In this document: piece by piece, positions 1 to 36,570 of the stretch | Layout of the letters: each line of letters begins with the position of its first letter | Position numbering within the stretch: the first letter of the stretch is position 1 | Virus record (IMG/VR): IMGVR_UViG_3300017783_005439 | Coordinates: 1-36,570 of that record | DNA from: a virus | DNA: 36,570 bases | Strand: one strand, 5' to 3' | Program-made: the position numbers and the translations under genes | The notes under the pieces: generated by a model | Seen by the model: the letters and a program-made list of their open reading frames with translations, nothing else | Databases searched by the model: none | What the model was told of the DNA's origin: nothing

Positions 1-87
1 CTTATCAGAACCATTAGTTCCAGTTTCATACATTAATTTAATTTCTAACCATTTAGGTGTTAAAAACTCTTTCTTCATTTTTGCCAT
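1..87 (-). CDS. Partial small protein, C-terminus cut by window edge
   Basis: An open frame begins at an ATG at 87 and runs 29 codons to the window edge with no stop. It starts MAKMKKEFLTPKWLEIK. The leader AATAAAAGTTATGG-type sequence just upstream is the same A/T-rich leader seen before many genes here. The next gene's stop lies at 93-95, so the two are separated by only 5 bases and are probably co-transcribed. I do not recognise the protein. Confidence 0.6.
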   Translation of the reverse strand, partial: MAKMKKEFLTPKWLEIKLMYETGTNGSDK

Positions 88-92
88 AACTT

Positions 93-266
93 TTATTTTT
101 TAATTATTAATTCTAAATTATTACCTTCAAATTTGATACCTACTACTTCTTTACCATCACTTTCAACTTTTTTGATAAATTGATTCAAATCAAATGATCT
201 AAACATTAAACCACCTTCAGCTTCTCCATTGAAGCTGTCTTTCCAAAATACTTCTTTTTCAAACAT
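93..266 (-). CDS. Hypothetical 57-residue protein
   Basis: An ATG at 266 opens 57 codons ending in TAA at 95-93. The protein is mixed-charge, starts MFEKEVFWKDSFNGEAEGG and ends in a beta-like stretch (VVGIKFEGNNLELIIKK). It has no signal peptide, membrane segment or cysteine. The leader AAATAAAAGTTATG matches other genes in the window. It sits 5 bases from its upstream neighbour, as expected for an operon from promoter P1 at about 516-486. Function unknown. Confidence 0.65.
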   Translation of the reverse strand: MFEKEVFWKDSFNGEAEGGLMFRSFDLNQFIKKVESDGKEVVGIKFEGNNLELIIKK

Positions 267-271
267 AACTT

Positions 272-454
272 TTATTTTTTAACACACATTAAACACATTA
301 CACCTGCCATACAATTTAATATAAAAAACCCCATTTCATTTAATTCACCTGTAAATGGAATTATTTGTTGTATAGTACCAGCCATTGTTAAATAAGCAAT
401 ACTAAATGATGCTAGCATACCTAATAACGCTTTAAAATTGATTTTCTTAGACAT
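272..454 (-). CDS. Small two-helix membrane protein, unknown role
   Basis: This 60-residue protein has two hydrophobic segments, about residues 9-30 and 41-57, separated by a short polar turn (PFTGELNEMG), with lysines at both ends. This is a helical hairpin of inner-membrane type. It is the first gene after promoter P1; its ATG at 454 follows the leader AATAAAGGTT. Size and topology would suit a holin-like protein, and a lysin lies elsewhere in the same region, but nothing specific shows this. Many small phage membrane proteins look alike. Confidence 0.7.
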   Translation of the reverse strand: MSKKINFKALLGMLASFSIAYLTMAGTIQQIIPFTGELNEMGFFILNCMAGVMCLMCVKK

Positions 455-485
455 AACCTTTATTGTTTTTAATTATTATGACGTA

Positions 486-515
486 AATATACGAACCCTA
501 TTTTGGGGAACCAAA
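486..515 (-). promoter_or_regulatory. Promoter P1 (TTTG-N20-TATATT)
   Basis: On the minus strand, TTTG (515-512) is followed by exactly 20 bases and then TATATT (491-486), with TTCG just before the -10 element and TTACG after it. The -35 element begins four bases after the stop codon of the metalloprotease gene, and the -10 lies 31 bases from the ATG at 454. The same layout occurs at six other places here. It resembles the Bacteroidota consensus TTTG / TAnnTTTG. Confidence 0.75.
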
Positions 516-518
516 TAT

Positions 519-917
519 CTACGCAAATATCTTCCAATTACTTTCTGCTTTTGTAGCAGCAACTTCATATGGGTGATTACTATAATCATAACCCATGTTA
601 TAATATCGTTTCATCCAAATTGGGGATTGTAAATAGTGCTGATATTCGTGGATTAATGTTTGAACTAGCCATTTTTTACTTACCATTTTAGGCCAATAAA
701 TAACTATGGTATTTTCTTGTCTATCAAACTCAGCATCGGGATCACATTCAGTTTCCTTTAATATACTATTATCATATTCTTCACCAGTAAGTCTAACATA
801 AATGTTATGGTGTAATTCTACAAAAGGAGTACATTCATGGTGTTTTGAAAGTCCATAATACTCTTCAATTTTAGGATAAACTTCGTTGATTATAGATTGT
901 ATCTTTTCTTTATTCAT
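519..917 (-). CDS. Zinc metalloprotease-like protein (HExxH)
   Basis: The 132-residue protein carries HEYQH in an alpha helix (WLVQTLIHEYQHYL, about residues 91-104), the zincin motif in which two histidines bind zinc and the glutamate is catalytic. A downstream PYEVAATKAE stretch could give the third ligand, as in small SprT/minigluzincin-type proteases. There is no signal peptide, so it probably acts in the cytoplasm. I chose the ATG at 917 because a longer frame from a GTG at 962 would translate straight through a terminator hairpin and promoter P2. The -10 box of P2 ends six bases before this ATG, so the mRNA may be leaderless. The substrate is unknown. Confidence 0.7.
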   Translation of the reverse strand: MNKEKIQSIINEVYPKIEEYYGLSKHHECTPFVELHHNIYVRLTGEEYDNSILKETECDPDAEFDRQENTIVIYWPKMVSKKWLVQTLIHEYQHYLQSPIWMKRYYNMGYDYSNHPYEVAATKAESNWKIFA

Positions 918-923
918 GACGTA

Positions 924-953
924 AATATACGAAAAAAAAACCGGGTATCCAAA
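924..953 (-). promoter_or_regulatory. Promoter P2, merged with a terminator
   Basis: TTTG (953-950), 20 bases, then TATATT (929-924) on the minus strand. The TTTG falls in the loop and 3' arm of the terminator hairpin at 938-968, and the spacer contains the terminator's T-run. The -10 element is six bases from the ATG at 917, so the predicted transcript starts at or very near the start codon. Confidence 0.75.
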
Positions 954-968
954 TGGATACACCGGTTT
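932..968 (-). terminator. Strong intrinsic terminator
   Basis: Read on the minus strand, AAACCGG-(T)-GTATCC pairs with GGATAC-CCGGTTT around a four-base loop (ATTT). The stem is 13 bp with one bulged base. It is followed directly by an unbroken T-run down to 932. It lies about 20 bases after the stop codon of the small membrane protein gene at 990-1217 and should end that transcript. Confidence 0.85.
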
Positions 969-989
969 CTTTCTTAGTTTTGATTAACT

Positions 990-1217
990 TTATTTCTTAT
1001 CTATAAAAAATTTAGCTAAAATAACTAGTGCAACTAATCCAACGAATCCACCTTCACCAAAAGTGCCGATTAATCCTGTTAGATTTGCAACTATATCCAT
1101 TCCGAATATAGTCGTTCCTGTTAACACATACCATAGGATTGCTACTGGTACAACTGCCATCATAATTGATAACAATCCACCAAAGAATCCAGTTACATAC
1201 TTAATTACATTATCCAT
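990..1217 (-). CDS. Small membrane protein, holin-like
   Basis: The 75-residue protein has two hydrophobic helices, about residues 10-33 and 52-71, with a glycine-rich linker and a charged tail (FFIDKK). There are no cysteines. Its length and two-helix layout fit class II-type holins, and it sits 28 bases downstream of the small outer-membrane protein gene and just before a strong terminator. This is suggestive of an envelope or lysis role, but homology to a known holin family is not visible to me. Confidence 0.65.
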   Translation of the reverse strand: MDNVIKYVTGFFGGLLSIMMAVVPVAILWYVLTGTTIFGMDIVANLTGLIGTFGEGGFVGLVALVILAKFFIDKK

Positions 1218-1245
1218 AATTGTCTATTTTTTTAGTTAATAATAA

Positions 1246-1662
1246 TTAAAACTTCAACCCAAACCCTAACTGTAAGTTAGTAGTTTTAGCTGCTGTATCG
1301 TATACAACTTTAGGATCGATAAACATACCATTCTTGTGGAATGAGAACATTTTTCCAAGTCCTAATTGTAATGCATCAGTGTCAAGTCCTGGAGCTGCTG
1401 CGTATGCAAAGTATCCTTTAAAGAAATATCTTGCATGTACATCTAATTCCATGTCTGCAGTAGAATCAGCTTGTGAAACATTCAAACCTACCATAAGGTC
1501 ATCTGTTAAAGCATATCCAACTGTAGGGTTTAAAGACCATTCAGTCCATGATACATTGGCAATGTCACCAGTACCTACGTACCAGTCACCTTTCGCGTTT
1601 TGAGCATTTACTCCTACTACAACAAGCAGTGATAGAGCAAATGTTAAAATCATTTTTTTCAT
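1246..1662 (-). CDS. Small outer-membrane beta-barrel protein
   Basis: Residues 1-20 form a signal peptide (two lysines, hydrophobic core, VNAQ end) of the kind common in Bacteroidota outer-membrane proteins. The mature 118 residues alternate polar and hydrophobic positions in short strands (WYVGTGD, PTVGYALTDDLMVGLNVSQ, ARYFFKGYFAYAA, NLQLGFGLKF) and end in a terminal phenylalanine, the usual Bam recognition signal. Length is below that of OmpA/OmpW barrels, so six to eight strands are likely. A phage gene for a host-surface protein could alter the envelope, exclude superinfecting phage or help lysis; which one cannot be told from sequence. Confidence 0.75.
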   Translation of the reverse strand: MKKMILTFALSLLVVVGVNAQNAKGDWYVGTGDIANVSWTEWSLNPTVGYALTDDLMVGLNVSQADSTADMELDVHARYFFKGYFAYAAAPGLDTDALQLGLGKMFSFHKNGMFIDPKVVYDTAAKTTNLQLGFGLKF

Positions 1663-1665
1663 TTT

Positions 1666-1815
1666 TTTGATTTTGGTTAATAATTAGTTTAATTTGAAAA
1701 CGTAGTGGCCTACTACTTAAGATAACTTATCGTAGCCGACTTGTACATTATTCAAATGTCGAACGGGAACGATAATAAATTTGACCGTGTTATCCAACCT
1801 AAAGTGTTGGTTTTT
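1666..1815 (+). ncRNA. Candidate small plus-strand RNA, tentative
   Basis: This is the largest gap between protein genes (1663-1824). On the plus strand TTTG (1666-1669) and TTAATTTG (1689-1696) are 19 bases apart, close to the Bacteroidota promoter pattern. The downstream 110 bases contain short inverted repeats: GTAGT/ACTAC (1702-1716), GATAA/TTATC (1721-1731) and ACATT/AATGT (1745-1759). They end in CCAAC/GTTGG (1794-1810) followed by five T, a weak intrinsic terminator. No open frame of note is present. Alternatively the region is a structured 5' leader of the minus-strand barrel gene. The terminator stem is only 5 bp. Confidence 0.3.
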
Positions 1816-1824
1816 GATATGGAT

Positions 1825-2490
1825 TTAGCTATCCATTTTATCTGCTACATAATTGTCGAAATCTTCAACATAATCTTCCATTTCGTAATCTATGTAATCG
1901 TTTTTATTTAATCTAAAGCTATTTTTTAGTGAATCCATATAAGTATCTAATGCAAAATCTCCACCATCTATATCTTTTTCTTTAGCAATGTAAGTTTTAA
2001 TAACATTAAAGTCTACACCTTCGGCTTCATTTAAAAATTGAGCCCATTTAGCTTCATATCCTGCTTCATTTATATTTTCATCCACCATATACATTCCTGA
2101 TTCTCCTAATTCATCTTCAAGTTGCTTAGCTATAGAATCACCTCCTTGATTTTTTACAGTGATCCATTTGCCTAATTCTCTTACCCAAATATACCCATAA
2201 TCAGCTGTCATATCTTTAACTTCATCCCCAATCATCATTCCTGCTGTAAATGCATCTTCTGCATCTATTACTTTATAATATGGTTCCTCATCATATTTTG
2301 AATCAATATTACCTTCATCATCAATTGATGATATATAACCTGTAGCAGCTACTCTTTCAGCTGCTTCTACGTCATTAAAATATTTTTTCAATAATTTACC
2401 TGTATGTTCTGGATAACCATCATAATGATTATAGGTTGATGTGAATTGTTTATCATCATCTAAAAATCCTATAAGTGCTCTTGTTGCCAT
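1825..2490 (-). CDS. Hypothetical 221-residue acidic protein
   Basis: The protein starts MATRALIGFLDDDKQFTSTY, followed by NHYDGYPEHTGKLL, and is strongly acidic in its second half (DYIDYEMEDYVEDFDNYV). It has no signal peptide or membrane segment. The N-terminal pattern, a short sheet, then H-x-D-G-x-P, is one I associate with conserved but uncharacterised phage and bacterial proteins; I cannot give a function. It is followed by the structured gap 1663-1824 and preceded by a 30-base gap without a clear promoter. Confidence 0.75.
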   Translation of the reverse strand: MATRALIGFLDDDKQFTSTYNHYDGYPEHTGKLLKKYFNDVEAAERVAATGYISSIDDEGNIDSKYDEEPYYKVIDAEDAFTAGMMIGDEVKDMTADYGYIWVRELGKWITVKNQGGDSIAKQLEDELGESGMYMVDENINEAGYEAKWAQFLNEAEGVDFNVIKTYIAKEKDIDGGDFALDTYMDSLKNSFRLNKNDYIDYEMEDYVEDFDNYVADKMDS

Positions 2491-2520
2491 GTTTTTGTTT
2501 CTTTTATTCGTTGATAAATA

Positions 2521-2934
2521 TTATAAATTATATAAAGATTGATATTTTTCTATAAAGCTTCTACCAACCGCAAGTTCTAATATTACTGCGCGATCTGGAA
2601 CTCCTGGTAATTTATCTGCAGATGCAATATAATCAATATTTTCATTATTCCATACTTTCATTTTAACTTTAGCATTACTTCTGTTTGAAGTTTTAAACAC
2701 CATTACAACAGGCATTTTACTATATGCCTTACCTTTATCAGGTTTAACATTTGGAAATTTAAAATTTCTAGGATATTTAACTTCAGTTTTATAAGGACCT
2801 GTTGTTGATTTTTTAATATCATAATACCAAGTACTTGTCCACCCTAATTCTGGTTTTGACGGAACTTCATGAGTTACTAACTCCCATTTTTCTTTAATTT
2901 CAACTGGAGTTTCTGTTGGTCTACCTCTCTTCAT
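2521..2934 (-). CDS. Hypothetical 137-residue protein with GRP motif
   Basis: The protein opens with KRGRPTETP, which resembles an AT-hook (GRP core flanked by basic residues) and could contact DNA. The remainder is a mixed alpha/beta domain rich in lysine with beta-like stretches (PVVMVFKTS, KVKMKVWNN) and a C-terminal helix. No membrane segment or zinc motif. Its ATG at 2934 overlaps the end of the preceding gene, so translation is probably coupled. Function unknown. Confidence 0.65.
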   Translation of the reverse strand: MKRGRPTETPVEIKEKWELVTHEVPSKPELGWTSTWYYDIKKSTTGPYKTEVKYPRNFKFPNVKPDKGKAYSKMPVVMVFKTSNRSNAKVKMKVWNNENIDYIASADKLPGVPDRAVILELAVGRSFIEKYQSLYNL

Positions 2935-3149
2935 TATGAAAATATTATTGCCATTAATATTAAAAAAACTAAAGCACCTATAGCTATTGTTGCTCCTAAA
3001 TAACTAGATTCTACTTGTTCTTTACTTCTACCTTGACGATATCTATTATTGTCTAAAATAACTTTATCAATATCTTCAACAGGACTATTACTTATATCTT
3101 TCCAATTCCATTTATTTCTATCGATTTTTCTACCTTTCATTTTTTCCAT
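2934..3149 (-). CDS. Small tail-anchored membrane protein
   Basis: This 71-residue protein has a basic N-terminal half (GRKIDRNKWNWKD) and one hydrophobic segment at about residues 50-70 (GATIAIGALVFLILMAIIF) ending at the C-terminus, which suggests a tail anchor with the N-terminus in the cytoplasm. An in-frame ATG three codons downstream is an alternative start. It follows the small gene at 3151-3327 by one base. Function unknown. Confidence 0.65.
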   Translation of the reverse strand: MEKMKGRKIDRNKWNWKDISNSPVEDIDKVILDNNRYRQGRSKEQVESSYLGATIAIGALVFLILMAIIFS

Positions 3150-3150
3150 A

Positions 3151-3327
3151 TTATTTTATTTTATTTCTTGATTGACTAAAACCAATTATTGGTTTATATC
3201 CAGTTAATTCATTTTGTTGAGTCTGAAGTGTATTTTTCAAACTAATAATTTTAGACACATCTTTTTCATTTGTCATCCAATCTGAAAATAGATATGTTAA
3301 TAGATGGTTTTTAATGTTTTTTATCAT
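3151..3327 (-). CDS. Hypothetical 58-residue protein
   Basis: The ATG at 3327 lies inside the last codons of the SWIM-protein gene (17-base overlap), and the frame ends in TAA at 3153-3151, one base before the next ATG. The protein is MIKNIKNHLLTYLF... with a likely helix (KIISLKNTLQTQQNEL, heptad-like) and a basic tail. The tight fit between two genes in operon order supports it being real. Function unknown. Confidence 0.55.
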   Translation of the reverse strand: MIKNIKNHLLTYLFSDWMTNEKDVSKIISLKNTLQTQQNELTGYKPIIGFSQSRNKIK

Positions 3328-3751
3328 TTCTCATTTGTTTTATATGTTTACAATTACCTAATGATCTCCATGATCCTGGACAATCACAAAAATATTTCCC
3401 TGATGTTGGGTAATATTTTGTTGTATATTCAGTATCACTACTTCCACTTTTAAAAGTTTTAATAATTGTTTCTGATCTTTTGGTTTTTGGTTTTGGTTTT
3501 ATCCACGTAATATCTTTTATAGTGGTGTTTGGATCTACTTCTTGCCATGTTGGTACAATATATGTTTTATCACCAAAAGTAACTAATGATGGTGGCAATA
3601 CCTCATGTTTATATTCATATTTAAACATTTGTACGTTAACAAATGAACCAAATCCAGGACCATGTGAAAATGCTTGTCCATCGGGTTTATACATGATTCT
3701 TGAACGTAATGTACCGTATTTATTTTTATTTGTGAATTTCCAAAGTGCCAT
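3311..3751 (-). CDS. SWIM-type zinc-finger protein
   Basis: The C-terminal 30 residues hold C-D-C-P-G-S-W-R-S-L-G-N-C-K-H, the CxC...CxH pattern of the SWIM zinc finger, preceded by a beta hairpin (YYPTSGKYFCDC) as in known SWIM domains. These domains bind DNA or proteins in bacterial SNF2 helicases and other proteins. The N-terminal 95 residues are of unknown fold. The ATG at 3751 follows the leader AAATAAAGGTT and lies 19 bases from the -10 box of promoter P3. A stand-alone SWIM protein in a phage could be a DNA-binding accessory factor; this is inference. Confidence 0.7.
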   Translation of the reverse strand: MALWKFTNKNKYGTLRSRIMYKPDGQAFSHGPGFGSFVNVQMFKYEYKHEVLPPSLVTFGDKTYIVPTWQEVDPNTTIKDITWIKPKPKTKRSETIIKTFKSGSSDTEYTTKYYPTSGKYFCDCPGSWRSLGNCKHIKQMRNDKKH

Positions 3752-3770
3752 AACCTTTATTTATGACATA

Positions 3771-3800
3771 AATATACGAACCCTCTCTCGGGGAGCCAAA
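3771..3800 (-). promoter_or_regulatory. Promoter P3 (TTTG-N20-TATATT)
   Basis: TTTG (3800-3797), 20 bases, TATATT (3776-3771) on the minus strand. Its flanks closely copy P1: both have GGnTCCCC after TTTG and AGGGTTCG before TATATT. It begins 11 bases after the stop of the gene at 3812-3988 and drives the SWIM-protein gene and those after it. Confidence 0.75.
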
Positions 3801-3811
3801 TTTTTTTGCGA

Positions 3812-3988
3812 TTATCTTTGATTAACTATTTTCCAAATGCTATCCCAACCAATTTCACGTTTAGTTGCTTCATCTTTTTTGAATTTTTTTATATCTGCTT
3901 TCATTATTTTTATTTCTTTATCTAATTTATAGATTTTATATCCTAAAATCCAAACTAATAATATTAATATAACTAAGCAAATTAGCAT
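3812..3988 (-). CDS. Small membrane-anchored coiled-coil protein
   Basis: The ATG at 3988 lies one base after the lipoprotein gene's stop and opens 58 codons to TAA at 3814-3812. Residues 1-18 are very hydrophobic (MLICLVILILLVWILGY), then comes a charged helix (KLDKEIKIMKADIKKFKKDE) with heptad character, and a short tryptophan-containing tail. An N-terminal anchor plus cytoplasmic or periplasmic coiled coil resembles phage spanin or Rz-like subunits, but the match is only to general layout. Confidence 0.6.
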   Translation of the reverse strand: MLICLVILILLVWILGYKIYKLDKEIKIMKADIKKFKKDEATKREIGWDSIWKIVNQR

Positions 3989-3989
3989 T

Positions 3990-4673
3990 TTAACGATTAT
4001 TTTTAATAATTCTTACGTTAGGTTTTGAACTATTACGTGAAGGTCTTGAATTGTTGTTTATTCTAGGTGGTTGATTGAAATTAGGTCTATTATTGTTTAT
4101 AACAGGTTTATTATTAATAGGTGGTCTACTATTGTTTATAACAGGTTTATTATTTGGTATAAAATTATATGAAGGTCTATTATTATTATTTAGGGGTTTG
4201 TAAATAACTGGTTTTGATGGTACTGGTTTTCTATTAATTTTGTTAGTATCTTGTTCTAATTGATCTTGAATACTATTTCTTCTACTACTATTATATACTA
4301 CATTATAACCTTGATTATTAAATGGTCCTTCATACCAACTATTTGATACCATCCAAGGTCTCATATACCAATCCCAATAATTCCAGGGTCTATTGAAATT
4401 TGAATAATATGAGTAATAATTGTTATTGTAAAAACCATAATCTAACCATAATGGTCTTTCATTCCAATAACCATAACTATAACCCCAATGAAATCTAGGT
4501 CTTATTGGTCTGAAATCTAATGTAATAGTATTAAAATCTAAACTTGTAAACACAGTTGTTTCTTCTTGAAGTTCATCTAAATAAACTACATCGGTTTCAC
4601 AACATTTATCCACAGGTGCTGATTGGTAAATTCCACAACTACTTAATAATAATACTACTAATAATTTTTTCAT
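3990..4673 (-). CDS. Asn/Pro/Tyr-rich lipoprotein
   Basis: The N-terminus is MKKLLVVLLLSSCG: a short signal peptide with a lipobox ending at Cys13, so the mature protein should be lipid-anchored in the envelope. Residues 55-115 are rich in Tyr, Trp and Asn. Residues 150-227 are a low-complexity tail of repeated Asn-Pro-Arg units (VINNNRP, VINNSRP) that ends basic. Such low-complexity lipoproteins are common in Bacteroidota genomes. In a phage it could sit in the cell envelope near lysis, act as an outer spanin-like part or block receptors. No enzyme motif. Confidence 0.7.
   Translation of the reverse strand: MKKLLVVLLLSSCGIYQSAPVDKCCETDVVYLDELQEETTVFTSLDFNTITLDFRPIRPRFHWGYSYGYWNERPLWLDYGFYNNNYYSYYSNFNRPWNYWDWYMRPWMVSNSWYEGPFNNQGYNVVYNSSRRNSIQDQLEQDTNKINRKPVPSKPVIYKPLNNNNRPSYNFIPNNKPVINNSRPPINNKPVINNNRPNFNQPPRINNNSRPSRNSSKPNVRIIKNNR
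4092..4154. repeat. 24-base direct repeat within lipoprotein gene
   Basis: ATTGTTTATAACAGGTTTAT followed by TATT occurs at 4092-4115 and again at 4131-4154, a 39-base period. It encodes the repeated KPVINN segment of the Asn/Pro-rich tail. This is recent tandem duplication or slippage in a low-complexity coding tract. Confidence 0.8.
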
Positions 4674-4682
4674 ATTTTTGTT

Positions 4683-5420
4683 TTAATTAGGTGTTTGAAC
4701 ACCACGTTTGCTGACAACCTCAGCTGATATTTTATTTGCAAATTTAATTGCATTTGGTACTGATTTTGCTGTTGCATATGATAATGCGAAAGCAGCTGTA
4801 AATGTATCACCAGCTCCACTAACATCAATTGTTTCTTGTGGGTTTGGAGATGAGTATGTTTTACCATTATACATACAACCTTTAGAACCTAAAGTTACTA
4901 TAATTTTTGAAGCATCTAATTCTTTATTATTTAAATATTCTTCTTCATTTAATTTTACAAATGTAAAATCTTTAATTATATCACTATTTAATTTTCTTTT
5001 ACTATCTAATATTGATAATTTTGATTTATAAGCAATTAATTGTAAAGTATAATCTAGTAAATATCCCTTATTATAATCACTTACAATTACTACATCAGCA
5101 TCTTGTATAAAATGCTCATAATCTGTTGACCATATAAATTGTTCAATTTTATCATCACCTTCATCAACTCTTAAAAACATATGGTTAGTTTTTTTCTCAA
5201 CATACCTTGTTTTAGTTACTTGTGATAAATTACTAAAGTGTAATACTTTAGATGATGGTTCTAATGCCTTAACATTAGCAACTGTATTTCCTGACATACC
5301 CGCGTTTACTACTGTATTAATAGGTTGTAATACCGGAACAGGCGCCTCTGGTGATAATCTATTTATATCGCAGTAAATAAATTTATCTACACAGGTTTCT
5401 CCTATAACTACTACTTTCAT
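4683..5420 (-). CDS. PfkB-family sugar kinase, HldE kinase-domain-like
   Basis: The 245-residue protein has the ribokinase/PfkB fold. The N-terminus is VVVIGETCVDKFIYCD, residues 27-49 hold a Pro-rich sheet and the GMSGNTVANVKAL sugar-binding helix, and the DVSGAGDTFTAAF motif near residue 200 carries the catalytic Asp and anion hole. The start (GETCVDKF, LSPEAPVPVL) is closest to the D-glycero-D-manno-heptose-7-phosphate kinase half of HldE, which feeds ADP-heptose synthesis. It is shorter than that domain (about 310 residues) and lacks the nucleotidyltransferase half. Near the lipoprotein and lysin genes it could change surface sugars; the substrate is an inference. Confidence 0.8.
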   Translation of the reverse strand: MKVVVIGETCVDKFIYCDINRLSPEAPVPVLQPINTVVNAGMSGNTVANVKALEPSSKVLHFSNLSQVTKTRYVEKKTNHMFLRVDEGDDKIEQFIWSTDYEHFIQDADVVIVSDYNKGYLLDYTLQLIAYKSKLSILDSKRKLNSDIIKDFTFVKLNEEEYLNNKELDASKIIVTLGSKGCMYNGKTYSSPNPQETIDVSGAGDTFTAAFALSYATAKSVPNAIKFANKISAEVVSKRGVQTPN

Positions 5421-5434
5421 AACTTATTTTTATT

Positions 5435-5632
5435 TTAAGCTGTATATTCAGCTTTTTGGGATCTTTTATAACGTTCAACTTCAAGTTGAATATCTAAACT
5501 AATTAAAGCACACATTCGTTTTAAAGTTTCTGGATAATGTAAAGCCATATCAACTAAAACTTCATCTTCAAATGTATTAAAATATTCAACAAATGAAGGT
5601 TGCCTGAATGTTATTTTTGTTTTATCACTCAC
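5435..5632 (-). CDS. Hypothetical 65-residue protein, GTG start
   Basis: Start is GTG at 5632, fused to the stop of the preceding gene as TAGTG, so translation is coupled to it; no in-frame ATG lies nearby. The protein has a helical middle (FVEYFNTFEDEVLVDMALHY) and a helical basic C-terminal part, with no membrane segment. Function unknown. Confidence 0.6.
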   Translation of the reverse strand: MSDKTKITFRQPSFVEYFNTFEDEVLVDMALHYPETLKRMCALISLDIQLEVERYKRSQKAEYTA

Positions 5633-5754
5633 TATAATGATTTCATAGGTTTTAAATTAGGCTTTTTTTTCATTTTTATAACACCTCTTCTAACCATATC
5701 TTTTCTCCATTCCATAAACTGGTTGTAGTTTGATTTATTTGAATTTTTACTCAT
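5632..5754 (-). CDS. Small basic protein, 40 residues
   Basis: ATG at 5754 opens 40 codons ending at TAG 5634-5632. The sequence is Lys/Asn-rich with a MEWRKDMVRRGV core and a KMKKKPNLKPMK tail, strongly basic, so it may bind nucleic acid. Its stop overlaps the next gene's GTG start, and it begins 6 bases after the previous gene's stop. Function unknown. Confidence 0.5.
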   Translation of the reverse strand: MSKNSNKSNYNQFMEWRKDMVRRGVIKMKKKPNLKPMKSL

Positions 5755-5760
5755 AACGTT

Positions 5761-5895
5761 TTATTTACCTTGCCCATTATAGAGCTTTTTATAATTTTTA
5801 CTATTTTTTAATTTACTTGTTTTACTTTTTGCATGAATTCCAGGTCTTTTTTTCTTTTTTACCTTAGAATATATTGAGGAAACCATTTTTGCCAT
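5761..5895 (-). CDS. Small very basic protein, 44 residues
   Basis: The ATG at 5895 directly abuts the TAA of the lysin gene (TAA-ATG) and the frame runs 44 codons to TAA at 5763-5761. It is extremely Lys-rich (KVKKKKRPGIH, SKTSKLKNSKNYKKLYNGQGK) with no acidic residues. The KxSKNYKKxYxGQG ending resembles tiny conserved ORFs of marine T4-like phages, from memory. A nucleic-acid-binding role is plausible but unproven. Confidence 0.55.
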   Translation of the reverse strand: MAKMVSSIYSKVKKKKRPGIHAKSKTSKLKNSKNYKKLYNGQGK

Positions 5896-6453
5896 TTATT
5901 CGAATTTTTCTTTTAGATTATTAATTTTAATTATGTGTTGTAACGATGATACATATGCGTCAGCTTCAGCATATTGTTTGTCTAATAACTTATATAATTG
6001 CTTTTCTGTTTTACATTTATAAGCATAAGTTGAATACCATAAAGCATAATCCATAACTGATTCTTCCCAATTATTATAATATGCATGTCCATATTGTGTT
6101 CCTTCAGCTAGATTAAGTCTTACACGTGCTTCTTTCATACCAAATAAATTATGGTTTTCTTTAAATATTTTAGATTCATAATGACCTGTTTCTAAAATAG
6201 ATTGAGCTAAGACAATATGTGGAAATTTAAAATTTAACCCACTTAATTTTTCAATTAATTTTTCTTGCTCAAAATCATTTAAATCTTCTACTATTAATAT
6301 ATTTTCTGTGTCAGTAATATATTGTGTATCTGGTTTTGATAGCCCTAATAATAAAAATATAGTAAAAAATACTAATGCTATTTTTAAAAATACTATAGGG
6401 TAATTAACTTGTTTATACTCTAAAGTTTGGGAGTTGTATTTGAATAGTTTCAT
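5896..6453 (-). CDS. N-acetylglucosaminidase (GH73-like) lysin with membrane anchor
   Basis: Residues 20-40 form one transmembrane or signal-anchor helix (IVFLKIALVFFTIFLLLGL). From about residue 75 comes a glucosaminidase domain: HIVLAQSILETGHYESKIF contains the catalytic glutamate motif (ILETG), then NHNLFGMK and a Trp/Tyr-rich segment (NWEESVMDYALWYSTY), as in FlgJ and GH73 autolysins. It cleaves the glycan backbone of peptidoglycan. With 185 residues it is a minimal single-domain enzyme anchored in the inner membrane and facing the periplasm, suiting a signal-anchor-release lysin or a virion-independent endolysin. Small membrane genes in the same region may serve as holin or spanin. Confidence 0.8.
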   Translation of the reverse strand: MKLFKYNSQTLEYKQVNYPIVFLKIALVFFTIFLLLGLSKPDTQYITDTENILIVEDLNDFEQEKLIEKLSGLNFKFPHIVLAQSILETGHYESKIFKENHNLFGMKEARVRLNLAEGTQYGHAYYNNWEESVMDYALWYSTYAYKCKTEKQLYKLLDKQYAEADAYVSSLQHIIKINNLKEKFE

Positions 6454-6463
6454 AATTTTGGTT

Positions 6464-6640
6464 TTAAAATTTATCTAAAAAGTTGCCTTTAATAACTTTA
6501 CTTTTTAACATATTATTTTTTTCATCATCTTTTAACATTCGGTTGGCTAATTTTTCTAAATGTTTGGATTTAACCTCATCATAATCTCTTACAATTTTAT
6601 CATGCTTTTTTCTTTTAATATTTCTAGTTTTCTTTGCCAT
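6464..6640 (-). CDS. Hypothetical 58-residue basic helical protein
   Basis: The ATG at 6640 lies inside the end of the RmlB gene (17-base overlap) and the frame ends in TAA at 6466-6464, ten bases before the lysin gene. The sequence is basic (MAKKTRNIKRKKHDKIVRDY) and predicted helical (EVKSKHLEKLANRMLKDDEK). The overlap and operon order support it. Function unknown. Confidence 0.6.
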   Translation of the reverse strand: MAKKTRNIKRKKHDKIVRDYDEVKSKHLEKLANRMLKDDEKNNMLKSKVIKGNFLDKF

Positions 6641-7505
6641 ATTGTTTTTTTAAATATTCATCAATGGTCATATTAACTTGGTTGTTAGATTTTAAAGCAT
6701 ATCTTTTATCATGACCTAATCTATCTGGTGCATATTTCCATTTTACTTCTTTATCTAAAATGTCTCCCATTAACTGAACTAATTCTTTGTTTTGCCACCT
6801 ATCTCTAGATCCAATATGGAAAATCCCACTAGCATTATTTAATATTAAATCGAATATTTCAGTTACATTATCTTCAACCCAAATCCACTCTCTTACTTGT
6901 GTTCCGTCTCCATAAATTGGAATTTCTACATCATCTTTTATAGAATTCATAATAATAGGAATAAATTTTTCAGGATGTTGCATATCACCAAAATTATTAC
7001 AAGTACGAGTAATTAAATATGGTAAATCATAGGTTCTACCTGCAGATATAACTAACATATCAGCTGATGCTTTAGATGCTGAGTAGTATGAAGATGGGTT
7101 TAATGGATCCGTTGTTAATGATTGTCCACCTAATTTATCACCATATACCTCATCAGTTGATATTTGTACAAACTTTTTTAATGATGGGATTTGTATTGCA
7201 ATTTCTAATAAATTAAAAACCCCATCAATGTTAGAATGAACAAATGGTAAACCATTTGAAATAGATCTATCTACATGAGATTCAGCTGCAAAATTTACTA
7301 TATAATCACAATTATCAATATCTTTTAATTCTAAATCACAAATATCTTTTTTAATTAGTTTAAAATCACACCCTTTAACTCTTTCAATATCAGAAGCATA
7401 TGTTCCTTTATCTACTATAACTGTTTTAATATTAGGATAATTTTTTAACATTCTAACAAATGCTGATCCAATAAATCCTAACCCTCCTGTAACTATTATT
7501 TTCAT
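6624..7505 (-). CDS. rmlB: dTDP-glucose 4,6-dehydratase-like SDR enzyme
   Basis: An extended short-chain dehydrogenase. GGLGFIGSAFV at the N-terminus binds NAD; STDEVYG (about residue 116) carries the Thr-Asp-Glu triad typical of sugar 4,6-dehydratases; YSASKASAD gives the Tyr-x-x-x-Lys pair. CNNFGDMQHPEKFIP and GDGTQVREWIWVEDN match RmlB closely. The reaction is removal of water from dTDP-glucose to give the 4-keto-6-deoxy sugar, precursor of rhamnose and amino sugars. At 293 residues it is shorter than bacterial RmlB (about 350). No RmlA, RmlC or RmlD is in this window, so the nucleotide sugar must come from the host or elsewhere in the genome. Confidence 0.85.
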   Translation of the reverse strand: MKIIVTGGLGFIGSAFVRMLKNYPNIKTVIVDKGTYASDIERVKGCDFKLIKKDICDLELKDIDNCDYIVNFAAESHVDRSISNGLPFVHSNIDGVFNLLEIAIQIPSLKKFVQISTDEVYGDKLGGQSLTTDPLNPSSYYSASKASADMLVISAGRTYDLPYLITRTCNNFGDMQHPEKFIPIIMNSIKDDVEIPIYGDGTQVREWIWVEDNVTEIFDLILNNASGIFHIGSRDRWQNKELVQLMGDILDKEVKWKYAPDRLGHDKRYALKSNNQVNMTIDEYLKKQYGKEN

Positions 7506-8128
7506 AATTTTGATATTATATTTAATTCTTCTTTATCGTTTTCACCTAATCCTAATTCTTTGAGTCGTTGTAGGTGATATTCATCAACTTCCCATTCAAC
7601 TTTTCCTTGATTAACAGGTTTGTGATCTTCAATTCCCTCTATTTGCTTGTCAGTGAATATATCCCCAACATTTAAAAAATAATGATTATAACATAATAAT
7701 TCAATATTATCTAATTTATAATTTTTTTTATTATCATCTTTAAAATTTAATAATAAAGGCATTTTATAATCTAATACTCTTCTTTCTTCAAACCCACACA
7801 TAGCACATTTTTCATCTAAATACCCTTCAGTAATTAATCTATATTTAATTTTATCAGGTGTAAATGATGAAGCATTAGCTCTACCTTCAATTATATCCAT
7901 TAATGCTGGTTCTTTACCTCCTACTCTTAAAAATTTAGGTATTCCAACACCAGATTGATTTTTATGTTCTTCAAATAAGTTATCATGTGTTTTACTCTCA
8001 TACAGCTTAGCCCACTTTTTATAATGACCATAAGAACAATTTAAATATCTAGCTGCGGCCATGTTAGATTTAGTTTTACCCATAGCTGCTAGTATTTGTT
8101 CTTTAGTAATTGGTTTAGGTTTAGGCAT
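7502..8128 (-). CDS. HTH plus degenerate HNH-type zinc protein
   Basis: Residues 8-45 form a helix-turn-helix-like unit (ITKEQILAAMGKTKSNMAAA). Residues 108-152 form an HNH-type finger: CAMC, then a stretch rich in Asp and Asn, then LDNIELLCYNH. In a working HNH nuclease the strand after CxxC carries an Asp-His or His-His pair; here the same place reads PLLLNFKDD, so the general-base histidine seems lost and the second CxxC is CYNH. It may be a DNA-binding relic or regulator, or a divergent endonuclease. The gene overlaps RmlB by four bases (ATGA). Confidence 0.6.
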   Translation of the reverse strand: MPKPKPITKEQILAAMGKTKSNMAAARYLNCSYGHYKKWAKLYESKTHDNLFEEHKNQSGVGIPKFLRVGGKEPALMDIIEGRANASSFTPDKIKYRLITEGYLDEKCAMCGFEERRVLDYKMPLLLNFKDDNKKNYKLDNIELLCYNHYFLNVGDIFTDKQIEGIEDHKPVNQGKVEWEVDEYHLQRLKELGLGENDKEELNIISKL

Positions 8129-8372
8129 CTATATTTTTATAAGAATCTAATTTGCTTTTTTTGGAATTATTTTTGTTGTAATTTTTCATTTGTTCAGGAG
8201 TCATAATTTGAATATCATTCCAAGTATGGTCACCTTCACCATGAGTTTGACTTACCGCTTTATATGCGCCTACAGTTGAGCAATTCACGCAATTTTTATA
8301 ACCAAATTTAATTAATCTTAATTCAGGCATTAATTCTTTGCAGCTGATACACTCTATCATTTTTAGTTTCAT
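8121..8372 (-). CDS. Small zinc-ribbon protein
   Basis: Residues 8-31 contain two Cys pairs, CISC and CVNC, about 17 residues apart, a treble-clef or zinc-ribbon pattern as in TraR/DksA-like small proteins, though the linking helix of DksA is absent. The C-terminal half is polar and Lys/Asn-rich. It is the first gene after promoter P4, whose -10 lies 49 bases upstream, and overlaps the next gene by eight bases. In-frame ATG at 8360 is an alternative start. Possibly regulatory; function unknown. Confidence 0.65.
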   Translation of the reverse strand: MKLKMIECISCKELMPELRLIKFGYKNCVNCSTVGAYKAVSQTHGEGDHTWNDIQIMTPEQMKNYNKNNSKKSKLDSYKNIDA

Positions 8373-8421
8373 TTCTTTTAATTTAAATTATACTTACGAT
8401 ATAACTATAATTTATCTCGTC

Positions 8422-8451
8422 AATATACGAAAAGAAACTTAAATATCCAAA
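8422..8451 (-). promoter_or_regulatory. Promoter P4 (TTTG-N20-TATATT)
   Basis: TTTG (8451-8448), 20 bases, TATATT (8427-8422) on the minus strand, with GTTTGGATAT at the -35 and TTCG before the -10. The -35 begins two bases after the stop codon of the gene at 8453-8854. It drives the zinc-ribbon, HNH-like and RmlB genes, and possibly the lysin region. Confidence 0.75.
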
Positions 8452-8452
8452 C

Positions 8453-8854
8453 TTATTTAGTAGGGGGTTGTTTATATTTTATATAACTCCATAGGTCATT
8501 TGTAGTCTTAAGAAGAAATGTTTTGCCATTACTTGTTTCTAATGGTATAATTTCACCATCAGGACCTATTCTCTCATAAATATACCACAGAATAATTCTT
8601 GTTGATTCTGGGCCATAAAGTAATATCATATAGTTTTCAATAACTGACCAAAGGGGATCAGTTAATTTATGAGCATCAATACCACCATCTTCTATTAACT
8701 TATGCTCCATTACATCAGCTTTGATTAGTTTATTTATCATTAAACCAAATACATTTTCTTCAGCTTGATTAATGTTATCCTTTATTTTTACTTTAGTACC
8801 TAAAATTACTTCAAATAATTTTTTTAAATCATCTGCTCCGTTTACTTCTTCCAT
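8453..8854 (-). CDS. Hypothetical 133-residue helical protein
   Basis: A mostly helical, acidic-to-neutral protein (DDLKKLFEVILGTKVKIKD, LWSVIENYMILLYGPEST) with a C-terminal Tyr/Trp-rich part (NDLWSYIKYKQPP). No signal, membrane segment or zinc motif. Its start at 8854 overlaps the stop of the 56-residue gene before it. Likely a phage-specific protein; function unknown. Confidence 0.7.
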   Translation of the reverse strand: MEEVNGADDLKKLFEVILGTKVKIKDNINQAEENVFGLMINKLIKADVMEHKLIEDGGIDAHKLTDPLWSVIENYMILLYGPESTRIILWYIYERIGPDGEIIPLETSNGKTFLLKTTNDLWSYIKYKQPPTK

Positions 8855-9012
8855 GGGGTAAATTTTTCAACTGAAAATAATTTATTAAATTTTAAAGTAG
8901 CCATTCTTTTAATTGCTGCTGCTAGTTTTTGTGCTCCTTTTAAATCATTAGCATCAACAATACCAATTGGTTCTTTTGTTGAATCTTTTTTACTAAAATA
9001 TTTATATTTCAT
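8842..9012 (-). CDS. Small basic protein, 56 residues
   Basis: An ATG at 9012 opens 56 codons to TAA at 8844-8842. The sequence begins MKYKYFSKKDSTKEPIG, continues with a helix (KGAQKLAAAIKRMATL) and ends KFTPWKK. It overlaps the stop region of the upstream gene (9002) and the start of the downstream one (8854), as expected for real genes in this packed operon. Function unknown. Confidence 0.6.
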   Translation of the reverse strand: MKYKYFSKKDSTKEPIGIVDANDLKGAQKLAAAIKRMATLKFNKLFSVEKFTPWKK

Positions 9013-9349
9013 ATTTTTCAATTATATTTTTTAATTTAGTACAATTTTCATATTCTTCCTTGTTTACAAGCATTTGTAATATTCTATTTAAAACTGTTTT
9101 AAATTGAGATTTATCTATTTCTACTATTACTGATAAATTAAAAATATCAAATAATTCTGCTTTATTTAAATTATTTTTTAAAGCATATAAAATCTGTAAA
9201 TATGATTCTTTTAAAATAAACTCAGTAAATGTTGTATCAGTTGATAATTTAATTAAATCTTCTGGACTATCCCAATCAATTTCAATTACAGTTATATCTT
9301 TTGTTCTCCTAGCGTCTTCTTTCATATGTAATAAATTTTGGGATTCCAT
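9002..9349 (-). CDS. Hypothetical 115-residue helical protein
   Basis: An acidic, helical protein. The last 25 residues (LVNKEEYENCTKLKNIIEKY) resemble the short UvrB/UvrC interaction motif (EEYE-x-C-x-x-L+D-x-I), a helical hairpin used for protein contact. Nothing else suggests DNA repair. A start further in (KEDARRTKD) has its own in-frame ATG. Placed after the last glycosyltransferase gene; function unknown. Confidence 0.6.
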   Translation of the reverse strand: MESQNLLHMKEDARRTKDITVIEIDWDSPEDLIKLSTDTTFTEFILKESYLQILYALKNNLNKAELFDIFNLSVIVEIDKSQFKTVLNRILQMLVNKEEYENCTKLKNIIEKYEI

Positions 9350-9358
9350 TATAAATAT

Positions 9359-10156
9359 TTAAAATTTTATCCCTTTTATGTTTCTCCCTTTGGGTCTATG
9401 AGAATTATTTTCGAATAATTGAGGAGGCATTCCCCACTTATATGTAAACATTTGTGCAGCCGGACCTTCAGTTGCTTTAAATCTATCTCCTTCTTTACCA
9501 TTTTTAGTAGCTGTGCTTCCAAAGTGATATAAATGAGCATTATGTGTTCTAGTAAATCCTAAACCTATTAAATCTAATTTTAAAAAGAAATCCCAATCAC
9601 ATATAAATGGAGATTGATACATTGTATCAAATCCACCTGCAGCCATATAATATTTTTTATACATCGCAAATGGGAAAATACCACCATCAATAGTTAATTC
9701 ATTTTTTCTAATTGATTTTTCGTATTTAATAAATTCATCATATTTAAATTCTTTTGGGTTGCGCCCAAAATCCCTAACTGGAAAATTAAATATACCAGGT
9801 CCTTCGGGTTCAATTTGATTTAAAGTAAGTACTGATTTTTCTTTATCTGTTAATGCTTCAATAATTGCTACATCCCAACCCATACAAAACACATTATCAT
9901 CATTTACAATAAAAATAATTTCATTAGTAGCATTCATTACACCCAAATTAAGTGCTTGTTGCATTCCTTGATTTTGAACTAAATCTAATACATTAATATC
10001 ATCTTTATATTTATCTAATACTTCTTGACTTTCTTCTAAAAAACCATCCACAGCAACAATTATTTCATTTTCAAATGATTGCTGTTCAATAGCTGATTTT
10101 AGACAAATGTCTAAATACTCTGGATTTTTATATGTTGGTATAATTAAACTTATCAT
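9359..10156 (-). CDS. Family 2 glycosyltransferase
   Basis: Starts MISLIIPTYKNPEYLDICL, the classic GT-A nucleotide-sugar entry (IPTYN-like), with EIIVAVDGF, then IIFIVNDDNVFCMGWD, where DDN serves as the DxD metal site. A later GGIFPFAMYKK and CDWDFFLKLD stretch contains the acceptor-side acidic motif (ED/WD). It transfers a sugar from a nucleotide donor to an unknown acceptor in the cytoplasm. It is the last of the dense sugar cassette in transcription order. Confidence 0.85.
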   Translation of the reverse strand: MISLIIPTYKNPEYLDICLKSAIEQQSFENEIIVAVDGFLEESQEVLDKYKDDINVLDLVQNQGMQQALNLGVMNATNEIIFIVNDDNVFCMGWDVAIIEALTDKEKSVLTLNQIEPEGPGIFNFPVRDFGRNPKEFKYDEFIKYEKSIRKNELTIDGGIFPFAMYKKYYMAAGGFDTMYQSPFICDWDFFLKLDLIGLGFTRTHNAHLYHFGSTATKNGKEGDRFKATEGPAAQMFTYKWGMPPQLFENNSHRPKGRNIKGIKF

Positions 10157-10157
10157 A

Positions 10158-10907
10158 TTATTTTTTTATTATATAAGACCCTGTATGTAATCCTGACTGT
10201 GAATTAGGATTTATATGGTTTCTTGTAATTTCTGTAGGAAAACCTGTACGTTTTACTATTTCATATTCTTCATCATTATAAGGATTAAATACTTTATAAG
10301 ATAATCCTTTTTCAGTCATCCAATCTTTAATAGCTTCAGCAGCTTCAACTAAACATAAATCATCAAATATTATCATCCCACCAGGAACAACTTTATCATA
10401 CAAATTATCTAAAACAACACGTGTTGGAGAATATCCATCAACATCAATTCTTAACAATGCTATCTTATCTATGTTTATAGTAGGTAAAGTTTTGTTAACA
10501 AATCCTTTAACAAAATTAATTCTTTTCTCATTACCTAATCCATAATTTTTAAAATTATTTTTAACTTCTTCTAATCCACATACCATCCCCATATTATTAG
10601 CCTTCTGGAATCTTTCCATTAATTCACCTGTTATATCATGACGGCAAGTTAAATTTGGATAAATAGCATCCTCTATACGCTGAAAGCCCTCAAAAGAATC
10701 ACACACCCATATTTTTTTGTTATTAAATAAATGAGATAAAAATATTGAATAACCACCTCTTAATACCCCACATTCAATTATATCACCCTCAAGAGATGAT
10801 ATTTGGTGATATTTTCTAATTACGGTTTCAAATAATGGTTTAATAACCATAGAGTGGTTATTAGTAAGTATTTGATTAACAAGAATATTTATTTTTTCAA
10901 TGTTCAT
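10158..10907 (-). CDS. TylF/MycF-type sugar O-methyltransferase
   Basis: GDIIECGVLRGGYSIFLSHL is the SAM-binding motif I of the TylF family; ALLRIDVDGYSPTRVVLDNL and VVPGGMIIFDDL carry the metal- and substrate-binding aspartates. Members methylate hydroxyls of sugars such as deoxyhexoses. I set the start at the ATG at 10907, which overlaps the preceding TGA as ATGA; a longer frame from 10940 would overlap that gene by 37 bases. It sits between methyltransferase and glycosyltransferase genes, fitting methylation of a glycan made by this cassette. Confidence 0.8.
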   Translation of the reverse strand: MNIEKINILVNQILTNNHSMVIKPLFETVIRKYHQISSLEGDIIECGVLRGGYSIFLSHLFNNKKIWVCDSFEGFQRIEDAIYPNLTCRHDITGELMERFQKANNMGMVCGLEEVKNNFKNYGLGNEKRINFVKGFVNKTLPTINIDKIALLRIDVDGYSPTRVVLDNLYDKVVPGGMIIFDDLCLVEAAEAIKDWMTEKGLSYKVFNPYNDEEYEIVKRTGFPTEITRNHINPNSQSGLHTGSYIIKK

Positions 10908-11521
10908 TTTGTTCTTTCTAATATTGTTAGTCCTTGACAATTAGTAAATCTTTCTAATATTTTCCAACTACCTTGACTTGCTCTTAAAAACTCTTCTACA
11001 GCGGGCCAAAGACCTATACCTTGTGGTTTTCCAGGTGTTGGATTTGCAAATTTCTCACCATATACTTGATCATATCCTGTTTCATCAGAATAAGCACGTG
11101 CTGTTGTATCATGAAGAATTATCCATTTATTTACTTTAGGTGAATGTAGTTTTAATTCAGCTCTTAATTGTTTATAAACATGCCAAGTATCTATAAATAA
11201 TAGGTCTGTTTGAGCAATATCTGCTTCTAAAACATCTTGTTCTATAAATCTCCAATCAATATTATGATCTTTTGCTGCTTTTACAGCTTCATCGAAAACA
11301 TCACCAGCACTTAATTTTCGGGGATGTGTCATATCATATGATCTAATTGTTGAAGGTTTTCCTGCTAAAAAAGCCCATGTTGATACTACTTGTCTAACCC
11401 CCATTTCAGTTACATGCCAACATCTTGAAGCGTAATCCTTTAATATAGGAAGGTGTTCACTTATATCTGAGGCATTCGATTGTTGTTCTACTGATTTTAA
11501 TTTTTCTTCTAAATTTATCAT
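10904..11521 (-). CDS. Class I SAM methyltransferase (Methyltransf_24/CmcI-like)
   Basis: The fold has a motif-I-like region (VTEMGVRQVVSTWAFLAG), a motif-II acidic strand end (IRSYDMTHP) and ADIAQTDLLFIDTWHVYKQL followed by KWIILHDTT, as in the CmcI/rhamnosyl O-methyltransferase type family where Asp and His near the end of strand 4-5 bind metal. It has 205 residues. Next to TylF-like and glycosyltransferase genes it likely methylates a sugar or peptide-like acceptor. Specificity is not visible. Confidence 0.65.
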   Translation of the reverse strand: MINLEEKLKSVEQQSNASDISEHLPILKDYASRCWHVTEMGVRQVVSTWAFLAGKPSTIRSYDMTHPRKLSAGDVFDEAVKAAKDHNIDWRFIEQDVLEADIAQTDLLFIDTWHVYKQLRAELKLHSPKVNKWIILHDTTARAYSDETGYDQVYGEKFANPTPGKPQGIGLWPAVEEFLRASQGSWKILERFTNCQGLTILERTK

Positions 11522-11522
11522 T

Positions 11523-12197
11523 CTATTTATTTATTTTTTCCCAATTAATTGTAGGTGACATTAAACCTTCCATACAATGTGTTGCTAATCCTGGTATCGG
11601 TGTTATTACTAATCTTTGTCTATCTTTATATAATTTTATAAATTTGTTATGATCACCAGATACACTAGTATGAATATCATAATCTAAATCAAATAATTGT
11701 TTTTTAATAATAAAGCTACCACAAGTACTTGGTGTAGTTCTCCAATGATGGTCATTAGTTACTAATATTTTAGATACTAAATCATTATAAGTTGTAAAAT
11801 ATTTGTCTTTATGATCATATAATGAAATATAATGAGGTAAATTATAATTTCCAAATAATTCTATTACTTTTTCACTCCAATCTTCTTTATGTAAATAATC
11901 ATTTTCAACAAAATATATTAAATCATTATCTTTTATATCACTATTTTTTGCTATTTCCCAAGTTTGGAAAAATGATGATTGGTCACTACCTGCTTTTATT
12001 TCATGAGAAATATATTGATCTTTATACTTATTAATCCAATTATTTTTAATTTTACCATCAAACACAACATTGAGAGTTATTTGATCATTTAGAGTACTTA
12101 ATAAATTTTTAAAACATTTTTCAAAATCAAACCAATAAGGTCGTCCCCTATGATCTGTTTCTGATACATTATAATGTCTGTAAAATATATGAATCAT
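11523..12197 (-). CDS. GT-A-type glycosyltransferase
   Basis: MIHIFYRHYNVSETD begins the protein and NDLIYFVENDYLHKEDW holds an END acidic motif in the DxD position. THCMEGLMSP near the end could give the metal-binding histidine. It lacks the standard N-terminal PTYN string, so it is divergent. Its start overlaps the acetyltransferase stop as TAATG. Likely adds one sugar within the cassette's glycan. Confidence 0.65.
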   Translation of the reverse strand: MIHIFYRHYNVSETDHRGRPYWFDFEKCFKNLLSTLNDQITLNVVFDGKIKNNWINKYKDQYISHEIKAGSDQSSFFQTWEIAKNSDIKDNDLIYFVENDYLHKEDWSEKVIELFGNYNLPHYISLYDHKDKYFTTYNDLVSKILVTNDHHWRTTPSTCGSFIIKKQLFDLDYDIHTSVSGDHNKFIKLYKDRQRLVITPIPGLATHCMEGLMSPTINWEKINK

Positions 12198-12775
12198 TAT
12201 TTTATAATTTTAACAGGAACACCAACGTATACACCTGGATTTGAAATGTCTTTTACTACTGCCCCATTCATCCCAATTATAACATCATGTTTAATATTAA
12301 TTTTTTCTCTTATATTACTTAAACTACCTAAATAAACATTATTTCCTATATTTACATTACCACCAACAATAGCACCAGGCATCATACTAAAATAATCACC
12401 TATTACTGAATCATGTCCTATTTGGTTACCTCTATTTAATAAAGCATGTTTTCCTATTTTAATATTGGTTGTTAGTATTGAATTTGCTCCTATAAAACTA
12501 CCTTCACCAACTTCAATATCATCAGCTAAAATTTGAACTGATGGGTGGAGAAAAGAAAAATATTTAGTTTCTTTTGGTAATTTATTTACAATATTTTTTC
12601 TGTCCTGAGATTCAGCTACAGCAACCATCATTGTGTATTCTTTTGGGTCAAATTTTGAAATAGGTTGAGCTATATCATTAGCATATATATCATCAACAAA
12701 AAATTCAACTTCTTCATTAATTTGTCCTGCTACCTCACGTGCGTGTCCACCATATCCAAATAATGCTAACTTCAT
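12197..12775 (-). CDS. PglD/NeuD-like sugar O- or N-acetyltransferase
   Basis: The N-terminal LALFGYGGHAREVAGQI is the nucleotide-sugar-binding Rossmann start shared by PglD and NeuD. From residue 90 the protein is a left-handed beta helix with hexapeptide repeats (IGANSILTTNIKIGKHA, IGDYFSMMPGAIVGGNVNIG, VYVGVPVKIIK) and an HDS segment that may include the active-site His. It transfers acetyl from acetyl-CoA to an amino sugar or sialic-acid-like sugar. It follows a DegT-type gene by an overlap (ATG...TGA), the usual order for amino-sugar synthesis. Confidence 0.8.
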   Translation of the reverse strand: MKLALFGYGGHAREVAGQINEEVEFFVDDIYANDIAQPISKFDPKEYTMMVAVAESQDRKNIVNKLPKETKYFSFLHPSVQILADDIEVGEGSFIGANSILTTNIKIGKHALLNRGNQIGHDSVIGDYFSMMPGAIVGGNVNIGNNVYLGSLSNIREKINIKHDVIIGMNGAVVKDISNPGVYVGVPVKIIK

Positions 12776-13413
12776 TGATTATATATTTTAAATTTAGATA
12801 AATCCGGATATGGAATTGTTAAATCTTTATTATGTTTTTTACTACCATCAGTGTTATAAAACTGTCCCATTAGTAATAATCCTCTAGCTGCAAGTTCAGG
12901 CATCATGTAAAAATTCCAACCTAACATATCTAAATTGTCATCATGATAAGAACATTCACGTCTACCACTGTATCTAGCACGTTTAAACCAATGATAAGCT
13001 TTTAAATTGTCAGTTAATATAGCCCCGCCTTTAGATAATTTAAAATGTTTATAAGGACCTGTAAATGAAACACACATATGGGTCTTTGGTTTGTACATAT
13101 CAGCTGTAAAAGTTAAAGCTGAGTCCCACACATTAGTACCCTTTAAAGGGTAAGCTCCTGTAATAGTTTCCCCATCAACGGTATCCCATCCTACTTTTAA
13201 ACCAGCATGTATAATTTCACATGGTACTGATGGGTATGTTCTATTTGGTATTGTAACAGTATTAGTTTTAATACTTTTTTTTACATAATTTTCATAATAT
13301 AAAGCAAGGAACAATCCATTACTCATATTATCTACTGTTACTGCGTATTTAGCCCCAGTATAATTTGCTAATTGATTCTCAAACTCATTAGTACAATCAT
13401 AAACATTTTTCAT
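12772..13413 (-). CDS. DegT/DnrJ/EryC1-type aminotransferase, short
   Basis: Features of the DegT PLP fold: an N-terminal YTGAKYAVTVDNMSNGLFLAL helix region, PNRTYPSVPCEIIHAGL (substrate strand), an Asp-Ser segment (VWDSALTF) and a CVSFTGPYKHFKLSKGGAIL strand where the Lys near the GGAIL motif would carry the cofactor. The family usually has about 370 residues; this one has 213 and lacks most of the C-terminal domain. It could still form the PLP site, act with a partner or be a non-catalytic relic. Paired with the PglD-like acetyltransferase, it suggests amination followed by acetylation of a sugar. Confidence 0.65.
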   Translation of the reverse strand: MKNVYDCTNEFENQLANYTGAKYAVTVDNMSNGLFLALYYENYVKKSIKTNTVTIPNRTYPSVPCEIIHAGLKVGWDTVDGETITGAYPLKGTNVWDSALTFTADMYKPKTHMCVSFTGPYKHFKLSKGGAILTDNLKAYHWFKRARYSGRRECSYHDDNLDMLGWNFYMMPELAARGLLLMGQFYNTDGSKKHNKDLTIPYPDLSKFKIYNQ

Positions 13414-13428
13414 AACTTATTATTTTTT

Positions 13429-14448
13429 TTATGTTTTCCAAAAACTATAAATTCCTTTATCTAACTCATATTTAGGCCAAACAAATCGTTCTCTCATTGG
13501 TTGTTGTTTTGCCCATTCCCACATTTTAGATAATCCTTCTTTTAAATCTGTTTCATGTTTGAAACCTAAAATATCAATTGATTTTTGGAATGTAGGTACA
13601 GCATGTTTAACTTCATGTCTACTTTCTAAAAGTATTGTTTCTGGTCTTTTACCTGTATCTTCTTCAATTACATCTTTAAGTGCTGTATTTGCTGCCATTA
13701 TACTAATTTCTTCAATACCACCTAAATTAATTATTTCCTTAGATGCTTTAGGTTCAATATGGGCATTAAATAAAGGTTCTAACGAATCGTCAATATAACT
13801 AAAAGCTCGTGTTTGTTGACCATCCCCAAAAATAGATAAAGGTTGGCCGTGTAAATGCTGAAACATCCAAATACCTAATACATTCCTATATTTATCCCAA
13901 ATGTTTTGTTTCATACCATAAACATTATGAGGTCTAATAATACAATAATCTAATCCATGTTGTTCATTAGCAATTTCAATATCCTTTTCACAACCCATTT
14001 TAGCAACACCATAAGGATCAATTGGATTTCTACTCATATCTTCATGAAAAATTCCACCTTCACCATGACCATATACAGCCATTGTAGATGTAAATACTAA
14101 ACGTTTAATATCATGTTTAATACATTCATTTACTATACGAGATGTTGCTACAAGATTATTTTGGTAATTGTAAGATCTTATAAATGGAGATAACCCTTCA
14201 GCAGCATAAGCAGCAAAATGATAAACATAATCTATTTTATGTGCTTCAAATATATTTTCAATTGGGTGATCAACTAAATCCATTTGCCAAAATTTAACTT
14301 TTGGATTTATATTTTCTTCAAACCCACCACTTAAATCATCAACACCAATTACTTGATATTCATCACCTTTATTTTCAACAATCCAATCTGCAAGTCTACT
14401 ACCAAGTAAACCTGCCACACCTGTTATTAATATTGTCTTTTTATTCAT
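13429..14448 (-). CDS. NAD-dependent sugar epimerase/dehydratase
   Basis: Extended SDR of 339 residues. ILITGVAGLLGSRLADWI gives the glycine-rich NAD site, VYHFAAYAAEG a standard SDR segment, TSTMAVYGHGEGG the Ser-Thr active-site strand and DPYGVAKMGCE the Tyr-x-x-x-Lys pair. HNVYGMKQ and GDGQQTRAFSYIDD follow as in UDP-glucose 4-epimerase (GalE) and related enzymes. It changes the stereochemistry or oxidation state of a nucleotide sugar for the cassette. The exact substrate cannot be read. Confidence 0.85.
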   Translation of the reverse strand: MNKKTILITGVAGLLGSRLADWIVENKGDEYQVIGVDDLSGGFEENINPKVKFWQMDLVDHPIENIFEAHKIDYVYHFAAYAAEGLSPFIRSYNYQNNLVATSRIVNECIKHDIKRLVFTSTMAVYGHGEGGIFHEDMSRNPIDPYGVAKMGCEKDIEIANEQHGLDYCIIRPHNVYGMKQNIWDKYRNVLGIWMFQHLHGQPLSIFGDGQQTRAFSYIDDSLEPLFNAHIEPKASKEIINLGGIEEISIMAANTALKDVIEEDTGKRPETILLESRHEVKHAVPTFQKSIDILGFKHETDLKEGLSKMWEWAKQQPMRERFVWPKYELDKGIYSFWKT

Positions 14449-14449
14449 T

Positions 14450-15073
14450 TTATAATGTGTTATAATAATTATTTTGTTTTACTTGTTTTTCTATATCTTT
14501 TGGATGATATAAAGCAAATCTTTCATCTTCATGTAGATTAGACCATGTATTATATCCTTCTAATACTTCATGTACTTTATTTACCCATCTAATTTTGGGA
14601 TGATTTTTATAAATTCTCCATTGAAAATCAGGCCAATTAACCCAACCTTTTTCACCAACATTCCACCCCCATTGTCTTATGTATTCTTCAGTTAATCCAT
14701 TTACAGTATTAACTCTAGGTACTCTAATTACTTCATTATCTGGGTTACTTAATATTATTTCTGGTAGTAATTCTATTAGTGTTTCATGTGGTACTTCGTC
14801 TGCATCTATTTGAAAAATCCAATCACCACTACACATATCAGTTAATTTATTTTTCCAATTAGCAAAATGTCCATCAAATTCACCAGGTACCCAATATAAT
14901 TCACAATTAATTGATTTTGCTCTTAAATATTGTTCTATACCTTCATGACCCTTACTAATGTCATATAAAACTACAATTTGGTCTTCATGACGTTTATTCT
15001 TTAAAAGGAAATTAACTAATCTTTGAATTTCTACAAATTCGTCACAAACTGTTATAGCATAACTTATCTTCAT
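14450..15073 (-). CDS. Family 2 glycosyltransferase
   Basis: Starts MKISYAITVCDEFVEIQRLV, a GT2 beta-strand/helix, and carries WIFQIDADEVPHETLIELL with DxD (DAD) for metal and donor binding. WGWNVGEKGWVNWPDFQWRIY and KVHEVLEGY follow as in the WaaE/KdtX-type GT2 enzymes of lipopolysaccharide core, which share the HExLEG pattern. With 207 residues it is short. Acceptor unknown. Confidence 0.8.
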   Translation of the reverse strand: MKISYAITVCDEFVEIQRLVNFLLKNKRHEDQIVVLYDISKGHEGIEQYLRAKSINCELYWVPGEFDGHFANWKNKLTDMCSGDWIFQIDADEVPHETLIELLPEIILSNPDNEVIRVPRVNTVNGLTEEYIRQWGWNVGEKGWVNWPDFQWRIYKNHPKIRWVNKVHEVLEGYNTWSNLHEDERFALYHPKDIEKQVKQNNYYNTL

Positions 15074-15074
15074 C

Positions 15075-15917
15075 TTAATCTAAACTATTGATGTAATATA
15101 ATAATTTATCTTGAGGTTCCCAACCTAAAAGTACAATTGCATCATTATTTTCACAAAGAGTAGCTTTATAATTTCCTGGTTGGTCTTGAATATATCTAAC
15201 AGGACAACCAAATTTATGTTGGAACATTTTAGATAAATCTTTAATAGAGTAATTAACCCCTGTACCTAATTCCCAAGCATCATAATGTTCTATATTTTTA
15301 GTTCCTACTTTATATAAACCATCAACTATATCATCTACATGGGTAAAATCTCTTCTTTGTTCTCCATCTCCAACAACATCAATTTCAGCACCTCTATTAA
15401 TTCTAGATCTCCAGATACCAATTACATTACCATTTATTTCATCTAATGCTTCACCAGGACCATATACATTATAAAATCTACAAATTTCAACTTCTAAATT
15501 AAATGATTCTTTATATAATTTACAAATACCTTCACCTAAGTATTTATACATAGCATAAGGTGAAGTAGCTGGGTTATGATGTTTTGATGATGAACCAGCA
15601 TATACAACTTTAGCTCCTATATTATGAGCAAATTTACATACAGCTTCTGTTCCTGTTACGTTTACTCTATAAGTTTCGGATGGATTATCAAATGATGGTT
15701 GTACTCTTGACTGAGCAGCTAAATGGAATATAATATCATAATCTTGATGTACAGTATCTATTTCTGTAATATCACCTTCAAAATATTCACACCCTTTTAC
15801 TTTAGTATTACCTGTAGAGTAATTATCTAATGAATGTACAACATTATTTTCTTTTATTAATCTTTTGATTAAATTTGACCCAATAAAACCAGCACCTCCA
15901 GTTACTAATATTTTCAT
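15075..15917 (-). CDS. NAD-dependent sugar epimerase (GalE-like)
   Basis: Extended SDR of 280 residues: ILVTGGAGFIGSNLIKRL NAD site, IIFHLAAQSRVQPSFDNP, YAGSSSKHH active-site strand, SPYAMYKYLGE (Tyr-x-x-x-Lys), CRFYNVYGPGE and GDGEQRRDFTHVDDI, all as in UDP-glucose 4-epimerase-type enzymes. It overlaps the upstream zinc-ribbon gene by four bases (ATGA). A second, distinct SDR lies at 13429-14448, so at least two nucleotide-sugar changes may be made. Substrate not determined. Confidence 0.85.
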   Translation of the reverse strand: MKILVTGGAGFIGSNLIKRLIKENNVVHSLDNYSTGNTKVKGCEYFEGDITEIDTVHQDYDIIFHLAAQSRVQPSFDNPSETYRVNVTGTEAVCKFAHNIGAKVVYAGSSSKHHNPATSPYAMYKYLGEGICKLYKESFNLEVEICRFYNVYGPGEALDEINGNVIGIWRSRINRGAEIDVVGDGEQRRDFTHVDDIVDGLYKVGTKNIEHYDAWELGTGVNYSIKDLSKMFQHKFGCPVRYIQDQPGNYKATLCENNDAIVLLGWEPQDKLLYYINSLD

Positions 15918-16378
15918 TTCTCTTCAGCACTAAATATTCCTATATAATCTAAAGCTTCAATATAATCAGTTTCAGGAAATTCTTTTAAAGTACTCATATC
16001 CATTCTCCATTCATAAAATTCACCTTCTTTATGGGGTATAGGATATTTCTCTTTTTCATCTTCTTTAACAGGTACTGCTAAAACCCCAGCCCAATTCCAA
16101 TTTTCAACATTTTTTCCATTAGCAAATATCATACCTTTTTCAGGCATGTTAACTGTAGAGGGCATCCATATTTTTCCATCATCATCTTCACCCATTAATT
16201 CTTTGTAAAGATTTGGTAATAATTCCATTTGTTCATCAAAAAATTGAGTGTCTTTTTTTAATAATGTATTAGTAATAAAACCACAACCATAACACTGGTA
16301 GTTAGTAATTTCATTATTTACTTCTTGTACATAGCAAGCATCTGAGCCACATCTATCACATATTTTTAAATCATCCAT
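15914..16378 (-). CDS. Zinc-ribbon protein, unknown role
   Basis: The N-terminus has CDRC (residues 7-10) and CYGC (29-32), a four-cysteine zinc ribbon with a 20-residue beta turn. The remaining 120 residues hold aromatic and acidic segments (NWNWAGVLAVPVKEDEKEK, YEWRMDMSTLKEF) of unrecognised fold. It lies inside the sugar cassette between a methyltransferase and an epimerase. Conserved proteins of this kind occur in T4-like marine phages, from memory; role unknown. Confidence 0.65.
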   Translation of the reverse strand: MDDLKICDRCGSDACYVQEVNNEITNYQCYGCGFITNTLLKKDTQFFDEQMELLPNLYKELMGEDDDGKIWMPSTVNMPEKGMIFANGKNVENWNWAGVLAVPVKEDEKEKYPIPHKEGEFYEWRMDMSTLKEFPETDYIEALDYIGIFSAEEK

Positions 16379-16379
16379 T

Positions 16380-17003
16380 TTATTTTATTTTAATTGCTCC
16401 TATTTGATATCCGTTAATAACTACTTTATATAAATTATTATACATTGTGAAAAACTGTCTTACTCCTAATTCGGGTGAAGAAACTACGTGTGTTTCTTTT
16501 GGGTCTTTCCATCCAAAATCATCAAATATAATTAAACCATTTTTATTAAGCATTTTATTAGCATAGTAAGCATCTATAAAAGTATCATCTGCTCTATGAG
16601 AAGCATCTACATAAATAAAATCATATTTATTTCCTTCTTTTTCTAATTTAGGAAGAATATATTGAGAGTATCCTCTATTAATCTTAAAATTAATATTTGG
16701 ATAAAAAGATATATTATGTTTAAAGTTATTAAAAATAAAATCATCTTCTTTTAATCTTTCAGCTGTACCAGACATTCCAGATTCATCTAATGTTCCTCCA
16801 AAAGTATCTACTATTTCATAATTTACACCATCTTCTAAAAAATTTTCACAAACAAAACTAGTAGCTCTACCTTCATAACATCCTATTTCTAAAACATTTT
16901 TAATATTAAAATTTGCTTCAGTAAATAATTTATCCCATGATGGTATCATAGCATCAAACCATTCTTCAGTAAATTTCTGTTTTTTATTATATATAAATTC
17001 CAT
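16380..17003 (-). CDS. Class I SAM methyltransferase (Methyltransf_24-like)
   Basis: VLEIGCYEGRATSFVCENF is motif I (SAM binding), YEIVDTFGG motif II, and KYDFIYVDASHRADDTFIDA plus KNGLIIFDDFGW follow as in Methyltransf_24 proteins, where the Asp-Ala-Ser-His cluster lines the active site. Members methylate sugars and other small acceptors. It shares one base with the start of the preceding glycosyltransferase gene's stop. It likely methylates part of the glycan. Confidence 0.8.
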   Translation of the reverse strand: MEFIYNKKQKFTEEWFDAMIPSWDKLFTEANFNIKNVLEIGCYEGRATSFVCENFLEDGVNYEIVDTFGGTLDESGMSGTAERLKEDDFIFNNFKHNISFYPNINFKINRGYSQYILPKLEKEGNKYDFIYVDASHRADDTFIDAYYANKMLNKNGLIIFDDFGWKDPKETHVVSSPELGVRQFFTMYNNLYKVVINGYQIGAIKIK

Positions 17004-18298
17004 TATACTTTTTTTAATGTGGGTAATTCTAATCCACCTAAATTAGGCATATTTAATTGAACTTGTGTTGGGATATCAGCAACATTATCATCTAAAATAC
17101 CAATAAGTGTATTTTTCATAGCTTCAAAACTAAAGTTTTTTCTTAATCTATTAGATAGTGTTTTAGATTTAGGCGTCCATTTTTTGTAATTTTTCTTTAC
17201 ATCTACTAAAAAATGACCTAAATGACCATGGTCAACATCAAACCATTGTGATCCTTTAATTAACATATCTTTCTGTTGAGCTGATTCATGTATTTCATTT
17301 AATTTACCTCCCATCATAGGGGTTAATTTTGGATCTAGAAAATCAGTATGACCACTCCACCCAGTTGTTATTGTTGGTTTTCCTGTTAAAGCAAATTCTA
17401 ATAACGGTCTACCAAATCCTTCACCTTTAGTTGCTGATACTTGTGCTTTAATTTTTGGGTGATTATATATTTCATTCATTTCTGAATCTGAAAGATCACC
17501 ATGAATTAAGTAAATATGAGGTAATTTATTACCTGGTACGGACGTTTTAATAGAATCAATTCTTTTTTGTATTTCTCTTCTATCCATATGAGATCCCTTA
17601 CCAATACTAGTTTTTAATATTAATGCAGGGGCATTAGATTTTCCTTTAAATACTTCATAAAATGCTTTTATTAATAACCCAACATTTTTTCTGTCTTGTC
17701 CTAATTCTCCTTGCAACCAGTGTCCCACAAATAAATAAGCAAACTTTTCAGGAATATTATTGATATGGTTATATAGTTCTTGATTTTCAAACTTTTTTAC
17801 AGGTTTATAAACATCTAAATTAGCTCCTTCAAATATTACTTTAACTGGTGTAGTTAATTTAATTTGTGATTCAATATTTTTTTCTTTATCCTTTACTTGG
17901 TAAGTAGTACTTTCAAATACATTTTTAGAATGATTTGAAGATGTTAGTATTAAATCCATTCTATTACAACCTTCAATCCATTGAGGAGCACAGGCTGTTG
18001 TTTCAATTCCAGCTGTAAGCCCTATATTATACTTTCCAACTTTTTGAAATTCATTAGGAACAGTAACTTGACACCATATATCTGGTTGGGATTGCATTTG
18101 GGATACTATATATTTTTTTAAATAACTCCATTCTTCAAAATCATTTAAAAACCCTTTTCTAGTATCACCCCATCTTTGAGATAATATTTTAACATCATAT
18201 TTATTAGATTCAATTAAAGCTTTAACAAAATCTCTGCTTCTAGCACCATAACCTGAGTATGTGTCTATTGGGGCACTTATGTAAAATGTATTTTTCAT
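17003..18298 (-). CDS. Family 4-like glycosyltransferase (GT-B)
   Basis: The first half (YISAPIDTYSGYGARSRDFVKAL) has the N-terminal acceptor domain start; FAYLFVGHWLQGELGQDRKN begins the C-terminal Rossmann domain. ATKGEGFGRPLLEFALTGKP around residue 290 is the E-x7-E motif that binds the donor nucleotide, with PTITTGWSGHTDFL after it. With 431 residues it is full length. It is the second of two GT-B genes adjacent in the operon. Confidence 0.85.
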   Translation of the reverse strand: MKNTFYISAPIDTYSGYGARSRDFVKALIESNKYDVKILSQRWGDTRKGFLNDFEEWSYLKKYIVSQMQSQPDIWCQVTVPNEFQKVGKYNIGLTAGIETTACAPQWIEGCNRMDLILTSSNHSKNVFESTTYQVKDKEKNIESQIKLTTPVKVIFEGANLDVYKPVKKFENQELYNHINNIPEKFAYLFVGHWLQGELGQDRKNVGLLIKAFYEVFKGKSNAPALILKTSIGKGSHMDRREIQKRIDSIKTSVPGNKLPHIYLIHGDLSDSEMNEIYNHPKIKAQVSATKGEGFGRPLLEFALTGKPTITTGWSGHTDFLDPKLTPMMGGKLNEIHESAQQKDMLIKGSQWFDVDHGHLGHFLVDVKKNYKKWTPKSKTLSNRLRKNFSFEAMKNTLIGILDDNVADIPTQVQLNMPNLGGLELPTLKKV

Positions 18299-19729
18299 TT
18301 AATATATTAATTTATGTTGTAATTGTCTAGGTTTAAAATCATCATCTTGTAAGAATACGAAATTTTTTCTTGGTTCCCAAGTAGTAAATAATTCTTCCAT
18401 ACCATCAGCAAAAGTATTAGCCATTTTAACTGAAGTAAATCCTGCTTCATTACCTATAGCCCATTTTCTTCCACTATCTCCTATTTTTTTTCTTTTTTTA
18501 TCTGACATTGAATATAAAGTTTTAATATTTTCATATGCATCTCTATAATCACATCTACTATCCCAAATATAAGGAGTAACCATTGATCCTACCATACCTA
18601 AAGCTTTAGGATAAACAGGTAATACCCATTCTCCATGTTCAGTAAAAGTTCCATAATGATTAGATGGAATTTCTTTAGAATTTGTATACCATTCACCTTT
18701 ATCATCTACAAATCTCATTTGATCTTGCATGCCACCTGTTACATTAGCTATAAATGGAGTACCTGTAAGTAACGATTCAGTTAATGATAAACCCCACCCC
18801 TCAGCTGCTGAAATTAAAATAACAGCATCTGCCATATTATATAAATAATTCATTTGAGTATAATGTAACTTTTGATGAGAAATTAAAACTGTTTTGTCAT
18901 CATCTCCTAATAAATAACTTATTACTGCTGGTAAATCAGTACCATGTTCACTTCCTGGTTCTGTATGTAAGATAAATAATGCTTTGTTTTTCTGTTCTTC
19001 AGTAAGGTCATCTATGAATAATTTCCAAGCTGCTAAAGCATCAGGTATTGATTTTCTTCTAATATTTCTAGAATTAAAAAATAATATAAAATCTTTTTCT
19101 TCTCCTTTTGTAAATCTATTTTTAAATTCAATAAATTCTTTTGTTTCTTCTTTTAATGGGAAGAATTTTTTAGTATCTAAACCATGGGGTACATATTTAA
19201 TAACTTTATTATCTGCTTTTTCACCTAAAACAATTTTATTAATTGCTACAGTTTGTTTTGAAATACCAAATAAAGCATCACAAGATTCATAAAATTCTTC
19301 ATTATATTGAGGGGCAGGCATATCATCCCAAATATTTAAATATGCTATAGGTATACTTTTTCTAATTTCTTCTTCCATATTAAAAACCCATTGAAAATAT
19401 CTAGGGTCAGTAATTAAAAGAATAGCATCTGGTTTTTCTAGTTTAATAACTTCTCTTAGAATATCAGGTGTTCCATAACCATCAACAGGATATAATTTAA
19501 CATAAGCATCATCAATTCCTATATCTTTATTTGCCTCTGAAGACAAATCTGCTATTTTTCCTTTATCTGGGTGTTTTACTGATCCCGCCAATTGTGCCCA
19601 GTTATATCTATGAGCAGTATTTAAAGCAATTTCCCTACCAATTTGAGCAACACCAGAATGAACTCTAATATCATCTGTTAGTAATAAAATCTTTTTTCTA
19701 TCACTTTGTTTAATATAACCCTCTTTCAT
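18299..19729 (-). CDS. Family 4-like glycosyltransferase (GT-B)
   Basis: KKILLLTDDIRVHSGVAQIG starts the N-terminal Rossmann domain, VPHGLDTKKFFPLK the linker typical of GT4, and FILFFNSRNIRRKSIPDAL the second domain. ISAAEGWGLSLTESLLTGTP (about residues 303-322) is the E-x7-E donor motif, followed by FIANVTGG. It is full length at 476 residues. It begins the sugar cassette, six bases after the ribbon-helix-helix gene. Confidence 0.85.
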   Translation of the reverse strand: MKEGYIKQSDRKKILLLTDDIRVHSGVAQIGREIALNTAHRYNWAQLAGSVKHPDKGKIADLSSEANKDIGIDDAYVKLYPVDGYGTPDILREVIKLEKPDAILLITDPRYFQWVFNMEEEIRKSIPIAYLNIWDDMPAPQYNEEFYESCDALFGISKQTVAINKIVLGEKADNKVIKYVPHGLDTKKFFPLKEETKEFIEFKNRFTKGEEKDFILFFNSRNIRRKSIPDALAAWKLFIDDLTEEQKNKALFILHTEPGSEHGTDLPAVISYLLGDDDKTVLISHQKLHYTQMNYLYNMADAVILISAAEGWGLSLTESLLTGTPFIANVTGGMQDQMRFVDDKGEWYTNSKEIPSNHYGTFTEHGEWVLPVYPKALGMVGSMVTPYIWDSRCDYRDAYENIKTLYSMSDKKRKKIGDSGRKWAIGNEAGFTSVKMANTFADGMEELFTTWEPRKNFVFLQDDDFKPRQLQHKLIY

Positions 19730-19735
19730 TTATTT

Positions 19736-19930
19736 TTATTCTTTAATTTCTAGATTAATTTGATTGTTTATTTGTTTTCTAAAATCTTCATCTGTAAGAT
19801 ACAAAAAGATAGCTCTATCAGCAAGCTTTTGGAAACTAAATTTTCTTTTTACACATTCAATTTTAAAATTTTCAAATAATTTACTTCTTACTTTAACACT
19901 AGTTAGTGTCATTTCTTTACTATTTGTCAT
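19736..19930 (-). CDS. Ribbon-helix-helix-type DNA-binding protein
   Basis: A 64-residue protein with a short N-terminal strand (EMTLTSVKVRSKLF), a helix (ENFKIECVKRKF), a turn (SFQ) and a second helix (KLADRAIFLYLTDEDFRKQI), the ribbon-helix-helix order of CopG/ParG-type dimeric repressors. It lies just before the glycosyltransferase cassette and 22 bases after a 16-base near-palindrome at 19952-19967, a possible binding site. It may set expression of the sugar cassette; this is inference. Confidence 0.7.
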   Translation of the reverse strand: MTNSKEMTLTSVKVRSKLFENFKIECVKRKFSFQKLADRAIFLYLTDEDFRKQINNQINLEIKE

Positions 19931-19951
19931 AATTTTTATATTTTAATATTT

Positions 19952-19967
19952 GCATATACATATATGC
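19952..19967. promoter_or_regulatory. Near-palindrome, possible RHH operator
   Basis: GCATATACATATATGC is a 16-base inverted repeat with a single mismatch pair, lying between the nuclease gene stop (19973) and the ribbon-helix-helix gene start (19930). Small RHH repressors usually bind such short palindromes near their own start. No P-type promoter (TTTG-N20-TATATT) is present here, although TATATG elements occur in the palindrome itself. AT-rich sequence makes chance palindromes common. Confidence 0.35.
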
Positions 19968-19972
19968 GGATT

Positions 19973-20920
19973 CTAAAAGGTTGCAGAACATAGATGAGTT
20001 TTATTAAACGCACACCAATTACAATTATTGTTAGGATTATCAGGAGTTGGTTGATGATCTATTTCAGCATAACCTTCTCTATCAAATACTTTTGTTATAA
20101 ACTCATTTAAAGCATTTGTTGCTTTATTCATTTTTACTTTTCCAGATGCAGGAACAAATTGTTGGATCCTTGGTATTACATAATCTTCACTTTCCCATAA
20201 CTTACGTTTAACAATAAAAAATTCTATGTTAATTTTTTCTAATGGAATATTAAATGTCTCACTAAAAAACTTTTTATATAGAATTAATTGGAATTGTTTA
20301 TCTTCATCCTTTTTAGCCCATTTGCTCCACCCTTTTGTTGATGTTTTTATATCAATAATAGTCCATTCATCTAATGTTTCATTGTATAACACAACATCTA
20401 GATAACCTTGGTATACTACGTTTGTATAGCGTTTATTAGGTGTAATAATTATTGGTACCTCACAACCAGCTAAGTATGTGTTTTTCTTTGAAAAATATCT
20501 TGATCTTTTTTTAATTAGGTAATTAATAATGTTTACCCCATCTTCAAAAAATTCCCTTAATTCAACAGCATCACTAAAATGACTATTTCCATTTTTCTTA
20601 TACTGTACCCTATATTCTTCTGATAGTTTTTCTTCAAATATTCCAATAATATCTTCTCTATCAGCTGCTGCCCCACTAACATCATACATTACTGTTAAAT
20701 AGTGTTGTAAAGCTTCATGTAAAGCAGACCCAAACACAGTATGAATTGTAGGTGTATAGGTTTTGTGACCTTCTTTGTATTGGAGTGACCATTTTTTAGG
20801 ACACTGTCTAAACATAGAAAGTTGTGAATAAGAAACATTTTTCTGAAACGCATGGTTAATGGGTTCAGGATCATAATTTCTTACTAACTTTACAATAGCA
20901 GGAATTTTTTTCTTTGCCAT
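19973..20920 (-). CDS. RecB/Cas4-like PD-(D/E)XK exonuclease with Fe-S cysteines
   Basis: Residues 29-42 (SYSQLSMFRQCPKKW) resemble the start of RecB-type nucleases with the first Cys. TVFGSALHEALQHYL is the GxxxH helix; WTIIDIKTS gives the Asp-x-Lys catalytic pair; DEDKQFQLILYKKFF is the Q-x3-Y motif. NCNWCAFNKTHLC at the C-terminus supplies three cysteines that with the first could bind a 4Fe-4S cluster as in Cas4 and AddB. It degrades or processes DNA ends; in T4-like marine phages similar proteins lie near replication genes. It has 315 residues, and metal-site residues look intact. Confidence 0.85.
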   Translation of the reverse strand: MAKKKIPAIVKLVRNYDPEPINHAFQKNVSYSQLSMFRQCPKKWSLQYKEGHKTYTPTIHTVFGSALHEALQHYLTVMYDVSGAAADREDIIGIFEEKLSEEYRVQYKKNGNSHFSDAVELREFFEDGVNIINYLIKKRSRYFSKKNTYLAGCEVPIIITPNKRYTNVVYQGYLDVVLYNETLDEWTIIDIKTSTKGWSKWAKKDEDKQFQLILYKKFFSETFNIPLEKINIEFFIVKRKLWESEDYVIPRIQQFVPASGKVKMNKATNALNEFITKVFDREGYAEIDHQPTPDNPNNNCNWCAFNKTHLCSATF

Positions 20921-21322
20921 TTATTTCCATTTACCTCTGGTAACTAACATCGCTATAATTCCATAATTAGATATATCTACCCAACTATCAATTGATGCTT
21001 CACCAGCAACATAATTTTTACCATTACGTTTTAAGATATTCTTTAAACGATTAATTTTATCATTACACCTAAGCCATATACCTGTAAGTGAAAGATCTCT
21101 ATCTTCTCTAGTATTTAAATCTGATCCTAATGAAATATTTCCTAAACCATAATCCATCATTTTACTAGCAAATAAATCATATTGTTCTTTTTGAATTTTT
21201 TGAAATTCTTCTGCTAATTCAGGATATAATTTTTCAAAATCATTATTTTTCCTAATTGTATTAGGGTTAATGTTTTCTGCTTCTGGGTTATTTTCGTAAT
21301 ATTTTTCTACTGTACTGCTCAT
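20921..21322 (-). CDS. Nmad1/DUF1599-like protein
   Basis: The 133-residue protein has FASKMMDYGLGNI, then SLTGIWLRCNDKINRLKN, then DSWVDISNYGIIAMLVTRGKW. This K-x-x-D-Y-G ... R-x-x-D-K-x-x-R ... D-x-x-x-Y-G-I-I-A pattern resembles DUF1599, also called nucleotide modification associated domain 1. That domain is named for its recurrence near phage DNA-base-modification genes. Enzymatic role is not known. Its presence alongside FolE, QueE and a carbamoyltransferase hints at modified DNA in this phage. Assignment is from memory of the motif. Confidence 0.6.
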   Translation of the reverse strand: MSSTVEKYYENNPEAENINPNTIRKNNDFEKLYPELAEEFQKIQKEQYDLFASKMMDYGLGNISLGSDLNTREDRDLSLTGIWLRCNDKINRLKNILKRNGKNYVAGEASIDSWVDISNYGIIAMLVTRGKWK

Positions 21323-21546
21323 TTAATTAATTTTTTATTTTTACTAAAATATATTTTTAAGGTATTAATTCTATCGTCAGCATCTACTAACATAACAAGA
21401 GCTTCTTCTGCGTTTTTATAAAAATCCCCAGTAGAATGATCTCCAATACCTGTTGCTTTATTTCCTAAAAGTTCTAATGATAATAATGCTTTTGCTTTAT
21501 CAGCTTCGGCTGATGTTATTAACATATTATATAATTCTGAATTCAT
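21319..21546 (-). CDS. Hypothetical 75-residue helical protein
   Basis: Helical throughout: SAEADKAKALLSLELLGNKAT, a short turn with GIGDHSTGDFY, then KNAEEALVMLVDADDRINTL. The pattern of two helices joined by a Gly/His/Ser loop is conserved in small phage proteins, but I do not know a function. It overlaps both neighbours by four bases (ATGA) and lies between the gp62-like and Nmad1-like genes, a replication setting. Confidence 0.65.
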   Translation of the reverse strand: MNSELYNMLITSAEADKAKALLSLELLGNKATGIGDHSTGDFYKNAEEALVMLVDADDRINTLKIYFSKNKKLIK

Positions 21547-21956
21547 GTTTTTAATAGTTTGGTTATTTCTTTTTTTTCAGTTCCCATAGATAGTAGAATA
21601 TTTTTCACTTCTTTTTTACCTATAATGTCAATATAATGATTTGCTTCATAATATCCACATTCAAAATAAGTGGCTATTGTATTTAATAGTTCTTTATTTT
21701 TACTTTTAATATTAGATTTAATGTATTTATTCCATACTTTCTTTTTAGGAATCATATTACAATAAAAATTATAAATTCCTACCTTATCAGTAGGGTGCAT
21801 TCTTTGAGCTATATTAGCTATTTCGATATTTTTTTGCCCCATAGAAATAAATCTATGAACCATATAAGAATTCCAACTATCCCAATCATCATCTGTAAAT
21901 TGAGATGATGATGATTTATGTACTGTTATTTCATCTAACCAATCCCAGAGTTTCAT
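21543..21956 (-). CDS. gp62-like clamp loader small subunit
   Basis: MKLWDWLDEITVHK, WNSYMVHRFISMGQKNIEIAN, IYNFYCNMIPKKKVWNKYIK and EANHYIDIIGKKEVKNILLSMG form a pattern I recall from cyanophage and pelagiphage gp62 proteins (helical, PKKK-x-W-x-x-YIK centre). gp62 joins the gp44 ATPase to load the sliding clamp on DNA. It is 137 residues, shorter than T4 gp62 (187) but like marine relatives. The gp44-type gene is upstream in the same operon. No catalytic residues are expected. Assignment is by pattern and context. Confidence 0.7.
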   Translation of the reverse strand: MKLWDWLDEITVHKSSSSQFTDDDWDSWNSYMVHRFISMGQKNIEIANIAQRMHPTDKVGIYNFYCNMIPKKKVWNKYIKSNIKSKNKELLNTIATYFECGYYEANHYIDIIGKKEVKNILLSMGTEKKEITKLLKT

Positions 21957-22507
21957 ATGTTATATTGTGGGTGAGTAGATTTCCATCCTCTATAATATAG
22001 ATCTTGAGTAGCTTCATTTATACCCCAATATCCTTTTGTTAATCTATCCCAATGAGGAACTGATTTAAAATCAATAGGTGCTCTATTTTGGTAAAAGTTA
22101 GCCCATCCATCTATTTTAGTTGTAAATGGTGATGCAATGGGGTCTGAATTTAAAGTACCGTGTTCTACTCTTCCTAACCCAGCACAAGTCATAATAAACA
22201 TACCGTTAGGTTTTAAATGATTAATCATATTTGCAATTGTTAAATCATAAAAAGGATCATGTTCAAATACTTCAAATGCTGATACTACATCAAATCTTTC
22301 ATCACTTCTATAATCATGTCCTCTACCAACCCAACTAACATGCAGTCCGTCTTCTAGGTCAACACCCACCCACTCACAGTCTTTAATATGAGATGTTGGG
22401 TGGGGATTTCCATTAGCCGATCCTATATCTAACCATCTTTTCTTATAAAAGAATTCAGGGAAAAGACATTTAGTCTCATAAATAAAGTGCATTGGTTCGT
22501 GGTGCAT
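21953..22507 (-). CDS. Class I SAM methyltransferase
   Basis: WLDIGSANGNPHPTSHIKD is motif I with the glycine-rich SAM loop, CEWVGVDLEDG motif II, FDVVSAFEVFEHDPFYDLTI the post-II strand with the EVFEH signature of Methyltransf_11/23 enzymes, and LKPNGMFIMTCAG motif III. It has 184 residues and lies inside the replication operon, not the sugar cassette, so the substrate may be a nucleotide, DNA, lipid or sugar. Overlap ATGA with the gp62-like gene suggests coupled expression. Confidence 0.75.
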   Translation of the reverse strand: MHHEPMHFIYETKCLFPEFFYKKRWLDIGSANGNPHPTSHIKDCEWVGVDLEDGLHVSWVGRGHDYRSDERFDVVSAFEVFEHDPFYDLTIANMINHLKPNGMFIMTCAGLGRVEHGTLNSDPIASPFTTKIDGWANFYQNRAPIDFKSVPHWDRLTKGYWGINEATQDLYYRGWKSTHPQYNI

Positions 22508-22761
22508 TATGCTATAGTATGATCTTTATATTCATCTCTTAATTCAACTGGGATAGTTGATGTTAGTATTTTTCCTGTAGTAGGATCAAAAAATACAGGA
22601 ATAGGCATAATTGCATCCTCTTCAGCACCTACTACAAATTTAGATACTTTACGCAATAATACTCCTTGTTGAAAAATTACTCCACCATCAGGAGTTTCAA
22701 TTGATGTAGTGTTTTTAACATCTACATTCATGTTCATTTGTTGCTGTTGTTGTTTAGCCAT
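22507..22761 (-). CDS. Hypothetical 84-residue protein
   Basis: The start is glutamine- and methionine-rich (MAKQQQQQMNMNVDV), followed by a beta-type domain (GGVIFQQGVLLRKVSKFVVG, PIPVFFDPTTGKIL) with no Cys or membrane segment. The stop and start overlap neighbours by one and eight bases. It may be a small structural or binding protein; no family recognised. Confidence 0.65.
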   Translation of the reverse strand: MAKQQQQQMNMNVDVKNTTSIETPDGGVIFQQGVLLRKVSKFVVGAEEDAIMPIPVFFDPTTGKILTSTIPVELRDEYKDHTIA

Positions 22762-22954
22762 TTTTGTTTTTATTTTGGTTTTTAAAATCTATTATAAATC
22801 CTATCGCTACTAAAATATTTAAACCTACACTAGCGATTATTTCATGTAAGTCTTTATATACATTTAAACTTAAATGTACATGCCCTATTACCCAAAATGG
22901 GATTGCCATTTGTTGACTATACCATATTAAAGCAAATTCTATAAATTTCCTCAT
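22754..22954 (-). CDS. Small membrane protein
   Basis: A 66-residue protein with hydrophobic segments at about residues 4-27 (FIEFALIWYSQQMAIPFWVIG) and 40-57 (IIASVGLNILVAIGFII), and a basic Lys/Asn tail. The start overlaps the stop of the gp44-type gene (22954). Its occurrence in a replication operon could mean membrane attachment, but no evidence shows this. Confidence 0.6.
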   Translation of the reverse strand: MRKFIEFALIWYSQQMAIPFWVIGHVHLSLNVYKDLHEIIASVGLNILVAIGFIIDFKNQNKNKNG

Positions 22955-23859
22955 TAAACATTAATTAACTGATTTATTAATGCCATACAATTAATTTCTT
23001 TATCAATTCTAAAATTAGATTGGTATGAGTATTCATTAATATGATATGCTACCATTCCTTCTTTACCTAAAGCAAATATGTGAGCATGATCATAAAGGTA
23101 TCTATATAATTCTTCAAAATCTTGAACATTTGCATCTACAATTATTTGTCTAATAGTATTAAATCTTGGCTTATCATAAGATAATTCTTTTAATACTTTT
23201 GTCATATAATTAGATGATACTAATGCTGTTGTGTCTAAATTAACTTTGTTATTCGTTGTAGATACTTGTATTGTATTAAGCATCTTACGAACATCAGGGT
23301 AGTTATTATTAGTAATTGTTTCTAAGTCACTAACACTACACTTTATACCTTCTTTTTGTACAACTTTCATTAAATGATTTATTACATCTAATTTACTTGG
23401 TGGTATAATTTTTAATGTTTGACATCTTGATTGTAAAGGATCTATAATACGTTCAATAAAATTACAAGTTAAAATAAAACGTGTAGTTCTAGAGAATGTT
23501 TCAATTACATTTCTTAATGATGCTTGTGCTTGTATAGTTAGAAAATCTGCTTCATCTAATATAACAACCTTAAGAGGTTTAAATGACATTGTACTAGCAA
23601 ATCCTGATACTTTATCTCTAATTGTTTCAATACCCCTTTCATCAGAGGCATTAATATAAACATAATCACATTCTATATTTTTAACAATTAATTTTGCTAG
23701 AGTTGTTTTACCAGTTCCTGCAGGTCCGTAAAATATTAAATTTTGAATATCATTTTGATTAATATAACTTGATATTGATTTTTTAATACTTTCATTTCCT
23801 ACATAATTATCTATATTAGTAGGACGATATTTTTCTACTAGTAATCCGTGATCTTTCAT
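22954..23859 (-). CDS. Clamp loader ATPase, gp44/RFC small-subunit type
   Basis: AAA+ protein of 301 residues. VEKYRPTNIDNYVG is the RFC-box start; YGPAGTGKTTLAKL (about residues 44-57) is the Walker A motif; VVILDEADFL the Walker B; FILTCN is sensor 1; DPLQSRCQTL is the SRC motif carrying the arginine finger. It opens and loads the sliding clamp onto primed DNA with gp62. The clamp gene lies upstream at 27002-27736, the gp62-like gene downstream. It is expressed from promoter P5, whose -10 is 16 bases before the ATG. Confidence 0.95.
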   Translation of the reverse strand: MKDHGLLVEKYRPTNIDNYVGNESIKKSISSYINQNDIQNLIFYGPAGTGKTTLAKLIVKNIECDYVYINASDERGIETIRDKVSGFASTMSFKPLKVVILDEADFLTIQAQASLRNVIETFSRTTRFILTCNFIERIIDPLQSRCQTLKIIPPSKLDVINHLMKVVQKEGIKCSVSDLETITNNNYPDVRKMLNTIQVSTTNNKVNLDTTALVSSNYMTKVLKELSYDKPRFNTIRQIIVDANVQDFEELYRYLYDHAHIFALGKEGMVAYHINEYSYQSNFRIDKEINCMALINQLINV

Positions 23860-23875
23860 AACTTTTATTTTATAT

Positions 23876-23905
23876 AATATACGAAAACTTATTTAAATGC
23901 CCAAA
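23876..23905 (-). promoter_or_regulatory. Promoter P5 (TTTG-N20-TATATT)
   Basis: TTTG (23905-23902), 20 bases, TATATT (23881-23876) on the minus strand. The -35 begins one base after the stop of the small gene at 23907-24179. TSS should fall about 23870, ten bases from the clamp-loader ATG. Confidence 0.75.
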
Positions 23906-23906
23906 C

Positions 23907-24179
23907 TTAAATACCTTGTCTAAATTCACCATACATACCATAAGTTTTTGGTGCTTCTTTTTTAACTTCTACTTTAGATGTTTGTATTGCATATAATTTA
24001 CTATCCATAGGATCTAATCTATAAGCACCACTAAAATTAGTTTGGTGGTAAAATGCTTCTAAAGTATCTGTTAAATTAGGAAATATTTCTTTTTTAGGAT
24101 CACCTTGGAGTGACCACCTGTCTCCAGGTGGTACTCTTGTGGCAATCAATTCATTATGTTCAACTGTTTTCTTTTCCAT
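23907..24179 (-). CDS. Hypothetical 90-residue protein in chaperonin operon
   Basis: A soluble protein (MEKKTVEHNELIATRVPPGDRW, DTLEAFYHQTNFSGAYRL) with no signal, membrane segment or Cys. It begins three bases after the GroEL stop, and is the last gene before promoter P5. As a co-transcribed partner of GroEL it could be a substrate, a co-factor or unrelated. No family recognised. Confidence 0.65.
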   Translation of the reverse strand: MEKKTVEHNELIATRVPPGDRWSLQGDPKKEIFPNLTDTLEAFYHQTNFSGAYRLDPMDSKLYAIQTSKVEVKKEAPKTYGMYGEFRQGI

Positions 24180-24182
24180 AAT

Positions 24183-25826
24183 TTACATATTTATCATTGG
24201 AGCAGAAGTTTCTGGAACTGGGTCTTTAATTTCAGGGTGATCAACTACTACACATTCTGTTAAAAGAATTATTCCTGCTACAGAAGCTGCATTTTCAAGG
24301 GCAGTTACTGTTACTTTTGTAGGATCTAAAATTCCAGCTTCTTCCATATTAACAGTTATACCTCTACTTAAATCATAACCTGTCCAATAACCATCTCCAC
24401 TATTGCAAAGATCCATTGCTAACATTTCAGCACGAGTATTATCATAACCAGCATTAACTAATATTTGGTTAAATGGTTTTCTACATGCATTTTTAACAAT
24501 TCTATATCCTATGGTATCATCTTTTAACCCATTAGAAGCGTATAATAGTGCAGCTCCCCCACCTGGTACTATACCATTTTCAAGTGCTGCTTTTGTTGCA
24601 TGTAATGCATCATCAACTCTATCTTTCTTCTCTCTCATTTCAATTTCCGTATGACCTCCAACATGAACAATAGAAACACCACCAATCATTTTTGCTAAAC
24701 GAGATTGTAAATGTTCTATAATGTATGGAGTATCTTCTTTATCAATTTGAGCCTGAAGATTTGAAACATGCTCATTTATATCATCAGCATTACCTTTACC
24801 ATCAACAATAGTTGTTTGTTCTTTTGTAATAGTTACAGCACGTGCTTCTCCAAACCAATCATAACTAAATTTATCAAGTTTCATTCCTTTATTTTTATCA
24901 AAAACTTGACCGCCTGTTAATTTAGCTATATCTTCAAGGATTAATTTTTTTCTATCTCCAAAATCAGGAGCTTTAATTGCTGCTACTTTAAGAATTCCTC
25001 TTGCTTTATTAACAATAAGAGTAGCTAACGCTTCTCCTTCAATATCATCAGCAATAATTAATAATGATTTATTTGCGCTTGAAACACCTTCTAGAATAGG
25101 TAACAAATCTTTAACTTGGGTAAATTTATGATCAGCAATTAAGACATAAGCATCTTCAAGTGTACAACTCATATCAGAGTTATTTGTAACAAAGAAATGT
25201 GATTTGTATCCTCTGTCAAACTGCATCCCTTCAACAGTTTCTAAATATGTTTCACCTGTTTTAGATTCTTCAATATGCACAACTCCATCTCTACCTACTT
25301 TTTCAATAGCTGTAGAGATTAAATTTCCAATTTCAATATCATTATTTGCTGATACAGTTGCTATTTGTTGTAATTGCTCTTCAGATGAAATTTCTTTTGA
25401 AATGTTGTCTCTAATAACATCAATAACTTCTTTTACAGCTTTATCAATATCACGCTTTATTTCATTAGCGTTTTCCCCATTATTAAGATGGTTTAACCCT
25501 CCCTTAACTAACTCACGTGCTAAAAGAGTTGAGGTTGTTGTTCCATCACCTGCTTTTTCATTTGTTTTAGTTGCTGCTTGTTTTACCAATTGAGCTCCTA
25601 AATTTTTAACTAAACCATGAACTGTGATGTGTTTAGCAACCGTAACACCATCTTTAGTATGGGTTGGTCTATAATTGTCATCATAACCATTATGGTCTAT
25701 TAATACATTTCTTCCATTAGGTCCTAATGTGGATACAACGGCATCAGCTAGGATATTAATCCCTTCCATAACTTCTGCTCTTGCTTCTGGTCCGAATTTT
25801 ACTTCTTTATTTGTGTATAGTGGCAT
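24183..25826 (-). CDS. groEL: Group I chaperonin GroEL
   Basis: Full-length, 547 residues. STLGPNGRNVLI near residue 31, KDGVTVAKHI, AGDGTTTSTLLA near residue 90 with the Asp that positions Mg-ATP, DGVVHIEESKTGETYLETVEG, LLIIADDIEGEALATL in the apical domain, RVDDALHATKAALENGIVPGGGAAL with the catalytic Asp and phosphate loop, and GYDLSRG all match bacterial GroEL. The usual GGM-repeat tail inside the cavity is absent; it ends ETSAPMINM. It folds proteins in an ATP-driven double ring with GroES, whose gene is directly upstream. GroEL in phages is rare. Confidence 0.97.
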   Translation of the reverse strand: MPLYTNKEVKFGPEARAEVMEGINILADAVVSTLGPNGRNVLIDHNGYDDNYRPTHTKDGVTVAKHITVHGLVKNLGAQLVKQAATKTNEKAGDGTTTSTLLARELVKGGLNHLNNGENANEIKRDIDKAVKEVIDVIRDNISKEISSEEQLQQIATVSANNDIEIGNLISTAIEKVGRDGVVHIEESKTGETYLETVEGMQFDRGYKSHFFVTNNSDMSCTLEDAYVLIADHKFTQVKDLLPILEGVSSANKSLLIIADDIEGEALATLIVNKARGILKVAAIKAPDFGDRKKLILEDIAKLTGGQVFDKNKGMKLDKFSYDWFGEARAVTITKEQTTIVDGKGNADDINEHVSNLQAQIDKEDTPYIIEHLQSRLAKMIGGVSIVHVGGHTEIEMREKKDRVDDALHATKAALENGIVPGGGAALLYASNGLKDDTIGYRIVKNACRKPFNQILVNAGYDNTRAEMLAMDLCNSGDGYWTGYDLSRGITVNMEEAGILDPTKVTVTALENAASVAGIILLTECVVVDHPEIKDPVPETSAPMINM

Positions 25827-25836
25827 TTTTTCTTTT

Positions 25837-26127
25837 TTATTTGTTAATTTTAGCTAATATTTGATTTTCTGGTCCTACCCAATACTCTTCACCATCATAT
25901 GGTAATTTAGTAAAACCTTGTGTAGGTAGTACTACTACATCCCCTACACTACTAATAGTTTTAACAAATTCCCCAGTAATAGTGCTTTGTCCTGGTCCAA
26001 CAGATATAACTTCACCTGTTTGATTTTTTTCATTACCCATATCAGGAACAATAATGTTACCGTGTTGAGTTTCTTCTGCTTCTATTGGTTTAACAATAAC
26101 AGCATTAAATAGTGCTTCTAATTTCAT
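25837..26127 (-). CDS. groES: Co-chaperonin GroES
   Basis: A 96-residue protein beginning with the GroES fold: FNAVIVKPIEAEE, then the mobile loop (about residues 19-33, NIIVPDMGN), then GEVISVGPGQ and GDVVVLPTQGFTKLPYDGEEY. The hydrophobic loop residues IIV match the GGIVLP triplet that binds GroEL. It caps the folding chamber. It lies 10 bases upstream of GroEL in the usual groESL order. Its mobile loop is shorter and differs from E. coli's, perhaps tuned to the phage GroEL. Confidence 0.93.
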   Translation of the reverse strand: MKLEALFNAVIVKPIEAEETQHGNIIVPDMGNEKNQTGEVISVGPGQSTITGEFVKTISSVGDVVVLPTQGFTKLPYDGEEYWVGPENQILAKINK

Positions 26128-26420
26128 AGTCCTTTATAATTTTGTAGTTTTTTTAATTCAATTAATAATTCATCCCATCTATCAACATATTCTTTTATAC
26201 TCTTATAATGATCTTTTTCATTATTTAGTTTTAATGTTGCTATCTTTTGTAAAGAAGCTCCAAATGAAGAATAATGTCCTAATGGTTTTTCGTAATCTTT
26301 CCCTTCACTACCCTTTTCAAGGTATTTAGCTTGAGGTGTTACTACCTCATATACTGTATAACAATGTGTATCTTTTCCTACAAAATAAGGTTGAAGAATT
26401 GGGTCTGTGATTTTTGCCAT
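26124..26420 (-). CDS. Hypothetical 98-residue protein, first in chaperonin operon
   Basis: A soluble protein (DPILQPYFVGKDTHCYTVYE, GHYSSFGASLQKIATLKL, YVDRWDELLIELKKLQNY) that looks mixed alpha/beta. It resembles small conserved phage proteins in which a Tyr/Ser/Phe turn (YYSSFGxALxAI) recurs, but I cannot name a function. It overlaps groES by four bases (ATGA), is transcribed from P6, and so is co-expressed with the chaperonin. Confidence 0.7.
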   Translation of the reverse strand: MAKITDPILQPYFVGKDTHCYTVYEVVTPQAKYLEKGSEGKDYEKPLGHYSSFGASLQKIATLKLNNEKDHYKSIKEYVDRWDELLIELKKLQNYKGL

Positions 26421-26451
26421 ATAACTTTAATTTTTATTTATTTATAACGGT

Positions 26452-26481
26452 AATATACGAAAGTTTATAATATAAACCAAC
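26452..26481 (-). promoter_or_regulatory. Promoter P6 (GTTG-N20-TATATT), chaperonin operon
   Basis: GTTG (26481-26478), 20 bases, TATATT (26457-26452) on the minus strand. One base differs from the other -35 boxes (GTTG rather than TTTG). It begins at the foot of the Hsp20 terminator hairpin. It drives the small gene, groES, groEL and the following small gene. Confidence 0.7.
26463..26477. promoter_or_regulatory. 15-base palindrome in P6 spacer, candidate operator
   Basis: GTTTATAATATAAAC has perfect 7-base arms around one central base and lies wholly in the P6 spacer, touching the -35 box. None of the other six promoters has a perfect palindrome filling the spacer this way. It is not the CIRCE element known for groESL in many bacteria. 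A repressor bound here would block polymerase. It could also be chance in AT-rich DNA. Confidence 0.45.
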
Positions 26482-26501
26482 CTAAAGGGCGCTTTTAGGT
26501 T
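26479..26501 (-). terminator. Hairpin after Hsp20, likely weak terminator
   Basis: AACCTAAA and TTTAGGTT form an 8-bp stem with a 7-base loop (AGCGCCC on the minus strand). It begins within the Hsp20 stop codon and ends at the P6 -35 box. The following sequence (GGTTTATATT) is T-rich but interrupted, so termination may be partial. Confidence 0.55.
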
Positions 26502-26919
26502 ATTTAATTTTAACTGCTTTCGGTTTTGCTTCTTTAGTTAATGGTATTGAAATCTTCAATAATCCATTTTCCATTTCAGCATCAATTTTACTCATATCAA
26601 ATTTAGGAGCAATTTTATATCCTAAACTGAATGATTTTCTACTCAAACCATGGTAAATATAACCTGATAGATCAAGTTGGTCTTCGTCTTTTGGTTTGGA
26701 ATAGGATATCCTTAATACATCAGATTCAATTTCAATTGAAATATCTTCTTTTGTAAGACCAGTACATGCAATCTCGAAGTAAAGACCTTCTTGATCGTAG
26801 TAAATGTCTAAAGGATGGGGTTGTTTTGAATTTAATGCAGGAGCGAATTGTTCGTCTGCTTTGAAAAAATTTCGATATAAAATATCGAATGGGGTGTGTT
26901 CATAAAATAATGTACTCAT
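26500..26919 (-). CDS. Small heat-shock protein Hsp20
   Basis: The 139-residue protein has an N-terminal arm (TPFDILYRNFF), an alpha-crystallin domain from about residue 38 (YYDQEGLYFEIACTGLTKEDISIEI, DLSGYIYHGLSRKSFSLGY) and AEMENGLLKISIP, which is the A-x-x-x-N-G-x-L signature, ending with the I-x-I-type tail motif (VKIK). Such proteins bind unfolding proteins without ATP and hand them to chaperonins. sHSP genes are known from T4-like cyanophages. It sits between the clamp gene and the chaperonin operon. Confidence 0.9.
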   Translation of the reverse strand: MSTLFYEHTPFDILYRNFFKADEQFAPALNSKQPHPLDIYYDQEGLYFEIACTGLTKEDISIEIESDVLRISYSKPKDEDQLDLSGYIYHGLSRKSFSLGYKIAPKFDMSKIDAEMENGLLKISIPLTKEAKPKAVKIK

Positions 26920-26959
26920 ATCATTTGGTTTTGTGATGTCTTTCGATCATCGATTAATA

Positions 26960-26989
26960 AAAATAAAACGTGCGCCCTTAGGTCAATTT
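26960..26989 (-). promoter_or_regulatory. Possible weaker promoter for Hsp20
   Basis: In the 82-base gap before Hsp20 the minus strand has TTGACC (26986-26981) and, downstream, TATTTTTA (26965-26958), close to TAnnTTTG with a Bacteroidota-like spacing. It lacks the TTCG and TTTGG flanks of P1-P7. It could give Hsp20 separate control. An 11-base repeat complementary to the Hsp20 terminator overlaps it. Confidence 0.3.
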
Positions 26990-27001
26990 ATTATACGTAT
27001 G

Positions 27002-27736
27002 TTAAAATTCCGTTTCTGCTTTCCTTACTACAAAATATTTTGAAGTAATTTCATCTAATGAAAATTCTAATTGAATTAAACCCATACTACTTAAATACAT
27101 TTTACCACCTTCCATATCTTTATTTGCTTGGAGGATTGTTTTAAATGTATCAGAATTAAATGGTAATTTAATATTAGTTTCTTTAATGTCTCCTTGAACT
27201 TGGTAAGTAATCTTGTTATTATGTCCTGATTCATCACCAAATACAAATTCAACTACATTTTCATTATCTAAATTAGTTGTAGTTGTAATTAACATATTAT
27301 CTACTTGTGATAATGCACTTTTTGCTCTAATAATATTATCAATATCTTCAGACGTTAAATCTAATTCAACAACCCATTCTGGGATTGTTACTTCACCTAC
27401 TTTATTTATTAATAAAGGATCAGATAAAGCGTAATTAAGATTAAAATTTAAATCTGATATTTTTAATTTAGTACAAATAGCGTTGTTTTTTTCTAGTTCT
27501 AAAAGTAAATCTCCATTACATATATTAACTAAACTTGATAGTTTTTTAGTATCATAGATTGCTAATTTGCTATCTTCTAGTTGGAAATCACTACAAGAAA
27601 CATTCCCAATAACATCTTTAGTAGGTGTCATAAAGTCAATACTAATTGAATTATTTTCAATTACCCATTTAACAGATTCATTTAACCCAAGATAATACTT
27701 ATTTATTATTGATTGAAGTGTTAATTTATTTATCAT
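27002..27736 (-). CDS. Sliding clamp, gp45 type
   Basis: A 244-residue protein similar in length to T4 gp45 (228). The pattern LTLQSIINKYYLGLNESVKW, LSDPLLINK, WVVELDLTSEDIDNIIRAKSAL, VFGDESGHNNKITYQV and MYLSSMGLIQLEFSLDE matches gp45/PCNA-like two-domain subunits, with the inner basic helices and long connector. Three copies form a ring that tethers polymerase to DNA. It ends the replication operon downstream of the carbamoyltransferase gene, overlapping it by four bases. Confidence 0.8.
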   Translation of the reverse strand: MINKLTLQSIINKYYLGLNESVKWVIENNSISIDFMTPTKDVIGNVSCSDFQLEDSKLAIYDTKKLSSLVNICNGDLLLELEKNNAICTKLKISDLNFNLNYALSDPLLINKVGEVTIPEWVVELDLTSEDIDNIIRAKSALSQVDNMLITTTTNLDNENVVEFVFGDESGHNNKITYQVQGDIKETNIKLPFNSDTFKTILQANKDMEGGKMYLSSMGLIQLEFSLDEITSKYFVVRKAETEF

Positions 27737-29409
27737 TTTTTAGTGTAAGTTTTGTTGTTTATTACTAGTTTATCCACTATTCCATTATCCAAATGTACGA
27801 AAGCTTCTTCAGGACGACAAACTATAGGTTCACCATGTATGTTAAAGCTAGTATTTAATAAAACAGGAATATCTGTTATTTTTCTAAAACAATCTAATAA
27901 ATTATAAAATTTAAAATTTGAATCTTTAGTTACTATTTGTATTCTTGCTGTTTTATCAACTGGGTGGACTACTGCTGGGATTCTGTCGTACCATTCTTCT
28001 CTTGTATCATATAACATAGTCATAAATTCAGCTGTGTATTTAGATTTTTTAACACAAAATACTTTATTAGCATAATCATCTAATACTACAGGAGCAAAGG
28101 GCATATTATCATTCCTTTGTAATCTATCATTAATTTTTTTATAAGTTCCAGGTACACTTGGGTCAGCAATTATACTTCTATTACATAATGCTCTTGGACC
28201 ATGTTCATGTCTCCCATTAAACCATCCTATTACTTTACCTTCTTTTAAATCATAAGCTAATGATTCTTCATTATAAGGTCTAATATTATATTTTTCAGAA
28301 TTTTCTTCAAATTTTCCAAAAGCATAGTTGCTCCATGAGTGTGGTAGATTATAATTTTTAATATCTATATTATCAAAAGATGTTCCTAAATAAATATCTT
28401 TTAACTTAAATGGTTTAAAATCTGAGTTTTTTAATTTGTGAGTTGCTAAAGCAGCACCTAAAGGTAAACCTTCATCTCCCATAGGTGGGGCAATAAAAAC
28501 TTCATCAACCCAATTTAATTCATTTATTCTTTTATTTAGTTTTACATTAGCAAAAACACCACCAGCTAAAGCAATTTTTTTAACATTAGGGTATTGTTTG
28601 TGATAAAAATTAATTAATTGTAATACTTTTTCTTCAAAAACTAACTGACCATTATAAGCTAAGTCTTCTGGTCTATATGAATGAGGTCCATCACATAATA
28701 ATGGGTTTTTATCTACAAATAGTTTATGAAAATCTTCATATATTTTTCGTGTATTATATTCAGTGTCTATAGGATGATCTAAATCAGTGTTATTTGTTTG
28801 AGGTGATAAAGTAACACATTCATTAAAAGCTTCATATATCCAATTAACATATTTTCCATGAGATGATAATCCTACAATTTTTCCTTCATCTTTTATTCTT
28901 CTAAATCCTAATAATTCAGTAAGCATACAATAATAATGACCTAAAGATTTAGTTTTTAAAGAATGTTGTTTAATTAATTTTAAATCTCCGTTATGTCCTA
29001 AGTAACATTTCCCCCAATCATCATTCCCGGCTCCATCAATAGAAATTACAAGTGTATCTTCTTCAAACCCACTACAATAATAAGCTAAATTACAATGGGC
29101 TTCATGGTGGTTAATTCTGATCCATTTTTCTTTAGGAAAAGGGCCTAAACCAATACCATCCCAAATCTCTTCACTTACTCTTGCATCATAATAAGTTACT
29201 ACATAATCTATACTTTCCCAATCAAAACCTTTATGATACCAAACATTTTGTCCACTTTGCCAAGGGTATCTGAATAGATTGTTATAATAGTCTTTATAAC
29301 TTCTAATTCTATTAAATCTTTCTTCTTCAAAAGCAAATATAGGTTTTCCATCTTCTAAATATGCTACACCACAACTATGTTCTCCCCCACTTAAAGCTAG
29401 TATTTTCAT
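27733..29409 (-). CDS. Carbamoyltransferase, NodU/TobZ family
   Basis: A 558-residue enzyme. MKILALSGGEHSCGVAYLEDG is the first nucleotide-binding motif; INHHEAHCNLAYY (about residue 108) holds the metal- and carbamoyl-phosphate-binding histidines; LVISIDGAGNDDW follows; EGKVIGWFNGRHEHGPRALCNRSIIADP is the second-domain signature and LLNTSFNIHGEPIVCRPEEA the end motif. It transfers a carbamoyl group from carbamoyl phosphate through an adenylate to a hydroxyl. In bacteria substrates are Nod factors and antibiotics; in T4-like marine phages the target is unknown and could be a sugar or a modified base. Confidence 0.9.
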   Translation of the reverse strand: MKILALSGGEHSCGVAYLEDGKPIFAFEEERFNRIRSYKDYYNNLFRYPWQSGQNVWYHKGFDWESIDYVVTYYDARVSEEIWDGIGLGPFPKEKWIRINHHEAHCNLAYYCSGFEEDTLVISIDGAGNDDWGKCYLGHNGDLKLIKQHSLKTKSLGHYYCMLTELLGFRRIKDEGKIVGLSSHGKYVNWIYEAFNECVTLSPQTNNTDLDHPIDTEYNTRKIYEDFHKLFVDKNPLLCDGPHSYRPEDLAYNGQLVFEEKVLQLINFYHKQYPNVKKIALAGGVFANVKLNKRINELNWVDEVFIAPPMGDEGLPLGAALATHKLKNSDFKPFKLKDIYLGTSFDNIDIKNYNLPHSWSNYAFGKFEENSEKYNIRPYNEESLAYDLKEGKVIGWFNGRHEHGPRALCNRSIIADPSVPGTYKKINDRLQRNDNMPFAPVVLDDYANKVFCVKKSKYTAEFMTMLYDTREEWYDRIPAVVHPVDKTARIQIVTKDSNFKFYNLLDCFRKITDIPVLLNTSFNIHGEPIVCRPEEAFVHLDNGIVDKLVINNKTYTKK

Positions 29410-29413
29410 ATTA

Positions 29414-29794
29414 TTAATTTATTTTATTCCATTTATCATCAGAACCCATTTCAAATGATCCTATAAAAATCATATCCCATTCATCTGGTTCTATTAGTGA
29501 TAAAAATAATGTTTCATCTTCTTTTTGGTATAAATGATAAGTATGACCTTTTATAGGTTCAAATCTAAAATCACTACTATAAACTAAATCATTCCATTTA
29601 AAAGCTTCTAATAATTTTTTATATTCATCTTTTATTTCATTAAAACGAGCTTCAAAATAATGATTAGTTTTTGTAATTTTTTCTTGTTTAAAGGCACCAA
29701 TATTAGTAGGTCTAATAGCAGGTGCTCCTACACTATCTCCATAAGGCATAATTGCCTTATTTTCTGCAAACATATCAGGTTTATCTTTTGCCAT
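29414..29794 (-). CDS. DUF2452-family protein
   Basis: The 126-residue protein matches the pattern I know for DUF2452: an N-terminal LPY-type segment (IMPYGDSVGAPAIRPTNIGA), a helical middle (FEARFNEIKDEYKKLLEAF) and a Tyr-rich C-terminal motif (GHTYHLYQKEDETLFLSLIEP followed by DEW). That domain is frequent in Bacteroidota genomes and its function is unknown. It lies four bases upstream of the carbamoyltransferase and two bases after the polymerase C-terminal gene. Confidence 0.8.
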   Translation of the reverse strand: MAKDKPDMFAENKAIMPYGDSVGAPAIRPTNIGAFKQEKITKTNHYFEARFNEIKDEYKKLLEAFKWNDLVYSSDFRFEPIKGHTYHLYQKEDETLFLSLIEPDEWDMIFIGSFEMGSDDKWNKIN

Positions 29795-29795
29795 A

Positions 29796-30728
29796 TTAAA
29801 ATTTAAAAAATAATTCTTTATAAGGGTTTAAATTTAAAGTCCACCCTAAATCATTATAAAATCCTTCTAATTTATTTAATAAAATTGATTCAAATATTTT
29901 TTTTCTATCAGCATGTTGTTCAATAAATAAACGTATTTTTTCTGGTAGATCATATTCCAAAAATGCAATTGCATCTATTTGATAAGCATTAGGTTTTAAA
30001 TAAATCCATTTAATTTTATCACCTTGAGTAATTTGATTGTGAGATTTATTTAACCCCCAAAATTTAAGTAAATCATTATATCTAATAACTGCTCTTACAG
30101 CTGCTGGGGCTCCTTTAGCTACTACTGTAAACATTTCTCCTGCTCTTGCTTTACGTTCAGTATACTTATTAAGTGTTTTAACTGATGTTGGGTTACCTAA
30201 TTCAGTTAATGGAATAGCTCCTCCTAATATCTCTGTTTTAAATTTTTTAACTCTAGCATCAATTTCATCTTGCTTAGTTCCTTTTAAAACATCAACTAAA
30301 GCACTGTGGAAGAATCTACCTAATACAGGTGGAAAATTTGCTTTTTTAAATTCAAGACCTTTAACATCAAGTGATTCCTTTACGATACCTTCTTGTTTAG
30401 TAATCCATTGGGCATATCTTCTAGTTGCTCTAAAATAAGCTGCTCTAATAACACACTCAGTTTTCATATCAAGTCTATGCTTGCCCTTAGCATTAAAACA
30501 ATCAGATGCTAATGAATCATAAGATTTTGTTACTATTTTTTCATAATCCATTGCTATAGTTTCTAGATTATTATCTTTATCCTCTTCAGACATTTCATCA
30601 AAATCACTATATCTATGTCTTAATAAAGGTTCAGCATGTATATAAATTGAATCTGTATCTGAATATGCTACATAATTAGTATCTTCAGAATCACAAATCC
30701 ACCATGGAGTATCTTCTAAATGTTTCAT
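29796..30728 (-). CDS. Family B DNA polymerase, C-terminal part (gp43B)
   Basis: A 310-residue protein whose YVAYSDTDSIYIH at about residue 20 is motif C, giving two of the metal-binding aspartates of the polymerase active site. After it come segments typical of gp43 palm and thumb (KGKHRLDMKTECVIRAAYFRATRRYAQW; ARAGEMFTVVAKGAPAAVRAVI) and a C-terminal tail (NPYKELFFKF) that could bind the clamp. It does not work alone; it needs the N-terminal half encoded just upstream, with start and stop joined as TAATG. Confidence 0.9.
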   Translation of the reverse strand: MKHLEDTPWWICDSEDTNYVAYSDTDSIYIHAEPLLRHRYSDFDEMSEEDKDNNLETIAMDYEKIVTKSYDSLASDCFNAKGKHRLDMKTECVIRAAYFRATRRYAQWITKQEGIVKESLDVKGLEFKKANFPPVLGRFFHSALVDVLKGTKQDEIDARVKKFKTEILGGAIPLTELGNPTSVKTLNKYTERKARAGEMFTVVAKGAPAAVRAVIRYNDLLKFWGLNKSHNQITQGDKIKWIYLKPNAYQIDAIAFLEYDLPEKIRLFIEQHADRKKIFESILLNKLEGFYNDLGWTLNLNPYKELFFKF

Positions 30729-32398
30729 TATACTTTTATTTCTTTATTAATTTCTCTATTAGCTGATAGTGCAGATTCTTGTATAATACGTTGTCCACTA
30801 AGCGTTATAGCTTCAGATAATATAACGTTACCATACCTGAAACTACCTAAAGCTGTTGCACCATATAACGAGTTAAGTAAAATTTTCATTGTATATTGCT
30901 TCATATGAAAAGCAGCTCCCAATTCTTTATCTCCAGATTTATATGCTTTTTTCATTGCATTTTTATACTTAACCCTTTCATCAAACCATTTTTTTAATAT
31001 AGTTGATAACACGGATTCACGATTAGTTGCAAACATTACACCATTAGCTGATATTGATAATTCATTATTTTCTATAGTATTAACTAATTTACCTACAGTA
31101 ATTTTATTTCTACTTCGTTTAAGATTTTCAACAATTAATTCTTCAGCATAATCTCTACTTTTTAAATCATTTAAACCTAAACGATTATTTCTATCGTCAG
31201 CATCAATAATTCTACCTACCATTGTTTCTTTACCAATATTAACAGTCATTATAATTGAAGGATATAGTGAAGTTAAATCTAAATCAAATACATAATTATA
31301 AATTCCAGCTTTAGGACAAAATAAATAACCTCCAGCATAATTCTTTTTTGATAGGGGATTACGATCTTTAGCAGGGGGAATTGTTTTTTTACTTAATAAA
31401 TAAGCTGAAATTGCTCCATCTTGTGTTTTAGTATTAGCGTATACTTCACTATAATTATGTTTACCTTTGTGAGCTAGATTTTTTACTAATGATAGATATT
31501 CTAGTTTTTCATCTAATACTTTTAATATCTCAACATCTCGAAAATTATATTGTATAAATTTAAGTGGATCATCTTCAAATAATTTATCTAAATTACCTTC
31601 ATATTCTATTTTTTTAATTTTAGCATATTTTTCACCAATTGCATCTAATTTAAATGATGGTTCATCCGCCCAACTAAATTTCTTATGTAAACGCATATAA
31701 TCTAAAGACTCAACACCTGCTATTTGAATGTATTGATCTTTAAACCACGGTGTTTCTCTAACATAACCAATAGGAGATAAATAACGAGCAATATCTTGTC
31801 CTAAAACATTACACATTCTGTAATATAAATAAGGGACATCAAAATAATCACTATTCCACCCTACTATTATATCAGGATCAATTTCCCTAAATTTTTCTAA
31901 AAATTTTAATAATAATTCTTCTTCAGTAGCACAGGGTATAATTTCTTTAGTTTTAGCTTTAGTTCTTGATAATTTAGACTTAGGATCTAAAATTAAAATA
32001 GCCCACTCATCAACTTGTTTATCATACCAAGCAATTGATGTTACTTTTTTAGGTGCCGATTTTATATAATCCTCAGTAAGGGCGTCACCCATTTCTGTCT
32101 CAATATCAAAGAAAAATTCTTTTTGTGTAGTTGAAGGTTCATCATTAATACCATATTTTTCAACTAAAAACTTTTGATATGGAGTCATATCATGAAAGTG
32201 AAGTTTTGAATTATCAGACTTCCAATTTGATATCTTTTTTAATGATTCACCATTTAGACCTGTATGTGAAGATTGAGACTCATCACACTCTATATAAGCT
32301 TGATTAGTCCATTCAATTTTTTTATAACCTTCATCATCCCAAAGATGGATTAAAAAATTATTTCCTTTAATTCTTTGTGCAAAACATTTTTTATACAA
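30728..32398 (-). CDS. Family B DNA polymerase, N-terminal part (gp43A), TTG start
   Basis: Residues 95-330 hold a 3'-5' exonuclease: FFFDIETEMGD (Exo I), IIVGWNSDYFDVPYL (Exo II) and FIQYNFRDVEILKVLDEK (Exo III). Then DLDLTSLYPSIIM (motif A) and MKQYTMKILLNSLYGATALGS (motif B). Motif C is missing; it lies in the next gene. I accept a TTG start at 32398 because the leader AATAAAGGTT precedes it at the same distance as the ATG of other genes, and no in-frame ATG occurs for dozens of codons. Together with the next gene it makes a complete replicative polymerase of about 865 residues. Confidence 0.93.
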   Translation of the reverse strand: MYKKCFAQRIKGNNFLIHLWDDEGYKKIEWTNQAYIECDESQSSHTGLNGESLKKISNWKSDNSKLHFHDMTPYQKFLVEKYGINDEPSTTQKEFFFDIETEMGDALTEDYIKSAPKKVTSIAWYDKQVDEWAILILDPKSKLSRTKAKTKEIIPCATEEELLLKFLEKFREIDPDIIVGWNSDYFDVPYLYYRMCNVLGQDIARYLSPIGYVRETPWFKDQYIQIAGVESLDYMRLHKKFSWADEPSFKLDAIGEKYAKIKKIEYEGNLDKLFEDDPLKFIQYNFRDVEILKVLDEKLEYLSLVKNLAHKGKHNYSEVYANTKTQDGAISAYLLSKKTIPPAKDRNPLSKKNYAGGYLFCPKAGIYNYVFDLDLTSLYPSIIMTVNIGKETMVGRIIDADDRNNRLGLNDLKSRDYAEELIVENLKRSRNKITVGKLVNTIENNELSISANGVMFATNRESVLSTILKKWFDERVKYKNAMKKAYKSGDKELGAAFHMKQYTMKILLNSLYGATALGSFRYGNVILSEAITLSGQRIIQESALSANREINKEIKV

Positions 32399-32412
32399 AA
32401 CCTTTATTTAAT

Positions 32413-32937
32413 TTAAATGTTATTAATTTCTTTTTTAGTGAAAAATTGTTTTAGGTCTGGTCTATAATAATTAACATTTTTCATTACTTTTCTATCACGT
32501 GTTCTATAGACAATATAATATTTACCAACCTTTTCGTAGTGACATGGTTCATTTTGCTCCTTGGAACGGAGTTCCACTGTTGCTTGTGCTTCCTCTTCGT
32601 TTGAGCAAGCTTTAGACATATTCGACCCTTGTACTTCTTGATATGCTGGCCATATTTTATCCTTAAGACCATGTAGCATAGTTCCGTTACCCACTGAAAC
32701 ATAGGCAATGTCACATAAAGCATCAAGAACCTCAACAATATTACCTGTTTCACATGCAACTTTGTATTCTTCAAGTTCCTCAAGAATAAAATCATAAACA
32801 AACTGCCATTCTTTTTTTTCTGGTATTGTTGGTTCATAATTGTTGGGTTTACCCATTGTAGCATTAAATGTTTCTACTTCATCTACAAATGGAACATTTG
32901 GTGATTTTTTCATAAACTTATTAAAATCTTTACTCAT
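32413..32937 (-). CDS. MazG-like nucleotide pyrophosphohydrolase
   Basis: The 174-residue protein holds FILEELEEYKVACETGNIVEVLDALCDIAYVSVG, whose E-x-x-E and D-x-x-D residues match the metal-binding set of the MazG/all-alpha NTP pyrophosphatase family (about residues 50-84), followed by a LHGLKDKIW and EVQGSNMSK segment as in phage homologues. It would hydrolyse (d)NTPs to the monophosphates, for nucleotide-pool or modified-base control. The C-terminal 60 residues are an unassigned domain. It lies between FolE and polymerase genes. Confidence 0.75.
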   Translation of the reverse strand: MSKDFNKFMKKSPNVPFVDEVETFNATMGKPNNYEPTIPEKKEWQFVYDFILEELEEYKVACETGNIVEVLDALCDIAYVSVGNGTMLHGLKDKIWPAYQEVQGSNMSKACSNEEEAQATVELRSKEQNEPCHYEKVGKYYIVYRTRDRKVMKNVNYYRPDLKQFFTKKEINNI

Positions 32938-32942
32938 AACTT

Positions 32943-33641
32943 TTAAATTTGGTGTCCTCCATTATTAATTTTTAAACTGTCAAAAAATTCTTTTCTTGCT
33001 AAATTAGTATTTTGTCTAAATACTCCTGATGCTTTTGTTGTTACCATACCTGCTCCTTGATGTTTTACTCCTCTACAAGAAACACAATTATGTCCTGCAA
33101 CTATAGTTACTATAACACCTCTATTTCCATCAGTAATTTTATCAACTGCATTATGAATAGCTGATGTTAGTTGTTCTTGAATAGCACCCCTTCTACCAAA
33201 TAATTCAACAATTCTATTTAATTTACTTAACCCAACTACTTGACCTTCTTCTCCAGCTATATAACCTATATGAACTACACCACTAATTGTTTGATGATGG
33301 TGTGAACACATAGATGTTAATGGAATATTTCTTTCGATTATAATTCCATCATAACCATCTGAAGGAAAAGATGTAATAGGAGACATTGGAGTATATCTAC
33401 CAGCCCATAAATCATTTACATATGCTTTAGCTACACGTCTAGGTGTATCGTTTGAATTAGGATCATTTTCCCAATCACAATCTAATGCAGTTAAAAATTC
33501 TCCATATGCTTTAGTAGCTTTTTCTATCATTTCTTCCTTTTGCTTATCATTTAAAGGAAAGTTAGTTGCAACCCCATTTGCAAAACCCTTTTGTACAACT
33601 TCTAATTTTTCATGAACTTCTTTGTCTTGTTTTTTAGCCAT
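32943..33641 (-). CDS. folE: GTP cyclohydrolase I
   Basis: A 232-residue protein. TSMCSHHHQTISGVVHIGYI has the zinc-binding Cys and catalytic His residues; VVGLSKLNRIVELFGRR and QEQLTSAI follow; VTIVAGHNCVSCRGVKHQGAGMVTTKASGVF gives the second zinc Cys and substrate loop. It converts GTP to dihydroneopterin triphosphate, the first step to folate and to 7-deazaguanine (preQ0). A QueE-like gene is present about 2.6 kb upstream in transcription, which favours the deazaguanine route. It is the first gene after promoter P7. Confidence 0.95.
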   Translation of the reverse strand: MAKKQDKEVHEKLEVVQKGFANGVATNFPLNDKQKEEMIEKATKAYGEFLTALDCDWENDPNSNDTPRRVAKAYVNDLWAGRYTPMSPITSFPSDGYDGIIIERNIPLTSMCSHHHQTISGVVHIGYIAGEEGQVVGLSKLNRIVELFGRRGAIQEQLTSAIHNAVDKITDGNRGVIVTIVAGHNCVSCRGVKHQGAGMVTTKASGVFRQNTNLARKEFFDSLKINNGGHQI

Positions 33642-33664
33642 TTTTATAACTTTTTATTATTATT

Positions 33665-33694
33665 AATATACGAATTAATTTAAGGATATCCAAA
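33665..33694 (-). promoter_or_regulatory. Promoter P7 (TTTG-N20-TATATT)
   Basis: TTTG (33694-33691), 20 bases, TATATT (33670-33665) on the minus strand, with GTTTGGATAT at the -35, as in P4. The -10 lies 23 bases before the FolE ATG. It should drive the FolE, MazG-like, polymerase, carbamoyltransferase and clamp genes. Confidence 0.75.
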
Positions 33695-33699
33695 CTAAA

Positions 33700-34749
33700 T
33701 TAACTTAGTCCATATCTTCCTTTCATAGCATCATAAACCTCATCTATTTCAGTATTAGAAAGCATTTTATTATATGTTAATAAAGCTCCAATACCATTTG
33801 ATCCTTCTACGGGACCAGCATAACCATATCCAACTCTAATTTGTTGTCCTCTAACTAATGCTGTGTTACTCCTTGAATTGTAATTAGCAGTCCAATTAGC
33901 TCCATTTTTAGAGTAAAATCCAGTTCTTGCGGTTGAAGTTAAACCTGTACTCATTTTAATAGCCATCATAGTCCAAGCACCTTCACCACCATTAGTATCA
34001 CAAGCTGATGTACCTGCATGATCATAAGCATCAGTTTTTCTTGAGTAATAAGAAAATGCTTGATTTGTTTCCCAAGTAATAGCTACTGAACATTGATATG
34101 AAGTACCTCCATTTCCTGCTTTTTCAAAAATGGTATCTCTTGATGCTATATCAGTACACCAAACCCACATAACTATAGTACAATCTCCTCCTATATTAAC
34201 AGCACCATACTTATCATTACATTGATAATATCCCGAGTCATTAAATTGAAAACCTGTATATCCTCCTAAAGAAGTTCTAGATAATTGAGTACCATATATA
34301 TAAAAACATAAACCATTTCCACTTACATCTTTCCATTCACCTGTTGTCCCTGCACTAACGTCGATTTGTGCGTCTAAGTAAGATGATAACCCATCCATAG
34401 GTAAACCTACAGGAAAATTATCTATATTATCTGTTCCATGAAAAATCATATAATCAGTAGTAGAAATATAATCTAAAGCTTCATCTATTGTAGTGATTGT
34501 TGATGACGGGGATGGTGATATTGTTGTATTACAAAATTGAATAACCCCGGCATCATCTGCAGGGGAATAAATATGAGGTGAGGCTCCCTCTACTCCTTTT
34601 GCAATAGTATACCCAGTTGTTCTTAAACCATTATACCAACCTGTTGTTGAAGTAGGACCATAGTTTACGTTTGATACTCCTGCGGCTGTTGTGGTTTTTA
34701 AAACAGCATTATCTGGTAATTCTTCTGCGTATTTAATTGGATCTGACAT
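33700..34749 (-). CDS. LamG/concanavalin-like phage structural protein
   Basis: A 349-residue protein rich in Gly, Ser, Thr and Tyr. Residues 117-345 have the beta-sandwich pattern of a LamG/ConA-like lectin domain: GLSSYLDAQIDVSAGTTGEW, KDVSGNGL, CTIVMWVWCTD, WTMMAIKMSTG and IGALLTYNKMLSNTEIDEVY at the end, the latter being a very common LamG ending. Such domains occur in phage tail fibres and adhesins that bind sugars. The N-terminal 110 residues (DPIKYAEELPDN) may attach it to the virion. It stands alone among replication genes, just before promoter P7. Confidence 0.75.
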   Translation of the reverse strand: MSDPIKYAEELPDNAVLKTTTAAGVSNVNYGPTSTTGWYNGLRTTGYTIAKGVEGASPHIYSPADDAGVIQFCNTTISPSPSSTITTIDEALDYISTTDYMIFHGTDNIDNFPVGLPMDGLSSYLDAQIDVSAGTTGEWKDVSGNGLCFYIYGTQLSRTSLGGYTGFQFNDSGYYQCNDKYGAVNIGGDCTIVMWVWCTDIASRDTIFEKAGNGGTSYQCSVAITWETNQAFSYYSRKTDAYDHAGTSACDTNGGEGAWTMMAIKMSTGLTSTARTGFYSKNGANWTANYNSRSNTALVRGQQIRVGYGYAGPVEGSNGIGALLTYNKMLSNTEIDEVYDAMKGRYGLS

Positions 34750-34750
34750 A

Positions 34751-34909
34751 TTAGGGGGTATTATTTACTATTGAATTATAAAAAACATAAGCATCTGCTT
34801 TAGTATCATACCAAGTTCTAGTAGTTTCATAAGAAGGCCAATTATAAAAAGCGTCAATCCACCATTTATCAGAATCAGAGTCATAATCCATATTGCAAAA
34901 ATATACCAT
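34751..34909 (-). CDS. Hypothetical 52-residue protein
   Basis: An ATG at 34909 opens 52 codons to TAA at 34753-34751, one base before the structural gene's ATG. The sequence is rich in Tyr, Trp and Asp (MDYDSDSDKWWIDAFYNWPSY). It may be a small partner of the structural protein next to it. The start codon lies in one arm of a short inverted repeat (34906-34912 with 34928-34934). Confidence 0.6.
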   Translation of the reverse strand: MVYFCNMDYDSDSDKWWIDAFYNWPSYETTRTWYDTKADAYVFYNSIVNNTP

Positions 34910-34928
34910 AATGTTTTAATTATAAATA

Positions 34929-35348
34929 TTATGGTAATTTATAATCTTGAATAGCTTTTGAATCTTTTCTTTCCCAAGGATATATAATCCATTCATCTCC
35001 TTCAAATCTTTGGGCATAAGCTGTAGGTGTAAATTTTGATGTATGTGGTTTATGATGTAAAACAGCTGTTATAGCTGCTTCATGGTTAAGTAATGTTTCT
35101 CCACTATCACAAATATCATCAATAAGTAAAGTATTTCTTATTACTTTATCATCTGACCATAATATTTTATCTGTATAGGGAAGGTTTAATTTATGTGAAA
35201 TTAATACTGCGGGTATTAATCCACCCCTAGCTAAACCTGATATATGAGTTATATTTGGGATCTTTGTTGCGATTTTTTCACATAAAACCTCAACTAAATC
35301 TTCAACATCACTCCAACTTAAATATATTTTATTATCTATTTTTAACAT
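34929..35348 (-). CDS. Xanthine/guanine phosphoribosyltransferase-like protein
   Basis: The 139-residue protein has ISGLARGGLIPAVLISHKL (purine- and PRPP-site strand), TLLIDDICDSGETLL (the PRPP-binding loop, Asp-Asp) and WIIYPWERKD near the C-terminus, as in the Gpt-type xanthine-guanine phosphoribosyltransferases. It would make GMP or XMP from the base and PRPP; in a phage it may aid purine salvage. A role with deazaguanine bases is possible, inferred only from nearby FolE and QueE-like genes. Confidence 0.75.
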   Translation of the reverse strand: MLKIDNKIYLSWSDVEDLVEVLCEKIATKIPNITHISGLARGGLIPAVLISHKLNLPYTDKILWSDDKVIRNTLLIDDICDSGETLLNHEAAITAVLHHKPHTSKFTPTAYAQRFEGDEWIIYPWERKDSKAIQDYKLP

Positions 35349-35359
35349 AACTTTTTATT

Positions 35360-35782
35360 TTAATTATTAAATTTACTTCTAACTCTATCGCTTATAGGTA
35401 TTGAATCCCCCATTTCATCGATCCTGACGAATATAATATTTGTCGCAAGTATAACGTTTTGTTTACCGTTATAAACATTATGGGATCGTGCTTCCATATA
35501 TAACTTTATTGAAGTATCACCAACAGCATCTACTCTCCCATAAATTTTAAGTAGTTGACCTTCACGAGCTGGTTTATTAAAAACACATTTATCTATTGCT
35601 TTAGTTACCATACGAGGTGTATCACAATATTCAGCTGCAAAAGAAGCTGCTGCTGCATCTAACCAAGCTAATAATTTTCCCCCAAATAAATTACCATGAA
35701 ATCCTAAATCTGATTTTTTAATTGGGTGTTGGGTTATATGCTTCATAAATCCCAAACACTCTTGCGTCTGTATTTTTGCCAT
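35360..35782 (-). CDS. Hotdog-fold acyl-CoA thioesterase (YciA-like)
   Basis: GFHGNLFGGKLLAWLDAAAASFAAEY (about residues 26-51) is the hotdog central helix with a Gly-rich turn and an acidic catalytic residue (Asp) seen in YciA/BACH-type thioesterases; FNKPAREGQLLKIYGRVDAVGDTSIKLYMEAR supplies the sheet. Length 140 is typical. It hydrolyses acyl-CoA to free acid and CoA, probably in the cytoplasm. Its purpose in a phage is unclear: lipid changes in the host or an unknown substrate. Confidence 0.8.
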   Translation of the reverse strand: MAKIQTQECLGFMKHITQHPIKKSDLGFHGNLFGGKLLAWLDAAAASFAAEYCDTPRMVTKAIDKCVFNKPAREGQLLKIYGRVDAVGDTSIKLYMEARSHNVYNGKQNVILATNIIFVRIDEMGDSIPISDRVRSKFNN

Positions 35783-35813
35783 CTATATCTTAATGTTCTA
35801 AAATATCTCATAT

Positions 35814-36152
35814 TTATCTTTTTCCACCGTGGTATTCTGTTGCATGACCTTCGGTTATTAATGTTTTATTTATATCATTATCTCCTATCCATAAAGTACC
35901 TAAACATCTTCCATATTTTCCTACCCCATGAGATTGTAAAATAAAATCACCATCACCTAATAATTCTATAAGCCTTGCTTTAGCAGCTAATCCTAATTTT
36001 TTTTCTTCTAAATCTCTAGTTCTTGATTCAGGTGCATTCATTCCATGCATTCTAATTCTTACTTTTTTCCAAGTATCAAACCCTAGATCTACAAGAGCAT
36101 CAACAGTGTCTCCATCAACAACTCTATCTAATTTTGCATTATATTTATACAT
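35814..36152 (-). CDS. Staphylococcal nuclease-like protein
   Basis: A 112-residue SNase (OB-fold) domain. VVDGDTVDALVD (residues 11-22) carries Asp-Gly-Asp-Thr; VRIRMHGMNAPES holds the conserved Arg and Glu of the active site, with Asn where the classic enzyme has Asp40; GKYGRCLGTLWIGD supplies the second arginine; TLITEGHATEY ends the domain. It has no signal peptide, so would act on DNA or RNA in the host cell, for example degrading host DNA. The Asn change could lower calcium binding. Confidence 0.85.
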   Translation of the reverse strand: MYKYNAKLDRVVDGDTVDALVDLGFDTWKKVRIRMHGMNAPESRTRDLEEKKLGLAAKARLIELLGDGDFILQSHGVGKYGRCLGTLWIGDNDINKTLITEGHATEYHGGKR

Positions 36153-36279
36153 TTTCTATATATTTTTCTAATTTATCAATTAATACTAAAACATCATCAG
36201 GATCCATTGTTATGGCACAACAAACCCCTACATTTTCTTTAATCTCTTCTAATAACTCAAGTGCTTCTTCTTTAGACAC
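36145..36279 (-). CDS. Small helical protein, 44 residues, GTG start
   Basis: GTG at 36279 lies within the last codons of the QueE-like gene (TGTGTCTAA overlap) and the frame runs 44 codons to TAA at 36147-36145, overlapping the next gene by eight bases. It is helical and acidic (KEEALELLEEIKEN, DPDDVLVLIDKLEKYIEN). Overlaps at both ends fit the packing here. Function unknown. Confidence 0.5.
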   Translation of the reverse strand: MSKEEALELLEEIKENVGVCCAITMDPDDVLVLIDKLEKYIENV

Positions 36280-36570
36280 AACGCTCAGTATCAAAAGCCA
36301 TAATGTGAGAACGACCTGTAAATCTCCAACCTCTATCTCTTACAAAATTCATTACCTCAGGATATGACTCCATTAAACTTTCTCTGGTATCACCTGCAGG
36401 CATTGCCCAAACTTTATCATCTGGTATATTACATTCTTTAATAAACTCATTTACCTCCTCTATCATAGATAAATTCTTATCTAATACAGGTTTAATATGG
36501 TAATCAGAATGATACTCAATAGATTGTTTTATTGCTTCATAATTTAATCTCTTTGAATTATGTTTTTTAA
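36272..36570 (-). CDS. queE: QueE-like radical-SAM protein, C-terminal part
   Basis: The frame is open to the window edge, giving about 98 residues from KHNSKRLNYEAIKQSIE to the stop at 36274-36272. VWAMPAGDTRESLMESYPEV followed by VRDRGWRFTGRSHIMAF matches the end of 7-carboxy-7-deazaguanine synthase (the family pattern is MPxGTTREELLE ... CLERGYRFTxRxH). QueE turns 6-carboxytetrahydropterin into CDG, a step towards preQ0. The N-terminal radical-SAM cysteines are outside the window. With FolE it supports phage deazaguanine synthesis. Confidence 0.75.
   Translation of the reverse strand, partial: KKHNSKRLNYEAIKQSIEYHSDYHIKPVLDKNLSMIEEVNEFIKECNIPDDKVWAMPAGDTRESLMESYPEVMNFVRDRGWRFTGRSHIMAFDTERCV

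Follow-up and report, generated by a model that had tools for sequence, protein, structure and literature searches.

The 36,570-base stretch of viral DNA analysed here (the window; IMG/VR virus record IMGVR_UViG_3300017783_005439) very probably contains one end of a 7-deazaguanine DNA-modification cassette, the rest of which is carried by sibling contigs just past the point at which the window's own contig ends. The window has a G+C content of 28.8% and carries nearly all of its genes on the minus strand. The combination of FolE, QueD, QueE, QueC and DpdA is an already known kind of system, here found in marine phages. As the record stops at 36570, the flank was read from relatives instead.

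An earlier note on this DNA had proposed a FolE gene in the window and a QueE-like C-terminus at its edge, and both were confirmed. FolE (GTP cyclohydrolase I; 32943..33641, minus strand) is a protein of 232 amino acids that matched PF01227 (E=1.5e-42; score 145 bits, cut-off 27) and the GTP cyclohydrolase family PHROG 2197 (1.2e-58). Its zinc ligands and HxC motif (C112, H114, H115, H184 and C186) were invariant among 12 phage FolEs. The frame at 36272..36570 (minus strand), which is open at the contig end, encodes the C-terminal 98 amino acids of QueE. This fragment matched the QueE-like family PHROG 2076 (3e-12), and was 94% identical to the same end of the full-length QueE of the sibling contig L001 and 54% identical to QueE of Flavobacterium phage vB_FspM_immuto (hereafter immuto). 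The fragment gave no Pfam or NCBIfam match because the radical SAM core falls outside the window; L001 QueE is a full-length radical SAM protein with the cysteine spacing CX3CX7C.

Scanning IMG/VR with FolE identified 243 confirmed relatives, 80 of which were fetched. L001 aligned to the window along 13 kb with 80-91% nucleotide identity, its FolE being 97% identical to that of the window, and a second sibling, L004, aligned over the shared 3.2 kb with 92-95% nucleotide identity. Both contigs display the order DpdA-QueC-thioredoxin-QueD-QueE-...-PRT-...-FolE on one strand, PRT being a phosphoribosyltransferase. The earlier note had expected QueD, QueC and DpdA beyond 36570, and all three were found in these two siblings. 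Among the 34 relatives whose sequence extends 6.4 kb or more upstream of FolE (long-flank relatives), DpdA, QueC, QueD and QueE were all present in 31, and the PRT in 24. The window record itself, cut inside QueE, contains no QueD, QueC or DpdA gene, and we infer their presence in the window's phage from its siblings.

DpdA of the siblings is a protein of 261-263 residues which resembles the annotated DpdA of immuto (40% identity). A Pfam search with the clade DpdA gave no match, and a PDB profile search with the DpdA alignment returned nothing meaningful, whereas a search by fold did match. The AlphaFold model, with 29 relatives in the alignment, had a pLDDT of 93.6, and its best 50 matches in the PDB were all tRNA-guanine transglycosylases (TGTs), the human and mouse enzymes among them. 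D52, D83 and D205 were invariant in the 29 sequences. By its modelled fold, clade DpdA is a guanine transglycosylase. Scoring DpdA as absent with the Pfam TGT model PF01702 was rejected, as this model matched none of six phage records, including immuto with its annotated DpdA; the phrog_19058 profile missed the DpdA homologue of Cellulophaga phage phiST at the genome level.

In a full-length comparison, clade DpdA was 36% identical to a protein of the Campylobacter firehammerviruses (CP20/CP220); the phiST homologue was 23% identical in sequence, with a fold TM-score of 0.84. This firehammervirus/phiST-like group reportedly corresponds to DpdA3, the complete-replacement type, of Cui et al. 2023 (NAR), and clade DpdA is homologous to both of these phage proteins. 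Complete replacement of deoxyguanosine in the window's clade is plausible by analogy with firehammervirus DNA, in which all deoxyguanosine is replaced by 7-deazaguanine derivatives (PMC10273834).

The pathway genes also bear on the identity of the base. QueF was looked for in 14 relative contigs and not found, in contrast to immuto, which has a two-domain QueF; dPreQ0 or dADG is therefore the likeliest modified base, as judged from gene content. In characterised phages, FolE-QueD-QueE-QueC-DpdA yields dPreQ0 (PMC6884629). The PP-loop motif SGGxDS is retained in QueC of both L001 and immuto. In all 42 clade QueCs that were read, the zinc cysteine cluster is replaced by an invariant DYKSASSVER; the zinc cysteines are kept in QueC of slur01 (a CAjan relative), a Rosebush-type phage, nt-1, a Campylobacter phage and a halovirus. 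Clade QueC is without the zinc cysteines that phage QueCs mostly have elsewhere, a point that counts against the cassette reading, and its end product may therefore be either the amide (ADG) or preQ0. The conservation of DYKSASSVER argues against decay of QueC, and a zinc-less QueC with this sequence may be a new feature. A link between the zinc-less QueC and dADG was considered and dropped, as the cysteines are present in QueC of the Campylobacter phage, whose genus reportedly carries dADG. The HGY that QueD has where HGH would be expected was likewise rejected as a defect, being common to phiST, phiSM, Brevundimonas and Synechococcus phages.

The XGPRT-like gene that the earlier note had placed near FolE lies at 34929..35348 (minus strand). 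Its product matched NF006613 at 1e-11, below the cut-off, PF00156 just over the cut-off, and PDB 1vdm by phmmer (8e-11), and its AlphaFold model matched HGXPRT/XGPRT structures. The PRPP loop displays the LLIDDICDSGETL motif, with D77, D78, D81, G83 and T85 invariant. By sequence and modelled fold the protein is a 6-oxopurine (xanthine/guanine) phosphoribosyltransferase, with predicted activity on guanine. It shares its fold, PRPP-binding motif and C-terminal PW[ED] with cellular hypoxanthine/xanthine-guanine PRTs (1vdm, 5bqo, E. coli Gpt), but it is shorter than these, belongs to a phage base-modification cassette and in some phages forms a fusion with FolE.

The PRT was found in 52 of the 80 relatives, in 46 of them no more than 75 bases away from FolE, on one side of it or the other. 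Approximately 28 of the 80 had no PRT match, some of them with short flanks, and the PRT is therefore not essential. Of 50,697 phage records searched, 19 had a PRT homologue, compared with 392 that had FolE. Seventeen of the 19 were phages with FolE/Que genes, which fell into five lineages: Flavobacterium phage immuto; the phiST group, with the PRT of phiST itself elsewhere in the genome; Brevundimonas phages, with FolE and XPRT adjacent; Synechococcus phage BUCT-ZZ01, with the order QueE-XGPRT-QueD-FolE; and Pseudomonas/Stenotrophomonas phages, with PRT and FolE in one protein. In Pseudomonas phage Baskent_P4_1, which was read in detail, the PRT-FolE fusion adjoins an unannotated TGT-family frame. 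The remaining two records were unverified faecal scaffolds; for one of these, 14.5 kb was read and contained no FolE that could be found.

The repeated occurrence of the PRT in unrelated phage cassettes, either next to FolE or as a fusion with it, suggests recycling of the guanine ejected by DpdA. Salvage of this guanine is most likely the role of the PRT, judging from its genomic context, and it may be an undescribed helper of the modification; searches of the open literature yielded no paper linking a PRT with phage deazaguanine genes. We tentatively propose, as a possibility held with less than even confidence, a guanine-salvage arm dedicated to phage deazaguanine modification in at least five lineages, FolE-fused in one, which in the window's clade would serve complete replacement by a base that a zinc-less QueC produces.

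Other genes in and around the cassette were also assessed. The interval from QueE to FolE contains, in order, a nuclease-like gene, a 4HBT thioesterase gene, the PRT gene and a gene for a 349-amino acid protein without assigned function. The staphylococcal-nuclease-like protein (35814..36152, minus strand; PF00565, 1.9e-11), between QueE and the PRT, was found in 10 of the 34 long-flank relatives and is without a tie to the deazaguanine pathway. The 4HBT thioesterase (35360..35782, minus strand; PF03061, 1.1e-14) is missing at the matching position in L001 and L004, and is cargo; the 349-amino acid protein (33700..34749, minus strand; PHROG 4390, 8.6e-5), between the PRT and FolE, was found in two long-flank relatives and is probably cargo as well. 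Directly downstream of FolE is a gene for a MazG-like nucleotide pyrophosphohydrolase (32413..32937, minus strand; PF01503, 8e-9; PHROG 671, 7.7e-27), followed by a family B DNA polymerase. With a presence in 33 of the 34 long-flank relatives, MazG is a conserved neighbour of the cassette, with at most a putative role in it. The Nmad1-like gene reported at 20921 (20921..21322, minus strand) does match PF07659 (E=4.6e-5), but its weak score of 24.1 bits falls below the 25-bit cut-off, and it contributes little to the DNA-modification reading. The FolE, QueE, XGPRT-like and Nmad1-like genes are all real open frames, not chance ones, and show homology at the database level. Promoter and terminator scans gave signals no more frequent than expected by chance.

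The closest known system was that of Flavobacterium phage immuto (NC_055915.1), which, like the window clade, has an annotated FolE-QueD-QueE-QueC-DpdA cassette together with a PRT, MazG, 4HBT, GroES/GroEL and a matching glycosyltransferase. Identity between immuto and the window clade was 62% for FolE, 72% for QueE and 68% for QueC. However, the gene order differs, and immuto has a family A polymerase whereas the window clade has a split family B polymerase. Cellulophaga phage phiST (NC_020842.1) resembles the window clade in its QueD-QueE-FolE-MazG order, its QueE (67% identical), its remote DpdA homologue and its PRT, but had no QueC annotated in the stretch that was read. The modified base of phiST is reportedly 7-deazaguanine. 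The systems of CAjan, Rosebush, 9g and nt-1 follow the same logic, with FolE, QueD, QueE, QueC and a guanine transglycosylase (Hutinet et al. 2019, PMC6884629); the window clade differs from these in its short DpdA of 260 residues missed by the Pfam TGT model, its zinc-less QueC and the PRT in its cassette. In the Campylobacter firehammerviruses, unlike the window clade, the cassette genes are dispersed and QueC keeps its cysteines.

Taking together the genes present, how they are ordered in the siblings and the modelled folds of DpdA and the PRT, we consider it highly likely that this cassette encodes a guanine replacement that would protect the phage DNA, with a predicted base, predicted protection and a predicted role for the PRT. 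FolE would convert GTP to dihydroneopterin triphosphate, the first step of preQ0 synthesis, which QueD, QueE and QueC would process further into a 7-deazaguanine, with preQ0 or its amide ADG as the most likely product. The short firehammervirus/phiST-like DpdA would then swap guanine in finished phage DNA for this base, and the swap would shield the phage genome from restriction. Each exchange by DpdA would free one guanine, which the PRT would convert to GMP and hence to GTP for FolE and for replication.

A different use of the same genes would be for FolE and QueE to serve pterin/folate supply, or to provide a host tRNA queuosine precursor that boosts translation, without DNA modification. 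FolE takes part in both folate and preQ0 synthesis, and phages that carry part of the Que set without a recognised DpdA were formerly assumed to raise queuosine in host tRNA (PMC6884629). However, the same cassette in the relatives encodes a dedicated TGT-fold protein, and this protein is nearest to DNA-modifying phage proteins and is missed by the Pfam model of cellular TGT; we therefore regard this use as improbable. It is even less probable that the cassette is whole in the relatives but broken or incomplete in the window's phage. The window is cut inside QueE, and three of the 34 long-flank relatives lack DpdA, QueC and QueD near FolE. Against this, all of the cassette genes in the window are intact open frames as far as they run, the nearest siblings have all of the cassette parts, and one of the three exceptions (the contig behind L049) carries DpdA elsewhere.

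The role of the PRT could also be read differently, with the enzyme making a nucleotide from the 7-deazaguanine base and the modified base then entering DNA via the polymerase. In Brevundimonas phage MaInes the FolE-XPRT pair adjoins genes for ribonucleotide reductase and dNMP kinase, and neither Pfam nor the phrog_19058 profile detected a TGT in this genome; as described above, however, both of these miss true members. A TGT-family protein accompanies the PRT both in the window clade and in Baskent_P4_1, and D81, the acidic residue of the PRPP loop, is conserved. In purine PRTs this acidic residue acts at N7 of the purine, and 7-deazaguanines have no N7. The nucleotide route is disfavoured because of this missing N7 and the transglycosylase alongside, and we consider it unlikely, salvage of ejected guanine being the preferred reading of the PRT.

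Flavobacterium and Cellulophaga are the hosts of the nearest relatives in culture. Among genome assemblies, the DpdA most similar to that of the clade is on a contig binned as Flavobacteriales, which has most of the cassette and is probably a phage contig. By analogy, the hosts of the window's phage group are likely to be Flavobacteriia. These findings place the predicted guanine-replacement chemistry in phages that occur commonly in marine metagenomes, as reflected in the FolE relatives in IMG/VR. What happens to the guanine freed by whole-genome transglycosylation is a question unaddressed in the open literature examined, and the recurrent PRT, next to FolE or fused with it, suggests an answer that can be tested. 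Both this PRT arm and the zinc-less QueC merit following up. Restriction-proof DNA could shape which Flavobacteriia become infected, and could bias sequencing and cloning.

QueC of the window's phage group lacks the canonical zinc cysteines, which are replaced by an invariant DYKSASSVER motif in the protein of sibling contig L001 (L001:4048-4893) and in 41 other QueCs of the clade. The cysteines are also missing from QueC of Pseudomonas phage Baskent_P4_1. In this phage, the fusion of the XGPRT-like phosphoribosyltransferase with FolE is immediately followed by an unannotated TGT-family frame (L085:6831-7748), which is 52% identical to the transglycosylase of phage slur01.

Elsewhere in the window, a family B DNA polymerase is encoded on the minus strand in two abutting frames (29796-32398), with the exonuclease and palm in one (30728-32398) and the remainder in the other (29796-30728). 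The first frame of this split polymerase is the same in L001 and ends at the same point. Between the polymerase genes and a sliding-clamp-like gene lies an insertion, a minus-strand gene for an O-carbamoyltransferase of 558 aa (27733-29409; PF02543/PF16861), and comparison with L001 found no such gene at the equivalent site. Phage-encoded GroEL and GroES (24183-26127, minus strand) are conserved in Flavobacterium phage vB_FspM_immuto and most relatives. Glycosyltransferases, a methyltransferase and an NAD-dependent epimerase are clustered on the minus strand at 13429-19729, and the glycosyltransferase at 18299-19729 has an immuto counterpart (48%). A second epimerase (6624-7505) and a PfkB-like kinase (4683-5420) suggest sugar-nucleotide synthesis.

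Contigs of this phage group were also found within genome assemblies that carry the labels Flavobacteriales, Woesearchaeota, Legionellales and Pelagibacter (L102, NZWA01000061.1; L105; L107; L108). These are probably phage contigs swept into bins, rather than host genes.

In L001, a flavodoxin gene (L001:6679-7203) overlaps the end of QueE. A flavodoxin gene is also present in the L036 and L041 cassettes and is missing from the window. The L001 flavodoxin could serve as electron donor to the radical SAM enzyme QueE.
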